Positions 1 through 64,000 of a DNA stretch of 64,000 nt are shown here, piece by piece. Numbering within the stretch: position 1 is the stretch's first letter; every line of letters starts with the position of its first letter. The translations under genes were made by a program, and so were the position numbers. Source of the DNA: Faecalibacterium sp. (lineage in GTDB: Bacteria > Bacillota > Clostridia > Oscillospirales > Ruminococcaceae); contig JALCRP010000010.1 in NCBI GenBank assembly GCA_022652735.1, positions 1 to 64,000 on the forward strand. Direction: 5' to 3'. A model generated the notes under the pieces. The model made no database searches. It was not told where the DNA came from and worked only from the letters and a program-made list of their open reading frames with translations.

Positions 1-51
1 CCGCTATACTGTTCATGTTGTGTTTGTTTCATGACAGTTTCAGATTACAAC

Positions 52-99
52 AAAAAATGAGATAGGCAACCCCTTTCGGGGAAGTCTATCTCATTTTTT
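52..99. terminator. Bidirectional intrinsic terminator
   Basis: A perfect 14-bp inverted repeat (52-65 with 86-99) has A-rich and T-rich outer ends and an inner CCCC/GGGG mini-stem. It can end a plus-strand gene that lies left of the window and the minus-strand acyltransferase that stops at 194. Bases 1-51 may hold the 3' end of that outside gene, but no frame can be identified with certainty. Confidence 0.85.
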
Positions 100-193
100 A
101 TGCAGAAGCTATTTTGCAACAGCCCCATTTTTTGTTGTTTTATCGCTTGGTCTTTTCCGCTTTCGGCGGCCGGCGCGCCTTATGCCTTGCGCA

Positions 194-1339
194 TCAAACC
201 TTTTGCGCAGGCGCACGGTTTTTGCCGGCGAGCCGGGCCGTCAGCTTGGCATCCAGCCAGTGGACGCCAACCGCCAGCAAAATGGCGCCAAACTCGGTCA
301 GCAGCACATAGAAGAAACCGTTTTGCCCGATGGGCAGGGCGCGCAGAAACAAATTGTGCAGCAAATAGATTTCCAGCCCGATTTCGCCCAAAAAGCGGGA
401 AGCCGCGTTTTCAAAGCGCACTTTCTGCAAAATTGTTACGATCAGCGCCACCCAGCACAGCACCATCGGCTCCTGTACGGCGAGGCAGCCGTAGGCGCCC
501 GCCAGTGTGCCCCAGTAGGACCACGCCGTAAGCACATACGAGGTGGCCGCGAAAAGAGCGACGAAGCCTACGGCAAACCCGCACAGCAGCGGCACGAAAT
601 GCCGCCGCAGAAAGGCCGTAACCGGCTGCTCTGCGTAGGCCATCCATGCCCCGGCCAAAAACAGCAGCGTGGTATTATACCACCATTCGCCCTGAAACCA
701 CATCCCACCGTGGCCGAACAGCGGCCCCGCCAAAACAAAGGCGATAATAGGCACCGAAAGCCCCGCCAGCGCCCGGCCGAGATTTTTTGCGCGGCGGAAC
801 ACCGCCCAAAACAGCACATACAGAAGTACCAGCTCGATCACATACCACATGTGATCGTTTGCCGGCCACCAGCCTGTAAGCTCCACGGCAAACACCCAAA
901 GCGGTACGCCCTCGCCGGCCGCCATGCCGGCCAATCCGAAAATCACCGTGCATACCCAAAATGGGATCAGCACCGTCAGCAGGCGATGCCGCAAAAAGCC
1001 TTTGAGGTAATCCGGCTTTGTCTGGACGCTTTTCAGCAGGCCATACCCCGAGAAAAAGAAGAATACCGCCACAAACAGTACGCCCGCATCCCGAAACAGC
1101 AGCAGCGCGCCGGGATTCATCCCGGCATTTTCGATGGCTTGGCAGGCATGGTGGAGAATGATTGCCACTGCGCAGATGCCTTGGATGCACTTTGCACCTT
1201 CCCGCCCCAAGGGCGCGGGCTGCCATGCGCCTTTGGGCGCACACTTTGCGCCCACCAAAAGCACAGCCAAAATTGCCGCCAAAAACAGCCAGAGCAAAAG
1301 CGCATCCGGCGCAAATATTTCCGCAAAAAAGATTGTCAT
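194..1339 (-). CDS. Acyltransferase 3 family membrane protein
   Basis: Polytopic membrane protein of about 381 residues with some ten hydrophobic segments. The pattern fits the acyltransferase-3 family: an early membrane segment carrying ILHHACQA, then FFFFSGYGLL, and later LGEIGLEIYLLHNLFL. Family members move acyl groups, often acetyl, onto cell-surface sugars or peptides. The start at 1339 is preferred over an upstream in-frame start because GAGGAGG lies 10 nt before it. The gene stands alone between two strong terminators, so its substrate cannot be inferred from neighbours. Confidence 0.75.
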   Translation of the reverse strand: MTIFFAEIFAPDALLLWLFLAAILAVLLVGAKCAPKGAWQPAPLGREGAKCIQGICAVAIILHHACQAIENAGMNPGALLLFRDAGVLFVAVFFFFSGYGLLKSVQTKPDYLKGFLRHRLLTVLIPFWVCTVIFGLAGMAAGEGVPLWVFAVELTGWWPANDHMWYVIELVLLYVLFWAVFRRAKNLGRALAGLSVPIIAFVLAGPLFGHGGMWFQGEWWYNTTLLFLAGAWMAYAEQPVTAFLRRHFVPLLCGFAVGFVALFAATSYVLTAWSYWGTLAGAYGCLAVQEPMVLCWVALIVTILQKVRFENAASRFLGEIGLEIYLLHNLFLRALPIGQNGFFYVLLTEFGAILLAVGVHWLDAKLTARLAGKNRAPAQKV

Positions 1340-1486
1340 GAAAAGGGGGCCTCCTCTGCTTTTTTCTGCTTCTCTTTTCATTTTACAGCGAAACATTTTC
1401 GCGTTCCATGAACAAATATTCTAAAAAATCATAGCTTGTTTTGTTGGGCGGCCCTGCTATCTCGGCGCATCTTCGGCAAAAGCAAT

Positions 1487-1520
1487 GCGGCAGGCTTCCT
1501 GAAAAGAGGAAGCCTGCCGC
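1487..1520 (-). terminator. Intrinsic terminator downstream of cysK
   Basis: Perfect 14-bp inverted repeat (1487-1500 and 1507-1520) with a 6-nt loop, followed on the minus strand by a short T-rich run. It lies 37 nt past the cysK stop. Confidence 0.85.
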
Positions 1521-1557
1521 ATGGTATCGACTATTTTATAAAAGGGCCGTTTTGCGC

Positions 1558-2490
1558 TTATTCCGCAAACAGTGGCGTGGAAAGATAGCGGTCGCCGGTA
1601 TCCGGCAGCAGCGCCACGATCGTTTTACCCTTATTTTCCGGGCGCTTTGCCAGCTGAAGCGCGGCCCAAATTGCCGCGCCCGACGAAATGCCGACCAATA
1701 CGCCTTCCTTATGGCCGATCCGGCGGCCGGTGGCAAAGGCATCTTCATTTTCCACGGGGATGATCTCATCGTAGATTTTGGTATCCAGTACATCCGGCAC
1801 AAAGCCGGCGCCGATGCCCTGAATCTTGTGCGGGCCGGCGGTGCCTTTGCTTAAAACCGGCGAGCCGGCAGGCTCTACAGCCACAATCTTTACGCCGGGA
1901 TTCTTACTTTTCAGATATTCACCCACGCCGGTGATCGTGCCGCCTGTGCCCACGCCGGCCACAAAAAAGTCTACATTGCCATCGGTATCCGCCCAAATTT
2001 CCGGCCCGGTCGTCGCCTGATGTGCGGCGGGGTTGGCCGGGTTCACAAACTGGCCGGGCAAAAAGCTGTTCTTGATCTCTTTTGCCAGCTCGTCGGCCTT
2101 TGCGATGGCGCCTTTCATGCCCTTAGCTCCCTCGGTTAAAACCAGCTCGGCGCCATAAGCCTTCATGAGCTGGCGCCGCTCGACAGACATCGTTTCCGGC
2201 ATGACGATAATGATACGGTAGCCGCGCGCCGCGGCCACAGAGGCAAGCCCGATGCCCGTATTACCGGAGGTCGGCTCGATGATAACGGAATCCGGCTTCA
2301 AAAGGCCCTTGGCCTCGGCGTCGTCGATCATTGCCTTAGCGATACGGTCCTTTACCGAGCCGGCCGGATTAAAATATTCCAGCTTTGCCAAAATGCGCGC
2401 GCCGGCGCTTTCCTCGGCTTCGAGATGGGTAAGCTCCAGCAGCGGGGTATGGCCGATCAGCTGATCGGCAGATGTATAAATTTTGCTCAT
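1558..2490 (-). CDS. cysK: Cysteine synthase (O-acetylserine sulfhydrylase)
   Basis: A 310-residue PLP enzyme that makes cysteine from O-acetylserine and sulfide in the cytosol. Lys47 in GSVKDR is the expected Schiff-base lysine, PTSGNTG (73-79) binds the substrate carboxylate, and [10 protein letters not shown] plus GISSGAA hold the cofactor phosphate. Length and C-terminus match the CysK/CysM group. It is divergent from an Rrf2 regulator gene and has a consensus promoter with an inverted repeat across the start point (2616-2670), so repression by that regulator is likely. The serine acetyltransferase gene that supplies its substrate is at 51564-52244. Confidence 0.95.
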
Positions 2491-2615
2491 AAAAATTCTT
2501 CCTTTCTTCCTGCGTATGTTGATGGGCGAACATCAGGCGGCGGCTTTTCGGCCTCCGCGCACTTTTGTACAACATCGCCGGGAATTCGGCAAAAAAGTGT
2601 AGCTTTTCATTTATA

Positions 2616-2670
2616 CCAACCTTTCTACTGGGTTTGTTGGAATTATAAACCGTGCCCCGATGTTTGTCAA
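2616..2670 (-). promoter_or_regulatory. cysK promoter with probable Rrf2 operator
   Basis: On the minus strand TTGACA (2665-2670) and TATAAT (2642-2647) are 17 bp apart, a perfect sigma-70-type promoter. Directly downstream, over the predicted start point, lies a 25-bp element with CCAAC/GTTGG ends (2616-2640). Its position suits a repressor. Assignment to the adjacent Rrf2 protein is inference. Confidence 0.8.
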
Positions 2671-2694
2671 GGGGAGTAAGCAAATCTTTTTAAG

Positions 2695-2726
2695 TTGCCA
2701 TCCTATTAACCAAATAGTATAATAGG
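2695..2726 (+). promoter_or_regulatory. Promoter of Rrf2 gene with inverted repeat
   Basis: TTGCCA (2695-2700) and TATAAT (2718-2723) are 17 bp apart. A 25-bp element with CCTATT/AATAGG ends (2702-2726) covers the spacer and the -10 box, the same length as the element at the cysK promoter. Autorepression is likely. Confidence 0.75.
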
Positions 2727-2754
2727 TAAAAATCTCGCTCTGGGAGGTAATTCG

Positions 2755-3186
2755 ATGGTTGTATCCACAAAAGGCCGCTATGCGCTGCGCGTAATGGTAG
2801 ATCTTGCCGAGCATCGCGCGGATGGCTATGTGCCCTTAAAAGAGATCGCCGAGCGTCAGGAGATCTCTGAAAAATATCTTGAAAGCATTTTGAAAGTTTT
2901 GGTACAGCAGGGCTATTTGGTCGGCCTGCGGGGCAAAGGCGGCGGCTATCAGCTTTGCCGTGCGCCCGAGCAATATACGGTTGGCAGCATCCTGCGCCTG
3001 ACGGAGGGCAGCCTTGCGCCTGTTGCCTGCTTAGAAAACCCTGTAAACGCCTGCCCACGCATGGCAAGCTGCCGCACACTTCCGATGTGGCAAAAGCTCG
3101 ACAAACTGATGCAGGAGTTTTTCGACGGCATTACCCTTGCCGACCTGATGGCTTCCGGCCAGCCGGGCAACGACTACGTGATATAA
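2755..3186 (+). CDS. Rrf2 family regulator with three-cysteine motif
   Basis: A 143-residue Rrf2 protein: winged helix-turn-helix in residues 1-60 (STKGRYALRVMVDLAEH, then ISEKYLESIL), wing with GKGGGYQL, and a C-terminal cysteine set C92-x7-C100-x5-C106. IscR uses a similar set (C-x5-C-x5-C) to hold a [2Fe-2S] cluster, while CymR of Bacillus, the cysteine-metabolism repressor, does not. The position divergent from cysK and the paired operators point to control of cysteine synthesis, perhaps sensing Fe-S status. GGGAGG precedes the ATG. Confidence 0.88.
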   Translation: MVVSTKGRYALRVMVDLAEHRADGYVPLKEIAERQEISEKYLESILKVLVQQGYLVGLRGKGGGYQLCRAPEQYTVGSILRLTEGSLAPVACLENPVNACPRMASCRTLPMWQKLDKLMQEFFDGITLADLMASGQPGNDYVI

Positions 3187-3187
3187 G

Positions 3188-3218
3188 AAAAAGCGGTACG
3201 CGCTGCGTACCGCTTTTT
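3188..3218. terminator. Bidirectional terminator between Rrf2 and LytTR genes
   Basis: Stem AAAAAGCGGTACGC with its complement around a 3-nt loop (3188-3201 and 3205-3218), followed by a T run on both strands. It serves the two convergent genes. Confidence 0.92.
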
Positions 3219-3238
3219 TTCTGCCCCGTGGCGGGGCT

Positions 3239-3976
3239 TTATTCAAATCTTTGTTTTTCCGAAAACGGGCAGTACCGCTGCAAAGGCTGAATAACGGTCC
3301 AAAAAGCCTGCCGTGCCTCAGCCGCGCGCCCGCGCGGCACCGGAACCCGTGCCCCGCTTTCCATTTGGAATTCCGTATCTGTCAAAAGCGCCACAGCGTC
3401 CAGATTTACCACATAGCTGCGATGGGGCTGATAAAAGCGCTCGTCATCCATTAAAGGGGCAAGCGCCTGTTTCAAAGGCACCCGCAGCGTTGTGCTGCGC
3501 AGCACATGCTGGCTGAGCATGTGGAAATGCAGCGTATGGTCGGTACATTCCACATATTCGATCTCGGCAAAGGGCAGCCGCAGCATCCCCAAGCGCGTCA
3601 TCAGCGGCAGCGAAGGCCCGCGGCGGCGCAGCATAGCGCGGTCCAGCGTCTCGAAAATGCGCGCCGGCGAAACGGGCGGCACCAGATATTGCAGCGCCGA
3701 AAGCCGAAACGCATCCATCGCATGCTCCGGCCCGGAGGCGAGAAACACAAAAGACGTCCGGCTGCTATCCCGCCGCAGGCGGGCCGCCGCATCCAACCCG
3801 TTCGGGCGCGGGCCGGAAGCCGAGAAAAAGATCAGATCGGCATCCGGCGGCGCGGCATCCACGGTGGGGGTTGTTACCTGCAGCGATTCGATGTGGCGCG
3901 CAAAATATTCGGTACAAAGCGTCAGCACGGCATGCCGCTGGGCAGCATCCGGCAGACAAAGCGCAATGCGGAACAT
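3239..3976 (-). CDS. LytTR DNA-binding protein with degenerate receiver
   Basis: A 245-residue protein with an N-terminal CheY-like region (1-115) and a C-terminal LytTR DNA-binding domain (about 130-230, with IEYVECTDHTLHFHM, FYQPHRSYVVNLD and VPVPRGR). In the receiver the phospho-acceptor aspartate is replaced by Ser52 (LIFFSASGP, where family members have a D), and the conserved lysine of YLxKP is missing (YLVPP). It therefore cannot be switched by ordinary phosphotransfer. No histidine kinase is nearby. It follows the P-type ATPase by 36 nt, so it may be the last gene of the metal operon. The start has GGAGG 6 nt upstream. Confidence 0.82.
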   Translation of the reverse strand: MFRIALCLPDAAQRHAVLTLCTEYFARHIESLQVTTPTVDAAPPDADLIFFSASGPRPNGLDAAARLRRDSSRTSFVFLASGPEHAMDAFRLSALQYLVPPVSPARIFETLDRAMLRRRGPSLPLMTRLGMLRLPFAEIEYVECTDHTLHFHMLSQHVLRSTTLRVPLKQALAPLMDDERFYQPHRSYVVNLDAVALLTDTEFQMESGARVPVPRGRAAEARQAFWTVIQPLQRYCPFSEKQRFE

Positions 3977-4012
3977 AGCCGCCCTCCTTTTGCTTGGGCA
4001 AAATGCGCCGGC

Positions 4013-5911
4013 TTACAGCCCACGCTTCAAATCACGGACATACAATGCGCGCGTTGCGTTCAGCACGGCCAGCACCATCACGCCCACATCGGCGAAAATC
4101 GCAGCCCACATGCCGGCCAGCCCCAGCGCGCCTAAAAGAAGGCATGCCGCCTTTACGCCAAGCGCGAACACAATGTTTTGATGCACAATACGCAGGGTAC
4201 GGCGCGAAATGCGCATCGCCAGCGCCAGCTTTGCGGGGTCGTCATCCATCAAAACCACATCGGCGGCCTCGATCGCGGCGTCGCTGCCCAGCGCGCCCAT
4301 TGCCACGCCGATGTCGGCGCGCGAAAGCACGGGCGCATCATTTACGCCGTCGCCCACAAAGGCGAGCGTCTCCTTACCGCGCTTTTCGGCCAGCAGGGCC
4401 TCCACGCGGTCAACCTTATCGGCGGGCAGCAGCCCGGCGTGATATTCGTCGAGGCCGATCTCGCCCGCAACGGCTTTCGCCACAGGCTCTGCGTCGCCCG
4501 TCAGCATCACGTTTTTGCGCACTCCCGCCGCGCGCAGGCCGTCGATGGCGGCTTTGGCATGCGGCTTTACCGTATCGCTGATGACGATATGCCCGGCATA
4601 TACGCCGTCCACAGCCACATGCACAATCGTGCCGACGGCTTCTTCACACGGCTTTGCGGCAAGGCCCAGCTTTTCCATCAGGCGGGCGTTGCCGGCCGCA
4701 ACGCTGTGCCCGTCAACTGTAGCCGTAATGCCGTGCCCGCCCAGCTCTTCGACATTGCTGACGCGCGCGGCATCCAGCGGCTCCTTACAAGCCGCTTTCA
4801 GGCTCAGGCTGATTGGGTGCTTCGAGTAGCTTTCGGCAAGCGCGGCCGTTTCCAGCAGGTTTTCTTTCGTATAGCCGGCCTCCGGGCAAACGGCCGAAAC
4901 GGCGAAGGCACCTTTTGTCAACGTGCCGGTTTTATCAAATACGACGATGCCCGTTTTGGAAAGGGCTTCGAGATAGTTCGAGCCTTTTACAAGGATACCG
5001 CAGGCCGATGCCCCGCCGATGCCGCCGAAAAAGCTCAGCGGGATTGAGATCACGAGCGCACAGGGGCAGCTGATGACCAAGAAGGTCAGCGCACGGTATA
5101 CCCATGTGCCCCATGCGGCGGGCTGCCCCAGCGCCAGCAGCACAAGCGGCGGCACAACGGCCAGCGCCAGCGCGCCATAGCATACGGCGGGCGTATAGAT
5201 GCGGGCAAAACGAGTAATAAACGCCTCGCTGCGGGATTTTTTCATGCTGGAGTTTTCGACAAGATCGAGAATCTTCGATACCGTCGATTCCCCAAAGGCT
5301 TTTGTGGTGCGGATGCGCAAAAGCCCCGTCATATTTACACAGCCGCTGATGACATCATCGCCGGGGGCAACATCCCGCGGCAGGCTTTCGCCCGTCAAGG
5401 CCGCCGTGTTCAGCGCGCTGTTGCCCGAAAGCACCGTGCCGTCGATTGGCACCCTTTCGCCGGGCTGTACCACGATCACGCTGCCCACAGGCACATCGTC
5501 CGGGGCCACGGCAGAAAAGGTGCCGTCCGGCTGCTCGAGGTTGGCAGAATCGGGGCGGATGTCCATCAAATCCGAGATGCTTTTGCGGCTTTTCCCGACG
5601 GCATAGCTTTCAAACAGCTCGCCGATCTGGTAAAACAAAATCACGGCGCAGCCCTCGGCATACTGCCCAAGCGCAAACGCGCCCACGGTAGCCACCGCCA
5701 TCAAAAAGCATTCATCGAACGGCTGGCGGTTTTTTACGCCTTTTGCCGCTTTTTTCAAAGTGCCCCAGCCAACCAAAAGGTATGGCACCAGATACAGCGC
5801 CAGCAATGCCCACGCGGGCAGCGCCCATGCGGCCGAGACAAAATGCAGCGCCACCAGCGCCGCCGCTGCGGCGATGATCTTATAAAGCGATTTTTTCTGT
5901 TTTGGGGTCAT
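4013..5911 (-). CDS. Heavy-metal P1B-type ATPase, Zn/Cd/Pb class
   Basis: About 632 residues after choosing the start with GGGAGG upstream. Visible in order: TGES actuator motif (about 173-176), SCPCALVIS metal-binding helix (CPC about 282-284), DKTGT phosphorylation site (326-330), GDGVNDAPVL hinge, and a last helix pair with GVKAACLLLG and FADVGVMVLAVLNA. The CPC together with Lys and Asp in the last helices is typical of the ZntA/CadA zinc-cadmium-lead class. The usual N-terminal metal-binding domain is absent; the separate HMA protein encoded just upstream probably supplies that role. It exports metal across the cell membrane. Confidence 0.9.
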   Translation of the reverse strand: MTPKQKKSLYKIIAAAAALVALHFVSAAWALPAWALLALYLVPYLLVGWGTLKKAAKGVKNRQPFDECFLMAVATVGAFALGQYAEGCAVILFYQIGELFESYAVGKSRKSISDLMDIRPDSANLEQPDGTFSAVAPDDVPVGSVIVVQPGERVPIDGTVLSGNSALNTAALTGESLPRDVAPGDDVISGCVNMTGLLRIRTTKAFGESTVSKILDLVENSSMKKSRSEAFITRFARIYTPAVCYGALALAVVPPLVLLALGQPAAWGTWVYRALTFLVISCPCALVISIPLSFFGGIGGASACGILVKGSNYLEALSKTGIVVFDKTGTLTKGAFAVSAVCPEAGYTKENLLETAALAESYSKHPISLSLKAACKEPLDAARVSNVEELGGHGITATVDGHSVAAGNARLMEKLGLAAKPCEEAVGTIVHVAVDGVYAGHIVISDTVKPHAKAAIDGLRAAGVRKNVMLTGDAEPVAKAVAGEIGLDEYHAGLLPADKVDRVEALLAEKRGKETLAFVGDGVNDAPVLSRADIGVAMGALGSDAAIEAADVVLMDDDPAKLALAMRISRRTLRIVHQNIVFALGVKAACLLLGALGLAGMWAAIFADVGVMVLAVLNATRALYVRDLKRGL

Positions 5912-6001
5912 ACGCGAAATCCTCCCACGGCAGGCCAAAATGCCCGCCAAATATTTTTCGGTTTTCGGCCGCGGCCCGGCGATTATACCCGCGTCGCCGG
6001 C

Positions 6002-6220
6002 TTACAAATAGATCTCGCAGTCATCCTCTACATGCTTGCAGGCCTTTACCACAGCCTGCATCGTGGCGGCCACATCGGCGCCCTCAGCAAACTCCACCTG
6101 CATTTTCTGCGTCATATACGCAACGGCCACCGCCGCCACGCCCGGCACATTGCGCGCGGCCTCTTCCATTTTGGCGGCGCAGTTTGCGCAATCCACTTCG
6201 ATCCGATAGGTTTTTTTCAT
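6002..6220 (-). CDS. Heavy-metal-associated (HMA) domain protein
   Basis: A 72-residue stand-alone HMA fold. The metal site is D-C-A-N-C-A-A-K near residue 10, replacing the common GMxCxxC, and the rest follows the beta-alpha-beta-beta-alpha-beta pattern. It lies between the ArsR regulator and the ATPase gene and probably passes metal to the ATPase, which lacks its own HMA domain. The start at 6220 is chosen because AGAGGGG precedes it. Confidence 0.85.
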   Translation of the reverse strand: MKKTYRIEVDCANCAAKMEEAARNVPGVAAVAVAYMTQKMQVEFAEGADVAATMQAVVKACKHVEDDCEIYL

Positions 6221-6283
6221 AAGAATACCCCTCTTCAAAATGATTTTTTGCGGCGGCAAACCTCTGTTTGCGCAGCTTCGCGG

Positions 6284-6652
6284 TTACTCTTCGACGTGCT
6301 CCATCCCAAGCGACAGGATCGTGCGCACATGGTCGTCATCCAGCGCATAATACACGGCCTTGCCATCGCGCCGAAAGCGCACCAGACGCGCATCCTTTAA
6401 TACACGCAACTGGTGGCTGATCGCCGATTGGCTCGCGCCAAGCGCCTGCGAAATATCCTGTACACACAGCTCATGATCGTAAAGCGCATATAAAATTTTA
6501 ATGCGCGTCGAATCTCCGAACACGCGAAACACATCTGCCAGATCATACAGTACTTCATCATCCGGCATTTCGGGCAGCGGCGCTTTTTCGGCGGGCTGTG
6601 CCGTAGCCGACGCCTTTACGGGCATTGTGGGGTTCTTTGCTTGTTCCGGCAT
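6284..6652 (-). CDS. ArsR/SmtB family metal-responsive repressor
   Basis: A 122-residue winged-helix repressor. A low-complexity Ala/Pro-rich N-terminus (1-30) is followed by DVFRVFGDSTRIKILYAL, then ELCVQDISQALGASQSAISH and the wing LVRFRRDGKAVYYAL. ELCVQD has the cysteine of the ELCV[C/G]D position, where CadC and ArsR bind metal. The C-terminal DDDHVRTILSLGMEHVEE resembles the alpha-5 zinc site of SmtB/CzrA (D, H, H, E). First gene of the metal-efflux operon. GGAG lies 8 nt before the ATG. Confidence 0.9.
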   Translation of the reverse strand: MPEQAKNPTMPVKASATAQPAEKAPLPEMPDDEVLYDLADVFRVFGDSTRIKILYALYDHELCVQDISQALGASQSAISHQLRVLKDARLVRFRRDGKAVYYALDDDHVRTILSLGMEHVEE

Positions 6653-6670
6653 TCCTGTGTCTCCTTTGCA

Positions 6671-6729
6671 ATGAACATTTGAACAACTGTTCATGTGTTC
6701 ATTATAAAGAGCGCCCATGCTCCTGTCAA
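6671..6729 (-). promoter_or_regulatory. Metal-operon promoter and ArsR operator
   Basis: Minus-strand TTGACA (6724-6729) and TATAAT (6701-6706) are 17 bp apart. An inverted repeat ATGAACA/TGTTCAT (6671-6677 with 6688-6694), with another TGTTCAT at 6696-6702, lies across the -10 box and start. It resembles SmtB/CadC-type operators, so release by metal is expected. Confidence 0.8.
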
Positions 6730-6871
6730 GTGTTTCTTGCAACTTTTTTGTGCTTCTATCGCTGTTTTTATGCGAAGTTTTACCAAATTGTGCTATACTG
6801 GCTTTGCTGTCTGCCTTTTGGGCGGCAGGCCGCTTTTTTGTTTGTCTTTGCTTTTGAAAAAGGAGAATATC

Positions 6872-8620
6872 ATGCCTGTAAATCTGAAACGTTTTGCCAA
6901 CGGCCGCCGCGGCGGGTTGCTGGCGGCCATAATCGTCAGCAGCATCGTGCTGGGCCTGTTTGGCCTTATGCTGGTGGGGCTGCTTGTGGCGGTTCCTTAC
7001 GAGGCCCATACGCCGAAAATGGCGGTATTTTTTGTGGCAATGGCCGGGCTTGCGGGCCTGATCTGGGCGCTGCTTGTCAGCAGCCGCCACGCGGCGCAAA
7101 CGCGCTTTACCTGCGGCCTCTACGGCCCCGAGCAGCTGGCCGCGATTGATGCGGAAGTGGCGGCCGGCGGCAGCTACTATAAAGCGCTCGGCGTCGTAGT
7201 CACAGCTACCTGCCTGCTTTCGCACGGGGCCGGGCTTGTGATCGTGCCGCTGGGCGATATTGTAAACATTACCTGCCGCACCTGCGGCGGCAAGGCACGC
7301 CTTGTGCTGCGCAGCCATAACGGCGGCGAAACGCTGCTGCCGCGCTTTCAGTGGAACAGCGCGGCGCGCGCCGAGCTGCGCAACCTGACCGGCTTTTTGG
7401 CCGCGCGCCTGCCCGAGCTGACGGCCGGCACCCAAAATACGCCCGCGGCGGGCCAGCCCTGCGATATGCTGCCGGGCTTTTTGGCCGCGGATACCAGCGT
7501 CGGCATCCAGATGCAGCCGGATGTGCAAGGCCCTGGCAGTGAGGCACAAAAGCCGGATTATGGAAAGGGTGCGCTTGGCGCCGTTTTGGGCGCAATGCTG
7601 GGATGTACCCTGTGGGGCCTTGTAGGCTTGGCGGGCTATATGTCCGGCTGGATCGGCCTGCTGGTGGTTGCGCTGGCGCTGTACGGCTTTAAGCAGGTGG
7701 CGGGCCGTTTGGATAAAACGGCGGGCTGGATCTGCCTTGTCGTATCGCTTATCATGCTTTTCCCGGCGAACTATCTTGTGTATTCCGCCGCGGTGGCGGA
7801 TGCGCTGGCTGATTATTACTATGTCACCGTATTTGATGTATTGCCGCAGCTGTTCCCCACGCTGGCCGAGATCGAGCTTTTGGGCCAGTTCTGGGGCGAA
7901 TATGCGATCGGCGCCGGGCTTACCTTTGTGTTCGGTTTGATTGAAATCAGCAGCTTTGCCAAAAGCAGACGCTGCCCGGGCGGCGTAACGGCCCCGGTCG
8001 GGGTGCCTGCGGGGCAGGGCGCCGCGTATGGCGTACCGGCACAAAGCACGGCTTTTGCCGCAGCGCCCGCGGCCGGCCAAAATGCCGAGCAAGCCGGGGC
8101 GGCTTCGCCCTATGGGGCTGCTTTACAAAGCGCCGCCCCTTATGGGGCGCAGGCCGATGCGCCCGCCCGTTTTGAAGTGCGTTTTCCGCGCGGAAAAACC
8201 AACGGAACAGCCACCTTTATCGTGCTTTTGATCGTTGCCGTTTTGATGTTTGCAATCGGGCTGATTGCCGGCGGGGGCTTGATGCTGGGCGGCGAGATGG
8301 CCGCCGGGCTTTCGCTTTTGATCATTTTCTGCGCAATGGGCGGGCTGTACCTCTGGCTCGGCATCTTTACGCGCAACCGCATCCGCCGCTTTTGTATCAC
8401 CTATGATACGGTGGGCCTGCATGTGACAAAAATCAACGGCAAAAGCTTTTCCTGCCCTTGGGGCGAGGTGACAGCGCTGTGCTTTTCTACCAGTGCGATG
8501 CTGTGGACAGGTTATCAGATCGTCACGCCGTATGGCAAGGCGAGCTTTAACGGCCAGATGCTCGGGTGGGATCATCTGATGGCTTTTGCCCGCACGTATG
8601 CAGTAAACGCGCGCCAGTAA
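6872..8620 (+). CDS. Multi-pass membrane protein of unknown function
   Basis: 582 residues, no family recognised. Two transmembrane segments (about 15-65) are followed by a soluble region with ITCRTCGG and a beta-rich stretch (about 90-200). A cluster of three to four membrane segments (about 230-365), an Ala/Gly/Gln-rich linker (about 375-435), two further membrane segments, and a C-terminal beta-rich domain (about 510-582, FCITYDTVGLHVTKINGKSF) come next. The C-terminal part resembles a PH-like domain in pattern only. The start has AAGGAG 6 nt upstream. A -10-like TATACT lies at 6794-6799. Confidence 0.6.
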   Translation: MPVNLKRFANGRRGGLLAAIIVSSIVLGLFGLMLVGLLVAVPYEAHTPKMAVFFVAMAGLAGLIWALLVSSRHAAQTRFTCGLYGPEQLAAIDAEVAAGGSYYKALGVVVTATCLLSHGAGLVIVPLGDIVNITCRTCGGKARLVLRSHNGGETLLPRFQWNSAARAELRNLTGFLAARLPELTAGTQNTPAAGQPCDMLPGFLAADTSVGIQMQPDVQGPGSEAQKPDYGKGALGAVLGAMLGCTLWGLVGLAGYMSGWIGLLVVALALYGFKQVAGRLDKTAGWICLVVSLIMLFPANYLVYSAAVADALADYYYVTVFDVLPQLFPTLAEIELLGQFWGEYAIGAGLTFVFGLIEISSFAKSRRCPGGVTAPVGVPAGQGAAYGVPAQSTAFAAAPAAGQNAEQAGAASPYGAALQSAAPYGAQADAPARFEVRFPRGKTNGTATFIVLLIVAVLMFAIGLIAGGGLMLGGEMAAGLSLLIIFCAMGGLYLWLGIFTRNRIRRFCITYDTVGLHVTKINGKSFSCPWGEVTALCFSTSAMLWTGYQIVTPYGKASFNGQMLGWDHLMAFARTYAVNARQ

Positions 8621-8686
8621 GCGCCACGGCAAAAGCGGCCCGGCTATGTAAGTACGCCGATGCGCACAGGCTTTGCCACAAAACAC

Positions 8687-8733
8687 AATCGCCCCGATCT
8701 CGGCTTTTTGCGGCCGGGCTCGGGGCGATTTTT
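8687..8733. terminator. Bidirectional terminator
   Basis: Stem AATCGCCCCGA (8687-8697) with TCGGGGCGATT (8720-8730), followed by T residues. It separates the convergent membrane-protein gene and the glutamine amidotransferase-like gene. Confidence 0.85.
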
Positions 8734-8806
8734 AGATTGTTTTTATTTTGCGGCCGCCTAATGCGCGGCGTCTGATGGGTTCTGCGCTTTTCGGGCCTAT
8801 GCCGCC

Positions 8807-9541
8807 TCATTTTGCCTTTTTGATAAGCCACTGAAAGAAGGCGAAAGCCTCGGGCCGCGCCGCGGCGAGATTTTCCGGGTGCCACTGGATGCCCAGCAAA
8901 TGCCGCTTGGGGCACTCGATGGCCTCGATCACGCCGTCGGGCGCTACTGCGCTGACGATAAAGCCCGGCGCAGGCTGGGCCACGGCCTGATGGTGGTAAG
9001 TATTTACCCAAATTTCGCCCCCGCCGGGAATGCCCAAAATGCGCGCGGTTCGCGAGCCGGGCTTTACTTCGGCCGAGTGTGTTACTTCTGCCCGGTGCCC
9101 GGCGGGCTGTTCGTGTGCCAGTGCCTTGGGCACCTCGGTGGGGATGTCCTGTACCAGCGTCCCGCCGAAAGCCACGTTCAGCGCCTGTGCCCCAAGGCAG
9201 ATGCCCAAGATGGGCAGGCCCTTGTTTGCGGCCAGCAGCGTAAATTCCAGCTCGATCTTTTGCCAGCGATGCGCCGCATCGGTGCACGGCGCCATGCCAG
9301 CCAGCAGCGGCCGGCCGTAAAACGCAGGGTCGAGATCGCCGCCGCCCGGCAGCAGTACGCCGTCGCACAAAGCCACCCAGCGGTGCAGCTGTGCCTTTCC
9401 CGTTTCCGGGGTGATCGGCAGCATCAGCGGGATGCCGCCGGCGCGCTCGATCTGCTCAATATAATCCGCCGTCACGGAATACCGCGCCAAAATTTCCCCC
9501 TCGGCGCGCGGGGAAGGGATGCCGATCACAGGTTTGCTCAT
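8807..9541 (-). CDS. Class I glutamine amidotransferase-like hydrolase
   Basis: A 244-residue protein of the peptidase C26 / PuuD group. The nucleophile elbow is GICLGAQ with Cys115. NTYHHQAV and LLGIQWHPE carry the catalytic His and Glu, and LLPGGGDLDP is the oxyanion region. Known relatives hydrolyse gamma-glutamyl compounds such as gamma-glutamyl-GABA. With no synthetase or polyamine gene nearby the substrate is open. AAGGAGG stands 9 nt before the ATG. Confidence 0.85.
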   Translation of the reverse strand: MSKPVIGIPSPRAEGEILARYSVTADYIEQIERAGGIPLMLPITPETGKAQLHRWVALCDGVLLPGGGDLDPAFYGRPLLAGMAPCTDAAHRWQKIELEFTLLAANKGLPILGICLGAQALNVAFGGTLVQDIPTEVPKALAHEQPAGHRAEVTHSAEVKPGSRTARILGIPGGGEIWVNTYHHQAVAQPAPGFIVSAVAPDGVIEAIECPKRHLLGIQWHPENLAAARPEAFAFFQWLIKKAK

Positions 9542-9848
9542 AAAGGCCCCTCCTTAAAAAGATACAGATACCATAGCACTTTCCGAGAAAAGGTGCAATG
9601 CCGCTTTTTTGCGCGCGCTTTTCGGCGTGGGGCTGCCTTTTTCTGCCCGATTTCCCCATTCTTTTTTCTTCGTGCTATAATAGTGGCAGGCCGCCTTTTT
9701 GCCCGGATGAAAGGCCGCCGGGGCGCCGCTTTGTGTTTTGCGGCGCAATCTTTCTAATAGTCAAATGCTTTTGATCGTATATATAGTAATGTAAAAACAA
9801 AAAGCCCCGCCGCAGCAAGGCCCGCGGCCGGGGCGCATGGAGGCAAAA
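9542..9848. other. Intergenic region with candidate plus-strand promoter
   Basis: No gene seen. TATAAT at 9676-9681 could be a plus-strand -10 box for the amidase gene, but its -35 box is poor. GCCCCG and CGGGGC around 9813-9834 can pair just before the amidase ribosome binding site (GGAGG, 9839-9843). Confidence 0.35.
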
Positions 9849-12083
9849 ATGACACAAACCGAAGCAACCCCGCAGGCTCCCAGAAAACAAAAAAAGCGCT
9901 CGCGTGTGCTGCCCGTGCTGTTGATTTTGGCGGCGCTGGCGATTTTCGGCGCGTTCGGCCTATTTTTGCGGGCCGTCCTTTCCGGGGAATGGCCCGAGGC
10001 CAAAACCACGGCCGTCGCCGCCCCGGAGGTTGTTTTGCTGGATGATACATGGTCTGCACAGGCCGCGGCCTGCGCCTCCCGGAAAGAGCTGGAAGCCAAG
10101 CTCGATCAGACGCTTGCAGATGTAAAAGCCCTTGGGGCCAACGCCGTCGCGCTGACGGGCTGCACCGGCGGCGGCTCGGCGCTTTTTCAGGACACCACCA
10201 AAACCCTTTCGCCCGCGGCCAGCCTTGAAGCGGCCAAGGCGTTTGCGCTGCCGTTTGATGCGGTACAGTATTTGGTGCGCGCGGCAGCGGGGCAGGGCAT
10301 ACAGGTTTATCTGCTGGCCTCCGACGGGCGCAGTGCGCTTGGCGCAGATGCGCTTGCCTCGCTGCCCGAATGGGAAACAAGGCTTGCTGAAAAGCACGGC
10401 CTGACAATCCTTGCGCCGCAGGATACCGGCAGCGCGCTGGTTTCCGTTTATGTGCCACAGGATGCGGGTGCCGCCTTTCTGCGGGCCGACGGCAACCCCG
10501 CGCTGCTGGCCAGCGCGCTGCAAAATGCCGCCGATGGGGCCGCCGCGGGCGTGATCCTCGGCAGCTACTCTACCCTGAAAACGGACATTTCCGCCGTAAC
10601 GCTTTATCACGCCTATGTTTCGGGCGGCGCGCTGCCAAGCCTCGCCTCGTACCAAAACGGTAAGACGATTGCGCAGACGCTGGCCGTTACTTACCCGACG
10701 CCCGATAACGACGAGGTACATACAGCCGCGCTGTTTTTGATGGGCACAAGCGACCCTGCCCAGCCTTTAACGCTGAACGGCAGCGACATCACCCGCTACG
10801 GCACCGGGGGCGTGTGGGGCATTTTGCTTTCGCTGAACAGCGGCGCAAACGCCTTTGATCTCGCAAACGGCTCGGCCACGCTGCATTATACCGTCAACTA
10901 CACCGCAGCGGCCGGCGGCACGGTTTCGCCGGCAGCCGACGGCACGGCCGGCGAAGAAGCCATCGGCAAGAAAATCCAGATCACGGACGCCATCGCTTCC
11001 GCTTTGCAGGATGCGGCCAACTCCTCCACGATCGGCGAAACGCTGTACTGCGGGGCCACCGCCACCATTACAGGTGTGCGCACGTATACCAGCGGCGCAA
11101 AGATCACCCACGCCTATCAGCTGACAACGGGCGAGTACGTGCGCGCCGCCTCGTGCCAGATCGTCGATGTGCCGGATGCGGCGGTTTCTTCGCTGGATTA
11201 TCTGAACGATGCGGGCGCAAACTGCGCCACGATCACGCTGCCCGGCGGCACCCCTGCCGTCTACCATAACTGGGAGGATAACACCCTCACGCTGACGTTC
11301 CTTTCCGCCCAATGTGCGGCCGGCACAGACGCCATCACAAACGGCGGCTGGCTGACAGGGGCCACCGTGGAAAACGGCGATGGCCTTTTCAAGCTGACGC
11401 TTACCTTCCCGGAAACCGATCCTCTGTATGGCTGGGCCGTCAACTATGATACCGACGCCAACACCACGACGATCTGGCTTAAGCATACGCCGCACCTTTC
11501 CGATGCGGCAACCGGCCCGCTTACCGGCCTTACCGTCATGCTTGACCCCGGCCACGGCGGCGATGAAAAAGGCGCGATGGGCTCGGCCGGCATGGAGGCG
11601 CCCGTAGAAAAGGAGCTAAACCTTTCGGCCGCGCAAGCCGCCAAATACCGCCTTGAGCAGCTGGGTGCCACCGTCATCCTGACGCGCGGCGACGACACCA
11701 CCGTTACCCTCGGCCAGCGCGTTACCGCCATGAACGAGCAGCACCCTGACCTTTTCGTCAGCGTACACCACAACAGCGTCGAGCTGACCAACGATGTCAA
11801 CCTTTCGACGGGTACGGAGGCCTACTGGTTCTACGATGAGGGCGAAGTGCTTGCCGATAACCTGATTGCCGGCGTGTGCACAGCCACAGGCCGCCAAAAC
11901 CGCGGCAGCGATTACGGATACTATTATGTCACGCGCTCTAACATCTGCCCGGCCACCCTGCTGGAGCTTGGCTTTGTCACAAACCCTGCCGAGTATGAGG
12001 ATTGCGCCAGCACCCGGACGCTTTGGGCCGAGGGCGGCGCTATCGCTGACGGCATCTACCAAACCGTCGCGGCAAACGGGTAA
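9849..12083 (+). CDS. N-acetylmuramoyl-L-alanine amidase with N-terminal anchor
   Basis: 744 residues. A short cytoplasmic Lys/Arg stretch and one membrane anchor (about 15-40) are followed by a long extracellular region (50-550) whose first 200 residues look like a degenerate TIM-barrel of the kind found in sugar-acting enzymes. The C-terminal amidase_3 domain starts near 555: LDPGHGG, VEKELN and FVSVHHNS supply the zinc ligands, and LLELGFVTNPAE is the usual end motif. It cleaves peptide from glycan in peptidoglycan. The ATG at 9849 has GGAGG 5 nt upstream; an ATG four codons earlier overlaps that site and is less likely. Confidence 0.87.
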   Translation: MTQTEATPQAPRKQKKRSRVLPVLLILAALAIFGAFGLFLRAVLSGEWPEAKTTAVAAPEVVLLDDTWSAQAAACASRKELEAKLDQTLADVKALGANAVALTGCTGGGSALFQDTTKTLSPAASLEAAKAFALPFDAVQYLVRAAAGQGIQVYLLASDGRSALGADALASLPEWETRLAEKHGLTILAPQDTGSALVSVYVPQDAGAAFLRADGNPALLASALQNAADGAAAGVILGSYSTLKTDISAVTLYHAYVSGGALPSLASYQNGKTIAQTLAVTYPTPDNDEVHTAALFLMGTSDPAQPLTLNGSDITRYGTGGVWGILLSLNSGANAFDLANGSATLHYTVNYTAAAGGTVSPAADGTAGEEAIGKKIQITDAIASALQDAANSSTIGETLYCGATATITGVRTYTSGAKITHAYQLTTGEYVRAASCQIVDVPDAAVSSLDYLNDAGANCATITLPGGTPAVYHNWEDNTLTLTFLSAQCAAGTDAITNGGWLTGATVENGDGLFKLTLTFPETDPLYGWAVNYDTDANTTTIWLKHTPHLSDAATGPLTGLTVMLDPGHGGDEKGAMGSAGMEAPVEKELNLSAAQAAKYRLEQLGATVILTRGDDTTVTLGQRVTAMNEQHPDLFVSVHHNSVELTNDVNLSTGTEAYWFYDEGEVLADNLIAGVCTATGRQNRGSDYGYYYVTRSNICPATLLELGFVTNPAEYEDCASTRTLWAEGGAIADGIYQTVAANG

Positions 12084-12106
12084 AGGGCCACGCCCTTATA
12101 TCGGTT

Positions 12107-12316
12107 TTACGTCGCGGCAAAGCTTTTTGGCGCAATCATAGAAAAAGCCTCCGCTGTCGCGGAGGCGGAGGCTGCGGCTTCGGAAGAAACCGCCGTGCTT
12201 TCAGAGGACGAAGAAACGTGGAAGTGTGCGGCCATTCCTTTTCCGATCAGCGAGCCGATCAGCACACAAAAGAGAATTGCCGCCGCACAGATACATACCG
12301 TCATGAACTTTTTCAA
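12107..12316 (-). CDS. Small Ser/Ala-rich membrane-anchored protein, TTG start
   Basis: 69 residues: one hydrophobic anchor (about 5-26), then a Ser/Glu/Ala-rich tail. TTG at 12316 is preferred because AAAGGAG lies 8 nt upstream; an ATG sits four codons in. An intrinsic-terminator-like hairpin with five T residues (12142-12166) lies inside the last third of the frame, so many transcripts may end before the stop codon. The gene may therefore be a recent or decaying open frame. No known family. Confidence 0.45.
   Translation of the reverse strand: MKKFMTVCICAAAILFCVLIGSLIGKGMAAHFHVSSSSESTAVSSEAAASASATAEAFSMIAPKSFAAT
12142..12166 (-). terminator. Intrinsic terminator inside a small reading frame
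   Basis: Perfect stem GCCTCCGC (12147-12154) with GCGGAGGC (12159-12166), a 4-nt loop, and five T residues on the minus strand (12142-12146). It works only leftwards and falls within codons 51-58 of the frame 12107-12316. Confidence 0.7.
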
Positions 12317-12415
12317 TGCAAAGGCTCCTTTCCGGCCGGCACGACAAAGCGCCCGGCACGATTCGCTTTTTACAGCCTAGCAGAAAAATGTGTGGAAAAC
12401 AAGAACTTCGTATAC

Positions 12416-12452
12416 AAAAAAGAGACGCTGCTTTTGGCAGCGCCTCTTTTTT
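12416..12452. terminator. Bidirectional terminator downstream of ilvE
   Basis: AAAAAAGAG/CTCTTTTTT outer arms and CGCTGC/GCAGCG inner arms around a 5-nt loop. It ends ilvE transcripts reading leftwards. Confidence 0.85.
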
Positions 12453-12565
12453 ATGCAAAATCAAATGCGGCATGGGCATAAAACGGCCGCATACCAAAAC
12501 GTTGCCCGCCTTAGGCTGCGCCTACGCGGCGCAGCGGCAAAAGGCGCCTTGCCCGCCGGGCCGGC

Positions 12566-13645
12566 TTAGAATTTCTTCTCAACCGGCACGATCCAGCCCT
12601 TGGTATCGGGCAGCTTGCCCCACTGCATGCCCGTCATGGTATCATACAGCTTTTGGGTAACGGGGCCGATCTTGCCATCGCCAATCTTGGCGGTTTCGCC
12701 CTTCCAATCCAGCTCCTTTACGGGGCTGACGACGGCGGCCGTACCGGTGCCGAACACTTCTTCCAGCTTGCCCTCGCGCGCGGCCTTCATGATGTCGGCG
12801 ATGGCGAGCTTGCCCTCGACAACCTCATAGCCCCAATCCTTCAAAAGCTCAATGCAGCTGCGGCGCGTAACGCCCGGCAAAACCGTGCCCGTGCAGGCGG
12901 CGGTATAAACTTTGCCGTCGATCTTGAACATGATGTTCATGCTGCCCACTTCTTCGACGTACTTCTTTTCTACGCCGTCCAGCCACAGCACCTGTGCAAA
13001 GCCCTTTTCCTCGGCCATTTCGCCGGCCTTGATAGAGGCAGCATAGTTGCCGCCGCACTTGGTAAAGCCCGTCAGGCCCGGCGCGGCGCGGATATATTCA
13101 TCCTCGACATAGATCTTTACCGGGTTGATGCCCTCGGCGTAATAGGCGCCGGACGGGCTTGCGATGATGCAGAAGGTATACGTCGGGCTTGCATGGACGC
13201 CGAGGCCCACATCCGTGGCAAACACAAACGGGCGCAGATAAAGCGATGCGCCGTCGGAGTGCGGCACCCAGTCGCGGTCGACATCAACCAGCGCCTTAAC
13301 GGCCTGAATGTAATCCTCAACCGGGATCTGCGGGATGCAAAGGCGATCCGCCGAATCCTGAAAACGCTTGGCGTTGCAATCGGGGCGGAAAAGCTGAATC
13401 TTGTTATCTGCGGTACGGTAGGCCTTCATGCCCTCGAAAATCTCCTGCGCATAATGGAACACGACACAGGCCGGATCCAGGCTGAAATTGCGGTACGGCT
13501 CAACCCGCGGGTCATGCCAGCCTTTGCCCTTGGTGTATTCCATCACAAACATGTGATCGGAGAAGATTTTACCGAAGCCGAGCTTCGTTTCGTCCGTCGG
13601 TTTGGCCTTTGGGGCCGTGGTACGAGTGATTTTGATGTTTAACAT
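12566..13645 (-). CDS. ilvE: Branched-chain amino acid aminotransferase
   Basis: 359-residue fold-type IV PLP aminotransferase, the long (type II) form. Lys196 in GFTKCGGNYAAS is the cofactor lysine. EVGSMNIMF, GTVLPGVTR and GTGTAAVVSPV are typical family blocks. It interconverts leucine, isoleucine and valine with their 2-oxo acids using glutamate. It stands alone with its own promoter and terminator. No T-box or leader peptide is visible in the short 5' region. Confidence 0.95.
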   Translation of the reverse strand: MLNIKITRTTAPKAKPTDETKLGFGKIFSDHMFVMEYTKGKGWHDPRVEPYRNFSLDPACVVFHYAQEIFEGMKAYRTADNKIQLFRPDCNAKRFQDSADRLCIPQIPVEDYIQAVKALVDVDRDWVPHSDGASLYLRPFVFATDVGLGVHASPTYTFCIIASPSGAYYAEGINPVKIYVEDEYIRAAPGLTGFTKCGGNYAASIKAGEMAEEKGFAQVLWLDGVEKKYVEEVGSMNIMFKIDGKVYTAACTGTVLPGVTRRSCIELLKDWGYEVVEGKLAIADIMKAAREGKLEEVFGTGTAAVVSPVKELDWKGETAKIGDGKIGPVTQKLYDTMTGMQWGKLPDTKGWIVPVEKKF

Positions 13646-13715
13646 AATCGTTTACCCTCTTTCCTCTTATTGCCGCGGCGCGCGCACACTGCGCCGTGTT
13701 ATCGGTATGCTTTTT

Positions 13716-13743
13716 ATTATAGTAAAGTGAGCGCATTTTACAA
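13716..13743 (-). promoter_or_regulatory. ilvE promoter
   Basis: Minus-strand TTGTAA (13738-13743) and TATAAT (13716-13721) with a 16-bp spacer, about 70 nt before the ilvE start. Confidence 0.65.
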
Positions 13744-13795
13744 GGGCGTCAGCGCAAAATTGTGCACTTTTTCATGAGAAAATGCGATTTATGCC

Positions 13796-13817
13796 GCCGC
13801 TATGGTATAATAGCGGC
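13796..13817 (+). promoter_or_regulatory. -10 box inside a perfect inverted repeat
   Basis: GCCGCTAT (13796-13803) and ATAGCGGC (13810-13817) pair perfectly around GGTATA. TATAAT (13806-13811) lies within it. It looks like the HAD gene promoter overlapped by an operator; the -35 box is weak. Confidence 0.45.
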
Positions 13818-13852
13818 AAAGCCACATCGCGCAGCGCAGGAGGAAAGCAAAG

Positions 13853-14509
13853 ATGATACAGGGCGTAATTTTTGATATGGACGGGCTGATGTTTGATACC
13901 GAGCGCATCTGGGGCGAATGCTGGGCGCCGGCGCTGGCAAAGTTCGGCCTTACGGAAAAGCCGGGCTTCGCGGCCGATTCCCGCGGGACGACCGGCGACG
14001 CACAGAAAGCCGTCACGCGCCGCTACTATGGCACAGCGGTGGATGCCGACGCGCTTTTAGCAGAGCTGACGCGCCTTGCCTATGCGCGGTTTGCGGCGGG
14101 TGTGCCGAAAAAGCCCGGCCTCGACGGCCTGCTGGCATATTTGCGGGCGCAAAAAATCCCCGCGGCCGTCGCTTCCAGCAGCCCCGAAGAAATGATCCGC
14201 CGCAACCTAAAAAACGCAGGCATCGAAAGCTGCTTTCAGACTGTCGTTTCCGGCGAGCACATTGCGCGCTCCAAGCCTGCGCCGGACATCTTTTTGCATG
14301 CGGCCGCGCTTTTGGAGGTTGCGCCCGCGCATACGCTTGTGCTGGAGGACAGCTTTGCCGGCGTCCGTGCGGGCGCGGCGGGCGGCTTTGTCACCGTGAT
14401 GGTGCCCGATTTGATGCAGCCGGATGCCGAGATTCAAACGCTGTACACGGCCTGCTGCGCCTCGCTTGCCGAGGTACAGCAGCGCCTTTCGGCCGGGGCG
14501 CTCGGGTAA
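13853..14509 (+). CDS. HAD family phosphatase, beta-phosphoglucomutase-like
   Basis: 218-residue HAD subfamily IA hydrolase. Motif I DMDGLMFDTE (about 8-17), motif II in AVASSSPEE, motif III lysine in ARSKPAPDIF and motif IV in LVLEDSFAG are all present, as in beta-phosphoglucomutase and sugar phosphatases. The helical cap lies at about 20-85. Substrate unknown. AGGAGG precedes the ATG. Confidence 0.85.
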   Translation: MIQGVIFDMDGLMFDTERIWGECWAPALAKFGLTEKPGFAADSRGTTGDAQKAVTRRYYGTAVDADALLAELTRLAYARFAAGVPKKPGLDGLLAYLRAQKIPAAVASSSPEEMIRRNLKNAGIESCFQTVVSGEHIARSKPAPDIFLHAAALLEVAPAHTLVLEDSFAGVRAGAAGGFVTVMVPDLMQPDAEIQTLYTACCASLAEVQQRLSAGALG

Positions 14510-14603
14510 CGCAAAGAAAAAGCGGGCGCACGGCGCCGCAAAAGGTTGCCGCAAACGCATCTGTGCCCGCACAAAGCGGGCCACCTTTGGTGCTATCCGC
14601 AGC

Positions 14604-15593
14604 TTAGTTCACTTCGTTTTCGGTGCAGCCGTTTTCCAAAAAATCCACAATGTTGTCGATGCCGCAAAGCGCCATGCTGCGCACGGCCTCGGCCGTATAA
14701 AACGCCATGTGCTGCGTGAGGATCACGTTCGGGAACTGGCGGATGTAGGCCATATTGCGATTGATTAGGATGTCGCTGCGGCGATCCTGATGATAGATGC
14801 CCGCCTCATCCTCGATCACATCGAGGCCCAGCGCGCCGATTTTTTGTGTTTCGATGCCGTGGATCACATCCTCGATGCACATCAGGCTGCCGCGCGCGCA
14901 GTTGATCAGCACGACGCCATCCTTCATTTTAGGCAGCGTCGTGCGGTCGATCATGTGCCAAGTGCCCTCGGCCAGCGGCAGATGCAGCGTGATGACGTCG
15001 CTTTCGGCATACAGCGTTTCCAGCGGGCATACCGTTGCCAGCGCCGCCAGCTTTGGCGGCAGGGCCTGATGCCGGTTGTACGCAAGGATGCGGCAGCCGA
15101 AGCCCGACAAAATCTCGATCACCTTTGCGCCGATGGCGCCCGTGCCCACGACGCCCACCGTCAGGCTGCGCAGCTCGCGCCCGCAAAGCCCTGCCAGCGA
15201 ATAATCGTTTGCATTGGCGCGATAAAGCGCCTGTTTATAGTTGCGCAGCGCCATCAGCATCAGCATCACGGTAAACTCGGCCACGCCATCGGGCGCATAG
15301 CGCGCATGAAACACATGCAGCCCCTCGCCCTTGGCCGCGGCCAGCTCGATATGGTCTGTGCCGACGGTACGCGTTGAAATCACTTTTACCCCTGCCGCGG
15401 CCAGCTTTCGGATCACGCCCGTATCCATACGGCTTTGGCCCAGCATCGTTACGCCGTCGGCGCCTTTTGCCAGGGCGGCGGTGGTATCGTCCAGCGCGGC
15501 CTCGGTCATCGTCAATTCAGCGCCGCGCGCGGCAGCGCGGGCGGCAAGCGTCTGGCGCTCGTCCGCGCGCACTTCGTATGCCATAATTTTCAT
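14604..15593 (-). CDS. D-2-hydroxyacid dehydrogenase (D-lactate dehydrogenase type)
   Basis: 329 residues. Rossmann motif GVVGTGAIGAKV near 145, NAD-binding HLPLAEGTWHMI, catalytic Arg in NCARGSL, Glu in the DVIEDE region and His in LTQHMAFYT. This layout matches fermentative D-lactate dehydrogenases and VanH-like enzymes, which reduce pyruvate or related 2-oxo acids with NADH. Isolated gene with AGAGGGG before its ATG. D-lactate formation is the most likely role but is inferred. Confidence 0.87.
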   Translation of the reverse strand: MKIMAYEVRADERQTLAARAAARGAELTMTEAALDDTTAALAKGADGVTMLGQSRMDTGVIRKLAAAGVKVISTRTVGTDHIELAAAKGEGLHVFHARYAPDGVAEFTVMLMLMALRNYKQALYRANANDYSLAGLCGRELRSLTVGVVGTGAIGAKVIEILSGFGCRILAYNRHQALPPKLAALATVCPLETLYAESDVITLHLPLAEGTWHMIDRTTLPKMKDGVVLINCARGSLMCIEDVIHGIETQKIGALGLDVIEDEAGIYHQDRRSDILINRNMAYIRQFPNVILTQHMAFYTAEAVRSMALCGIDNIVDFLENGCTENEVN

Positions 15594-15702
15594 GCGAAAC
15601 CCCTCTTTTGCCCGTTTTCGCTATTATAATGGGGTTTTGCGCCCGGCGCAATGCCGGGCAGTAAAGCGCGAAAGTGTCCCAAAAGCACGGCCCGCGCTTT
15701 TT

Positions 15703-16596
15703 TTATGTGCGGGCCGAAAAGAAGATGCCGCCAAGGTTTTTGCCCGGCAAAGCAACGGCAAGGCGCGGATACAGCGCATGTGCCCCGGCCTTCAGATAGC
15801 GCCGCTGTGCACCCGAATGCAGCGCGGGGACGCGGCAAAGCTGTGCGGCGGCCGTTTCCAGCGCGTTTAGCGCCGTGCCGCGGGGCAAAACCTCAAATTT
15901 TGCGGCGATCGCCTGCCGCATGGCGGGCGTAACCGCAAGCGCATCCGGCGCCTGCCCGGCCAGCACACGCCCGATTGCCTGCTCTGCCACGGGCTGATAC
16001 AGGCTTAACGGCAGCGTTTTCCAATCGGGCACGGCCACATTTAGCAGCGCCGCAAGCTCGGCGGCCGGGTACAGGTGCAGCAGGCTGCTTTCCAGCGCAA
16101 AGCGCCGCAGCCATTCGTTGATATAGTCGATGCCCTGCAAGGCCTCGTCCACGGGGCAGGCGAGCGGGTAATCAATCAAAACCGGCGTGGCGACGCAGTG
16201 GGCCGCATAACGGATGTCGTACAGGCGAAAAAAATCGCCAATGCCCCGAAGGGAATCGAGCATGGCCTCGCTGGTAACGGGCGGCAGCCGCTGGCACAAA
16301 GTTTGCCAAAGCGCTTTGCCGTAGCGCGTATGCGCGGCCAAGCGCGCGCGGCCTGCATCCAGCGCGGCTTCGAGATCGGGGCAAGCCATCAGGGCGCGGA
16401 TATGCGCCGGCGTATCGGCCCCAAGCGTATAGCATACTGAGGCCAGCAGGCTTTCGGCAGCTTCCTCGGGCAGAGAAGTGCTTTCGCCCATCGTTAAAAG
16501 TGAGGCCTGCCGCGCCAGCAGCGGCCAAAGCTTTGCCTGAAAAGCGGCCTGCTCTGCGGCCGAAAGCGGGGCAAAAATTTCCTCTGGTTCGTTCAT
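15703..16596 (-). CDS. Conserved protein of unknown function, second of coupled pair
   Basis: 297 residues, soluble and mostly helical. The region LLARQASLLTMGESTSLPEEAAESLLASVCYTL near residues 25-60 is its most distinctive part. From memory it belongs to the DUF6179 group, which accompanies DUF6323 proteins in gut Firmicutes; a profile search is needed to confirm. The start at 16596 overlaps the stop of the upstream gene in an ATGA, so translation is coupled. No catalytic motif seen. Confidence 0.65.
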   Translation of the reverse strand: MNEPEEIFAPLSAAEQAAFQAKLWPLLARQASLLTMGESTSLPEEAAESLLASVCYTLGADTPAHIRALMACPDLEAALDAGRARLAAHTRYGKALWQTLCQRLPPVTSEAMLDSLRGIGDFFRLYDIRYAAHCVATPVLIDYPLACPVDEALQGIDYINEWLRRFALESSLLHLYPAAELAALLNVAVPDWKTLPLSLYQPVAEQAIGRVLAGQAPDALAVTPAMRQAIAAKFEVLPRGTALNALETAAAQLCRVPALHSGAQRRYLKAGAHALYPRLAVALPGKNLGGIFFSART

Positions 16597-17177
16597 TCGT
16601 CCTCCTCCGTTTCCCATTCTGGCGCGGCCGGCGCCAAAATGCCCTGCGCCGCATCGGCCAGCTCCTCGGGCGAAACGCCGGCCAGATATTCAAGCGAGCC
16701 CTGTGCGCGTTTATCCCACAACAGGCGCATGGCGGCCAGCAGCTCATCATCCGATAATTGTTCGCGGCATGCGCCTTTGTGCGCATAAAACAAATCCTGC
16801 AAGGCAATCAGCGTCTGCTCGTAATTGTCCGGCGCGAGATAGGGCGAATCGCAAAAGGTGTCAATCAGGGCTTTCAAAATGCCGCCCGAAAACTCGATGC
16901 GCCCGGTGCGCCGCAGCGCGGCAAAGCGCCGCTCGGTCAGCGTCTGCATCTGCTGCGGCGTCAAAACCAACCCGTAGTGCGCAGCGATGCGGTTGCAGGC
17001 CGGCAGCTCACGCGCGGCTGCGGCCAGCTGTGCCGCCTGCCCAAAGGCCGTAAGGGCTTCTTCGGTATCGTTTACCCTATGCTGCGCCTCCGGCGAGAGT
17101 GCGGCTGCGCCTGCAGTGCTTTTCTCCTTGCGCGCCGCCTGCGGCGAAAAGCGCAATTCATCGTCTTTTTGTTTCAT
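16593..17177 (-). CDS. Conserved protein of unknown function, first of coupled pair
   Basis: 194 residues, mainly helical, with a charged N-terminus and an acidic C-terminus. Blocks GRIEFSGGILKALIDTF, SPYLAPDNYEQTL and LSDDELLAAMRLLWD resemble, from memory, the DUF6323 family, of which I am only moderately sure. It precedes the gene at 15703-16596 with a 4-nt overlap, which implies joint function. AAGGGGG lies before the ATG. Confidence 0.65.
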   Translation of the reverse strand: MKQKDDELRFSPQAARKEKSTAGAAALSPEAQHRVNDTEEALTAFGQAAQLAAAARELPACNRIAAHYGLVLTPQQMQTLTERRFAALRRTGRIEFSGGILKALIDTFCDSPYLAPDNYEQTLIALQDLFYAHKGACREQLSDDELLAAMRLLWDKRAQGSLEYLAGVSPEELADAAQGILAPAAPEWETEEDE

Positions 17178-17230
17178 TTGATACGCCCCCTTTCCCTTTT
17201 CTTACACCCGTTTCCCGGGCAGTACAAGCC

Positions 17231-17259
17231 TTGAAATTTTGCGCAGTTTGTGGTATAGT
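17231..17259 (+). promoter_or_regulatory. Plus-strand promoter in front of a hairpin
   Basis: TTGAAA (17231-17236) and TATAGT (17254-17259) are 17 bp apart. Start would be near 17266, and the hairpin/T-run at 17269-17320 would stop transcription after about 55 nt. No plus-strand gene follows. Confidence 0.4.
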
Positions 17260-17268
17260 AGAGGTAGA

Positions 17269-17319
17269 AAAAACGGCCCATGATTTTACGTAGCATCGTG
17301 AAAATCATGGGCCGTTTTT
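17269..17319. terminator. Strong bidirectional terminator downstream of AraC gene
   Basis: 19-bp perfect arms (17269-17287 and 17301-17319) around a 13-nt loop, with T runs on both strands. It ends the AraC-type gene reading leftwards and any plus-strand transcript from 17266. Confidence 0.93.
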
Positions 17320-17450
17320 CTGTATTTCGTTTTTTTGCGAAATTTTGGCAAAAACTTTTTTGCCGCGGTTTTTGCTTATACTTGCTCTGCCGGCTTTTTT
17401 GCGCAAAACGCATGCTTTTTGTCTGGCGCCATTATGTGCTGCGCACCACG

Positions 17451-18323
17451 CTAGCGCCCGCTGCGATAATCCCGCGGGGATGTACCGTATTTTTCACGGA
17501 AGCGCCGGCAAAAATAAGAAGCTGAGGCAAACCCGCAGCTCTGTGCGATTTCGCTGACGGCGGCATCGGTTTCCTGCAAAGCGCGCGCGGCCGCGGCCAA
17601 CCGATGTTCCGTCAGGTACTCGATGAAGCTTTGGCCCGTGCCCGCATGGAAGAACCGCATAAAATGCGCTGGGCTGTAATGGGCGGCGCGCGCCGCCTGT
17701 GCCACAGTGATCGGCTCGGCATAATGTTCGCCCACATACGAAAGCACCGTTTTTAGGCGCGCCGCGTTGGAATCCGCACGGGCCGCGGGGGCGCTGCCGG
17801 CCGCATGATATAACAGGTATAAAAGCTGATACAGCTGGCTTTTTACCAAAAGGGAATAGCCCGGCCCTGCCGTGCCGCAGGCCGCGTCCGCGGCATCCAG
17901 CGCATGGGCGGCGGCTTCATGCAGCGGCGCGCCCGGCGCCAAACACACCGGGATGTCCAGCCGCCCATCCCGCAGGGGCCGCAGCACATTTTCTTGGCAC
18001 CAATCCCCTTGCGGCGTATCGAGGATGTCGAGCGAAAAGATGATGTTTTCATACTCCATGCGGCCGCCCGGCGCGCCGTCGATGGCATGCAGCCGCCCCG
18101 GCGCCACCAGCACGATGGAGCCGGCCGCTACCGGGTAGCTGTGCAAATTTACCGTAACGCAGCCGCTGCCCTTTTTAATGTAGATGATCTCCATCGCATC
18201 ATGCCAATGGGGGCGCACGCGCGCAAAATCCAGCGGGATCGTGCAAATATATGTATTGTAATCAAAGCCCGCCCGGCCGTGCACTTTTGTCTCACGGTAC
18301 TGCGCATATTCTTCCAGCTCCAT
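17451..18323 (-). CDS. AraC family transcriptional regulator
   Basis: 290 residues. An N-terminal cupin domain (about 25-150, with RPHWHDAMEIIYIKKGSG) would bind a small effector. The C-terminal double helix-turn-helix (about 190-290, AAHYSPAHFMRFF and IAQSCGFASASYFCRRFREKYGTSPRDYR) binds DNA. It is divergent from glgP and shares a promoter region with it, so control of glycogen phosphorylase or of itself is plausible. The start at 18323 has AAAGGAGG 7 nt upstream. Confidence 0.88.
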   Translation of the reverse strand: MELEEYAQYRETKVHGRAGFDYNTYICTIPLDFARVRPHWHDAMEIIYIKKGSGCVTVNLHSYPVAAGSIVLVAPGRLHAIDGAPGGRMEYENIIFSLDILDTPQGDWCQENVLRPLRDGRLDIPVCLAPGAPLHEAAAHALDAADAACGTAGPGYSLLVKSQLYQLLYLLYHAAGSAPAARADSNAARLKTVLSYVGEHYAEPITVAQAARAAHYSPAHFMRFFHAGTGQSFIEYLTEHRLAAAARALQETDAAVSEIAQSCGFASASYFCRRFREKYGTSPRDYRSGR

Positions 18324-18515
18324 GATCGAGCCTCCTTTTGAAGCGGGCCGCTGGCCGCGAATTCCGTTTCCCCTTAAGCGGCGTTTCGCCCCGTTCTGTG
18401 CAGTTTTTCCAACTTGGGCGCGGCATCTCTGTGCAGTCTGCCCGTAGGCATCCGGCAAAAGATAGAATCGTACAAGTTTGAGGCAGAATAATGCTAGAAT
18501 CCATTTGATATTGCG

Positions 18516-18544
18516 ATTATAATGCAAATCAGACAAAAGCACAA
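18516..18544. promoter_or_regulatory. Shared -10 element of divergent AraC gene and glgP
   Basis: The palindrome ATTATAAT (18516-18523) gives TATAAT on both strands. For the AraC gene, minus-strand TTGTGC (18539-18544) lies 17 bp upstream of it. For glgP a -35 box is poorly defined. The two genes may compete for polymerase here. Confidence 0.55.
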
Positions 18545-18570
18545 CCGAAAAATAAACGGAGGTTTTGAAT

Positions 18571-20883
18571 ATGTTCTGGAATCACACAAACGCGGCCACT
18601 GCCCCGCAGCCGGCCAATGCCCCGGCGGGCCTGACTGGCATCGCCGCCTATGCCGGCAAACCGCTGGCCGATTGCTCTGACCGTGAAGCGTACAACGCGC
18701 TTGTTGCCTACACGCAGGCCGCCGCCAAGGGCCGCGGCTACAACACGGGCAAAAAGAAGCTTTATTATATCTCTGCTGAGTTTTTGATCGGCAAGCTGAT
18801 GTCGAATAACCTCATCAACCTCGGCCTATATGAAAAGGTAAAAGCCGAGCTGGCCGCCGCCGGCAAAGATCTTGCCGCGCTGGAAGAGTATGAGGCCGAG
18901 CCTTCGCTGGGCAACGGCGGGCTTGGCCGCCTTGCCGCCTGCTTTATGGATAGCTGCGCAACGCTGGGCCTGCCCGCAGACGGCGTGGGCCTTGCTTACC
19001 ACAACGGCCTGTTTAAGCAGGTTTTTACTGACCATAAGCAGCGTGAGATGCCCAACCCCTGGCTTGGCTGGGGCACTGAAAGCTGGCTGCGCCGCACCGA
19101 TACCCACTACACCGTATCGTTCGGCGGCCTGACGCTTAAAAGTACTCTGTATGAGCTGGACGTGACGGGCTACAACGCCAAATCCGGCAAGCTGCGCCTG
19201 TTTGATGTTGACAGCGTCTGCGATGACCTTGTCAAGGACGGCATCGACTTTGATAAAGAAAAGATCGCGCAGAACCTCACGCTGTTTTTGTACCCGGACG
19301 ACAGCGACGACAAAGGCCGCCTGCTGCGCATCTATCAGCAGTATTTCATGGTTTCAAACGGTGCGCAGCTGCTTCTGGATGAGTGCGTAGCGCGCGGCTC
19401 GAACCTGCACGATCTGGCCGATTACGCCGCCGTGCAGATCAACGATACCCACCCGACGATGGTGATTCCTGAGCTGATCCGCTTGCTGGAAGCGCGCGGC
19501 ATCGGCGAGGAGGAGGCCGTCTCGATCGTGGAAAAGGTGTGTGCCTATACCAACCACACGATCCTTGCCGAGGCGCTGGAAACTTGGCCGCGCAGCTTTT
19601 TGGATACTGTCGTGCCGCAGCTTATGCCCATCATCGAGATGCTGGATCAGCGCGTAAAAGCCAAGACGACCGAGGAATTTGTGCAGATCATCGACAAAGA
19701 TAACCGCGTCCACATGGCAAACCTCGACATCCACTTTACGCATTCGACGAACGGCGTGGCCGCGCTGCACACCGAAATCCTCAAAAATACGGAGCTTGCG
19801 CCTTTTTACAAGCTGTATCCCGAAAAGTTCAACAATAAAACAAACGGCATCACGTTCCGCCGCTGGCTGATGGAGTGCGACCCGGCTTTGGCCGAATGCA
19901 TCACGGATACCATCGGCGCGGGCTGGAAGCAGGACGCCGATAAGCTCGAGGCCCTGATGAAGCATCAGGGCGATCAAAAGCTGCTGGCGCGGCTGGCCGC
20001 TATCAAGGCCGACAACAAAAAGGCGCTGGCCGCGTGGCTGGAAAGCACACAGGGCGTTACGGTAAACCCCGACGCCGTGTTTGATGTGCAGATCAAACGC
20101 CTGCACGAATACAAGCGCCAGCAGATGAACCTTTTGTGGTGCATCCACGAATATCTCGCCATTAAGGCGGGCGAAAAGCCCGAGGTGCCCGTTGTGGCCA
20201 TCTTCGGCGCAAAAGCCGCCCCGGCGTATACCATCGCGAAAGACATCATCCATGCGATTTTGTGCTTTGCCGAAATTTGCAACGCCGACGAGGAAGTTCG
20301 CCCCTATCTGCAGATCGTGATGGTGGAAAACTACAATGTCACCGCGGCCGAAAAGCTTATCCCGGCCGCCGACATCTCCGAGCAGATCAGCCTTGCCTCG
20401 AAAGAGGCGAGCGGCACCTCGAACATGAAGTTCATGCTGAACGGCGCCGTAACGCTTGGCACGATGGACGGCGCAAACGTTGAGATTGCCGAGCTTGTGG
20501 GCAAGGATAACATCTACACCTTCGGCCAGTCAAGCAACGAAGTAATCGCGCACTACAAGGCCGCCGATTATGTCGCGAAGGATTGGTACAAGAAAGATCC
20601 CGCGATCAAAGCGGCGCTGGATTTCCTTGTGGGCAAAGAGATGCTCGCCGTTGGCGACGAAGAAAACCTCACCCGCCTGTACAAAGAGATTTTGAACAAG
20701 GACTGGTTCATGTCTTTGCCCGATTTTGAAAGCTACTGCGCGGCGAAAAAGCATGCCTTGCACGACACCACGGCGAAAACCCAGTGGGCCGAAAAGATGC
20801 TTGTGAACATCGCCAAGGCCGGCTATTTCTCATCCGACCGCACGATCGAGCAATATAACAAAGACGTCTGGCATCTGCGCTAA
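18571..20883 (+). CDS. glgP: Glycogen/alpha-glucan phosphorylase
   Basis: 770 residues of a GT35 phosphorylase, which releases glucose-1-phosphate from alpha-1,4-glucan ends. The substrate block [21 protein letters not shown] (about 110-130) and the PLP block [20 protein letters not shown] (about 610-630) with its lysine are intact. HEYKRQQMN is another family signature. ATG at 18571 has GGAGG 8 nt upstream. Other glycogen genes are not in the window. Confidence 0.95.
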
Positions 20884-20983
20884 GCAGCCTCTTTGCGGCT
20901 GCCACGGCCCTTTGGTGGGCCGCCGTCTGACCTGTTCGGCCAGCGCGCCTTCTGCTTTGCCTCGCACTTTTTAAGCCATCTTC

Positions 20984-21030
20984 TTCTCCTTTCCCCTCGC
21001 GGCCTTCGGGCCGCGGGGGGATTTTTTATA
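20984..21030 (+). repeat. 47-bp direct repeat, left copy, containing terminator
   Basis: Identical over 47 bp to 23844-23890. It contains the stem CGCGGCC/GGCCGCG with C-rich and G-rich flanks and a T6 run, so it is also the glgP terminator. The two copies bracket a 2.8-kb block of five small genes. Confidence 0.9.
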
Positions 21031-21123
21031 CTTTTCGGCGCAGCAAACCATGATTTTTTTAGAGAAAACACAAGAGCGACCCCGCAAAAGTGGGGCCGCT
21101 CCATAAGGCTATCAAAAGACGAT

Positions 21124-21591
21124 TTAAGACAAGGTGCCGTTCGCCGAGCAGGTAAGAGCCAAATCTACCGGGCAAGTCAGTCCATTCTTTGAAAAGGAAG
21201 CATGAAGATAAACGGCTGCGCCGCTGGAGGAGGTCTTCTCTCCGCCGTAAGCCCAACCTGCGGCCGTGCTGTGCCCGCCTGAAACGTTTGTCGCCCATGC
21301 GGCCGAGCCGGTATAAGCAAAGGTACCATAAATGGTTACCGTTCCCACATATTCACCGCTGTGGTAATAGTTGTTCGTTTTATGGCCGGAGCGCGTAGAA
21401 GCCGCGGCACGGCTGTTTACTGCATCTTCGTAAGTAATCGTCGTAACTACTACCACATTATCCGGCAGCTTTTGTGTGTAGGTTATCTCCTGTTGTGGCG
21501 AGCATACCGTATCAGCAGATGCCGCAAAGCATGTAAGAGGACAAAACACCAACATACAGAATGTAACAAGACTCACAACAAATTTCTTCAT
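21124..21591 (-). CDS. Secreted beta-rich protein of unknown function
   Basis: 155 residues. A signal peptide (MKKF start, hydrophobic core to about residue 23, cleavage near CFAAS) is followed by a Thr/Ser/Gly-rich beta-pattern: YVGTVTIYGTFAYTGSAAW, a Ser-rich turn and a C-terminal CSANGTLS. It resembles small secreted beta-proteins common in Firmicutes that end in a cysteine-asparagine-glycine turn; no function is known to me. It lies in the block between the 47-bp repeats, downstream of a PadR regulator and a membrane protein on the same strand. Confidence 0.75.
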   Translation of the reverse strand: MKKFVVSLVTFCMLVFCPLTCFAASADTVCSPQQEITYTQKLPDNVVVVTTITYEDAVNSRAAASTRSGHKTNNYYHSGEYVGTVTIYGTFAYTGSAAWATNVSGGHSTAAGWAYGGEKTSSSGAAVYLHASFSKNGLTCPVDLALTCSANGTLS

Positions 21592-21611
21592 TTTATATTC
21601 TCCTTTCTTTT

Positions 21612-22013
21612 TTATGAAAAAAGCAAAGACGCTAGCAGGATTCCGACATTATCGTACACGATCGTGGTTTCTACAACAAAGATGCCTCGAACCACATAGT
21701 AATAAATCACCATTGCTGCCAAAAGCACAATTACAGCAGCAATCCCGGCTGCCCAGAGCCAGCGGTGATGCCGCCGTCTTTTCTCATACCGGAGCGGCTC
21801 TTCGGGTGCAAGTGTCTCCATGAATATTGCCGCGGCTTTTTCTGGCGTACCAAGCGCGGCTTCTAACTCCTGAAAAGAAGCCTCTGGCTGTTCGGTCAAA
21901 AAATCTTGTGCCGAAGCCAGAATATACTGTCGAAACGTTTCTCTCTGTGCTTTTTCACAGCGCAGGTAGGGTTCTGCTCGCCGCAAATAGTCCTTTAGTT
22001 CTCCTTCGTACAT
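21612..22013 (-). CDS. Small membrane protein of the PadR-partner type
   Basis: 133 residues. The cytoplasmic helical part (1-80: LKDYLRRAEPYLRCEKAQRE, then ASFQELEAALGTPEKAAAIF) is followed by one or two membrane segments. This is the DUF1700/DUF6120 pattern, proteins that usually sit directly behind a PadR regulator and are thought to be membrane sensors. Its ATG lies inside the end of the PadR gene with GGAGG 6 nt upstream, so the two are co-translated. Confidence 0.75.
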   Translation of the reverse strand: MYEGELKDYLRRAEPYLRCEKAQRETFRQYILASAQDFLTEQPEASFQELEAALGTPEKAAAIFMETLAPEEPLRYEKRRRHHRWLWAAGIAAVIVLLAAMVIYYYVVRGIFVVETTIVYDNVGILLASLLFS

Positions 22014-22402
22014 GCCGAGCCTCCGTATAATTTTCCGTCCTGTTGCAGCAGGCTGTCAATCGCCTGCGTAGTTTGGCGATACTCCTGCAAAAGTGCCTGT
22101 AAATAGGCTTGCCCGCTTTCTGTAATCGCAAAATAGACACGGGTGCGGTTTTCCATAATGCGTTTTTCGTCCTCTTGGATATAGCCTCGCTCTTTTAAGC
22201 GATAGATCGCAAGATAAAGCGTATTAAAGGTAAGCACGCCCTTGGTGATTCGGGCAGCCTCCTGAATCATCTCGTAGACATACATATTTTTTTGGCGCAG
22301 CAAAAACAGCACCAACATTTCTGTCGTTGCCTTTTTCATAGCGTCTTTCATTCCCGCCGGTGTACCGCTTTTTGCGTTAGCAGTGTTGTTTTCTTTTTCC
22401 AT
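21995..22402 (-). CDS. PadR family transcriptional regulator
   Basis: 135 residues. Winged helix-turn-helix with TEMLVLFLLRQKNMYVYEMIQ, FNTLYLAIYRLKERGYI and a wing, then a short dimerising helix. PadR proteins repress neighbouring genes and release them with small effectors. It overlaps the membrane protein gene by 19 nt and is divergent from the gene at 22560. AAGGAA precedes its ATG. Confidence 0.88.
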   Translation of the reverse strand: MEKENNTANAKSGTPAGMKDAMKKATTEMLVLFLLRQKNMYVYEMIQEAARITKGVLTFNTLYLAIYRLKERGYIQEDEKRIMENRTRVYFAITESGQAYLQALLQEYRQTTQAIDSLLQQDGKLYGGSACTKEN

Positions 22403-22462
22403 TTTTGTTCCTTACTTTATAAAACAGCTTATCATCAATCTTAAAAAAATCAATATTTGTTA

Positions 22463-22491
22463 TTGACAAGTATTGTATTAAGATTTATGAT
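22463..22491 (+). promoter_or_regulatory. Plus-strand promoter
   Basis: TTGACA (22463-22468) and TATGAT (22486-22491) with a 17-bp spacer, in the AT-rich region divergent from the PadR gene. It drives the gene at 22560 and is a likely PadR target. Confidence 0.7.
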
Positions 22492-22559
22492 TCAGTTAAC
22501 AAAAACTGGCGAAGGGTATGTAAACAGATTATATACCTACACAAAATAGAGGCAGAGCT

Positions 22560-23138
22560 ATGGCGCGGACATACCTCCAGAAGCCCGATAGGAAAGCTGC
22601 CCATTACAGCTTTGTGATCGGGTTGCTATTATTGGTTTTCTTGTTGAATGGTTTTATTCAAGGGCAAACGATATGGAAAAGCCTTGAGCCTCGCTATACA
22701 AGTTGCTATTCGCTCGTGCGAGGCGATTTCGTGGGCAAGGATATGGTTTTTGGCAGCGGAAGAACAGAGAATCTGTCTGTCTTAGCCTTGTATGATGGCT
22801 GGTATTTCCCCTACGACGATTCGTGGTCTTCTCTGCGGCAGATATATACCGAACTTTCTACAGCATATTCGCCCAAGGCCGCAACGGAAATTTACACAAG
22901 CTTTACACAAAGCGATACGCCCCTTTGGATAGAAAAAGCGGGAAAGCTCTATCAACGAGACGGCTTTTCGGGAACTAATGCCTTGCGTGGCAACCCAGCT
23001 TTTTTGCTGTACCAAACGCAAGATACCGCCGTGCTGTGCCTTCGGGTGGAATATGACGACGGGCAATGCGGGATGTGCTTCGTGCACCTGATAAAAACCG
23101 CTGCCGTATGGTATATTGATGAATTTATTGGGCTGTAA
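22560..23138 (+). CDS. Single-pass membrane protein, unknown
   Basis: 192 residues: one membrane segment (about 17-35), then an extracytoplasmic domain with alternating aromatic and polar residues. No motif recognised. AGAGG lies before the ATG. It belongs to the AT-richer block between the 47-bp repeats. Confidence 0.6.
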   Translation: MARTYLQKPDRKAAHYSFVIGLLLLVFLLNGFIQGQTIWKSLEPRYTSCYSLVRGDFVGKDMVFGSGRTENLSVLALYDGWYFPYDDSWSSLRQIYTELSTAYSPKAATEIYTSFTQSDTPLWIEKAGKLYQRDGFSGTNALRGNPAFLLYQTQDTAVLCLRVEYDDGQCGMCFVHLIKTAAVWYIDEFIGL

Positions 23139-23368
23139 AAATCTGCCAGCCACTTTTCAGATAGGCCTATTTAAAATGATTTGCAAATCGGTTGGCCGAA
23201 AAAACGTTTGGAGGCAATCGCCGAAACGGAAAATTTTTCAGGCGAAATCGCCGATGCCGGTAAACTTTAGGCATTTTGTAGGAAAGAGCAAACCCTTTCG
23301 CAGCCTGTCGTTCCGACAAATCAAAAATTACAATGAAACACTAAATTTTAATCGACCGAGGAGGAAAG

Positions 23369-23737
23369 ATGAACATAGAAACATCAAAGAATACGCCGCT
23401 GGATTGTTTGTTCCTTGCGCTTAGCTTTTTGCTGTGCGCCATCCAGCAGGCAACCGCGCTGATAATCTTAATGGCAATTTATGTGCTGTACACGAAAAAT
23501 GCATACATTTTGAAAAGGATGCTTGCGGCACTGGCTTTAGCCTGCATTCCAATCGGTATTTCTTCTCTCCAGCAGGCGTACATGAACGGAGAAATTTGTC
23601 TCGGTTCCTCGATGGAGATCATGACCGTGTTTAGCCGCGTCCTTCTCTTTGTACAGCTTGTTGTTTTCCTCATTGGCCTTATGCTTACGCTTATTTGCGT
23701 GTGGGCGGCCCGCCGCGCACGAAACACAAGCACCTAA
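23369..23737 (+). CDS. Small multi-pass membrane protein, unknown
   Basis: 122 residues with about four hydrophobic segments (12-40, 48-66, 85-112) and short loops. GAGGAGG precedes the ATG by a good distance. No family recognised. Last gene of the repeat-bracketed block. Confidence 0.6.
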   Translation: MNIETSKNTPLDCLFLALSFLLCAIQQATALIILMAIYVLYTKNAYILKRMLAALALACIPIGISSLQQAYMNGEICLGSSMEIMTVFSRVLLFVQLVVFLIGLMLTLICVWAARRARNTST

Positions 23738-23843
23738 TCGTTCCATGCAGTTTTTGACGAGCGGATGGCCTAAGCCCTGTGCCTCTAATGCCTTTCGCGG
23801 CCACCTTGTCACGTAGAAAATGCGGAAAAAGTATCCTTATGGT

Positions 23844-23890
23844 TTCTCCTTTCCCCTCGCGGCCTTCGGGCCGCGGGGGGATTTTTTATA
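23844..23890 (+). repeat. 47-bp direct repeat, right copy, containing terminator
   Basis: Identical to 20984-21030. It ends plus-strand transcription of the block before the MBOAT gene. Sequence identity stops exactly at both ends (positions 23843 and 23891 differ from the left copy). Confidence 0.9.
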
Positions 23891-23989
23891 TTTTTTGCGT
23901 GTTTTTACGCGGCATTTCGCTTTTTATACGGAAAAATATGGTATACTTTTTGCAAGTTCTGAAAAAACGAGTGTTGCGGAGGAAGAAAT

Positions 23990-25528
23990 ATGCAGTTCAA
24001 CTCGCTGCAATTTGCGGGCTTTTTTGCGGTGGCGCTGGCAGGGTATGCCGTGCTGCCTAAAAAAGTAAAGTATCTTTGGCTGCTGGCGGCCAGCTATTAT
24101 TTTTATGCCTGCTGGAACGTGAAATACGCCGGGCTGATGCTGCTTAGCACGGCGCTGACCTACGCGGCGGGGCTGGTGCTGGCGCAGTTTCCGGCGCCGG
24201 AGCCGGCCCGTGTGCCCATCGCCGCGGGTATCGGCGCGGAAGAAAAAGCGCCCGAAACCCTTGAAAAGGCGCCGCGCATCCGGCATATTACGCTGGCCGT
24301 ATGCCTTGCGGCCAACCTTGCAATTCTCTTTTTCTTCAAATACTACAATTTTGTGTGGGATAACCTTGCCGCGCTGTTCGCCGCGGCAGGGCTGACGTTC
24401 GGCCTGCCACAGCTGGATGTGCTGCTGCCGGTAGGTATCAGCTTTTATACGCTGCAGGCCATCGGCTATACGATAGATGTCTACCGCGGGACGATCCCCG
24501 CCGAAAAAAACTTTTTCCGCTATGCGCTGTTCGTTAGCTTTTTCCCGCAGCTTGTTGCCGGCCCGATCGAGCGCAGCGAGCACATTTTGCCGCAGCTGCG
24601 CAGCCTGCGGCATCTCAACTACGAAAATGTGGTCTCGGGCCTTTTGCTGATGCTATGGGGCCTTGTGCAAAAGGTCGTGATTGCCGATCGGCTTGGCATT
24701 TTGGTTGACCGCGTGTTTGGCGCTTCGGCCGGCTATGGCAGCTGGGCGCTCGCAGTCGCCGCCGTATTTTTCACCTTTCAGCTCTACTGCGATTTCAACT
24801 CGTATTCCTGCATCGCCATCGGCGCGGCGCGCACGATGGGCGTCGAGCTGATGGAAAACTTCAACCGCCCGTTTTTGGCCGTGTCCGGCGTGGATTTCTG
24901 GGATCGCTGGCACATTTCGCTTTCTACATGGCTGCGTGATTACATCTATATCCCGCTGGGCGGTAACCGCAAGGGCCAGCCGCGGCGCTACTTAAACCTT
25001 TTGCTTACGATGCTGCTTAGCGGGCTATGGCACGGCGCCGCATGGCATTTTGTGTTTTGGGGGCTGTATCACGGCGTATGGGTGGCGCTTTCGCACCTTT
25101 CGCGCCCGCTGCGCGACAAATACGTGGCGCTGCTGCATATCAACCGCGAAAATCCGATCCATAAGGCACTTTGCCGTATCAAAACGTTTTTCTTTGTCTG
25201 CGTCGGGTATGTGTTTTTCCGCGCCGAAACAGTAGGGCAGGCGTTTTCAATGCTGGCCCGCATGGCAAAGCTAACGGGCGCACCCTTACAAGCGCTGTAC
25301 ACGCTGGGCCTTACACAGCCGGAGTTTTGGCTGGCTGTCGCGTCGATCTGCCTTTTGATGCTGGGCGAGCTGGCCGTGGCCGAGGGCGTATCGGTAAGCC
25401 GCACGTTGGCGAAAGGCCACGCGCCGCTGCGCTGGGCCGTGGCGCTGGCCGGGCTTTTGGCGCTGGCGTGCTTTGGCGTATACGGCCGCGGCGCCGACGC
25501 GGCACAGTTTATCTATTTCCAGTTTTAA
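23990..25528 (+). CDS. MBOAT family O-acyltransferase
   Basis: 512 residues, about 11 membrane segments. Family blocks include LPVGISFYTLQAIGYTIDVYRG, FFPQLVAGPIER, NFNRPFLAVSGVDFWDRWHISLSTWLRDYIYIP (in part) and LSGLWHGAAWHFVFWG, where the His of the WHGAAWH region is the catalytic residue. AlgI, PatA and DltB are relatives that carry acyl groups across the membrane. With the SGNH protein encoded 14 nt downstream it probably O-acetylates a surface polymer. GGAGG precedes the ATG. Confidence 0.92.
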   Translation: MQFNSLQFAGFFAVALAGYAVLPKKVKYLWLLAASYYFYACWNVKYAGLMLLSTALTYAAGLVLAQFPAPEPARVPIAAGIGAEEKAPETLEKAPRIRHITLAVCLAANLAILFFFKYYNFVWDNLAALFAAAGLTFGLPQLDVLLPVGISFYTLQAIGYTIDVYRGTIPAEKNFFRYALFVSFFPQLVAGPIERSEHILPQLRSLRHLNYENVVSGLLLMLWGLVQKVVIADRLGILVDRVFGASAGYGSWALAVAAVFFTFQLYCDFNSYSCIAIGAARTMGVELMENFNRPFLAVSGVDFWDRWHISLSTWLRDYIYIPLGGNRKGQPRRYLNLLLTMLLSGLWHGAAWHFVFWGLYHGVWVALSHLSRPLRDKYVALLHINRENPIHKALCRIKTFFFVCVGYVFFRAETVGQAFSMLARMAKLTGAPLQALYTLGLTQPEFWLAVASICLLMLGELAVAEGVSVSRTLAKGHAPLRWAVALAGLLALACFGVYGRGADAAQFIYFQF

Positions 25529-25542
25529 GGGGGCACACGAAA

Positions 25543-26631
25543 ATGCAGCTTGCGAAAAAAATCCTGTTCACGGCGCTGCTTTGGGCCAAACGCCTCTTGT
25601 ACCTCGCCGTATTTCTGGGCCTTGTTTTTGTGGGCTTCTGGTTTTTGAATTCCTTGTATAAGGCGCGCACGCAAAACGACGACAGTGTGGATTTATTCTA
25701 TGAGCTTCCGCGGGATTCGGCCGACGTGGTATGCATCGGCTCAAGCCATGTATACTGCGGCATTAACCCCGGCCTTTTCTGGGAGGATTCGGGCGGCGCA
25801 GCCTGTGCGCTGCTTTCCAGCAGCCAGCAATCCACACGCGTCAGCTACTACTATTTGCAGGAGGCGCTTACACGCCAGCACCCGAAAGTGATTTATATCG
25901 ACGTGGCGTGTATGGCCGAGGGCAACTTTTACGCCGCCGATTTGCGCGGCGTAAAGGTCATGCGCCCCACGCGCGCCAAGTTTGCCGCCATGCGCGATAT
26001 GATGGCGCAGGACAGCAGCTATGTTTTGTGGGATTTTTTCAACCTTACGGCCGATAGCTCCCGCTGGCAGGATCTCACCGAAGAAAACTGGGAGTTTGCC
26101 ACAACGCGCCCCTACGAAAAAACACGCGGCTTTGCCTATTCGACGATGATGTTCACGCAGATGGTGCCCGGCGATGAAGCGAACGAAAACATTTCCGACG
26201 AGGATCTGGCCCAGTGTTCGCTGCCCGATCTTTCCGTCGAGTATCTCAACAAAATGTTTGCCCTCGGCAAGCAATATCCCGATACGCAGATCGTGTTTAT
26301 CCGGGTGCCGATGTACGCCACCAACTGGGACGACAAGATGTCGGGCGAGGTCGGCGCGCTGGCCGAGGCCGCAGGCTACCCTTATCTTGATCTCAACGGG
26401 CAAGTGCCGGGGCTGGATTATCCCGATTTCTTCCACCGCAGCCACGCAAACTTCAGCGGCGCGGAGAAAATCACGGCATGGCTGGCCGATTACACCATAC
26501 AGCAGTATGCCTTGCCCACGCATTTGGATGACCCTGCCTATGCCGGTTACGCTGCGGCGGCCGAATACTACCACGCAACTTGGGCCGAGCTGAAGCGCGC
26601 GTATGACGCCGGCGGCAGCGTATCGCTTTAA
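25543..26631 (+). CDS. SGNH-hydrolase-like membrane-anchored protein, MBOAT partner
   Basis: 362 residues. One N-terminal membrane anchor (about 15-35), then an extracytoplasmic SGNH-like domain. VVCIGSSHVYCGINP holds the likely Ser, and FFHRSHANFSG the Asp/His region. Such proteins (AlgJ/AlgX, DltD types) accept an acyl group from MBOAT partners and pass it to the polymer. It follows the MBOAT gene directly, so they form a two-gene operon ended by the terminator at 26727-26760. Confidence 0.83.
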   Translation: MQLAKKILFTALLWAKRLLYLAVFLGLVFVGFWFLNSLYKARTQNDDSVDLFYELPRDSADVVCIGSSHVYCGINPGLFWEDSGGAACALLSSSQQSTRVSYYYLQEALTRQHPKVIYIDVACMAEGNFYAADLRGVKVMRPTRAKFAAMRDMMAQDSSYVLWDFFNLTADSSRWQDLTEENWEFATTRPYEKTRGFAYSTMMFTQMVPGDEANENISDEDLAQCSLPDLSVEYLNKMFALGKQYPDTQIVFIRVPMYATNWDDKMSGEVGALAEAAGYPYLDLNGQVPGLDYPDFFHRSHANFSGAEKITAWLADYTIQQYALPTHLDDPAYAGYAAAAEYYHATWAELKRAYDAGGSVSL

Positions 26632-26726
26632 GGCGCGTGAAAGCGCCGCCGCAAAGGCGCGCAGGCCTATTTTCGTCGGGCTGCTTTTTGTCCGGCCCTG
26701 CGCCCCGCTATATTTTTTGAACAGCG

Positions 26727-26760
26727 AAAAGCGCCGCCCCTGCCAGAGGGCGGCGCTTTT
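26727..26760. terminator. Bidirectional terminator
   Basis: Arms AAAAGCGCCGCCC (26727-26739) and GGGCGGCGCTTTT (26748-26760) with an 8-nt loop, between the convergent SGNH and NhaC genes. Confidence 0.92.
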
Positions 26761-26795
26761 CTGTTTGCTCACTTTATATACGTTTTGGCAACTCG

Positions 26796-28445
26796 TTATG
26801 CCTGCTCGGCGGCGGCCTTTTTTGCGCTTCTTGCACGGATCACCAGCAGTGTGCCCACCATCAGCACAACGGCGATCACAAGGCTAACCCACACGTTTTG
26901 CACAAACGCCGCAATGCCGTAGCTCACAAAGCTCACGGCGGCCACCGTCATCGCATAGGGCAGCTGGGTGGAAACATGGTTGACGTGATCGCTGTGCGCG
27001 CCCGCCGAGGCCATGATTGTCGTATCCGAGATCGGCGAGCAGTGATCGCCGCAGACAGCGCCGGCGAGGCAGGCTGCGATGCCGATCGTCAGCATCGTCC
27101 CCTGCGGGAACACGTTGCACACAATCGGGATCAGGATGGAGAAGGTGCCCCACGAGGTACCCGTGGCAAACGCCAGCCCTAGCGCCACGAGGAAAATAAT
27201 CATCGGCAAAAAGTATTGAAGCCCGGCCGCGCCGCTTGCCACCAGATCAGCGACAAAAACCTTTGCGCCCAACAGCGCCGTCATGCCCGAAAGCGTCCAT
27301 GCCATCGTCAAAATCAAGATGGCGGCCACCATCGCCTTAAAGCCGGCCGGAATGCACTCCATAAAGCTCTTGAAATCCAAAACGCCGCGCACCATATAAA
27401 ACACAAACGTAAACGCCAGCGCCGTAAAGCTGCCGAACACAAGCGCCGTCGGCGCATCGCAGTTTGCAAAAGCATCCACAAAGCCGGCGCCGGAGAAAAA
27501 TCCGCCCGTGTAGATCATGCCCACCACGCAGCCCGCGATCAGCACCAAAACGGGCACAACCAGATCGGCCACGGTGCCTTTTGTCGAAACGTCCTCGTCG
27601 TCCACATCCCCATACGGGCGGGCCGCCGTTGTAAACAGGTCGCCTTTAGCGGCGTTGTCTTCGTGCCGTTTCATCGGGCCATAATCCATTTTAAGCACGA
27701 TGATCGTCACCATCATGACGATAGTAAGCAGGGCGTAGTAATTATAGGGGATAGCCTGCATGAACATACTAAACCCGTTAATGCCCGAATCGGCCGGCAC
27801 CGAGGAGGATACAGCCGCCGCCCAGCTGGAGATCGGCGCAATGATGCACACGGGCGCGGCCGTGGCGTCGATCAGGTAGGCCAGCTTTGCGCGCGAAATC
27901 TTGTTGCGGTCTGTTACGGGGCGCATCACGCTGCCCACCGTCAGGCAGTTGAAATAATCATCGACGAAGATCAGCACACCCAGCAGCATCGTGGCCAGCT
28001 GTGCGCCCGTGCGCGATTTGATGTGCTTTGAGGCCCAGCGGCCGAACGCGGCGCTGCCGCCGGCTTTGTTCATCACCGCCACAAGGATGCCCAGCAAAAC
28101 CAAAAACACGGTGTTCGAGGCGTTGGCCGCAAGCTTCGGCACCATGCCGTAGGCCGCCTCGGCGCCCTGCGCAAAAAACACGGTGTTCAGCGTCAGCACA
28201 AGGTTGCCGCCCGCATACAGCAGCGCGCCCGTCAAAATGCCCACAAACAGCGAGGAGTACACCTCTTTTGTCAGCAGCGCCAGCACAATGGCGATTACCG
28301 GCGGCAGCAGCGCCCACGCCGTACCAAACACTGCAGGGGTGAAGGTATCCGTGTCCGCCTGCCCCGGCGTGACGGCTGTGCGCCAGCATAAAAACACCAG
28401 CGCCGCAATCGCCGCCGCAAGGATGGCCCAGTTGCGTTTTTTCAT
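26796..28445 (-). CDS. NhaC family transporter, probable lysine transporter
   Basis: 549 residues with about 12 membrane segments of the NhaC/Na+:H+ antiporter superfamily: LIFVDDYFNCLTVGSVMRPVTD, GTSWGTFSILIPI and GAVCGDHCSPISDTTIMAS are the conserved cores. A lysine riboswitch lies in the 5' leader. Riboswitch-linked NhaC proteins are predicted lysine importers, so lysine transport is the favoured function over sodium export. The start at 28445 has GGGAGG 10 nt upstream; longer frames run into the riboswitch terminator. Confidence 0.9.
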   Translation of the reverse strand: MKKRNWAILAAAIAALVFLCWRTAVTPGQADTDTFTPAVFGTAWALLPPVIAIVLALLTKEVYSSLFVGILTGALLYAGGNLVLTLNTVFFAQGAEAAYGMVPKLAANASNTVFLVLLGILVAVMNKAGGSAAFGRWASKHIKSRTGAQLATMLLGVLIFVDDYFNCLTVGSVMRPVTDRNKISRAKLAYLIDATAAPVCIIAPISSWAAAVSSSVPADSGINGFSMFMQAIPYNYYALLTIVMMVTIIVLKMDYGPMKRHEDNAAKGDLFTTAARPYGDVDDEDVSTKGTVADLVVPVLVLIAGCVVGMIYTGGFFSGAGFVDAFANCDAPTALVFGSFTALAFTFVFYMVRGVLDFKSFMECIPAGFKAMVAAILILTMAWTLSGMTALLGAKVFVADLVASGAAGLQYFLPMIIFLVALGLAFATGTSWGTFSILIPIVCNVFPQGTMLTIGIAACLAGAVCGDHCSPISDTTIMASAGAHSDHVNHVSTQLPYAMTVAAVSFVSYGIAAFVQNVWVSLVIAVVLMVGTLLVIRARSAKKAAAEQA

Positions 28446-28473
28446 GTCTCGATTTCCTCCCAAAACATCAAAA

Positions 28474-28506
28474 GAGGCACAGGCCCCTAAAAAGAGCCTG
28501 TGCCTC
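28474..28506 (-). terminator. Riboswitch expression-platform terminator
   Basis: GAGGCACAGGC/GCCTGTGCCTC stem followed on the minus strand by TTTT and further T residues, between the lysine aptamer and the NhaC ribosome binding site. Lysine binding should favour it. Confidence 0.9.
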
Positions 28507-28540
28507 AAAACGTGCACAAAATCGCCCGGCATCTGCCGGC

Positions 28541-28702
28541 AAACAGCTCTCCGCAGGATCTGCGACAGTGAGGCACATTTTTTGTGCCGCACCAGATCCC
28601 GCGCGCCGGCAGGCGGGCAGGTCTTCGGCGGAAGGGCCTTTCCCTGCAGCGGGCTGCCGCCCGGCTTTGCCGCAGGTACTCATCGCTTCCGCGCCTCTGT
28701 TC
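28541..28702 (-). ncRNA. Lysine riboswitch aptamer
   Basis: Minus-strand sequence shows the lysine aptamer core in order: AGAGGCGCGG, GATGAGTA, GGGAAAGG, CCGCCGAAGA, CACTGTCGC and GCGGAGAGCTGT. Closing stem AACAG/CTGTT is present. These match the Thermotoga and Bacillus lysine riboswitches block by block. It is followed by a terminator and the NhaC gene, which fits transcriptional shut-off by lysine. Confidence 0.93.
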
Positions 28703-28714
28703 CTTATGCGGGTA

Positions 28715-28744
28715 AGTATACGCCAGCAAAGTGCAGCCTGTCAA
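28715..28744 (-). promoter_or_regulatory. Promoter of the riboswitch-NhaC transcript
   Basis: Minus-strand TTGACA (28739-28744) and TATACT (28715-28720), 18-bp spacer. The start near 28708 is just upstream of the aptamer. Confidence 0.8.
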
Positions 28745-28768
28745 GGAAAAAGCGAAAACACGCAAAAA

Positions 28769-28792
28769 GGGGGCGGCACGCCGGCCGCCCCC
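28769..28792 (-). terminator. Terminator of PPC-domain gene
   Basis: Nine-bp stem GGGGGCGGC/GCCGCCCCC with a 6-nt loop and T5 on the minus strand, 21 nt past the stop at 28814. Confidence 0.88.
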
Positions 28793-28813
28793 TGAAAATA
28801 CATAGGGGAACTG

Positions 28814-29239
28814 TTATTTTGTAAAATCGTAAAGGTTCAGCCCGGTAACGGCATCTTTTTTGCGGCCGACGCTGCCTTCGAGGCAGGTAATAAAAATCTC
28901 GCACGTCGCGCTGATGCGGGCCTCGTTCAAATGGCCGCCCACTACATGGCCCTCGGCATCGCCGGCGCTCATGTGCAGGTGGAGATAGCATTCGCCGTCC
29001 ATCTCGGAAATATTGCCGTGCAAACTGACGATCTCGTATGCGCCCGCAAAATGGTTTTTGTAGTATTTCTGTTCCGCCACGTTGTATACGCCGACGGTAA
29101 AGTCGTCGACGGCGCCCAGCGCGTTTACCATGCCAAGGCGGACGCCCGCCTTTTGGGCAATCAGCTTCAGCTGGGCCGTAATCTCCTCGCCGCGGTCAAG
29201 CCGGGCAACAATCGTGTTTTCAAAGCGACGGTATTCCAT
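28814..29239 (-). CDS. PPC (DUF296) domain protein
   Basis: 141 residues covering one PPC domain: RLDRGEEITAQLKLIAQKAGV, GMVNALGAVDDFTVGVY, YEIVSLHGNISEMDGECYLHLHMSAGD (in part) and GGHLNEARISATCEIFI. Bacterial members are trimers of unclear role; plant relatives are AT-hook DNA-binding proteins. The His-x-His-Met row may hold a metal. AAGGAGG lies 9 nt before the ATG at 29239. Confidence 0.87.
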   Translation of the reverse strand: MEYRRFENTIVARLDRGEEITAQLKLIAQKAGVRLGMVNALGAVDDFTVGVYNVAEQKYYKNHFAGAYEIVSLHGNISEMDGECYLHLHMSAGDAEGHVVGGHLNEARISATCEIFITCLEGSVGRKKDAVTGLNLYDFTK

Positions 29240-29358
29240 CCTCAAAACCCTCCTTGTATGCTTGTACTTTTTCGATGCCTGCCGCGCTGTGCCAAGCGCA
29301 GGCGGCGCGGCCCCGGCGCAAGTATAACATTTTGGCCCGGCGGCCGCAATCCCGCGCC

Positions 29359-29415
29359 TTGTTTTGCGCAAAAAAGTATCGTATACTAAGTTATGTGCCG
29401 GCGCTTAAGCGCCGG
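29359..29415 (+). promoter_or_regulatory. sufCB promoter with 18-nt palindrome
   Basis: TTGTTT (29359-29364) and TATACT (29382-29387) with a 17-bp spacer. The perfect palindrome CCGGCGCTTAAGCGCCGG (29398-29415) lies just after the predicted start and could be an operator or a 5' RNA hairpin. Confidence 0.65.
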
Positions 29416-29436
29416 GCGGATTTCGGAGGTTCGTTC

Positions 29437-30192
29437 ATGCTCGAATTACAAAATGTCAGCTTTGCCGCCGAAGGCAAAGAAATTCTGCGCGAGGTAAACC
29501 TAAAAATCGACGATCGCTTTGTGGCCATCACCGGCCCGAACGGCGGCGGGAAATCGACGCTTGCTAAGATCATCATGGGCATTGATACGCCCACCGCGGG
29601 CCGCATCCTGCTCGACGGCGAGGACATCACCGCCCTTTCCATCACCGAGCGCGCCAATAAAGGCATCAGCTATGCCTTTCAGCAGCCGGTGCGCTTTAAG
29701 GGGCTGCGGGTGCGCGATCTTTTGGCGCTGGCGGCCGGCAAGGATGCCGACATTGCGGATGCCTGCGCCGTTTTAAGCGAAGTGGGCCTGTGTGCGCGCG
29801 ATTATGTCGACCGCGAGCTGAACGATACCCTTTCCGGGGGCGAGCTGAAGCGCATTGAGATCGCGATGGCCTTGGCCCGCGGCACAAAGCTTACGGTATT
29901 TGACGAGCCGGAGGCCGGGATCGACCTTTGGAGCTTCCAAAACCTGATCCACGTATTTGAGACGATGTATGAAAAAACGCGCGGCAGTATCCTGATTATC
30001 AGCCATCAGGAGCGCATTTTGAACATTGCCGATCAGATCATCTATATCCGCGACGGCCGCATCGAAAAATACGGCCCGCGCGAAGAAGTGCTGCCCGGCC
30101 TTTTGCATGCGGAAAGCGCCGCGGCCTGTAAGGTGCTTACGGACAAGCTTACACCCGGCGATCAGCCGAAGAATCAGGGGGCGAAGGCATAA
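29437..30192 (+). CDS. sufC: Fe-S cluster assembly ATPase SufC (minimal SUF system)
   Basis: 251-residue ABC ATPase: Walker A GPNGGGKST, Q-loop in AFQQPVRFKG, signature LSGGELKRIEIA, Walker B KLTVFDEPEAGID and the H-loop ISHQ. The DEPEAGID Walker B and its SufB partner identify SufC rather than a transporter ATPase. The stop overlaps the ATG of the next gene by one base (TAATG). The start at 29437 has GGAGG upstream. Confidence 0.92.
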   Translation: MLELQNVSFAAEGKEILREVNLKIDDRFVAITGPNGGGKSTLAKIIMGIDTPTAGRILLDGEDITALSITERANKGISYAFQQPVRFKGLRVRDLLALAAGKDADIADACAVLSEVGLCARDYVDRELNDTLSGGELKRIEIAMALARGTKLTVFDEPEAGIDLWSFQNLIHVFETMYEKTRGSILIISHQERILNIADQIIYIRDGRIEKYGPREEVLPGLLHAESAAACKVLTDKLTPGDQPKNQGAKA

Positions 30193-31118
30193 TGGCAGAA
30201 CTGGACGTATTTGAAAAGAATCTTCTGCACGAGATCGCCGACCTTGACGCGCTGCCCGTCGGCGCGTACAACATCCGTGCCAACGGCGGCCTTGCCGCCC
30301 GCAACACAACCGCGCACATCAATATCGTGACGAAAACGGATAAAAGCGGCATCGACATCATCATTGCCCCCGGCACGAAAAACGAAAGTGTGCACATCCC
30401 CGTCGTCATCAGCGAAACGGGCCTGAAGGAATGTGTGTACAATGATTTCTTCGTCGGGGCCGATTGCGATGTGACGATCATCGCGGGCTGCGGCATCCAT
30501 AACTGCGGCGGCCAAGATAGCCAGCATGACGGCATCCACACGTTCCACGTCGGGGCAAACAGCAAAGTGCGCTATGTAGAAAAGCATTACGGCGACGGCA
30601 CGGGCGAGGGTAAGCGCCTGATGAACCCCACCACCGTCGTGTATCTCGAAAAGGGCGCGCAGATGGAGATGGAAACGACGCAGATCGCGGGCATCCACGA
30701 CACGCTGCGCAAAACCAGCGCCACATTGGCCGAAGGCGCCGCGTTCGTCGTGCACGAAAAGATCATGACAACCGGCGAGCAGCATGCCGAGACAGATTTT
30801 TCCGCCGAGATGAACGGCGCAGGCGCCAGCTGCAATATCATCAGCCGCAGCGTCGCCAAAGGCCACAGCCGCCAGCATTTTTCCTCGAACATCGTGGGCA
30901 ATGCGCCCTGCGCGGGCCACTCGGAATGCGATGCGATCATCATGGAGCACGGCTGCGTTTCGGCCAGCCCCCAGCTGACGGCGAACGATCTCGACGCAAG
31001 CCTGATCCACGAGGCCGCGATCGGCAAGATTGCGGGCGAGCAGCTGACAAAGCTGGAGACCCTCGGCCTGACGGAAAAGGAAGCCGAAGAGCAGATTGTT
31101 AACGGATTTTTGAAATAA
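30192..31118 (+). CDS. sufB: SufB/SufD-like scaffold protein (short form)
   Basis: 308 residues, shorter than standard SufB or SufD. The beta-helix core is recognisable (IPVVISETGLKECVYNDFFVG, VEKHYGDG, HSRQHFSSNIVGNAPCAGHSECD in part, LIHEAAIGKI and LTEKEAEEQIVNGFLK). Its C-terminal block is the SufB/D signature. With SufC alone and no SufD, SufS or SufU beside it, this is a two-gene SmsCB-type minimal system, as known in anaerobes and archaea. It builds Fe-S clusters. Confidence 0.88.
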   Translation: MAELDVFEKNLLHEIADLDALPVGAYNIRANGGLAARNTTAHINIVTKTDKSGIDIIIAPGTKNESVHIPVVISETGLKECVYNDFFVGADCDVTIIAGCGIHNCGGQDSQHDGIHTFHVGANSKVRYVEKHYGDGTGEGKRLMNPTTVVYLEKGAQMEMETTQIAGIHDTLRKTSATLAEGAAFVVHEKIMTTGEQHAETDFSAEMNGAGASCNIISRSVAKGHSRQHFSSNIVGNAPCAGHSECDAIIMEHGCVSASPQLTANDLDASLIHEAAIGKIAGEQLTKLETLGLTEKEAEEQIVNGFLK

Positions 31119-31241
31119 TCTCCAAAAGCGCTTGACTTTCCCCCTGCTGGAAGCTGTATGACAAGGGAAAGCGCAGGCGGCGCTTTGCCGCGCGCCGCAC
31201 GTGATTTTATTTTTACGATGCGAAAGGAAGCGTATTTTTCC

Positions 31242-31643
31242 ATGAAAAAGAGAACCGGAATTCTGTTTGCACTGGCCGTTGCGCTGGTTTCATTTGTGCT
31301 CGTTTCGTGCGGGGCAAAGGCGCCCGCTTGGGCGGACGAAGCAAAGTTCAGCGGCCTTGCCGAGGGCGTTGTCGATACCTTCAACGGCGGAGACCTTGAT
31401 GCCGTCGCCACGGCGTTTGGCACACAGGATGTTACCGCGGATATGTTTACGACATCGTATACGACGGTGCAGGGCTACGGCGCGTTCGACAGCTTCGGCG
31501 ATGCCACGTTTACGGGCGGGAAAGACAAATCCGGCACGGAATACGTTACCGTGATTTTGCCCGCGCAGTATGCAAACGGCAAAGCGACGTTTACCGTCAG
31601 CTTTTACGAGGACGGGACGCTCTGCGGCTTTTTTATGAAGTAA
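31242..31643 (+). CDS. Small lipoprotein, DUF3887-like
   Basis: 133 residues. Signal peptide with lipobox LVSC at about 20-23, so it is probably lipid-anchored outside the cell. The mature part (FSGLAEGVVDTFNGGDLDAV..., then a beta-sheet with FTVSFYEDGTLCGFF) resembles the NTF2-like DUF3887 group. Function unknown. The start at 31242 follows AGGAAG by 11 nt. Confidence 0.75.
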   Translation: MKKRTGILFALAVALVSFVLVSCGAKAPAWADEAKFSGLAEGVVDTFNGGDLDAVATAFGTQDVTADMFTTSYTTVQGYGAFDSFGDATFTGGKDKSGTEYVTVILPAQYANGKATFTVSFYEDGTLCGFFMK

Positions 31644-31714
31644 CTTTTTACGAGGCTTTGCGGCCTGCCCCGCAGACCATTTTTCCGGGCAGCGCCGTCA
31701 ACCTTTTCCAGCAC

Positions 31715-31767
31715 AAAAAAATGCGCCTCGCAATGGCTTTCAACAGGCCAAAGCGAGGCGCTTTTTT
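31715..31767. terminator. Bidirectional terminator
   Basis: GCGCCTCGC (31723-31731) with GCGAGGCGC (31753-31761), A run before and T run after. It separates the convergent lipoprotein and PAP2 genes. Confidence 0.9.
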
Positions 31768-32410
31768 ATGCCGCGCGGCGCGGCTTTTTGCGAAAATACA
31801 GAAGAAAATACCACGGAATCACCAGCGCCAGCCCGCATGCCACGTCAATCACGGAATGCTGCTTGGTAAACACGGTAGAGGCGCAGATCAGCGCGGCCCA
31901 TGCCCACGCCACAATTTTCAGCTTCGGGCGTTTTGCGGCAAGTTTGCTTTCGCTGAACGCCAGCGCCATCGCCGCCGAGCTTTGGCAGTGGATAGACGGG
32001 CACACGTTTACGGCAGCGTCGGCGCGCCAAAGCATCTGCATAAGGCGAATGGCCCAGTTATCACGCCCCAGCGCGGCCACATCCGGGCGCAACGCAAGGC
32101 CGTTCGGGAGAAGCATGTACACAATCAGGCAAAACGTCATGCCCGAAAACATCATCAGGCACAATTTACCATAAGCGGCCGTATCCGCCCACCATAGGCT
32201 CGCCGTTACCGCCGCCAACAGCACAAACCAGCTGCAATACGGGATCACGAACCACTCGCAGAAGGGGATAGCGCCATCCAACGGGCACCACAGGATATAT
32301 TTGGCTTTTACGGTAAGATCCAGCGCGAAGAACCACACTAAGTATAAAAGCCAGTAGCTTTGATACCACAAATGCGGCCGCGCCGTCAGCATCTTTTTGA
32401 TCGTTTGCAT
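31766..32410 (-). CDS. PAP2 family membrane phosphatase
   Basis: 214 residues with five to six membrane segments. Motif C2 is PSIHCQSS and motif C3 is KQHSVIDV, with the catalytic histidines; the first motif is reduced to LRP. This fits membrane phosphatidic-acid or undecaprenyl-type phosphatases and inositol-phosphoceramide-synthase-like proteins. Substrate unknown. AAGGAG precedes the ATG. Confidence 0.82.
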   Translation of the reverse strand: MQTIKKMLTARPHLWYQSYWLLYLVWFFALDLTVKAKYILWCPLDGAIPFCEWFVIPYCSWFVLLAAVTASLWWADTAAYGKLCLMMFSGMTFCLIVYMLLPNGLALRPDVAALGRDNWAIRLMQMLWRADAAVNVCPSIHCQSSAAMALAFSESKLAAKRPKLKIVAWAWAALICASTVFTKQHSVIDVACGLALVIPWYFLLYFRKKPRRAA

Positions 32411-32549
32411 GCAGGCAGCTCCTTTTTTGTCGATGGGGCTATTCTAGCACAGGGCCTTGCCCTTGCGCAAGGCGGCCCGGGCGGGTACAATAAAAAAGGG
32501 AAATCGCTTGCGTTTTTCGCGCCGCCCTTTACCCTATAAGGAGAATTGC

Positions 32550-33452
32550 ATGGAGAAGCTTCCGATCCGTCTGATCGCATTTGATCTCGACGGCACCGTT
32601 TTGAATCATGAAAAAATCATCACGCCCCGCACCCACGCCGCGCTGGCTGCCGCCGCAAAAAAAGGCGTCGTTCTGGCGCCCGCCACGGGCCGCACCCTCG
32701 CAAACCTCAGCGTTGTCGAGCAGCTGCCGGGCCTTTTGCCCTATGCGCTGACCTCGAACGGCGCGGCCGTTTGGCAGCTGGGCAGCAGGCCCGAGGCCGC
32801 CGTGCGCAGCCGTTGGGGCGAAAACATCGGTGCCCCGGCAGGCCGGCTTCCGCCGGATTGCCGCTGTGTCGCGCTAAAAGGGCTTTCGGCCCAAAAGGCG
32901 CTGGAAGTGCATGATGTACTGGCGCCTTTTTTGCCCGGCAACCTGAAAGCTTTTCTTGAGGGCCGCAGCGTCAGCGCCCGCCCGAGCTACGATTGGGAGC
33001 AGGCGCACGGCTCGGCGGGTTTCCGCCCGGGGCCGGGGCTTTCCACGGTAGTGGAAAGCTTGCCCGATGCGCTGCGCGCCGAGGATGGCCGCATCGAAAA
33101 GTTTTGCATGTTTTTCCGCGATGAAAAAACGCTTTGCGCGGCGCGCACGGCGCTGGGCCGCATTACGGACATCGAAGTGGTGCAGGGCTCGCCCGACAAC
33201 CTCGAAATCACAGCCCCCGGCGTGGATAAGGGCCTCGGGCTGCGCCGGCTGTGCACGGCGCTGGGCATCCAGCCTGAAGCCGCGCTGGCCATCGGCGACA
33301 GCGAAAACGATTGGGGCATGCTGCGCGTGGCCGGCTATCCCGCCGCGATGGCAAACGCCACGCCCGAAACAAAAGCCCTTGCGCGCTATGTCAGCGCCGC
33401 CGATAACGACCATGACGGCGTGGCCGAGCTGATCGAAGCACTGGTTTTGTAA
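32550..33452 (+). CDS. Cof-type HAD phosphatase
   Basis: 300 residues. Motif I FDLDGTVLN (about 10-18), ATGRTLANL motif II and motif IV GDSENDWGML with an intervening IIB cap domain. Cof/YidA relatives dephosphorylate sugar phosphates or flavin-type nucleotides. The start at 32550 has AAGGAG 8 nt upstream. Confidence 0.88.
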   Translation: MEKLPIRLIAFDLDGTVLNHEKIITPRTHAALAAAAKKGVVLAPATGRTLANLSVVEQLPGLLPYALTSNGAAVWQLGSRPEAAVRSRWGENIGAPAGRLPPDCRCVALKGLSAQKALEVHDVLAPFLPGNLKAFLEGRSVSARPSYDWEQAHGSAGFRPGPGLSTVVESLPDALRAEDGRIEKFCMFFRDEKTLCAARTALGRITDIEVVQGSPDNLEITAPGVDKGLGLRRLCTALGIQPEAALAIGDSENDWGMLRVAGYPAAMANATPETKALARYVSAADNDHDGVAELIEALVL

Positions 33453-33510
33453 GGCGGCCGCGGCAGGAAAATTTTGCTTTTGCCATTCAGCCGCGGCTGG
33501 AATCCATCAA

Positions 33511-33554
33511 AAAACGGGCGCCCGCCGGGGAAAATCCGGCAGACGTCCGTTTTG
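33511..33554. terminator. Bidirectional terminator
   Basis: Outer arms AAAACGG/CCGTTTT with inner stem GCCGG/CCGGC, T-rich on both sides, between convergent HAD and CPBP genes. Confidence 0.75.
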
Positions 33555-33580
33555 TTTTATCCAAAATTTTCGCGTGGCCC

Positions 33581-34597
33581 TTAGGCCTTTTTGCGCGCGG
33601 ATCTTGCCAAGATCACAGCCGCCGTAAGAAACAGCGGCAGCCCGCCGATCACGCTGATCGGCATAGGCCCAAGCATCTGACGGTCGAGATAAGCCGCCGT
33701 CGTCATCATCAGGCCGAAGCTCGCGATCGCGTTAAACGCGCCGTGCGCCAGCGCCGGCGCCCAAATGTTGCCCGCTTTTTCGTAGAAGAAATCCATCAAC
33801 GTGCCCAGCGCCACGCACACGATGCAGAACAGCCCCATGCCGGCCAGCACCATATACCACGGCGCGTTGAAGATGCCAAGGTTATACTCGTATCCCACCA
33901 AAATAATCAGCGGCCAATGCCAGCTGCCCCAAATCAGGCCGCCCACGATGCGGCCCTTTGCCTCGCCGAAGCGCGCTTTCAGCCGCGGGTACATATAGCC
34001 CCGCCAGCCTGCCTCCTCGCCAACGGCAAACAGCATATTAAAGAAAGCACCCAGCAGCGCCTGTACACACCCAATCGCCATATAGGCGGCGGGCGTAAGG
34101 TTCGCCATCGTGGCCGCTGCCGTCGCCGCGCCAAATTTGGCCGTCAAGTACTCGCTGCAAGTGGGGTCGAACGCGGCCGGGAACAAAACAAAAAACAGCC
34201 CCGCGCCCAACAGCGTCAAAAGCGCAGGCGATACCCACGCCAAAAGCCACCAGCCCCAGCGGCCCTTAAAAAGCGGCTTCCACTGTACGCCGGTTTTTTT
34301 GCGGCTGATCCCGCGCGATACGATGCATGCCGCGATCAGCGGCGCAAACATCCCCAGCGAAGAAAAAAGCGTAAATGCGGCCGCGTTGCCGTTCAGCGTC
34401 ATCACGCAGCCGGTAATAAACAGCGCCCATGCGATGCCGAACGCAAAAATCAAATACTTTGAAAGCCCCTTGGAAAGATCCTGCGCCGGGGCGGCGCTTT
34501 GGGCTTCGGCCACGGCCGTTTGCGCCGTGCTGGTTTCTTCTGCCGGGCTTTGTACAGCCTGCGCGGCCGGCTGCGTATCATGCATTTGTTCTGTCAT
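33581..34597 (-). CDS. CPBP family intramembrane protease
   Basis: 338 residues: an Ala/Gln/Glu-rich cytoplasmic N-terminus of about 45 residues, then eight membrane segments. The abortive-infection/CAAX motifs are EEAGWRGYMYPRL, GLIWGSWHWPLI and LAHGAFNAIAS, with the catalytic Glu-Glu, Arg and His residues. Its ATG overlaps the stop of the YbjQ gene as ATGA, so it is translated with it and belongs to the MerR operon. Confidence 0.85.
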   Translation of the reverse strand: MTEQMHDTQPAAQAVQSPAEETSTAQTAVAEAQSAAPAQDLSKGLSKYLIFAFGIAWALFITGCVMTLNGNAAAFTLFSSLGMFAPLIAACIVSRGISRKKTGVQWKPLFKGRWGWWLLAWVSPALLTLLGAGLFFVLFPAAFDPTCSEYLTAKFGAATAAATMANLTPAAYMAIGCVQALLGAFFNMLFAVGEEAGWRGYMYPRLKARFGEAKGRIVGGLIWGSWHWPLIILVGYEYNLGIFNAPWYMVLAGMGLFCIVCVALGTLMDFFYEKAGNIWAPALAHGAFNAIASFGLMMTTAAYLDRQMLGPMPISVIGGLPLFLTAAVILARSARKKA

Positions 34598-34905
34598 ACA
34601 AACTTCACCGCCGTTCCGTAAGCAATTACTTCGGCTGCGCCCTGCATTACGCTTGAGGAAGCATAGCGCATGCACACCACGGCATCCGCCCCCAGCGCCT
34701 CGGCATCTTTTACCATGCGCCCTGTGGCGATCTGGCGCGCCTCTACCAGCATCTCGGCATAATCCTTGATCTCGCCGCCCACCAACGTGCGGAACCCGGC
34801 GAGCAGATCATGCCCAAAATTTTTCGATTGCACCGTGCTGCCGCGCACGACGCCCAAAACCTCGAATCGCTTACCCGGGATGTCATTAGTAGTTACGATA
34901 AGCAT
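34594..34905 (-). CDS. YbjQ (UPF0145) family protein
   Basis: 103 residues, complete YbjQ fold: GKRFEVLGVVRGSTVQSKN, EMLVEARQIATGRMVKDAEALGAD in part, and VCMRYASSSVMQGAAEVIAYGTAV. Members form pentamers and are sometimes labelled heavy-metal-binding. It starts within the MerR gene (20-nt overlap) with AAGGAGG upstream. Confidence 0.9.
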   Translation of the reverse strand: MLIVTTNDIPGKRFEVLGVVRGSTVQSKNFGHDLLAGFRTLVGGEIKDYAEMLVEARQIATGRMVKDAEALGADAVVCMRYASSSVMQGAAEVIAYGTAVKFV

Positions 34906-35536
34906 CTTCTTCTCCTCCTTGAATCTCCTTAAAGCGCTGATACAGCACCACCAGCACACAGATAATACAGATTGCCGGAATCCCGATCAGCAAAGCCACC
35001 AGCGGCGCCGGCGGCGCACCGGCCGGGTCCTCCATGCAAGCCCATACGACAAAGGCGATTATAAACGCCATCATCGCAATAAAGATACCTGCCCCAAGCA
35101 CAGCGCCCTGATAGCGCTGCGTTTTGCGGTCCACTTTCTGCACATTCACAAATCTTACCCCCTGACGTTCTCTTTTTTCAAGAGTATTCAGCGCTTCGGA
35201 TACATCAAGGTCGTCCATGCTCGGCTTTTCGCCCAACACCCGGCAGAACTCCATCGCCTCGGCAAGGCTGCTCTGGCGCACTTGCAGCTCCTGCATATGG
35301 CGCCGCATGCCGTCCGAAAGGCTTAGCTGCCCATCCAGCATCTGCCGGATCTCAGCCAGAGGCACATCCAGCTTTCGTAAAAGCTTGATGCGCTGAAGCC
35401 GCTCGACATCCTGCGGAGCATAATCCCGGTAGCCGTTGCCGGCATCCCGCCGCGGCTGCAGCAGGCCCTCCTCCTCATAAAACCGGATGTTTTTTTTGGT
35501 AATGCCTACCGCAGCTTCGACCTCGTTGATCTTCAT
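34886..35536 (-). CDS. MerR family regulator with C-terminal membrane segments
   Basis: 216 residues. The N-terminal MerR domain (1-70: INEVEAAVGITKKNIRFYEEEGLLQPRRDAGNGYR in part, VERLQRIKLLRKLDVPLAEIRQ) and a coiled-coil are followed by two membrane segments (about 135-160 and 175-200). A DNA-binding protein held in the membrane is unusual in this family. The effector-binding pocket is replaced by these segments. It leads the operon MerR-YbjQ-CPBP. The ATG at 35536 has AAGGAGG 9 nt upstream. Confidence 0.87.
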   Translation of the reverse strand: MKINEVEAAVGITKKNIRFYEEEGLLQPRRDAGNGYRDYAPQDVERLQRIKLLRKLDVPLAEIRQMLDGQLSLSDGMRRHMQELQVRQSSLAEAMEFCRVLGEKPSMDDLDVSEALNTLEKRERQGVRFVNVQKVDRKTQRYQGAVLGAGIFIAMMAFIIAFVVWACMEDPAGAPPAPLVALLIGIPAICIICVLVVLYQRFKEIQGGEEDAYRNY

Positions 35537-35561
35537 CGCCGCAATCCTCCTTGCGAAAAAC

Positions 35562-35592
35562 AATATAGACCTTCCAGAAAGGGGAAAGTCAA
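35562..35592 (-). promoter_or_regulatory. MerR-type promoter with 19-bp spacer
   Basis: Minus-strand TTGACT (35587-35592) and TATATT (35562-35567) are 19 bp apart, the over-long spacer that MerR proteins correct by twisting DNA. A near-perfect inverted repeat GACTTTCC/GGAAGGTC fills the spacer. Confidence 0.8.
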
Positions 35593-35648
35593 GGGCAAAT
35601 ACTTGGGGTTTCTCCGGCATTCGGGGCAAAAAAGCACATTTTGCAAAG

Positions 35649-35675
35649 AAAAAGCCTTCCCTGCCGGGGGAAGGT
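35649..35675 (-). terminator. Terminator of the DEAD-box helicase gene
   Basis: CCTTCCC/GGGAAGG stem with T5 on the minus strand, 17-40 nt past the stop at 35692. Confidence 0.8.
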
Positions 35676-35691
35676 TCGCGGCCGTGCGCGC

Positions 35692-36879
35692 TTAAAAATA
35701 GGAGCGTATCTGAAATTTATCGCCGGTTTCTTTTTTCGGTTGTACCACAATATGCTCGTGATTGAAGTCGAACGAAACCGGCGTACAAAGCTCTGCGTTG
35801 CGCGTCATGCGCAGCAGTTCATCCACGCGCTTTTTTTCTTCGGGCACATAGAACAGGTAGCTGACACCCTCTTTTTTCGCACGGCCCGTGCGGCCGATGC
35901 GGTGGGTATAATGCTCGTTATCGCCGGGCACATCGTAGTTCACGACGGCGTCCACATCCGATACGTCGATGCCGCGCGCGGCCACATCCGTGGCCACAAG
36001 CACATTCAGCTTGCCCGCCTTGAACACTTCCATAATGCGGTTGCGCTCGCTCTGGCTCATATCGCCATGCAGGCAATCGACCGAAAAGCCCAGCCGCGCC
36101 AGCTGATTGGCAAGGGTGGCCGTCGTAAATTTTGTATCGCAGAACACCATCACGCGCTGATATTTTTCGCCCACGATCAGCTGCGCCAGATCGGCAAGCT
36201 TATTGCGGCCCGAGGTTTCGAGCATATACTGCGTGATTTTGGGCTGGCTTTCCTCTTTGGGCTGCACGTCGATCTCTTCGGCGTCGTGCTGATACAGCCA
36301 GCCGATGTCCATCACCTCGCGGCTGATTGTCGCCGAAAACATCGAAAGGTGCTTTTTAGCCTTCATCAGGTCGAGAATATGGCGGACATCCTTATAAAAG
36401 CCCATGTTCAGCATCTCGTCCGCTTCGTCCAGCACGATCTGCGTCACATGCGAAAGGTCGATGGCATGATGCTTATAGTGGTCCATCAAGCGGCCCGGCG
36501 TGGCCACCACGATCTGGCAGCCGGCTTTCAGTTTTGCGGCCTGTGCCTCAAGGTTGGCACCGCCATAGACGCATACAATGTGGATTTCTTCAATGAAATA
36601 TGCCAAATCGGATAAGTCGTTTGTGATCTGCTGCGCCAGCTCGCGCGTCGGCGCAAGGATTACGGCCTGCGGCAGCGTGGCGGCGCGGTCGGTGTTTTCA
36701 ATCAGGGGGATGCCGAAAGCACAGGTTTTGCCCGTGCCTGTGGGCGCTTTTGCAATGACATCATGCCCCGCGAGCATCAGGGGAATCGCCTTTTGTTGAA
36801 TTTCGGTCATTTCGGTAAAGCCCATACGCTCCACGGCCTTGTGCAGCGCGGGGCAGACGTTCAGCTCGGTATACAGCAT
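35692..36879 (-). CDS. DEAD-box ATP-dependent RNA helicase
   Basis: 395 residues, the two-domain core. Q motif, Walker A APTGTGKT (about 45-52), PTRELAQQ, TPGRLMD, DEAD, SAT, and in domain 2 VATDVAARGIDV and HRIGRTGR. It unwinds RNA in ribosome assembly or decay. No C-terminal RNA-binding tail beyond a short stretch. The ATG at 36879 has GGGAG 9 nt upstream; the TTG two codons earlier is unlikely. Confidence 0.93.
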   Translation of the reverse strand: MLYTELNVCPALHKAVERMGFTEMTEIQQKAIPLMLAGHDVIAKAPTGTGKTCAFGIPLIENTDRAATLPQAVILAPTRELAQQITNDLSDLAYFIEEIHIVCVYGGANLEAQAAKLKAGCQIVVATPGRLMDHYKHHAIDLSHVTQIVLDEADEMLNMGFYKDVRHILDLMKAKKHLSMFSATISREVMDIGWLYQHDAEEIDVQPKEESQPKITQYMLETSGRNKLADLAQLIVGEKYQRVMVFCDTKFTTATLANQLARLGFSVDCLHGDMSQSERNRIMEVFKAGKLNVLVATDVAARGIDVSDVDAVVNYDVPGDNEHYTHRIGRTGRAKKEGVSYLFYVPEEKKRVDELLRMTRNAELCTPVSFDFNHEHIVVQPKKETGDKFQIRSYF

Positions 36880-36983
36880 TTTCAAAAACTCCCATCTCAG
36901 CGGCTTTTTCCATTTTTCCGATTATACCATATTGCGTTCTAAACAAAAAGGCACCGCCCACGAAAAGGCTGCGCCCTAAAAAA

Positions 36984-38846
36984 CTATTTTGCAAACACAA
37001 CCCAAACGCCGCCGCACGGCGTCACGGTACAGCCCGCATCGGCCAACGCCGCGGCGGTATCGGCCTCGGCCGTGCAGTAGGCGGCGGCCGGATAGGGGTT
37101 TTGCGCGGCCAGAAGCGCGGCTTGCGTGGCCGCCATATCCTGCGTCAGCTCCGGCACACCATAGGCATCGCGGCTGATGAGCCAAAAGTTCGAGGCAACG
37201 CCGTATTGCAGCAGATAGGCGCATGTCGGGCGGTCATCCCGCAGCTCGAGGTTATACAGCACCGTTTTGCCGCCCATCGCGGCCCGCAGCGCTGCGGCAT
37301 CCGCCTGCCCTGCCCAAGTTTGCGTCTGCGCAAAATCGGCATGCTTCACGGCCAGCGCGGGCGCAAGGTCTAAGGCCTGCACGGCTAGCAGCACGGCCAG
37401 CGCCAATACCGCCCAGCGATTGTGCGCCGTGCCCTGCGCGGAAAAGTGTGTGCGCGATTTGTTGGCTTTTTGCGCCGCTTGTGCGGCCGCATCCGGCACA
37501 CAAAACTCCTGCGGCGTGTTTTCTTTGGCCTGCGGCGCATTTGCTTTCCGCCGTGCTGCCAGCGCCGACGCCTGCCGCAGCCAGAACACAATGCCTGCCA
37601 GCACAAGCGTCTCGTTCACGCTCCAAAACAGGCGCCCGCTGGCGCGGAACGCGCTGCACACGCTCTCGATGCCGGCCGGCAGCGGCAGGCGCACCAGCAC
37701 ATGGCTGAACGCACACACCACGTTGCTGACGGCAAACACCGTCGAAAACGCCAAGAATGCCGTCAGAGATGGGTAGGCGCGCAGCCTTGCGCCGATTTTC
37801 CGCAGCCCCGCCCGCGGCGCACGGCAAAACCGAACCGCCAGCCAAAGCGCGGCCACCGCCAGCGCCGCCAACACGCCCAGCCCTAAATAATTAAAGCTTT
37901 CCAGCCCGTTTTCGGCATAAGCGCGCATCGGCAAAATAAGCGACCAAGCAATCGTGCCCTGCCCGGGCACCCACCAGTTCGGCCCAAGGCTTTTCGGGTT
38001 GAACAGCGCGTTCAGGTTCAGGCCCATCGTGCCGTAGCCGCTTGTGTTGCCCGTGCCCAGCGTCAAATCGCCCAGCAGCGCAGCGCTGCCCACGGCCCCC
38101 GCGGCCGAAAGCATCCATAGCCCCAACGGCGCAAAACGCCGAAGCCCTCCGCGTTTTGGCGCCGCGCGCACAAAGCCATCGCCCACAGCCGCGGCAAAAA
38201 AGCCAAGCACCATCGGCGTAAAATACACGTGCAGCCAAACCGAGCCAGCCCCCAGCGCCGCAAACGCGATATATGCGCCCAGCCGGCCCGTGCGCCGGCA
38301 GGTAAAATACAGCCACAGCGCCAGCAACAGTATCCACTGAAACGAAAGCGACGTATGCCGAAACAGCCGCTCGAGCAAGACCGGCGAAAAGCAAAAAATG
38401 CCGCCGCCCAGCACGGCCGCGGCACGGCTTTCGGCAAAAAGCGAAACAAGCAGCGCCCCGCAGGCGCCCTGCATCATCAGGTTGAAAAGGCACAAAATCC
38501 CCTCAAACTGAAAAGTGGCGGGCAAAATGCCGCCGATCAGCTTGAAGAAAATTTCAAACAGCGGGATGCTATCGCACAGGCTTGTGTACCCGCCGAAGGG
38601 AAACGATATAAGCTCTGAAAAGGTCAGCGGAAAAAATGCGCCCGCCTGCCGGTAGGCCAGCCACCCGGCATAGCGCTGCGTTACATCGGTTTCCACATAG
38701 CCGTTGAAAATCCATGCATCATACGTCACGTCCAGCGGGCGCACACCGTACAGGCACAAAAACAGGATGCCGCCCACCGCCGCGCCCAGCAGGCAGGGCA
38801 GCAGGGGCGAAACTTGCACGGCGCGGGGCCGCAGGCGGTCATTCAT
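36984..38846 (-). CDS. Large multi-pass membrane protein, DUF6311-like
   Basis: 620 residues, about 12 membrane segments and two soluble loops, one near 440-480 rich in Ala, Gln and Lys. The N-terminal extracytoplasmic part holds TYDAWIFNGYVETDVTQRYA, YRQAGAFFPLTFSELISFPFGG in part and CDSIPLFEIFFKL, which I recall as DUF6311 features. The layout is that of a C-type glycosyltransferase or lipid-linked-sugar enzyme, but no catalytic site can be proved. It follows the 699-residue membrane protein gene on the same strand. The start has GGAG 7 nt upstream. Confidence 0.7.
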   Translation of the reverse strand: MNDRLRPRAVQVSPLLPCLLGAAVGGILFLCLYGVRPLDVTYDAWIFNGYVETDVTQRYAGWLAYRQAGAFFPLTFSELISFPFGGYTSLCDSIPLFEIFFKLIGGILPATFQFEGILCLFNLMMQGACGALLVSLFAESRAAAVLGGGIFCFSPVLLERLFRHTSLSFQWILLLALWLYFTCRRTGRLGAYIAFAALGAGSVWLHVYFTPMVLGFFAAAVGDGFVRAAPKRGGLRRFAPLGLWMLSAAGAVGSAALLGDLTLGTGNTSGYGTMGLNLNALFNPKSLGPNWWVPGQGTIAWSLILPMRAYAENGLESFNYLGLGVLAALAVAALWLAVRFCRAPRAGLRKIGARLRAYPSLTAFLAFSTVFAVSNVVCAFSHVLVRLPLPAGIESVCSAFRASGRLFWSVNETLVLAGIVFWLRQASALAARRKANAPQAKENTPQEFCVPDAAAQAAQKANKSRTHFSAQGTAHNRWAVLALAVLLAVQALDLAPALAVKHADFAQTQTWAGQADAAALRAAMGGKTVLYNLELRDDRPTCAYLLQYGVASNFWLISRDAYGVPELTQDMAATQAALLAAQNPYPAAAYCTAEADTAAALADAGCTVTPCGGVWVVFAK

Positions 38847-38993
38847 GGGCTTCTCCTTTGGCGGCAAAAGCCGCTGGCTTTAAGGCTTTGGGGTACATCA
38901 CAAATTTTTCGTTTTCACGGCTGCGCCCGAATATACCGTTTTTCCGCGATGCAGCTTTTCTGATTTTCGCGCGGCGCAAAAAAACGCTGCCGT

Positions 38994-41093
38994 TCAGCCA
39001 GCGGCGTCTGCGGTATGCAGGTTCCAACGGGGCAGTGCATCGGCGCACGCGGCGGAGTTTACCGTTACCGTGCCGCCGCCCGTGTACAGCGAAGAAAGGC
39101 GGACGCTGCCGCTGCCGTTTTGCATCACAACGGGCACATACTGGCGGCCGGATGCCGGCAGACAAAAGCCCGTGTAGGTATCGTCGTCGGCATACAGGCT
39201 GCCCGTGGCGGCATACACGGCCCCGCGGCCGAGGTTCAGCGCTTTTTGCAGGGCGTCGCCGCCCGTAAGGGCATACTCCACTTCCACATCGGCAATAAAC
39301 GCGCCCTGTGTATCGCTTTGGCACGAAAGCGTCACGCTGCCGTCGCCGTTATCCTGTATGCACACAGATACCTCGGCGCCCAGCGCCTTATCGCCCGCGC
39401 GCTGCCAAAGCCAGCTGTATTCGGTGGCCTGCACTTTATCATAATAACGCCATACTTGGCGGTAAAAATACCAGTTTTGCAAAGCCAGCCAGCCATCGAC
39501 AGGCAAATTTGGCGTTTGCACCCAGCGATATTCGCCCGCGGCAAAATTTTCGCTGTAGGCATTCTGGGCGTTTTGGCCCAACGCGTGGATAATATAATCG
39601 TATCCTGTCGGCTGAAACTGGCCCTTTACGGTTTCCAGCCCCGTCGCGTACACGCTGAATACCGCGTCGCCGCCCGTCAGCGTATCGGCCGTGCACAGCG
39701 CCGCAGTATAGGTGCTTGTGCCGCCCAGCGCAGGGATCTGTGTGCCGCTTGTGCCGATGCCGCGGCGCGCCGCCAGCGCATCCCGGCCGCATAAAAGGCA
39801 GCTGCCCGCCAGCACGGCCGCGCACAGCCCGGCAAGGATACGCTCGGCCGGCATCCTCGCGTGGGCAGCGCGCCCCGCCGCCAGCCGCGGCGCGGCTTTT
39901 GCGCCAAGCAGATTTTTTTGCGCTGCCAACGCATACACGCCGCGCACCGCGCCCGCCAGCGCCAATATCGCCGAGTAGCCTTCCAGCGGCTCACGCGCGT
40001 TATAGCCGCTGCCCGCCAGAATGTACGCCACCGTGCCCGCCAAAACGCTCGCCATCAAAAAGTACAGCAGCAGCCCGTTTGCCGAGAGCTTTTTTTGAAT
40101 AAGGCGCACCGTGCAGAAAAGTAAAAATACAAGGCACACGGCCGCGCCCAGCCAAAAGCGCCCGCAGGTAAACAGATAGCTTATGGCCGGGCGGCTGCCC
40201 GTCCCATTAAAATAGTAATACTGCGCCTGCCCTGTCGCCGCAAGCGAGGCAAACCAAGCGCCCGGCGCGCCGCCCGTTACCAGCGCCGCCGAGGCAAAAA
40301 CGCCCACGGCCAGCGCAAGCGTATATGCGGCGAGGCACACCAAAAATCGCTTAACGCCCGCACGGTAGCGGCACAGATGCAGCAGCACAAAAATCACGCT
40401 CGCGGCCGCGATGCAGGCCAAGCCGTAATCGCTCGACCATGTGATGCAAAAGCCCAGCACGGCGCCGCAGGCCGCCGCGCGCCGCGGCGCAGAAAAGCTT
40501 TCGCGCACATCCCACGCATGCTGCGGGCAAAGGCGGTTCCACAAAAGGATACCCAGCACCAGCAAAAACGGCAGCCAGCTGCGCGCCACGCGCATCGAGT
40601 TTGAGGGCGTATACAGCCCCGTAAAAGTTTCATTCAGCCAAGCGCCCGCCGCGCCGCCGGGTATAGCGGAAAAGATCTGCGTCGAAACCAGCTTGGAAAA
40701 CACGGCTGAGGCCGCCATCGAGGGCAAGGCCTTTTGCGTTACAAGGTAAAAAAGGCAAAACACCGCCAAGCTGAACAGCACGTTTGCCGTAACGTTCGTT
40801 ACAAAAAGGCTTTGGGCAAAGCTTCCGCCCAAAAGCGCCAACAGCGGCAGATTGCACACCACCGGCGCCATACCGATGTAGTTGGCAAAATCCGTATAGG
40901 GGCGCTGGCCGGCCAGCATGCGGCGGAACACGTTATAGCTCTGCCAATCGCCGTCGACGGAAACATAATCGCACACAGCAAGGCGCCGCACGCCCAGCGC
41001 CAGCGAAAACGCCGCCAGCGCCAGCAGCCAAAGCGCCGCCACGCCAAAACGCCTGTACGCCACACGGCGTTGTTTATTTTTTTCGGTTTCCAT
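38994..41093 (-). CDS. Large membrane protein with C-terminal extracellular domain, unknown
   Basis: 699 residues. About eleven membrane segments (to about 430) with an early loop SVDGDWQSYNVFRRMLAGQRPYTDF in part, an acidic loop typical of GT-C glycosyltransferases, then a C-terminal beta-rich extracellular region of about 260 residues. Probably acts with the next gene (36984-38846) in building a surface glycan; this is inference from topology and pairing. GGAGG lies before the ATG. A weak terminator-like stem spans its stop codon. Confidence 0.65.
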   Translation of the reverse strand: METEKNKQRRVAYRRFGVAALWLLALAAFSLALGVRRLAVCDYVSVDGDWQSYNVFRRMLAGQRPYTDFANYIGMAPVVCNLPLLALLGGSFAQSLFVTNVTANVLFSLAVFCLFYLVTQKALPSMAASAVFSKLVSTQIFSAIPGGAAGAWLNETFTGLYTPSNSMRVARSWLPFLLVLGILLWNRLCPQHAWDVRESFSAPRRAAACGAVLGFCITWSSDYGLACIAAASVIFVLLHLCRYRAGVKRFLVCLAAYTLALAVGVFASAALVTGGAPGAWFASLAATGQAQYYYFNGTGSRPAISYLFTCGRFWLGAAVCLVFLLFCTVRLIQKKLSANGLLLYFLMASVLAGTVAYILAGSGYNAREPLEGYSAILALAGAVRGVYALAAQKNLLGAKAAPRLAAGRAAHARMPAERILAGLCAAVLAGSCLLCGRDALAARRGIGTSGTQIPALGGTSTYTAALCTADTLTGGDAVFSVYATGLETVKGQFQPTGYDYIIHALGQNAQNAYSENFAAGEYRWVQTPNLPVDGWLALQNWYFYRQVWRYYDKVQATEYSWLWQRAGDKALGAEVSVCIQDNGDGSVTLSCQSDTQGAFIADVEVEYALTGGDALQKALNLGRGAVYAATGSLYADDDTYTGFCLPASGRQYVPVVMQNGSGSVRLSSLYTGGGTVTVNSAACADALPRWNLHTADAAG

Positions 41094-41174
41094 CGCGGTT
41101 TCCTCCGTTTAGGCCAGATTTCTGTTTGTATTATAGCCCGTCGGCGCAGGCATGGCAAACACCATACAGAAAAA

Positions 41175-41205
41175 AGAACCGCATGCCCAAACGGCACACG
41201 GTTCT
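41175..41205 (-). terminator. Terminator of HU gene
   Basis: GAACCG/CGGTTC outer and TGCC/GGCA inner stems with T6 on the minus strand, shortly past the HU stop. Confidence 0.85.
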
Positions 41206-41229
41206 CCTCTCTCTGCCTTAAAATACAAT

Positions 41230-41508
41230 TTAGGCTTCGTCCAGCTTCTGCTTGAAGCGGCCGCTGGCCTTAAACCCGGGGATCGACGTAGATTCCAGAC
41301 GGCTGGAGACCTTCGTCTTCGGGTTCGTATAGGCTTTCGGCTTGCGGGGACGCATCTCGAAGCGGCCAAAACCCGCGATGGTAACCTTTTCGTCAGCCTT
41401 CAGGCACTCCGCGATCTGATCGAACAGGGCATCCATCGTCGCTTCTACTTGCTGGGCGTTGTAGCCCGTCTTTTCGGCAACGGTCGTAATCATTTGAGAA
41501 CGTGTCAT
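41230..41508 (-). CDS. HU family DNA-binding protein
   Basis: 92 residues. ITTVAEKTGYNAQQVEATMDALFDQI is the helical dimer body, FGRFEMRPRKPKAYTNPKT the DNA-bending arm, and IPGFKASGRFKQKL the tail. It compacts and bends DNA without strong specificity. GGAGG stands 12 nt before the ATG. A TATACT at 41582-41587 may be its -10 box. Alanine in the arm where many HU proteins have Arg is a small variation. Confidence 0.93.
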   Translation of the reverse strand: MTRSQMITTVAEKTGYNAQQVEATMDALFDQIAECLKADEKVTIAGFGRFEMRPRKPKAYTNPKTKVSSRLESTSIPGFKASGRFKQKLDEA

Positions 41509-41680
41509 AAGTTTTGAAAACCTCCGGAATCTGTTATATACGTTAAAAAACCGCGCTTTGCAGTCAAATCACGCGATGTACAGTATAGCAGATGGCTTTT
41601 CTCTTTACGATATTCAACACGTAAAACATCACGAAAAACACGCGAAAAGTATTTGCTTCAAAAATCCCGGAGTTTTAACG

Positions 41681-44600
41681 CTATAATGTGGCAATATCAA
41701 TAAGGGGAACTTTTTTCAGATCGTGTTCGCTGCGCAGACAGTCCACAACCGCGGTCGCGGTATCGACGGCCGTGATGCAGGGGATGCTCAGCTCCACCGC
41801 TTTGCGGCGCAGCCGGACGGAATCGCGCTTTGGGTCGCGCCCTTTCGCGCTGGTGGAGAACACATAATCCACGAGGCCGCTTTCCAGCAGGTCCTGCACG
41901 TTCGGGTGCGGCTCGGAAAGGGGGCGCACCTCGTTGCAGGGTACCATGTGCTGGTTTAGCCACGCGCAGGTGCCGGCCGTGCCGTACAGCTTATAGCCCA
42001 AAGCCTTCATCTTCCACGCAATGTCCACAAACTCCGGCTTATCGGTATCCTTTACAGTAAACAGGCAGCAGGAGGCAGGCCCCGGCGTTTTAAAGGTGTA
42101 GCCCGCGCCGATCAGGCCTTTCAGCAGCGCATCGTGATAGTTCGGCGCGATGCCCAGCACCTCGCCCGTCGATTTCATCTCGGGGCCAAACTGCGTATCC
42201 ACGCCGTGCAGCTTTTCAAAGCTGAACACAGGCACCTTGATGGCGATATTTTTCGCCGCCGGGTGCAGGCCCGTGCCGTGGCCCATCGCAGCCAGCTTTT
42301 CGCCAAGGCAGCACCGCACGGCCAAATCAACCATCGGTACGCCCGTTACCTTAGAAATATACGGCACCGTGCGCGAGGAGCGCGGGTTTACCTCAATGAC
42401 GTATACCTTCCCGTTTGAGACGGCGTACTGTACGTTAACAAGGCCCACCACATGCAGCTCACGCGCAAAACGGCCCGTGTAATCCACGATCGTGTCGATT
42501 TCTTCTTTGGTCAGGCGCTGCGCCGGATAGACACAGATGGAATCGCCCGAGTGGACGCCTGTGCGCTCGACCTGCTCCATGATGCCGGGAATCAGGAAAT
42601 CCGTGCCATCGCAGATGGCGTCCACTTCGCACTCGATGCCCTGAATATATTTGTCCATCAGCACAGGATGCTCCATATCCACATGCTCCATGATGACGCC
42701 CATATATTCTTTCACGTCCGCCGTGTTAAACGCGACGATCATGTTCTGGCCGCCCAGCACATAGCTCGGGCGCATCAAAACCGGGAAGCCCACCTCGTCG
42801 GCGGCCGCAAGGGCTTCGTCGAGGTTAAACACGGTGCGGCCCGCCGCGCGCGGGATTTTGCAGCGCTCCAAAAGCTCGTCAAAGCGCTCGCGGTCCTCTG
42901 CTTCGTCGATGGCGTCGGCAGGCGTACCAAGGATGGGCAGGCCGATTTCGTCCATGTGCTTTGCCAGCTTGATGGCCGTCTGGCCGCCAAACTGCACCAC
43001 ACAGGCATCCGGTTTTTCCGCCGCGATCACGTTATCTACGCTTTCGGGCGTCAGCGGGTCGAAATACAGGCGGTCGCCCGTATCAAAATCGGTCGAAACG
43101 GTTTCGGGGTTGTTGTTGACGATGATGGCCTCACACCCGTGGGCTTTCAGCGTCCAGACGCAGTGCACCGAGCAGTAATCAAACTCGATGCCCTGCCCAA
43201 TGCGGATCGGCCCGGAGCCAAACACCAGCACCTTTTTCTTTTTGCCGGCCTTTTGCTCCTTTTCCGCGATAAATTCAGCGGCTTCGTTGTCGCCGTCGTA
43301 GGTAGAGTAGAAGTACGGCGTCGAGGCCGAGAACTCGGCGGCGCAGGTATCCACCATCTTAAAGCCCGCGCGGTAGTTTTCCAGCGGCAGCGCCTTTGCG
43401 CCCGTCAGGCGGCGGATGGTTTTATCCTGAAAACCGTACTTTTTGGCTTCCTGATACTGTGCCTTGCCGATCGTGCCGCCGCAGGCGGCCAGCGCCTTTT
43501 CCATATTGGCAAGGTGCTGCAGCTTATCCAAAAACCACCAGTCGATTTTCGTAATGTCCCAGATCGTTTTATGGTCGATGCCGCGCTTGAGCGCCTCGTA
43601 CACGCAGAACACCCGCTCGGAATCCTGTACATGCAAATGGTCGATCACAGCCTCATCGCTCCATGCGGCAAAGGTGTGCAGCGTCAGCGTATCCATGCCA
43701 AGCTCGATCGAAGAAACCGCTTTCATCATGGCGGCCTCGAAGCTGTTGCCGATCGCCATTACTTCGCCCGTCGCCATCATCTGTGTGCCGAGGGATTTAT
43801 CCGCGTAGACAAACTTATCAAAGGGCCATTTCGGGTATTTGACGACGACATAATCAAGCGCAGGCTCAAAGCAGGCACAGGTTTTTCCTGTGACATCGTT
43901 TGTGATTTCATCGAGGGTATAGCCCATCGCAATCTTCGTCGCCACCTTGGCGATGGGGTAGCCCGTCGCCTTGCTGGCCAGCGCCGAAGAGCGCGAAACG
44001 CGCGGGTTGACCTCGATTACGGCGTAATCGAAGCTATCGGGCTTTAAGGCAAACTGGCAGTTGCAGCCGCCCTCGATGCCAAGCTCGGTGATAATGTCGA
44101 GCGCCGCGGTGCGCAGCATCTGATATTCGTGGTCAGAAAGCGTCTGGCTCGGGGCCACGACGACGGAATCGCCCGTGTGGATGCCCACAGGGTCGAGGTT
44201 TTCCATATTACATACGGTGATGACATTGCCCTTGTGGTCGCGCATCACCTCATACTCGATCTCTTTCCAGCCCGCAATGCACTTTTCCACCAAAATCTGA
44301 TGGATAGGGGAAAGCCGCAGCCCGTTTGTGCCGATCTCCACAAGTTTTTCGCGTGTGGCGCAGATGCCGCCGCCCGTGCCGCCCATCGTAAAGGCGGGCC
44401 GCACGATCACCGGGTAGCCGATGTGGTCGGCACAGGCCAAGGCGCTCGGCAGATCCTCCACGACCTCGGAGGGGATGATGGGCTGATGCAGCTTTTCCAT
44501 CGTCTCCTTAAAAAGCTCGCGGTCCTCGGCGCGGTCGATGGTATCGGGCTTACAGGCCAAAAGGCGAATGCCGTGTTTGTCGAGGTAGCCGCTGCGCGCC

Positions 44601-44905
44601 AGCTCCATCGAAAGGTTCAGGCCCATCTGGCCGCCGAGGTTCGGCAGCACGGAATCGGGCTTTTCGATCTCAAGGATGCGCTCGACAACTTCGAGCTTCA
44701 TCGGCTCGATATATACATGGTCGGCTACCTCGGGGTCCGTCATAATGGTGGCGGGGTTTGAGTTGAGCAGGACGGTTTCGATGCCTTCCTCTTTCAGCGC
44801 GCGGCAGGCCTGTGTGCCCGAATAATCAAATTCGGCCGCCTGCCCGATGATGATCGGCCCACTGCCGATGACGAGTACCTTTTTGATGCTTAAGTCCTTC
44901 GGCAT
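41681..44905 (-). CDS. carB: Carbamoyl phosphate synthase large subunit
   Basis: 1074 residues, full length. Two homologous ATP-grasp halves: the first with GSGPIIIGQAAEFDYSGTQA and TMGGTGGGIC, the second with GSGPIRIGQGIEFDYCSVH and SYVLGGQNM. ARSS and SSRTVPYISKVTG close each carboxyphosphate or carbamate site, and an MGS-like allosteric domain ends the protein. It makes carbamoyl phosphate for pyrimidines and arginine. It begins one base after the carA stop. AAGGAGG lies at the end of carA. Confidence 0.96.
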   Translation of the reverse strand: MPKDLSIKKVLVIGSGPIIIGQAAEFDYSGTQACRALKEEGIETVLLNSNPATIMTDPEVADHVYIEPMKLEVVERILEIEKPDSVLPNLGGQMGLNLSMELARSGYLDKHGIRLLACKPDTIDRAEDRELFKETMEKLHQPIIPSEVVEDLPSALACADHIGYPVIVRPAFTMGGTGGGICATREKLVEIGTNGLRLSPIHQILVEKCIAGWKEIEYEVMRDHKGNVITVCNMENLDPVGIHTGDSVVVAPSQTLSDHEYQMLRTAALDIITELGIEGGCNCQFALKPDSFDYAVIEVNPRVSRSSALASKATGYPIAKVATKIAMGYTLDEITNDVTGKTCACFEPALDYVVVKYPKWPFDKFVYADKSLGTQMMATGEVMAIGNSFEAAMMKAVSSIELGMDTLTLHTFAAWSDEAVIDHLHVQDSERVFCVYEALKRGIDHKTIWDITKIDWWFLDKLQHLANMEKALAACGGTIGKAQYQEAKKYGFQDKTIRRLTGAKALPLENYRAGFKMVDTCAAEFSASTPYFYSTYDGDNEAAEFIAEKEQKAGKKKKVLVFGSGPIRIGQGIEFDYCSVHCVWTLKAHGCEAIIVNNNPETVSTDFDTGDRLYFDPLTPESVDNVIAAEKPDACVVQFGGQTAIKLAKHMDEIGLPILGTPADAIDEAEDRERFDELLERCKIPRAAGRTVFNLDEALAAADEVGFPVLMRPSYVLGGQNMIVAFNTADVKEYMGVIMEHVDMEHPVLMDKYIQGIECEVDAICDGTDFLIPGIMEQVERTGVHSGDSICVYPAQRLTKEEIDTIVDYTGRFARELHVVGLVNVQYAVSNGKVYVIEVNPRSSRTVPYISKVTGVPMVDLAVRCCLGEKLAAMGHGTGLHPAAKNIAIKVPVFSFEKLHGVDTQFGPEMKSTGEVLGIAPNYHDALLKGLIGAGYTFKTPGPASCCLFTVKDTDKPEFVDIAWKMKALGYKLYGTAGTCAWLNQHMVPCNEVRPLSEPHPNVQDLLESGLVDYVFSTSAKGRDPKRDSVRLRRKAVELSIPCITAVDTATAVVDCLRSEHDLKKVPLIDIATL

Positions 44906-44906
44906 A

Positions 44907-46013
44907 TCAGCGCGCCTCCTTTGCTGCTTTTACGTTCGCCAAAAAGCGGTCGAACAAAAACTCGGTATCCTTCGGGCCGCCGCTGGCCTCCGGGTGAAAC
45001 TGCACGGTAAAGCAGTTCCAGCAGGTATACTGTACGCCCTCGCAAGTGTGGTCGTTGGCGTTCACTTGCGCAACGGCGCCCTTTTCGGGCGGCAGCGCAT
45101 CGCCCACAACGGCATAGCCGTGGTTTTGGCTTGTGATAAAGGTGCGGCCTGTGGCGAAATCGGTCACGGGCTGATTGGCGCCGCGGTGGCCGTATTTCAG
45201 CTTCATGGTTTTAGCGCCGGCGGCCAGCGCCGCCAGCTGATGCCCAAGGCAGATGCCGAACGTCGGCAGGCCCAGCGCCATGATCTCTTTCAGGTTTTCG
45301 ATCACTTTTGTCGGCTCGGCCGGGTCGCCGGGGCCGTTCGAGAGCATGATGCCGTCCGGGTGCTGTGCGGCAACCTGCTCGGCCGTCGAAAACCCGGGCA
45401 TCACCGTCACCTTGCAGCCGCGCTTTGTTAGGCAGCGCACGATGTTGCGCTTGCAGCCGTAATCCATCAGCACAACATGCGTTTCGCCCGCCGCGTTGTA
45501 GGTTTCGGGCGCGGCGCACGTCACGCTTTTCACGGCGTCCGTCACAGCATAGGCACGGATGGTTTTAAGCAGGGCGGCCGTCTTTTCGGCGTTGGCCGCG
45601 TCGGCCGGGTCGAACTCGGTCAGGATGGCGCCGTTCATCACGCCGCTTTCGCGCAGAATGCGCGTCAGGTGGCGCGTGTCGATGCCTTCGATACCGATGA
45701 TGCCGTTTGCTTTCAAAAAGGTGTCGAGTGTCGTCTCGCTGCGCCAGTTTGAAGGCGTCGTGCAGGCTTCGCGCACAATGTAGCCACGCGCCCAGATGCG
45801 GGGCGATTCCATATCCTTGCCGTTCATGCCGTAATTGCCGATCAGCGGGTAGGTTTGGGTGATGATCTGGCCGTAATAGCTTGGGTCCGTCAGCGTTTCT
45901 TCAAAGCCGACCATGCCTGTTGCAAAGACAACTTCGCCCACTGTAACGCCCGTACAGCCAAGAGATTTCCCCGCGAATACGGTTCCGTTTGCCAAAAGCA
46001 GATATGCGTTCAT
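44907..46013 (-). CDS. carA: Carbamoyl phosphate synthase small subunit
   Basis: 368 residues. N-terminal CPSase domain (LANGTVFAGKSLGC, GYIVRE, TRHLTRILRE) and C-terminal class I glutaminase with nucleophile Cys in FGICLGHQLAA and catalytic His/Glu in VQFHPEAS. It delivers ammonia from glutamine to CarB. The start at 46013 is supported by AGAGG 7 nt upstream. 137 nt separate it from pyrE. Confidence 0.95.
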   Translation of the reverse strand: MNAYLLLANGTVFAGKSLGCTGVTVGEVVFATGMVGFEETLTDPSYYGQIITQTYPLIGNYGMNGKDMESPRIWARGYIVREACTTPSNWRSETTLDTFLKANGIIGIEGIDTRHLTRILRESGVMNGAILTEFDPADAANAEKTAALLKTIRAYAVTDAVKSVTCAAPETYNAAGETHVVLMDYGCKRNIVRCLTKRGCKVTVMPGFSTAEQVAAQHPDGIMLSNGPGDPAEPTKVIENLKEIMALGLPTFGICLGHQLAALAAGAKTMKLKYGHRGANQPVTDFATGRTFITSQNHGYAVVGDALPPEKGAVAQVNANDHTCEGVQYTCWNCFTVQFHPEASGGPKDTEFLFDRFLANVKAAKEAR

Positions 46014-46150
46014 GTCATGTCCTCTTTTTTGCACTGTGCATTCCGTAAGTGTGTTTTATGTCGGGCCAAGCGCGCGGCCCGTGCCCCGTATGCTGTTAGG
46101 CCAAGCCCGCAGGCGAGGCCGCAAAGCCAAGCGCCCGATCGGCGCCAAGC

Positions 46151-46744
46151 TTACAGCGTCTGTTTTGCTTTTTGCGCCATTTTGCGGCTGCCGAGATGCA
46201 CCAGCGGCAGCTTGCCCGCTTTGCAGATCGGGCACTCCTCGGGCGCATAGTTCGGCAGGTCAAGCTTCAAGGCGCTCGCCACAATCGGGATGGGCGAGGG
46301 GGCATCGGCCTTTGTGCGGTCAACGACGCAGCAGATGCCCACGCACACGCCGCCCGCCTGTTCGATGACGCGCTTAGTTTCCAGCGAGGATACGCCCGTT
46401 GTCACTACGTCCTCAGCGATCAAGCACTTTTCGCCCGGGTGGATTGCAAAGCGCTTGAGGGCCATCACGTTTTCCACGCGCTCGGTAAAGATCGCGCGTT
46501 TGCCCGTCTGGCGGCCCAGCTCATACGCATACACGATGCCGCCCATCGCCGGCCCGACGATCACGTCCACATCCAGCTTTTTCACGGCCTCGGCCACCGG
46601 CTTCATCACCTCGGCACATTTTTCCGGGTACTGCTGCAAATAGGCCATCTGGCAGTATGCGCCCGAGTGGCGCCCGCTCGAAAGCAGAAAGTGCCCCTCT
46701 AAAAAGGCATCGCAGCTTTTCAAAATCTCGATCGCATCGCTCAT
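46151..46744 (-). CDS. pyrE: Orotate phosphoribosyltransferase
   Basis: 197 residues. The PRPP loop is CLIAEDVVTTGVSS, preceded by FLLSSGRHSGAYCQM and VGPAMGGIVYAYELGR. It joins orotate to PRPP giving OMP. The C-terminus ECPICKAGKLPLVHLGS adds two cysteines (CPxC) common to clostridial PyrE. A separate promoter with ARG-box-like repeats lies upstream. Confidence 0.94.
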   Translation of the reverse strand: MSDAIEILKSCDAFLEGHFLLSSGRHSGAYCQMAYLQQYPEKCAEVMKPVAEAVKKLDVDVIVGPAMGGIVYAYELGRQTGKRAIFTERVENVMALKRFAIHPGEKCLIAEDVVTTGVSSLETKRVIEQAGGVCVGICCVVDRTKADAPSPIPIVASALKLDLPNYAPEECPICKAGKLPLVHLGSRKMAQKAKQTL

Positions 46745-46774
46745 GTTTTTGCTCCCTCTTCGTTTCGTTTTCTC

Positions 46775-46844
46775 ATTTTAACACGCAGATTTTATAAATG
46801 CAAATTTATACATAAAATTAGGCAAATATTTGAATATTTATTCG
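46775..46844 (-). promoter_or_regulatory. Internal promoter of pyrE-carAB with ARG-box-like pair
   Basis: Minus-strand TTGCAT (46798-46803) and TAAAAT (46775-46780) have a 17-bp spacer. Plus-strand TGAATATTTATTCG (46831-46844) differs from the ARG-box half-palindrome consensus by one base, and TGCAAATTTATACA (46799-46812) is a weaker box overlapping the -35. ArgR control would fit carAB, which feeds arginine. Confidence 0.55.
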
Positions 46845-46907
46845 TATTGAAATTGCAGCGGCAGCGCCGGGGAAAATCTTTTGCGCGGCCTTTCGGTTTT
46901 GGGCCGC

Positions 46908-47198
46908 TTACGCCTCGTAATCGAAAATGGCCTTTTGCGCCAACAATTTGCCATACTGTGCTTTCCACGCGGCATGCTGCGCCGAAGCATCGTAGGCGGC
47001 CAGCTTTTCCGGCGCGATCTCCAGCCGGATCAAGAGATCATAGCGGTTCGGGCGCGCCACCACATTGCGGCGGCACACAACGCTTTCCACTTCCGCCATC
47101 TCGGCGGTGCTTTTGGCCCAGAAGCGCTCGATCTCGGCGCACAGGGCGGTTTTGTCCGTTACAGCTTCGTTAAACTTTACCAAAATGCAGTGTCTCAT
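46908..47198 (-). CDS. Dabb (stress-responsive alpha/beta-barrel) domain protein
   Basis: 96 residues, one ferredoxin-like Dabb domain: RHCILVKFNEAVTDK, ESVVCRRNVVARPNRYDLLIRLEI in part and HAAWKAQYGKLLAQKAIFDYE. Domain members form dimers; functions vary. Its place inside the pyrimidine operon between pyrD and pyrE is unusual and its link to the pathway is unknown. A good ribosome site (AGAGGAGCC) precedes the ATG. Confidence 0.82.
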   Translation of the reverse strand: MRHCILVKFNEAVTDKTALCAEIERFWAKSTAEMAEVESVVCRRNVVARPNRYDLLIRLEIAPEKLAAYDASAQHAAWKAQYGKLLAQKAIFDYEA

Positions 47199-47219
47199 GC
47201 AAAAGGCTCCTCTCTATGG

Positions 47220-48137
47220 TCAGCGCGCCGCGCCCACCAGCTCGGCAACGTGCGCAACGCCGTGCGCATCCATCCATTGCCCAATCTCTTCTGTGACGGT
47301 TTGTAACGCGCGCGGATTTGCAAAGTTTGCCGCGCCCACCTGCACGGCCGAGGCCCCGGCCATTAAAAATTCAATCGCGTCCTCGCCCGAGGCGATGCCG
47401 CCGAGGCCGATCACCGGGATTTTTACCGCGCCCGCCGCCTGCCATACCATGCGCAGCGCGATGGGGCGAATGGCCGGCCCGGAAAGCCCCGCAAAAATAT
47501 TGTTGAAAACGGGCCGGCGCGCCTCGAGGTCGATCGCGCAGGCCTGAAACGTATTTGTCAGGCTGACGGCATCCGCGCCCGCAGCCTCGGCGGCCTTGCA
47601 CATATCAGGGATATTTTCGGCCTGCGGGCTGAGCTTTACGATCAGCGGTTTATGGCATACGGCGCGCACCATGCCCACAACGGCCCCGGCGCAGGCAGCC
47701 TTTACGCCGTAGGCCATGCCGCCCTTTTTCACGTTCGGGCAGCTGATGTTCAGTTCGATCATATCCACAGCGCTTGCGTCCAAAAGGCGCGCGCCCTCTA
47801 CGTATTCTTCCTCGCTGTGGCCGCCGAGGTTTGCCAGCGTGACGATGCCGTAAGCTTGTTTCAGGCGCAGCATCTCGGGCAGCTCGTGCGCGATAAAGTG
47901 TGCGACGCCCGGGTTTTGCAGGCCGATCGAGTTCATCAGGCCCGCGGGCGTCTCGTACAGGCGCGCGCCCTCGTTGCCATACTGCGCATGCAGCGTCAGG
48001 CCCTTGCCCGAGATGCCGCCGATCTTGCCGAGGTCAACAAGGTCCTCATATTCCGGGCCGTAGCCCACCGTGCCCGAGGCGCCGATCACCGGGCTGTGCA
48101 TCGCAAAGCCCAGCAGGTTCGTCGTTAAATCCGCCAT
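47220..48137 (-). CDS. pyrD: Dihydroorotate dehydrogenase, catalytic subunit (class 1B)
   Basis: 305 residues. FMN TIM-barrel with GTVGYGPEYEDL, IELNISCPNVKKGG, PLIVKLSP, GLSGPAIRPIALRM and GLGGIASGEDAIEFLMAGASAVQVG. In place of the serine base, class 1B enzymes use Cys; here the loop carries NISCPN. It oxidises dihydroorotate and passes electrons to PyrK and NAD. GGAG precedes the ATG. Confidence 0.95.
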   Translation of the reverse strand: MADLTTNLLGFAMHSPVIGASGTVGYGPEYEDLVDLGKIGGISGKGLTLHAQYGNEGARLYETPAGLMNSIGLQNPGVAHFIAHELPEMLRLKQAYGIVTLANLGGHSEEEYVEGARLLDASAVDMIELNISCPNVKKGGMAYGVKAACAGAVVGMVRAVCHKPLIVKLSPQAENIPDMCKAAEAAGADAVSLTNTFQACAIDLEARRPVFNNIFAGLSGPAIRPIALRMVWQAAGAVKIPVIGLGGIASGEDAIEFLMAGASAVQVGAANFANPRALQTVTEEIGQWMDAHGVAHVAELVGAAR

Positions 48138-48168
48138 TGCGTGTTCTCCTTTTCGCGGCGCGCCGCGC

Positions 48169-48939
48169 TTAAAAGATGTCCGAAGCGCAAAACACCGGCC
48201 CGTTTTTACAGATACTTACGGCCTCGCCGCGCGTGGTTTTACAGGTACAGCCAAGGCAGGCCCCGATGCCGCAGGCCATTTTGCCTTCCATGCTGCAAAA
48301 ACACGGCACACCGGCCGCCTTTGCCCCGGCCGCTACGGCTTTCATCATGGGCGCAGGGCCGCAAACCAAAATCACGTCGTAGGCTTCCGGCGCGTACAGC
48401 TGCGTTACAAGGCCGTGTACGCCGGCTTTTCCGCTGTCGGTGGCCACTTTTACGCGGCGCGTAACGCCGCGGTAGCAAGCCGTGGCATAAGGCATATCCT
48501 GAAAGCCGAACGCCGCATCCGGCAAAGTACCCGCAGCGGCAAGCTCTCGCGCCAGTTGATACAGCGGTGCCGTGCCGATGCCCCCACCCACCAGCAAAAT
48601 GCGGCGGTATTGCGCGGCAAGCGCCGCGGCGTCGAAGCCGTTTCCCATCGGGCCGGTAAGCTGGATGCGCCCGCCCGTTTTCAGCCGGGCAAGCTGCTCG
48701 GTGCCCGCGCCCTTGATCTGATACAAAAATTGCAGCGCATGCGTTTCGGGCGCCCAGCTGTGGACGCTGATCGGCCGCGAAAGAAATGGCGCCTCATCGG
48801 GCGCCCACGCCCGCAGGGTAAAAAACTGCCCCGCATGCGGCGCATGCGCATCGTCGGGCCAAAGCACGGTCAACAGACGAATGTTCTCGGCCAGCGTTTC
48901 CTGGCTGAGCACAATAGCCTCAAAGCAAATCGCAGGCAT
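48169..48939 (-). CDS. pyrK: Dihydroorotate dehydrogenase electron-transfer subunit
   Basis: 256 residues. FAD domain with FLSRPISVHS, NAD domain with LLVGGGIGTAPLYQLARE, and a C-terminal [2Fe-2S] site CGIGACLGC plus a later Cys. It carries electrons from PyrD to NAD+. ATG at 48939 with GGAGG 9 nt upstream is preferred over TTG two codons earlier. Its start overlaps the pyrF end by 20 nt. Confidence 0.94.
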   Translation of the reverse strand: MPAICFEAIVLSQETLAENIRLLTVLWPDDAHAPHAGQFFTLRAWAPDEAPFLSRPISVHSWAPETHALQFLYQIKGAGTEQLARLKTGGRIQLTGPMGNGFDAAALAAQYRRILLVGGGIGTAPLYQLARELAAAGTLPDAAFGFQDMPYATACYRGVTRRVKVATDSGKAGVHGLVTQLYAPEAYDVILVCGPAPMMKAVAAGAKAAGVPCFCSMEGKMACGIGACLGCTCKTTRGEAVSICKNGPVFCASDIF

Positions 48940-49789
48940 GCGCAATATCCTCCTTCATCCGAACACACTCGTGATAGGCGGCCTCGTCGAAGGCGATGCC
49001 GGGCTGTTTTTTGTAGGCCAGCAGGATGCCGCGGCTGGAATTTACGACGCCGCCGTTGCGCGCCTTGAGATACAAGGCAATATCTGCGGCCTTGCCGCCC
49101 TGCGCGCCATAGCCCGGGATGAGGAAAAAGGTTTGCGGATAGCGCACACGGATTTCGCTTGCCTCCTCGGCGTGTGTGCCGCCGATCACCAGCCCAAGCG
49201 AGGAATATCCGTGTTCGCCGAGGTATCCTTCGCCCAGCGCCGCCGCTTTATCGCCCACAAGGTCGTAGACATGGCGCCCGTCGGCCAGCGTTTCATATTC
49301 AAAATCCTTGGCGCCGGGGTTTGAGGTGCGGCACAGGATAAACATGCCCTTGCCCTGTTTTTCGGCGTAGGGCAGGTAAGGCGAAAGGCTGTCGAGGCCC
49401 ATATACGGCGCAAGGGTGATGCAATCGGCCTCAAACTCGCCCGCAAAGTGTGCTTTTGCATACATTTCAGCCGTTTTGGCGATGTCGCCGCGTTTGATGT
49501 CGGCGATTACGGGCCGCCCTGCGGCGCGCACAGCGGCCAGCGTTTTGGCGTAGGCGGCAAGGCCATCGAGGCCCAGCGCCTCATAGTAGGCGATCTGCAC
49601 TTTATAGCAGCCCGCCACGGCCTTTGTGGCGTCGATCAGCGCCGTGTTAAAGCGAAAAATGCTTTCGCCCGGCGTTTCGCCCGCTTGGGCAAAGTTCTCC
49701 GGCAGATAGGAAATGTCCGTATCCAGCCCCACGCAGACGGGCCCGCGCGCGGCAACGCCCTCATAGAGTTTATCCATACTGGTATGCAT
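48920..49789 (-). CDS. pyrF: Orotidine 5'-phosphate decarboxylase (type 2)
   Basis: 289 residues. The catalytic Lys-Asp set is in VIADIKRGDIAKTAEMYA. CVGLDTDISYLP, TLAPYMGLDSLSPYL and FLIPGYGAQGG are family blocks of the longer type 2 enzyme. It decarboxylates OMP to UMP. ATG at 49789 has AAGGAAAGG upstream; a TTG directly before it is not needed. Confidence 0.95.
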   Translation of the reverse strand: MHTSMDKLYEGVAARGPVCVGLDTDISYLPENFAQAGETPGESIFRFNTALIDATKAVAGCYKVQIAYYEALGLDGLAAYAKTLAAVRAAGRPVIADIKRGDIAKTAEMYAKAHFAGEFEADCITLAPYMGLDSLSPYLPYAEKQGKGMFILCRTSNPGAKDFEYETLADGRHVYDLVGDKAAALGEGYLGEHGYSSLGLVIGGTHAEEASEIRVRYPQTFFLIPGYGAQGGKAADIALYLKARNGGVVNSSRGILLAYKKQPGIAFDEAAYHECVRMKEDIAHACDLL

Positions 49790-49868
49790 CAAAAAGCCTT
49801 TCCTTTCTGCCGCCGGCTATGCCGCGGCGCAGCGCCCGGTTGTTTTGTTCCTTATTATAAAAGGGGAT

Positions 49869-51059
49869 CTATTCGGCGCGGTAGGTAATCTTGCCGCCTT
49901 TTATCGTGGCGCGCACCTTGCCGTACAGCGTCGTGCCATCGTAGGGGCAGTTGTGGGATTTCGAGTGCAGCGCGTTTTTGTCGACGCGCCACGGATGCGC
50001 CAGATCAACAAGCACAAGGTCGGCGTCCGCGCCGGGCGCGAGGGTGCCCTTGCCCAAAAGGCCCAAAATTTCGGCGGGGTTTGTGCTCATCAGGGCCGAA
50101 AGCGCCGCAAGCGGCAGCCCCTCCTGCCGGCAAAGCTTTGTGTAGCATACGCCGAACGCCGTTTCCAGCCCCACCATGCCGGCCGCGCCCTTTAATTTAT
50201 CTTCCTCGCTGTGGGGTGCGTGGTCGGTGGCGATCGCATCCACGATACCGGCCCGGATGCCCTCTACCAGCGCGGCCACGTCATCGGCCTCGCGCACAGG
50301 CGGGTTGACGCGATAATCCAGCGTATCCTTTGTAAACCACAAGTGGTGCGGCGTCACCTCGCAGGTGACGGGCGCGCCGCGGTATTTCGCCGCCGCAACG
50401 GCCTCGATGGCGCCACGTGTCGAAACGTGGCACAGATGCAGGCGCGTCTGGTAGTATTCAGAAAGATAAAGGTTGCGCACAGTTTCGATGTCCTCGGCAA
50501 GGCGGTAATCCCACGGCGAAATGTCGCTGTCCTCGGCGTGGCTCATAATGGTGATGTGCTTTTCATGGCAGATGGCAAACGCTTTTGCCATCACAGCGGC
50601 GTTTTGTACGCCGTGGCCGTCCTCGGTGATATACTTCACGCTTTCCGGCAGGGTTTTCAGATGGTCGAGCGTATGGCCGTCGAAGTTTTCGGTGATCGAA
50701 ACCGTCTGGTTTGCGCCGCACAAGCCGATGGTCTCCACCTTTTCCATCAGCGCATGCGCCGCGGCGGCGTCGCTCATCACGGGGTTTGTGTTCGGCATCA
50801 GGTTTACAAATGTATACCCGCCCGCGGCCGCCGCGCGGCTGCCGGTTTCCAAATCCTCTTTATATTCGTAGCCCGGTGTGCGCCAGTGGCAGTGCAAATC
50901 GATAAAGGCGGGCAGCACAGTACGCCCGGCGGCATCCAGCGTCTCTTCGCCGGGCAGCAAAAGCGGCGCAAGCCCGGCCCCCAGCGCGGCGATCTTTCCT
51001 GTGCGGCACAGCACATCTATCGGCTGCCCGGCAGCGTTTACAGCGTTTTGGATCAGCAT
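49869..51059 (-). CDS. pyrC: Dihydroorotase
   Basis: 396 residues, class I dihydroorotase. Metal site DLHCHWRTPGYEYKEDLETGSRA in part, NLMPNTNP, then MSHAEDSD, LHLCHVST and the catalytic ATDHAPHSEEDK. It interconverts carbamoyl aspartate and dihydroorotate. First gene of the operon; ATG at 51059 has GGAGG 8 nt upstream. Aspartate carbamoyltransferase (pyrB) is not in the window. Confidence 0.95.
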   Translation of the reverse strand: MLIQNAVNAAGQPIDVLCRTGKIAALGAGLAPLLLPGEETLDAAGRTVLPAFIDLHCHWRTPGYEYKEDLETGSRAAAAGGYTFVNLMPNTNPVMSDAAAAHALMEKVETIGLCGANQTVSITENFDGHTLDHLKTLPESVKYITEDGHGVQNAAVMAKAFAICHEKHITIMSHAEDSDISPWDYRLAEDIETVRNLYLSEYYQTRLHLCHVSTRGAIEAVAAAKYRGAPVTCEVTPHHLWFTKDTLDYRVNPPVREADDVAALVEGIRAGIVDAIATDHAPHSEEDKLKGAAGMVGLETAFGVCYTKLCRQEGLPLAALSALMSTNPAEILGLLGKGTLAPGADADLVLVDLAHPWRVDKNALHSKSHNCPYDGTTLYGKVRATIKGGKITYRAE

Positions 51060-51100
51060 GAAAGCGGCCTCCTTCGGCAAAAGTCGTACTAAAAAAGCGC

Positions 51101-51131
51101 AAAAAAAAACTTTTCCCCGAAAGGAAAAGTT
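51101..51131 (-). terminator. Attenuator terminator in pyr leader
   Basis: Minus-strand stem AACTTTTCC (51123-51131) with GGAAAAGTT (51108-51116), a 6-nt loop and seven further T residues. It lies 42 nt before pyrC. The stop codon of the leader peptide (51130-51132) overlaps the first stem bases. Confidence 0.9.
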
Positions 51132-51204
51132 AAAAGGCAAAACAGCCGCGGCCACATCCCGCGGAAGGGTGCTTATTCGGTTGCGCGAAACGCACAATAC
51201 GCAT
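51130..51204 (-). CDS. pyr operon leader peptide (24 codons)
   Basis: ATG at 51204 with AAAGGAG 6 nt upstream opens a 24-codon frame starting MRIVRFAQPN and ending CFAF before TAA. The stop sits on the base of the attenuator stem, and the codons before it (TGT TTT GCC TTT TAA) form a U-rich tract. A ribosome close behind RNA polymerase would block the hairpin. This is the design of the enteric pyrBI leader, where low UTP slows polymerase in U-rich sequence. No PyrR binding loop is visible. Confidence 0.7.
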   Translation of the reverse strand: MRIVRFAQPNKHPSAGCGRGCFAF

Positions 51205-51250
51205 GAGCGGCTCCTTTGCTGCTTGGAGTTTTGTAAAGTTCTTGTCCCGT

Positions 51251-51280
51251 ATTGTATCATACCCGCCAAAGCCCTGTCAA
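51251..51280 (-). promoter_or_regulatory. pyr operon promoter
   Basis: Minus-strand TTGACA (51275-51280) and TACAAT (51251-51256) with an 18-bp spacer. Transcription would start near 51244, giving a leader of about 185 nt before pyrC. Confidence 0.75.
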
Positions 51281-51563
51281 TGAAAGCGCCCGCCGCCGTG
51301 CGGAAAAGAAAACCGGCCGCGCCCTGCGGATTTTAGCGGATTTGAACAAACCCGGGCGAAGCGCGGCCCGGCAGGCCGAGTTTTGCCGCGCCGCCCGCCG
51401 GGCGTTTGCAGCCGGCCATGCCGTATACGAAAAAGCCTTCAAACGCAAAGGCCGCTGGGCTTTTGTGGCTTTCGCCGCCTTTCTCCTCGACTTTGGCGCA
51501 CACTTATGCTACAATAAAATTTAGTGTTCTACTGTAAAAATGAGAAACGGAGGCAGAGGGACG

Positions 51564-52244
51564 ATGGGCCTTTTGGCTGACGCCCGCAATATTCAGGCAA
51601 AGGACCCCGCCGCGCGCAGCGTGGTCGAAGTCATTTTGCTGTATCCGGGCTTTCATATTCTGGTTTATCACCGCATTGCGCACTGGCTGTATGCGCACAA
51701 GCACTTTTTCTTGGCGCGCTGGGTTAGCCAGCGTGGCCGGCACAAAACCGGCATTGAGATCCATCCCGGCGCGAAAATCGGCAAGTGCCTGTTTATCGAT
51801 CACGGCATGGGCATCGTTTTCGGCGAAACGACCGAGATCGGCGATAACTGCACCATTTATCACGGCGTAACCTTGGGCGGCACCGGCAAGGATAAGGGCA
51901 AACGCCACCCGACGCTGGGCAACAACGTGCTGATCGGCGCGGGCACAAAAGTGCTGGGGCCTGTTTATATCGGCGATAACGCGCGCGTGGGCGCGGGCAG
52001 CGTCGTGCTGCACAACCTGCCCGCCAACTGCACGGCCGTCGGTGTGCCGGCAGAAGTGGTGCGCATCAACAACACGGCCGTGAACCCGGCTGACGACCTT
52101 GACCAGCAGGATCTGCCCGATCTCGTCAGCCAGCGCCTGACAGAGCTTGAGCGCCGCATCGGCGAGGTGGAAACGCAGGCGCGCGGCGCTGTGCCGCCCT
52201 CGGCGCAGGAGCTGGAGAAGTGGCGCCGGGCCGATAACCGATAA
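51564..52244 (+). CDS. cysE: Serine O-acetyltransferase
   Basis: 226 residues. N-terminal helices, then left-handed beta-helix hexapeptides with HPGAKIGKCLFIDHGMGIVFGET in part, CTIYHGVTLGGTGKDKGKRHPT and GAGTKVLGPVYIGDNARVGAGSVV. It makes O-acetylserine for CysK. A C-terminal tail of about 55 residues (coiled-coil-like) is longer than in the short EpsC type. The start at 51564 follows GAGGG; a longer start at 51540 lacks a good site. Confidence 0.93.
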   Translation: MGLLADARNIQAKDPAARSVVEVILLYPGFHILVYHRIAHWLYAHKHFFLARWVSQRGRHKTGIEIHPGAKIGKCLFIDHGMGIVFGETTEIGDNCTIYHGVTLGGTGKDKGKRHPTLGNNVLIGAGTKVLGPVYIGDNARVGAGSVVLHNLPANCTAVGVPAEVVRINNTAVNPADDLDQQDLPDLVSQRLTELERRIGEVETQARGAVPPSAQELEKWRRADNR

Positions 52245-52423
52245 CCGGGCTTTGCCCTTTGCGGCCGTGCCGCGTGTGCGGCGCAAGCGCTTTATTTCGC
52301 GCCCGGCGCGGCGCGGCATCCTTTTCGGTGGGATTCCGCGTACCGCTGTTGTTTTCAAAGATTTTTACGCGGCGGCTTCATTTTGGGCCGTAATTGTATG
52401 CGACAAAACAGGCCGTTAGGCCT

Positions 52424-52452
52424 TGACATGCGCCCCCTAAACAGGTATAATA
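52424..52452 (+). promoter_or_regulatory. tRNA-Arg promoter
   Basis: TTGACA (52424-52429), 17-bp spacer and TATAAT (52447-52452): full consensus, about 70 nt before the tRNA. Confidence 0.85.
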
Positions 52453-52528
52453 CACAATGTTCCGAGTGTGCGGACAAGGTTTGCTTGTGCGCCGCGGGGC
52501 CGTGTGCCGCTTTTGCGGGCGCAGATAT

Positions 52529-52605
52529 GCGTTGGTAGCTCAGCTGGATAGAGTGACTGACTACGAATCAGTAGGCCGGGGGTTCGAGTCCCTTCCATCG
52601 CACCA
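52529..52605 (+). tRNA. tRNA-Arg, anticodon ACG
   Basis: 77 nt including encoded CCA. D arm TAGCTCAGCTGGATAGAG, anticodon stem ACTGA/TCAGT with ACG at 52563-52565, T arm GGGGGTTCGAGTCCC and discriminator A. The acceptor stem GCGTTGG/CCATCGC has a T-T mismatch at the fourth pair; CCAACGC would pair perfectly. Since the 3' end is duplicated at 61301-61343, the 3' part may have been swapped by the inserted element. Confidence 0.95.
52564..52605 (+). repeat. Left attachment-site copy within tRNA-Arg
   Basis: The last 42 nt of the tRNA recur at 61301-61343 with one substitution/insertion in the variable-loop region. It marks the left junction of the island. Confidence 0.85.
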
Positions 52606-52648
52606 ACAAAAGCCAGTGTCTTTTCAGACGCTGGCTTTTGTTTTTTGT
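52606..52648 (+). terminator. tRNA-Arg terminator
   Basis: ACAAAAGCCAGTGTC with GACGCTGGCTTTTGT (one G-T pair), then T6, directly after CCA. Confidence 0.9.
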
Positions 52649-52977
52649 GCAGATCGACGCAGATACGATTTTATTGTATCTGCGCCTTTTTTCTATTATG
52701 GGTAAATTGTGCTTTCTTACCGCAAAGAAAAAAGCCATTTTAGGGCGTGATTTTCTTTTTCTCGTTCGCTAATTGCAACGGTTCGAGAGGGATGCTCGGC
52801 TTTGGGGGAGAAATCGAGATTCAGCGCTTCACCCGCTACAAAACCGACAGTACGGCGGACGGCCAATGTTTTTTCCGTGAAATCGAAATCCGACTATTTC
52901 CGGCCCAGAATTTCCCCGCAGCGAGGGTGAGCTTCCGGGCCTGCGACCGAAGCTGTCCGCCATCCACGCGGAGATTG
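52649..52977. other. Intergenic region, no gene recognised
   Basis: 329 bases after the tRNA terminator. An open frame on the plus strand has no good ribosome site and no recognisable domain. It may be eroded sequence at the island edge. Confidence 0.4.
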
Positions 52978-53778
52978 TTAATCATCCATTGCAGATGATA
53001 CGTTTGCTGCGCATTGAGCACTTGCGGAAGTATCGCGGCAACACAGTAAAGCAGCCAGCGAAAGGATAAACATGGCCGCAATAGCAGGGGTGAATATTTT
53101 GTCGAGCATAGCGAGGGCGGCCGTATTGTTCCAGTGCACATACTGTGTAAGGTTTGCAAAAACATCATATACAAAATGCAGGAATATCGGCAACACAATA
53201 TTGCGTGAGCACAAATAGATGGCAGAAAACGCAAAGCCGATGGCCCCAGTGCATAAAAAGGTCTGCAAATTCCATGCTCCCAAGACGTGAAGCCCACCGA
53301 ACAGCAAAAAGCCGATGGCAGCGTAGGCAAGACGTAGCATTTTTGTGCGATGCGGCTGAAAGAAATAGCCGTCCAAAAGCAACGTGCGATAGCAGAGTTC
53401 CTCGTAGAAGCCGGTCGTAATCTGCTGTAAAAACAGTTGGGATATTATCAGGTCGATCCGCAAGCCGGAAAAAGACTGCACACCAGCCGCAAAATCTATC
53501 GTGTAGTACAATAAATACAGTAAGAACCCTGTAGCAGCGATCCATGCCGCTTTTGCCTGATGAAACCGAAAAACATCTCCTGCGCTTCGGCCGTACAGCT
53601 TTCCGATAATCCACAGAATTATTACACCGAAGGTAAGGCGCAAAAGGCTGCTGTATACGTACCATGCCGTATCGGTAAACAGCTGCCGCCCAAGGACGGA
53701 AAGCGCAATAAAGAGTGCGCTAAAAAGCATCGACCAAGTAATACCCGCAAACTTCCGATTGACAAAAATCTGTTTCAT
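52978..53778 (-). CDS. CPBP family intramembrane protease
   Basis: 266 residues if the ATG at 53778 is used; ATG at 53802 or 53832 would add 8 or 18 residues. Eight membrane segments. The motifs are FYEELCYRTLLLDG, LLFGGLHVLGA and LHFVYDVFAN. Such proteases process prenylated or bacteriocin-type peptides or give self-immunity. Only gene of the island outside the PTS operon. Confidence 0.82.
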   Translation of the reverse strand: MKQIFVNRKFAGITWSMLFSALFIALSVLGRQLFTDTAWYVYSSLLRLTFGVIILWIIGKLYGRSAGDVFRFHQAKAAWIAATGFLLYLLYYTIDFAAGVQSFSGLRIDLIISQLFLQQITTGFYEELCYRTLLLDGYFFQPHRTKMLRLAYAAIGFLLFGGLHVLGAWNLQTFLCTGAIGFAFSAIYLCSRNIVLPIFLHFVYDVFANLTQYVHWNNTAALAMLDKIFTPAIAAMFILSLAALLCCRDTSASAQCAANVSSAMDD

Positions 53779-54184
53779 GGAAACTCTTTCCCCCACAATC
53801 ATTGTGCCACGGCCTTTCCGCGGCGGATTCATTCTTTCAATAAAGATACTACGAATGAAGGAGGCGCTTTACTGCAACCTGTTTTGCACCGTTCAAGCGC
53901 CATTTCACCCTTCTGATTAGACGATTCACTTATTGTGAATTTCTCAAGAATTCCACGGCAGGAGTCGGAGGGGTAGCCCCAGAGGACAAAACCATAAATA
54001 TCGGTTGCCTTTTGGCGGGTGTTTTGCAATCGCAGAGGAATGTTCGCAATACAGAAGATCATGTGCATCCTGATTGTGGGACAGGTACTGGTCAAATCGG
54101 TTTCGCCGTCTTGGCTTACAGCGGCATGTAAAGCTCGTCGGCACTCATTTCGTTCTTCGTCTCGGGCTTACGAAGGGACTATAT
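53779..54184. other. Intergenic region, no gene recognised
   Basis: About 400 bases with scattered short frames on both strands and no clear ribosome sites. No domain could be identified; some of it may be decayed coding sequence. Confidence 0.4.
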
Positions 54185-54226
54185 AAACAAGAGGCTGTTG
54201 CAGACATCTGCAACAGCCTCTTGTTT
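54185..54226. terminator. Terminator of the PTS operon
   Basis: 20-bp perfect inverted repeat (54185-54204 and 54207-54226) with A/T-rich outer ends. It lies 86 nt past the hydrolase stop. Confidence 0.9.
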
Positions 54227-54311
54227 CTCGGCGGAGTGTACGGAAGGGGAGTAAAACAACCGCTCCCGCTCCTATAGTGCACCGGGGGAAAGTGCGCTAC
54301 CGTTATCTGGG

Positions 54312-55709
54312 TTAGCGGCGGAAAACGACATCAAACGTAGAGAAGGTCGTATACAGCGCTTTTACCTCATAGTGCAACGTCAGATAGCCGCGGTCAATAT
54401 AGAACACGAAGTTGAATTTGCTGGCACAATCCAATGCGCGAAGTTGAATCTGCAGGGTTGTTTTCGTGAGCCATGCATAATTTCCGAACAAGATCGGTGC
54501 GTACTTTTCAGGTCGCATCGTTCGGATAGAATCAGCAGCAATAAACTTTGAAAAGTTTTCAAACGCATTTGTTTGCCGAGTCCACTCGTTGTACCCCGCA
54601 GTGAACGAAAAGCGTTCCCGGCCACGTAGCAAGGTAACTTTGATATGTTCGCCATCCGGTTGTTCCCACTCAAGTTCCGTAATGCGCGCCGGATTTTCAA
54701 GCGCGGCGTAGCGGTAGCTTTTCGTATCATCCAAGAACCCGGCAGCGATACCTTTTATAGGAGGAATCGAGAAATCCGTGAACTGAGGCACCGCTTCGGG
54801 ATAATCTATGGCACGAAACAGGCAGTTTAAGATGGCCTGGCTTCCCGAAGTCGCACTGGACATGGCAATAACGAGACGGTTTTCCGGTTGGATAAAACAC
54901 ATCTGCCCGTGCAGGCCCGAACAGCGATAGGCGCCGTGGGTGCACATCCAGAACTGATAACCATAGCCCTGTCGGTTCTCGGTGCGATCAATGGGATACT
55001 CCGACGCATTTTCCATTTGCTTGCGTGTAGCTTCGGCCAGCCACTCTGCCGGAATGATCTGCTTACCTTGATATACGCCGTGATTTAGGCAGCACAATCC
55101 GAATTTAGCCAGATCAGGTGTGCTCAGATGCAACCCGAAACCGCCCGTAGTATGCCCCAGACGATCCTCTTCCCAGTAATAGTCATGGATACCCAGCTGT
55201 GCAAACAGGCGCTCGGCCAATAGGTCGGATACCTTTTGCCCCGCAACCGTCTGCACCAACACGGAAAGCATATGAGAGCACATGCTGTTATAGAAAAATT
55301 TCGTACCGGGCTCGTAGCAAAGCGGCTTCCCTGCGACGGCTGCGGCCCAATCATCATCACCATGCGCAGCGGCTTCGGCATCCTGCCCGAGCGACATTGT
55401 AAGCAGATGCCGAACCGTCACATTGCGAAACGCAGGGTCGGCCACAATATCGGCATAGGCCGGGCAGTATGTAAGCCAAGGCGCATTGATGTCGATTTTC
55501 CGATCGCTAACTAAATATCCCACGGCGATAGACAGGAACGATTTTGACACAGAGTACAACGGATGCAGCGCATCAATTTCAAACGGTGCATAAGCTCTAT
55601 TTAGCAAAAGTCGGCCTTCCTGATAAATGGTGATCGCGTGGACTTCGACCTGCGTTTGTTTGAGCAGCGTTAAAAACTGATTTATACGCTCCTGTGTAAA
55701 AAGTTCCAT
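54312..55709 (-). CDS. Beta-lactamase-fold serine hydrolase
   Basis: 465 residues without a signal peptide, so probably cytosolic. SVSK has Ser53 and Lys56 (SxxK), FYNSMCSHML gives the Tyr-x-Asn element and SGLHGQMCF the third motif (HGQ for KTG). This fits the class C / AmpC-like esterase and peptidase family. After residue 330 an extra domain of about 130 residues follows (beta-rich). As last gene of the PTS operon it may cut a modification from the imported sugar, which is inference. Confidence 0.83.
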   Translation of the reverse strand: MELFTQERINQFLTLLKQTQVEVHAITIYQEGRLLLNRAYAPFEIDALHPLYSVSKSFLSIAVGYLVSDRKIDINAPWLTYCPAYADIVADPAFRNVTVRHLLTMSLGQDAEAAAHGDDDWAAAVAGKPLCYEPGTKFFYNSMCSHMLSVLVQTVAGQKVSDLLAERLFAQLGIHDYYWEEDRLGHTTGGFGLHLSTPDLAKFGLCCLNHGVYQGKQIIPAEWLAEATRKQMENASEYPIDRTENRQGYGYQFWMCTHGAYRCSGLHGQMCFIQPENRLVIAMSSATSGSQAILNCLFRAIDYPEAVPQFTDFSIPPIKGIAAGFLDDTKSYRYAALENPARITELEWEQPDGEHIKVTLLRGRERFSFTAGYNEWTRQTNAFENFSKFIAADSIRTMRPEKYAPILFGNYAWLTKTTLQIQLRALDCASKFNFVFYIDRGYLTLHYEVKALYTTFSTFDVVFRR

Positions 55710-55721
55710 TTTATTTTCCCC

Positions 55722-57143
55722 TTACAGCAAATCGTTCATTGCATCCTTGACCGCCTGCACGTCTTTGCCGATGACGATCTGAATGTTGGTATCCGTGAGT
55801 TTTACGAGGCCCTTGACGCCGGTCTGACGAATCTTTTCCTCGTTGATGGCCGTGCCGTCTTTCACCTCAATGCGCAAACGAGTAATGCAGTTTTCAACGG
55901 AAACGACATTGCCCTTTCCGCCCAAATTCTCGATCAGCTTTTTGGCCAGATACGGGATGTTGGTGGCGTTCATAGCAAAGTTTTTCTCGTCCTCGGTGAT
56001 TTCGGCAGTAGTGGTATCATCATCCGTGCGGCCCGGCGTCTTAATATTATCGTGTTCGATGACCCACTTAAAGCTAAAGTAATACAGGAAGAAGAACAGA
56101 ATACCAACCGGCAGAATCCAAATGGCGTTACTGCCGAGGTTAAAGTTCAGCACATAGTCAATGATATCGACGTTGTAGGAGATGCCGAGGCGGACATTCA
56201 TGAAGTAGAAGATTGCTCCGCCAAGGCCGCTGTACAGGCAGTGCAGCAAATACAGCTTCGGAGAGACAAATTCAAACATGAATTCAACCGGTTCCGTAAT
56301 ACCAGCAACAAAGGTTGTAGCAGCACCGGAGATCATCAAGGATTTCGTTTCTGCTTTTTTCTCTTTCTTAGCGGCCTTATACATTGCAAAGCAGGCACCG
56401 GGCAGGCCAAACAGGAACACCGGATACAAACCGGTCATGAACACACCCGCAGTGGGGTCACCGGCCAGAAAACGAGGAATATCGCCGGTAACCACTTCAC
56501 CAGCGGCTGTAGTAAAGCTGCCCATCTGGAACCAAAGATACGAGTTGATAACATGATGCAACCCAACAGGAATCAGCGCGCGGTTCAAGAAACCGAACAG
56601 GAAAATGCCGACCACACCGGAGCTGGCCAGCCACATGGCCAAAGAATCGAGGCCGTTCTGAATCGGCGGCCAAACCAGATTGAAGAGCAGTGCCAACGGA
56701 ATCGCACAAATCGGGGCGAGCACGATGATAAAGCGATCGCCGGTGAAAAAGCTGAACATTTCAGGAGTCTTCCATTCGCGGCTGTAATTATATAGAATCG
56801 CCGCCAGAGTGCCAACAACGATGCCTGCAAACACCCCCATGCCAATATCGGGGTTCAGCGAAGTAAGGCAGGCCTTAAACGCAAAGAGCCCCGCTGCAGC
56901 ACCGATCATAGGATATGTCTTATCCTTGCTCTTGGCGAAGGCAAGGCATGCACCAAAGGCAAACAACATATCAAGATTACCAGTGATTGCGTTGGATGCC
57001 GTTTCCATCAACGGAATATTGAGCATATCCGCCGCACCGAGGCGGCCCAGAATACCGACGGCCGGCATGGCCACAATCGGTATCAGCATGGCTCTGCCCA
57101 GTTTGGACAGATTCGTGATAAATGCTTTCCAGAATTTTTTCAT
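55722..57143 (-). CDS. PTS EIICB component, glucose/GlcNAc superfamily
   Basis: 473 residues. EIIC (1-360) with IPVGLHHVINSYLWFQMG and GITEPVEFMFEFVSP, the family signatures; linker; then EIIB (390-473) with phospho-Cys419 in ENCITRLRIEV. It imports and phosphorylates a sugar. The EIIA is a separate protein here. The substrate is undetermined; GlcNAc, glucose and glucosamine or maltose transporters share this pattern. GGAGG precedes the ATG. It lies 12 nt upstream of the hydrolase gene. Confidence 0.93.
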   Translation of the reverse strand: MKKFWKAFITNLSKLGRAMLIPIVAMPAVGILGRLGAADMLNIPLMETASNAITGNLDMLFAFGACLAFAKSKDKTYPMIGAAAGLFAFKACLTSLNPDIGMGVFAGIVVGTLAAILYNYSREWKTPEMFSFFTGDRFIIVLAPICAIPLALLFNLVWPPIQNGLDSLAMWLASSGVVGIFLFGFLNRALIPVGLHHVINSYLWFQMGSFTTAAGEVVTGDIPRFLAGDPTAGVFMTGLYPVFLFGLPGACFAMYKAAKKEKKAETKSLMISGAATTFVAGITEPVEFMFEFVSPKLYLLHCLYSGLGGAIFYFMNVRLGISYNVDIIDYVLNFNLGSNAIWILPVGILFFFLYYFSFKWVIEHDNIKTPGRTDDDTTTAEITEDEKNFAMNATNIPYLAKKLIENLGGKGNVVSVENCITRLRIEVKDGTAINEEKIRQTGVKGLVKLTDTNIQIVIGKDVQAVKDAMNDLL

Positions 57144-57330
57144 GTTTCCTCCAGCCAGTGCTGCATTCTGGCGCTGTTGTTACGGGCGGGTGCAGCCGGA
57201 TTTCCCGCCGTCCTTTCTTGTTTTTTGTGCAATTCCTCTCTCAGTTTTCTATGCGTTCCCTTCTTTCTCTCATATTCATCTATCAATCATGAAAATCTTT
57301 CTGGGCAATGCTGGCTGTAAAGGGATCCAT

Positions 57331-58938
57331 TCATAATGCCTGACGCACCGCTTTTCTGATTTTCAAAACGGACAAAGGAGCAACCGAAAGCTCATCCACT
57401 CCCATATCGAGGAATGCTTCAGTCAGCGAAATATCCGCGCCGAGTTCTCCGCAGATTCCCACCGGTTTTCCGGCCTTGTGCGCATTTTCCACTGTCATCC
57501 GAATCAATCGCAAAATGGCTTCGTGGTGTGGCTGATAGAACGAACCGAGGTTTGGGTTCTGGCGGTCAACCGCAAGGGTGTACTGCGTCAGATCGTTTGT
57601 TCCGATGCTAAAGAAATCCGCTTTTTTGGCAAGTAAGTCGCTGATTACAGCGGCAGCAGGGGTTTCGATCATAATCCCTTCGGGCACGGTTTCATCAAAG
57701 GCCGTTCCGGCGCGGCGCAGTTCCTCGCGCACCGAAGCAGACACTGCGTAAATCTCATCCAGTTCTTCCGCCGAAGTAATCATCGGGTACATAATGCTAA
57801 GTTTCCCATAAGCGCTGGCACGGTACAGTGCCCGCAGTTGTGTACGAAACACCTCCTGATGCGAAAGGCAATAACGGACAGCTCGGCAACCGAGGGCGGG
57901 GTTTGCCTCCTGCCCAAGGTCGAGATACGAGACCTGCTTGTCGGCGCCAATATCCATAGTTCGGAAGACGATACGCTTACCCGGCATGGCCAGTAGCGCA
58001 CGCTTATAAACAGCAAACTGCTGCTGCTCATCGGGTAGGGCGGGCGCATCCAGATATAAAAACTCCGTTCGGAATAGCCCGATACCACCCGCATCGTTTT
58101 GTTGGGCAAGTGCTATATCTGCAAGGCTACCGGCATTGGCAAAGATTTTGATTATTCTGCCGCTACGGCTGACATTTTCCTGCCCTATGAGGGCCTTCAG
58201 CTGTGCCTTTTCGGCTTTCTGCACTGCCGCACGGCTTTGATACATTGTCAGTGTTTGCTCATCTGGGTTAAGCAGCAGCAGCCCTTCGTTCCCATCCAGA
58301 ATGGCTGTTTTTCCTTCCCATTCCGGGTTCACGGCAACACCCGCTATGGCGGGAATCGCCATACTACGTGCAAGAATTGCTGTATGCGAACTGGGCGAGC
58401 CTTGGCGGGTAACAAAGCCAAGCAACTGCGTTGCATCCATTTGGATTGTTTGAGAAGGCGTTAGCTCTTCGGCAGCAACAATGCCGGGCACCGATTGCTG
58501 TTCTGGGCGCTTTCCCTGCAAAACACCCGCTACACGAGCAGCCACATCGCGAATATCAGCACTTCGTGCACGAAAGTATTCGTTGTCCATTGCTAAAAAA
58601 TCGGCGGCAATACTTTCGCCGGCCTGCTGTGCAGCATATGCGGCATCCCAATGCTTTTGTGTAATGTTCTGTCGAACGGCATCGCAAAAGTCATCGTCCT
58701 CAAGTAGCATGGCGTGAATCTCAAATATTTCGGCGGCTTCTTCGCCTGCCTCGTGTTGCGCTTTGATCTGTAGCTTATTGAGCTGCGCTTTGGCTTCGGT
58801 GCATGCCGATTCAAAGCGGGAGAGTTCTCTATCGGGGTCGAGCACTTCACTGCAGGTGCATGCTTTTTCGCCGTCCAAAAAATGTATGGGTCCGATTGCA
58901 ATGCCGCCGCACAGTTTTTTACCGAGAATGCGTTCCAT
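57331..58938 (-). CDS. ptsI: PTS enzyme I (phosphoenolpyruvate-protein phosphotransferase)
   Basis: 535 residues, slightly short. His185 in GSPSSHTAILAR is the phosphorylated residue; the usual GGRTSH differs here. Arg in FRTEFLYLD, FRTMDIGADK and Cys in VGICGELGAD complete the PEP site. It starts the phosphorelay from PEP to HPr. A general EI is usually elsewhere on the chromosome, so a copy on an island is notable. AGAGG precedes the ATG. Confidence 0.92.
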   Translation of the reverse strand: MERILGKKLCGGIAIGPIHFLDGEKACTCSEVLDPDRELSRFESACTEAKAQLNKLQIKAQHEAGEEAAEIFEIHAMLLEDDDFCDAVRQNITQKHWDAAYAAQQAGESIAADFLAMDNEYFRARSADIRDVAARVAGVLQGKRPEQQSVPGIVAAEELTPSQTIQMDATQLLGFVTRQGSPSSHTAILARSMAIPAIAGVAVNPEWEGKTAILDGNEGLLLLNPDEQTLTMYQSRAAVQKAEKAQLKALIGQENVSRSGRIIKIFANAGSLADIALAQQNDAGGIGLFRTEFLYLDAPALPDEQQQFAVYKRALLAMPGKRIVFRTMDIGADKQVSYLDLGQEANPALGCRAVRYCLSHQEVFRTQLRALYRASAYGKLSIMYPMITSAEELDEIYAVSASVREELRRAGTAFDETVPEGIMIETPAAAVISDLLAKKADFFSIGTNDLTQYTLAVDRQNPNLGSFYQPHHEAILRLIRMTVENAHKAGKPVGICGELGADISLTEAFLDMGVDELSVAPLSVLKIRKAVRQAL

Positions 58939-58954
58939 ACGGTGCGCCTCTTTC

Positions 58955-59212
58955 TTACAAGTTTTCTTCCATCAGCTTTTGCAGAGCGGCTACAGCCAGC
59001 TCTTCATCAGGGCCTTCAGCTTTTACCGTGACAGACATGCCATGCTCGACCCCGAGCTTCAGCAGCGCTATCATCTTTTTTATATCGGCGCTCTGACCGT
59101 TTACCTCCAGTGTGCAGGCGGCATCAAACTGTTTTGCCTGCTTCACCAATAGCCCCGCCGGCCGAGCGTGGATTCCAGCTTCGTTTTGAATCACATACTG
59201 AAAACTTTTCAT
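58955..59212 (-). CDS. ptsH: HPr phosphocarrier lacking regulatory serine
   Basis: 85 residues. His15 in AGIHARPAG is present. At the regulatory site ordinary HPr has Ser46 (KSIM); here the stretch is DIKKMIALLKLGV with Lys46, so HPr kinase cannot act on it. It carries phosphate from EI to EIIA. Its ATG overlaps the EIIB stop by one base (TAATG). Confidence 0.92.
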   Translation of the reverse strand: MKSFQYVIQNEAGIHARPAGLLVKQAKQFDAACTLEVNGQSADIKKMIALLKLGVEHGMSVTVKAEGPDEELAVAALQKLMEENL

Positions 59213-59487
59213 TACAATGTCCTCTTCTGTCTTTCTTTTTGAATTACTGCGCGCAAGATGGTATCGACCTGCGCGGCGCTGACCCCGTACACCAGTTGGA
59301 TCTCAGTACCGCGTACAACGGCACCGCAGCATCCCGTATCTCGTTCTATATCCTGGAGATGCAGTAGCGATACCTGATCAACTTCAACGCGCAAACGGGT
59401 GAAGCAGGTTTCTATGGTGAGAATGTTATCCACGCCGCCCAGTGCTTCCAGCAAAGCCTGCGCCTGCGACCGTGTGATTGCTTCCAT
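59212..59487 (-). CDS. Stand-alone PTS EIIB domain protein
   Basis: 91 residues. Phospho-Cys28 in IETCFTRLRVEV, then a GAVVRGTEIQLVYG strand as in the glucose-type EIIB. This is a second EIIB beside the one fused to EIIC. It may serve as an alternative donor or as a regulator for the antiterminator. GTTAGGAG precedes the ATG. Confidence 0.88.
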   Translation of the reverse strand: MEAITRSQAQALLEALGGVDNILTIETCFTRLRVEVDQVSLLHLQDIERDTGCCGAVVRGTEIQLVYGVSAAQVDTILRAVIQKERQKRTL

Positions 59488-59590
59488 ATTTTTTGCACTC
59501 CTAACAAAAAAGACCCATAGCGGCGTACGCCTCCTTATGGAAGCGACGCAGCCACGGATCTTGCCTGCATTACCAGTAACACTCCATTGC

Positions 59591-60433
59591 CTAAATCATT
59601 CTATTGATATAGATCAAAAGATATACCGTTTCGGAATTCTGTAAAGAGTAATCGTATTCCTTCCGAATATATTCTGTAATATGGCGGATACACTGTGGGC
59701 TTGCAGGATGTTTCTTCAAAAGGAACGCAAGCTCTTCGGCGGCATCTGCCTCCTCTTTGATCTCGGGTTGCCGAGACGTACCTCGACATATATCACTGCC
59801 CAGACATTTCAAATGGGTACTAAGCCGAAGCAGGGCGCTGCTACCTGTGGCAGGGTGAATATCGTAGTCAGCGCAGATGATTGCCAACACATCTTTTACA
59901 AATTGCAGTGTGCGTGTAATGATAGCTTTACTGTCCTGTGCGCCGGAATCCACCAGATGCATTGCAATGTAACTAGCCTCGTCAGTACTCAGTTGCACAC
60001 CTGTCTTTTGCTCAAACTGTTTTAGGCCCCAAAGTCCTAGCTGATATTGCTCGGGATATAAAAGCTTTACTTCGTCGGCCAGAAGGTTCGGCAGTTCAAT
60101 GCCTTTTCGGTGGCGTTCCAATGCAAAAGTCAAATGATCGCTGAGCGTAATGAACGCCAACGGTCCGGGGTCGACGCCGAGTTGCTGCGCCGCCCGTTGA
60201 ACAATCTCCTCGGCCGCTTCTCGCGCTCGAGGATCGGATTGTTCGAGCAGCCGAAGATATTTTTGCTGCAAAGCACTCTGGATATAGAATGTTTTTTCAA
60301 TCTTGTCCAGTGCAATCGGATCGCCCGGCTTTTTGGAAAAGCCGATACCGGAGCCCGTTAGGACACATTCTTTCCCGTCATCGGTCTTTGCGGCAACTGT
60401 GTTGTTGTTATAGACTTTGACGATTGTGTTCAT
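59591..60433 (-). CDS. BglG/LicT family transcriptional antiterminator
   Basis: 280 residues. RNA-binding CAT domain (1-55: VKVYNNNTVAAKTDDGKE, GSGIGFSKKPGD), then PRD1 (about 65-170, with LSDHLTFALERH) and PRD2 (about 175-280). The PRDs sense PTS phosphorylation by their histidines. The RAT site and terminator in the operon leader match its expected target. GAGGA precedes the ATG. Confidence 0.92.
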   Translation of the reverse strand: MNTIVKVYNNNTVAAKTDDGKECVLTGSGIGFSKKPGDPIALDKIEKTFYIQSALQQKYLRLLEQSDPRAREAAEEIVQRAAQQLGVDPGPLAFITLSDHLTFALERHRKGIELPNLLADEVKLLYPEQYQLGLWGLKQFEQKTGVQLSTDEASYIAMHLVDSGAQDSKAIITRTLQFVKDVLAIICADYDIHPATGSSALLRLSTHLKCLGSDICRGTSRQPEIKEEADAAEELAFLLKKHPASPQCIRHITEYIRKEYDYSLQNSETVYLLIYINRMI

Positions 60434-60443
60434 GATTGTTTCC

Positions 60444-60902
60444 TCATTTCAGTCGATAACGAAATACGTGATTCCCCTGATTCAGAAACGTGGTATCCAA
60501 CTTATAATCCTCAAAGTTAGAAAAAGCTACGATAACGCTGGTATCATACCCTTGCTGAGCGAGCGATTCCCGGTCAAACTTCACAATGGGCTGTCCGGCC
60601 TCAACATGCTGATCCGCTTCGACCAAAAAGCTAAACCCCTCACCCTTTAGATTGACAGTGTCAATGCCGATATGTACAAGAATCTCCTCATCGGCATCGC
60701 CCGTAAGCATAAAGGCATGTGCCATCTTGGTGCGTACCAGTGTTCCCGCAATCGGAGCCCGCACAATATCTTCTTCTGGGGCAACTCCGAACCCTTCGCC
60801 CATCATTTTTTGAGCGAAGCCAGGATCGCTCACCTGATCGAGCGGGATAAGCTGCCCCGCAAGTGGTCGATCAATATATTTGTATTTTTGGCCAAACAGC
60901 AT
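60444..60902 (-). CDS. PTS EIIA component, glucose type
   Basis: 152 residues. The phospho-acceptor is His77 in LVHIGIDTV with His62 in KMAHAFMLTG nearby, as in EIIA-Glc. First gene of the operon. The start at 60902 has GGGAGG before it; upstream in-frame codons overlap the terminator. Confidence 0.92.
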   Translation of the reverse strand: MLFGQKYKYIDRPLAGQLIPLDQVSDPGFAQKMMGEGFGVAPEEDIVRAPIAGTLVRTKMAHAFMLTGDADEEILVHIGIDTVNLKGEGFSFLVEADQHVEAGQPIVKFDRESLAQQGYDTSVIVAFSNFEDYKLDTTFLNQGNHVFRYRLK

Positions 60903-60922
60903 TCCGATTGCCTCCCAGCAAT

Positions 60923-60955
60923 AAAAAAAGCATGAGTTCCTTTTAGAACTCATGC
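60923..60955 (-). terminator. Leader terminator of the PTS operon
   Basis: Stem GCATGAGTTC/GAACTCATGC with a 6-nt loop and T7 on the minus strand, between the promoter and EIIA. Antitermination at the RAT would prevent it. Confidence 0.92.
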
Positions 60956-60976
60956 CTGATTAAACAGTAACACGCC
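60946..60976 (-). promoter_or_regulatory. RAT (ribonucleic antiterminator) site
   Basis: Minus-strand GGCGTGTTACTG followed by TCAGGCATGAGTTC matches the LicT/SacT RAT consensus and overlaps the 5' arm of the terminator at 60946-60955, so the two structures exclude each other. Confidence 0.87.
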
Positions 60977-60995
60977 GCGCTTTTGCGCTATAGTC

Positions 60996-61024
60996 AAATT
61001 AGCACGTTTTAGATCTTGTGTCAA
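60996..61024 (-). promoter_or_regulatory. PTS operon promoter
   Basis: Minus-strand TTGACA (61019-61024), 17-bp spacer and TAATTT (60996-61001). TGAAAGCG at 61069-61076 resembles a CcpA (cre) half-site, but the rest does not match. Confidence 0.65.
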
Positions 61025-61300
61025 GTATTTTTTTGCAGAGAAGCAGTTTTTTTGTACACTATATCTTATGAAAGCGCAATGAAACCTTTGATACTCTTCT
61101 TGGATATAGAGCGATCTCGCATTATATTAGCACAATGTACGCCCTGATATGTTCCCGGTATTCTGTCCGCCACACGATAAAAAGCAGTAAAGAATGCGGG
61201 CAGAAGACAATAAGCCAGAAGCAATAAAGCAGCGATCATCAGGCGGTTTTCAAAGCAAAGTAAGGATAATTCAGATGCCTTTTCCTATCTTCGTTTTCTT

Positions 61301-61343
61301 CGAATCAGTAGGCCGAGGGGTTCGAGTCCCTTCCATCGCACCA
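61301..61343 (+). repeat. Right attachment-site copy (tRNA-Arg 3' fragment)
   Basis: 43 nt repeating the tRNA from the anticodon loop to CCA, with an extra A in the GGCCGAGGGG stretch. No 5' half of a tRNA precedes it, so it is a junction, not a gene. Confidence 0.87.
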
Positions 61344-61400
61344 AAAACAAAAGGTAATATAGATTTATTGCTTACAAAGCCAGTAAATCCAAGCCTTTCG

Positions 61401-61436
61401 AGAGCTTCCACGATGAAAAGTGGAAGCTCTTTTTTC
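61401..61436. terminator. Terminator behind right att copy
   Basis: 11-bp perfect arms AGAGCTTCCAC/GTGGAAGCTCT with an 8-nt loop, then T6. Confidence 0.88.
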
Positions 61437-61502
61437 GTAGATTTATTGGGGTAAAAGCTTCACTCAGGCAGGATTCAAACCTACAAGTAAAAACGAATAA
61501 GA

Positions 61503-61637
61503 ATGGCGCCCTTTTCAGAACAGAGTGAAATGAAAAAGGGCGCCACTCGAAATGCAATCAAAGAAACAAGCTCAAAATAAAAAGGGCGCTGATTTTTAAG
61601 GCTGAATGAAAGCCGATAAGGTTAGCGCCCTTTTTTA
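61503..61637. terminator. Two hairpins sharing GGGCGC stems
   Basis: First: TGGCGCCC and GGGCGCCA arms at about 61504-61545. Second: AAAAAGGGCGCT paired with AGCGCCCTTTTTT ending at about 61637. With the neighbours they make four stacked hairpins in about 320 bases with no gene. Confidence 0.7.
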
Positions 61638-61674
61638 ATATACACCAAAATCACATTAAAATTGAAAGCATCAG

Positions 61675-61726
61675 AAGGCCGGAGAATCGGAGTGCAGGAA
61701 TGTACTCTATTCTCCGGCCTTTTTTG
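61675..61726. terminator. Terminator at start of second element
   Basis: AAGGCCGGAGAAT/ATTCTCCGGCCTT with an inner GAGT/ACTC stem and a T-rich tail. Confidence 0.88.
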
Positions 61727-61746
61727 TTTTCTGGAAAGGAATAACC

Positions 61747-61992
61747 ATGTTGGTACGCTATAAGAGAAATAAACAAACTGCCTGTTACGACTCGGACAAT
61801 CTCGCTACTCTCGGCAGGACATCACCGGACGAACGTCCTTACGGTCCCTTCCCCAGCTGCGGCAACTGCCCTTACCCGTCCCACGGCTTCACTTGCTATA
61901 GCTCTGAGGGAGATTGCCTCAAAACCGATATGCAAAAAATTGCGAAACGCAGAAAGGATGATGCAGGAAGTGAGGTGAGCAATGGAAACTGA
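61747..61992 (+). CDS. Small cysteine-rich protein of mobile element
   Basis: 81 residues with CGNCPYPSHGFTCYSSEGDC (three Cys plus a His, possible zinc binding). AAAGGA precedes the ATG, and it overlaps the next gene by 11 nt. Not recognised further. Confidence 0.6.
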   Translation: MLVRYKRNKQTACYDSDNLATLGRTSPDERPYGPFPSCGNCPYPSHGFTCYSSEGDCLKTDMQKIAKRRKDDAGSEVSNGN

Positions 61993-62566
61993 ATTAACAA
62001 AACGCATTAAGGCGCTTACCCACCACTACCGCCCAAGGCTGCATACCGAAAAGCGCACCGTCCGGTGGGCGGATGAGGTATGGACGTCGTCAGGGATTGT
62101 AGACAGCATCCGGTTTGAGGACTATTACGAGGATGAGGAATATCTCTGCAGGCTTCTGGATGCGGAGCGTTTTTCCGAAAAGGAACCGTGCTTGACAGCG
62201 TATCGGCACGAACTCGGAAGGTGCTTTCGGGACGGCAGTACAGATAAGAATGCAAAGAAATGCCATGGCTGCGTCCTGCGGTGCCATAACTGGCGGATTG
62301 GGATGATGGTCACCTGTTTTGAAGTCAAAATCACCTATCAGGATTTCAAAAGCAGAAACGGCCATAACTTTCATGGGAATGAAAATTACTATTGCGTGCC
62401 GAAAGCCCTTGCCGCCAGAATCGCCGGGGAGATCCCCGACCACATCGGCATCCTTGCATATTTTGAGGGAGATCGCCAATACGGGCTCCGGCAGTTTAAA
62501 CCGGCCATGTGGCAGGAGGTATCGGATCAAACCAAGGTACAGCTGCTGTACAACGCCATGAAATAG
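61982..62566 (+). CDS. Mobile-element protein of unknown function
   Basis: 194 residues, soluble, with KKCHGCVLRCHNWR (three Cys and two His, possible zinc site) near 95-110. GAGG precedes the ATG. The same gene order is typical of conjugative elements in gut Firmicutes as far as I recall. No function can be given. Confidence 0.6.
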   Translation: METELTKRIKALTHHYRPRLHTEKRTVRWADEVWTSSGIVDSIRFEDYYEDEEYLCRLLDAERFSEKEPCLTAYRHELGRCFRDGSTDKNAKKCHGCVLRCHNWRIGMMVTCFEVKITYQDFKSRNGHNFHGNENYYCVPKALAARIAGEIPDHIGILAYFEGDRQYGLRQFKPAMWQEVSDQTKVQLLYNAMK

Positions 62567-62634
62567 TGGTGCGACGGAGCAGTTTTTGTGTCACTGCCTG
62601 ATGTGCATTGCAGTAATCAATCGGAGGTATCAAA

Positions 62635-63873
62635 ATGAACGTTAACGCCAGAAAAGAAAAAATTTTTACAGTGGAACTCAGCCGCTGGAATCCTTCGGGC
62701 GCAAACCCCTCGGCGGAAATCGCACTCCCCGCCACACCCTATGAGCTGGCGGATGCGTTGGAAAAAGCGAAAATTACCGGGGACACCGTCTATTCCGCGG
62801 AGATTTTAAGCTGCAAGCTGGACTATCTGCCGCAGTTTATCGCCCCCGATGCCAATCTGCATGAGCTGAATCACCTCGCCCAGCGGCTGTCTTCCCTGAG
62901 TGCATGGGAGCTGGACTGCTTCGAGGGCATGGTGATGATGGATGCCGTCCAGACCCAATACGCCCCCATCCCGGTGGAGCGGCTCATCAACATGACCTAC
63001 AGCACGGCGCATTGCCAGATTGCCTATGAAGCCCATGACGACCAATCTCTCGGCAAATTTTATGCGGATAATGATTTTGTACCGGCACTGGAAAAGGTAT
63101 CGGATGAAGTCTACGAATATCTGGACTTCGCCAAAATCGGCAGAGAGATGCGCGAGGGTGAGGGCGGCGTGTTCACACCCCATGGCTATGTGGTGCAGAA
63201 TGGCGAGATTGCCGCCGAATACCACAGCGGGGATGCCAGCACCCTTGAAAAGACGGATTACGCCGTGCTTCTCCGCATCACCAAGGGGCATTTTAACGAT
63301 CCCGCCTATGACAATGACACGGCTGTCTTCCTCAAGCTCCCTGCCGGGGATGCGGCGCTTTTGCAGGCGGTCGATGCTGTTGGAGCGGCTTCCCCGGAGG
63401 AATGTCCATTCTCGTCGGAGGACTGCATGGCGCCCATTTTAACTGAAAAAATCAGCGACGCTTTGTATGCGTCAGAGGGTGACTGCTATGGGCTGGTCAA
63501 TGAGCTGGCAGAACAGCTACGGCGCATCCATGATAAGCACAACATCTTATCCTACAAGGCAATGCTGGGAGAAGCTCCCGGTGATATTTCTTTGGAAGAA
63601 GCCCTCGACCTTTCCCTTGTGTCAGAGGACTTCTCTGTTATCCGGGAGGCTGCTAACCCTGCGGACTACGCACGCTTTGTGCTTTCCAAATACTGCATTG
63701 AGCAGGAAAGCGAGCTGTTTGCCAGTGCAGACCTTGACGGATATGGCAGCAAATTGATTCAGGAAAAAGGGATTTCCCTCACGGAATACGGTGTTTTATG
63801 GTCGCTTACCGGGCGAACTGTGGAGCAATATCTCGACCAGCCCAGCCAAAGCCTTGGCATGGAAATGAAATAG
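62635..63873 (+). CDS. ArdA-like antirestriction domain protein
   Basis: 412 acidic residues. NLHELNHLAQRLSSLSAWEL (about 80-100) and DQSLGKFYADND resemble ArdA proteins, which mimic DNA and block type I restriction enzymes. The strongly acidic composition fits such mimicry. The length is more than double that of a single ArdA, so it may carry two repeated regions or other domains. GGAGG precedes the ATG. Confidence 0.6.
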   Translation: MNVNARKEKIFTVELSRWNPSGANPSAEIALPATPYELADALEKAKITGDTVYSAEILSCKLDYLPQFIAPDANLHELNHLAQRLSSLSAWELDCFEGMVMMDAVQTQYAPIPVERLINMTYSTAHCQIAYEAHDDQSLGKFYADNDFVPALEKVSDEVYEYLDFAKIGREMREGEGGVFTPHGYVVQNGEIAAEYHSGDASTLEKTDYAVLLRITKGHFNDPAYDNDTAVFLKLPAGDAALLQAVDAVGAASPEECPFSSEDCMAPILTEKISDALYASEGDCYGLVNELAEQLRRIHDKHNILSYKAMLGEAPGDISLEEALDLSLVSEDFSVIREAANPADYARFVLSKYCIEQESELFASADLDGYGSKLIQEKGISLTEYGVLWSLTGRTVEQYLDQPSQSLGMEMK

Positions 63874-63950
63874 CAAATCTTTGTTGGGTTTTGGTATAGC
63901 TATTCTCATGAAGCTGTGGCATTGTGTTGTGCTAAAGGGAGGCGAAGAAG

Positions 63951-64000
63951 ATGGACGAGAAGCTCATGGACTTGCTGGATATGGCTCTGGCGGAGCGGTT
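63951..64000 (+). CDS. Partial gene at right edge
   Basis: ATG with AGGGAGG upstream opens a frame (MDEKLMDLLDMALAER...) that continues beyond the window. Nothing more can be said. Confidence 0.5.
   Translation, partial: MDEKLMDLLDMALAER

Follow-up and report, generated by a model that had tools for sequence, protein, structure and literature searches.

In the Bacillus-type glcT-ptsG-ptsH-ptsI operon, the ptsG enzyme II is a single protein, EIICBA. This glcT-ptsGHI arrangement is annotated in B. velezensis pDMB05-1 and Priestia megaterium pPmC-129-7, the Priestia record with a RAT pattern between glcT and ptsG, and the mechanism of GlcT antitermination is outlined in PMC12445079. A complete phosphotransferase system (PTS), including EI and HPr, has also been reported on plasmid pNG700 of Haloarcula marismortui (Comas et al. 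2008, PMC2405797); by these two examples, a whole relay encoded in a single cluster is already known. Within Firmicutes, the account in PMC2405797 presents the general PTS proteins as mainly vertically inherited and the EII complexes as mobile, and PMC6952197 describes a Dorea EII that functions with the EI and HPr of E. coli. Among mobile elements, CIMEs are introduced in PMC5704250 as cis-mobilizable elements beside an ICE, with att sites kept and integrase and transfer genes absent.

Here we analysed a 64,000-nucleotide stretch of Faecalibacterium DNA (the window) that carries a PTS operon near a tRNA-Arg gene. We consider it likely that this is a horizontally acquired, substrate-induced operon of the glucose/N-acetylglucosamine family. 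It comes with the general proteins that operons of this kind often take from their host, and probably sits on a CIME-like island, flanked by att-like copies, where a tRNA-Arg hot spot adjoins ICE-like DNA. This reading draws on features of the sequence, namely the full set of relay parts, the pair of leaders with RATs and terminators, the att-like repeats, a reduced GC content and the other EI and HPr genes of the genome.

A complete phosphorelay in one operon

By open reading frames and Pfam/NCBIfam profiles, seven genes on the minus strand (54312-60902) make up the operon, given here in the order of transcription:

60444-60902, minus: EIIA of the Glc family (PF00358, 5.2e-40; TIGR00830 above cut-off; alignment to a solved relative)
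59591-60433, minus: LicT/BglG-family antiterminator (CAT_RBD and two PRD stretches; LicT model, 214.1 bits)
59212-59487, minus: stand-alone Glc-family EIIB (PF00367, 6.6e-10; phosphorylatable Cys by alignment to a solved glucose EIIB)
58955-59212, minus: HPr (PF00381, 9.4e-27; TIGR01003 above cut-off; His15 kept, Lys in place of Ser46)
57331-58938, minus: Enzyme I (PF05524, PF00391 and PF02896, 2.7e-103; TIGR01417, 532.8 bits, above the cut-off of 341.7)
55722-57143, minus: EIICB, glucose/N-acetylglucosamine branch of the Glc family (PF02378 and PF00367; best NCBIfam model TIGR01998)
54312-55709, minus: β-lactamase-fold serine hydrolase, last gene of the operon (PF00144, 3.4e-36)

A preliminary description of this DNA had proposed a single operon with every step from PEP to sugar, an antiterminator and a hydrolase, and with intact motifs. 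The reading frames and profiles bear out the first point, with genes for EI, HPr, EIIA, EIIB and EIIC all in the one cluster, and alignments to solved relatives the second: the phospho-acceptor residues of EI (His), HPr (His15), EIIA (His) and EIIB (Cys) are retained, as checked by script for HPr and by eye for the other three. For EIIA, 60902 is a likelier start than 60953, where the mechanical ORF begins, because positions 60957-60928 form a terminator stem.

Phosphate would pass from PEP through EI, HPr, EIIA and EIIB to the sugar at EIIC, and the stand-alone EIIB may serve as a spare phosphodonor or as the controller of the antiterminator. EIICB scored 428.8 bits against TIGR01998 (NagE type), below the curated cut-off of 553.2; we therefore do not assign it as a NagE-type N-acetylglucosamine transporter. 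The substrate class named here is a guess, suggested by this sub-threshold model and by the gene neighbours of relatives. The serine hydrolase, which has 6-aminohexanoate-dimer hydrolases and esterases among its PDB relatives, probably works on the phosphorylated substrate after import; this substrate may be an amino sugar or a modified glucoside.

Two antitermination leaders

The antiterminator has the CAT RNA-binding domain and two PRDs of the BglG/SacY family by Pfam. Its score against the LicT equivalog NF046042, given above, falls under the curated cut-off of 300, and for this reason we call it only LicT-like. A RAT overlapping a terminator, the leader expected of this family, occurs twice in the operon:

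60925-60995, minus: leader of the EIIA and antiterminator genes, with the first RAT (60953-60972) overlapping a terminator (RAT pattern, fold)
59505-59590, minus: leader ahead of EIIB-HPr-EI, with the second RAT (59562-59581) overlapping a terminator (RAT pattern; fold z -5.74)

These two are the only matches to the RAT pattern in the window, against zero expected. With substrate absent, phosphorylated EIIB would hold the antiterminator inactive and transcription would end at both leaders; with substrate present, the antiterminator would bind the RATs and the operon would be read.

An island at a tRNA-Arg hot spot

The operon lies between a tRNA-Arg gene and a partial copy of that gene, beyond which ICE-like DNA begins:

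52529-52605, plus: tRNA-Arg(ACG), the integration target, its 3' half being the first att-like copy (ARAGORN, Rfam tRNA)
52978-53832, minus: CPBP/Rce1-like intramembrane protease, island cargo (PF02517, 9e-12)
61298-61347, plus: partial copy of the tRNA-Arg 3' half, the second att-like copy and right end of the island (direct repeats D1 and D2; genus DNA search)
61982-63873, plus: start of ICE-like DNA, with an ArdA-like antirestriction protein (PF07275) and an ORF that matched no family

The tRNA 3' half recurs as direct repeats of 31 nt (97%) and 22 nt (91%) at a distance of 8.7 kb, which places the operon on an 8.7-kb island. Its GC content is 0.496, compared with 0.581, and lies below the minimum (0.534) of 88 equal-size blocks in positions 1-52528 of the window; third-position GC is 0.52 in the island EI and 0.75 in the EI of C11, a genus-core-type pair in the same assembly. 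A repeated tRNA 3' end and a differing composition are the marks of a tRNA genomic island, and the island proposed in the preliminary description is upheld. Elsewhere in the window, a 2-kb patch around 21.5 kb drops to a GC of 0.446, and composition alone therefore proves little. The tRNA-Arg(ACG) locus is an integration hot spot across the genus: a DNA search of 30 other genus genomes found partial copies of the same tRNA in at least 18, and several att-like copies behind the tRNA, with tyrosine integrases beside them, occur in other genomes of the genus. Cargo at the same tRNA elsewhere in the genus includes a mannose-type PTS without EI or HPr.

Among the island proteins scanned (a set that leaves aside overlapping antisense frames and ORFs shorter than 150 aa), no integrase or transfer gene was recognised, and present mobility is thus no more than a possibility. 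The ICE-like genes carry on toward the contig end at 69000, with DUF3849 and DUF6133 further right, and the far end of this DNA lies beyond the contig. Positions 61300-64000 had no match in a plasmid collection by megablast, nor did a PADLOC scan return a match for four neighbouring proteins. The operon might instead be cargo of the adjoining ICE-like element, with no separate island and with the internal tRNA copy as a relic or secondary att site. The lack of a recognised integrase within the 8.7 kb and the start of ICE-like genes just right of the second tRNA copy speak for such cargo. However, that copy stands between the operon segment and the ICE-like DNA, and multiple att-like copies with adjacent integrases occur at this tRNA in other genus genomes; we regard cargo of the ICE-like element as a possibility of the minor kind.

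Other general PTS proteins and the question of insulation

The assembly encodes four EI-like and four HPr genes, three of each besides the island copies, and so the island does not hold the only general proteins of this genome. One of the other pairs, C11, is of the genus-core type, and its EI is 51.3% identical to the island EI. The only matches to PF02378, PF00367 and PF00358 in the assembly are the island's own; thus, with clients of the C11 EI and HPr sought through these three families only, no other Glc-family EII was found from which the relay could be insulated. An EII set of another family, the C3 set, also came to light.

The preliminary description had suggested insulation from the host PTS. 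In that case the island EI and HPr would serve only the island EIIA and EIIB, and neither the core EI and HPr nor HPr(Ser) catabolite control would bear on uptake. The complete set in one operon and the divergence of the island EI from that of C11 agree with this, as do the Lys at HPr position 46 and, in the antiterminator, a Tyr at the position of the last PRD2 His of B. subtilis LicT. Yet of the 63 distinct HPr sequences compared, 59 have Lys or Arg at position 46 (73 of 78 rows, counting the window's own three), and the C11 HPr has Arg46; since the core HPr lacks Ser46 too, we dropped the missing serine as an argument for insulation. The last PRD2 His is likewise absent from two of nine other antiterminators compared, and EI and HPr can serve foreign EII, as in the Dorea example reported in PMC6952197. 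Taken together, we find insulation unlikely. A further step would be a portable orthogonal PTS, moving as a unit through the tRNA att sites with ICE machinery and giving self-standing, self-regulated uptake in any recipient, even one without a PTS or with another, its EI and HPr exchanging no phosphate with those of the host; this we think quite unlikely. That the island relay is able to work in hosts without a PTS is, taken by itself, possible.

Origin of the island genes

Of 28 genus EI rows, 27 group with the C11 EI (support 100/100), and the island EI falls outside. Pairing the island EI with the C11 EI was rejected (AU p 0.016), and the island EI is not the genus-core EI; grouping it with the whole genus-core clade was not rejected (AU p 0.137), the island EI being a long branch. 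In a reduced tree it takes a place among EIs of the family and the order. The 30 other genus genomes, of which some are 77-90% complete, gave no match to the island EI that was full-length and above 51% identity, and hence no sign of a locus conserved in relatives. The earlier statement that the general proteins EI and HPr usually belong to the core chromosome and serve many sugars proved too strong for the family, given the ptsGHI operon and the 11 of 40 sampled family EI loci with HPr, EIIA and EIICB beside EI.

No donor of the island genes was found among the sequences compared. In the samples of the family and the order the island EI reached at most 53% and 52% identity, respectively, and in MT835487.1 53.6%; EIICB reached at most 53-54%, with its nearest relative (53%) in Butyricicoccus, and no relatives of it were found in viral contigs. 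The best EI matches in the phage collection (MT835487.1, 53.6%; MT836618.1, 50.2%) were dropped as mobile copies and treated as bacterial DNA, because EI sits there among ordinary chromosomal genes in translations read by eye. The 185 plasmid-collection records with EI matches (E up to 1e-60, all below 60% identity) are no count of mobile PTSs, since several of those listed are chromosome-sized.

An ordinary lineage paralogue, an old chromosomal PTS that lies near the tRNA by chance, would fit the frequency of such gene sets in the family and the place of the island EI in the reduced tree, but its absence from the genus sample, the lower GC and the att-like repeats make it very unlikely.

Comparison with known systems

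Like the island, the Bacillus-type operon has its antiterminator and EII genes next to those for HPr and EI. Its EI and HPr are the general ones, whereas the island genome has a core-type pair elsewhere; the island further differs in its separate EIIA, EIIB and EIICB proteins, a second EIIB and an added hydrolase.

A LicT-EIIA-EI-HPr-EIICB cluster in MT836618.1 (L206), with a similar one in G020 (L130), shares the relay parts of the island and also contains a RAT pattern. The EIICB of these clusters is of another type, with about 30% identity over EIIC, and is broken into three frames in MT836618.1, where nagB and nagA follow. Neither a stand-alone EIIB nor, by ARAGORN, a tRNA gene was found in L206 or L130. 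The nearest relatives of the island EIICB are in YdjC-EIICB-GH4 operons of Butyricicoccus, Enterococcus, Listeria and others (YdjC and GH4 confirmed by Pfam at one locus), with a LicT-like gene nearby in 13 of 22 loci and an EIIA gene in 11; the island EI, HPr and hydrolase had no match in the fetched flanks of any of the 22.

With its att-like ends, no integrase or transfer gene recognised among the proteins scanned and its tandem position with an ICE-like element at a tRNA, the island may be likened to a CIME as characterised in PMC5704250; CIMEs are there ICE-derived and mobilised in cis, and the likeness drawn here is one of ends, gene content and position. The PTS of H. marismortui pNG700 is also a complete set, carried on a plasmid, but is archaeal and of the fructose class according to PMC2405797. 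In the titles and abstract openings of papers found for the general PTS proteins together with islands, ICEs or transfer, there was no description of EI and HPr carried by a tRNA island of Firmicutes, and the main text of PMC6907783, on gut mobile elements, contains neither "phosphotransferase" nor "PTS". In a genome with a core-type pair of its own, a further EI-HPr pair that accompanies its EII on a tRNA island would run counter to the mainly vertical inheritance described for the general proteins, and two relays in one cell make EI/HPr cross-talk a directly testable question. Set beside these systems, the relay parts of the island are familiar and their mobile packaging is less usual.

The operon and its island

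The operon, described from its sequence as a self-contained PTS relay on a tRNA island, is real and was correctly read. Open reading frames and family models recovered all seven genes on the minus strand (54312-60902), in the order EIIA, LicT-like antiterminator, EIIB, HPr, EI, EIICB and PF00144 hydrolase, with a one-base overlap between EIIB and HPr and 16 bases from HPr to EI. Phospho-acceptor residues of the relay proteins are retained in alignments to solved structures, those of EI (His), EIIA (His) and EIIB (Cys) being judged by eye. Directly downstream of the hydrolase gene lies a perfect 20-nt inverted repeat with a 2-nt gap (54185-54226), perhaps a bidirectional terminator.

The 8.7-kb island is bounded by tRNA-Arg(ACG) (52529-52605) and a second copy of its 3' half (61298-61347). 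Its GC content is 0.496, against 0.581 for window positions 1-52528, where the lowest of 88 equal-size sliding blocks reached 0.534; at the 2-kb scale, a patch near 21.5 kb is lower still than the island (0.446). That patch occupies about 20500-23000 amid DNA of 0.58 GC, and a lysine riboswitch (94.1 bits) is found at 28536-28707 on the minus strand. Besides the operon genes, the island ORFs of at least 150 aa are that of a CPBP protease and frames that overlap others or run antisense. The scan of island proteins, overlapping frames and small ORFs apart, gave no recombinase. To the right, ICE-like DNA (ArdA, DUF3849, DUF6133) continues as far as the contig end at 69000. The operon was most likely acquired horizontally.

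Partial copies of the tRNA-Arg end, besides the full gene, occur in at least 18 of 30 other Faecalibacterium genomes, with at least three behind one tRNA at the maximum among the matches listed, and all four integrase candidates scanned next to such copies match the phage integrase family. Two of these genomes, G015 and G029, carry at tRNA-Arg an operon for mannose-type EIIA, EIIB, EIIC and EIID with SIS-domain, HAD-family and YitT-family proteins, its families scanned in the G015 copy; the end of this segment is also present in a third, G018. The nearest model for the SIS-domain protein is fructoselysine-6-P deglycase, below cut-off.

L125:7849-14113 (G015), L122/L123 (G029), L126 (G018): mannose-type PTS island at tRNA-Arg

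In eight stretches of the hot spot, taken from five genomes, the window EI and HPr had no match. PTS cargo at tRNA-Arg thus recurs, and among the cargoes examined general PTS proteins occur in the window only. In another genome (G007), a Glc-family EIIB-like stretch (L127:4362-4712, minus strand) and a further partial tRNA-Arg copy are about 2.6 kb apart.

Origin of the island EI

The general proteins of the assembly (2.2 Mb, 35 contigs, 93.7% complete) were compared with those of the island. A search for further ptsI and ptsH genes, suggested in the preliminary description, gave four EI C-domain family matches and four HPr genes in all, those of the island included. Contig C11 has adjoining HPr and EI genes of the genus-core type, C20 an EI-like gene next to a patatin-like gene (by eye), and C3 an EI and HPr together with Man/GalNAc-family EIIABCD, an amidohydrolase (NagA-like by eye), a sigma-54 activator with PRD and a sigma-54 gene. 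The C3 genes make up a second cluster of PTS genes that has general proteins of its own. In the whole assembly, PF00358, PF02378 and PF00367 are matched by the window EIIA, EIICB and EIIB alone.

C3:184000-196603 (L009): C3 cluster, local GC 0.51

The C11 EI is 55-63.5% identical to nine tested genus EIs, the window EI 48-51%. Beyond its own gene, the window EI had no full-length match above 51% in 31 genus genomes (fragments reached 57%); its best identities were 53% in 396 family genomes and 52% in 345 order genomes, samples that overlap, and 53.6% to one unannotated scaffold. The proposed EI phylogeny, a 65-row tree, grouped C11 with 27 of the 28 genus rows (100/100), the window EI falling outside. 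A topology forcing the window and C11 EIs together was rejected (p-AU 0.016), and one forcing the window EI together with the genus-core clade was not (p-AU 0.137); the window EI is a long branch, so its place in the tree is approximate. Two sequences labelled Bacteriophage sp., MT836618.1 (L206) and MT835487.1 (L204), carry apparently ordinary bacterial chromosomal genes, and their PTS clusters adjoin LicT-like genes.

HPr and the Ser46 position

The island HPr has Lys at the Ser46 position, where 73 of 78 rows with an HPr match (59 of 63 distinct sequences) have K or R. The C11 and C3 HPr proteins are among these, so the island HPr is not special in this respect; HPr adjoining EI in the family mostly has K/R there. 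Ser46 is kept in one genus row and in a lone HPr on contig C1, which adjoins a uvrC-like gene (by eye); the assembly has one HPr kinase match.

L012:5833-6102: lone C1 HPr, next to the uvrC-like gene, with both His15 and Ser46

Since K/R-46 is widespread and Ser occurs on the lone HPr, this lineage may, on these sequences, have passed HPr kinase control to a distinct HPr, so that one HPr could serve transport and another HPr-kinase signalling. Relays can cross-talk, since a Dorea EII takes phosphate from E. coli HPr, according to the portion of PMC6952197 consulted. The Lys of the island HPr is no argument for the insulation from host PTS regulation suggested in the preliminary description, which stays a hypothesis.

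Antitermination and substrate

The RAT pattern TGTTACTG-N5..7-CAGGCA has exactly two matches in the 64-kb window and none in 100 shuffles.

60953-60972, minus strand: RAT 1, upstream of EIIA and the antiterminator gene; overlap with a strong terminator, fold z -4.57
59562-59581, minus strand: RAT 2, upstream of EIIB-HPr-EI; overlap with a strong terminator, fold z -5.74

Both leaders match the layout known for BglG/SacY-family antiterminators, a RAT overlapping a terminator, in the sections of PMC9981650 consulted, and for GlcT in those of PMC12445079. The pattern occurs in 22 of 207 fetched loci, several mutually overlapping or the window's own; by eye, a terminator-like stretch follows it in most of 11 other loci inspected, with none in the piece of L177 viewed. 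Relative to B. subtilis LicT, the antiterminator keeps both PRD1 His and the first PRD2 His, and Tyr replaces the last PRD2 His, which is also absent from two of nine other antiterminators compared.

The nearest model for the EIICB is NagE, with a score below cut-off, and the protein is 53% identical to Butyricicoccus EIICBs. Among 22 named loci of EIICB relatives, a LicT-like gene is nearby in 13 and an EIIA gene in 11, and none of the 22 has a match to the window EI, HPr or hydrolase. In the one relative locus scanned, the EIICB is accompanied by a GH4 glycosidase and by a YdjC protein that scores above the cut-off of the chitin disaccharide deacetylase model; similar genes were seen by eye in other such loci. 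These companions point to a substrate of amino-sugar or alpha-glycoside type for the relatives; the same for the window EIICB would be a guess.

Comparison with known systems

Forty EI loci from other genera of the family, selected from 123 genomes with strong EI matches and favouring high rank and long contigs, were searched by tblastn for Glc-family parts. HPr, EIIA and EIICB lay on the EI strand within 7.5 kb in 11 of the 40, and three more had all of them, some on the opposite strand. With another complete Glc-family cluster in a Faecalibacterium genome (G020), clusters that encode a whole relay are therefore ordinary in the family; the operon is of a known type, newly packaged. The Bacillus glcT-ptsGHI operon, whose GlcT system is treated in the consulted part of PMC12445079, likewise joins relay parts and general proteins in one cluster, and a Haloarcula plasmid, as described in the portion of PMC2405797 consulted, carries a complete PTS, like the operon described here.
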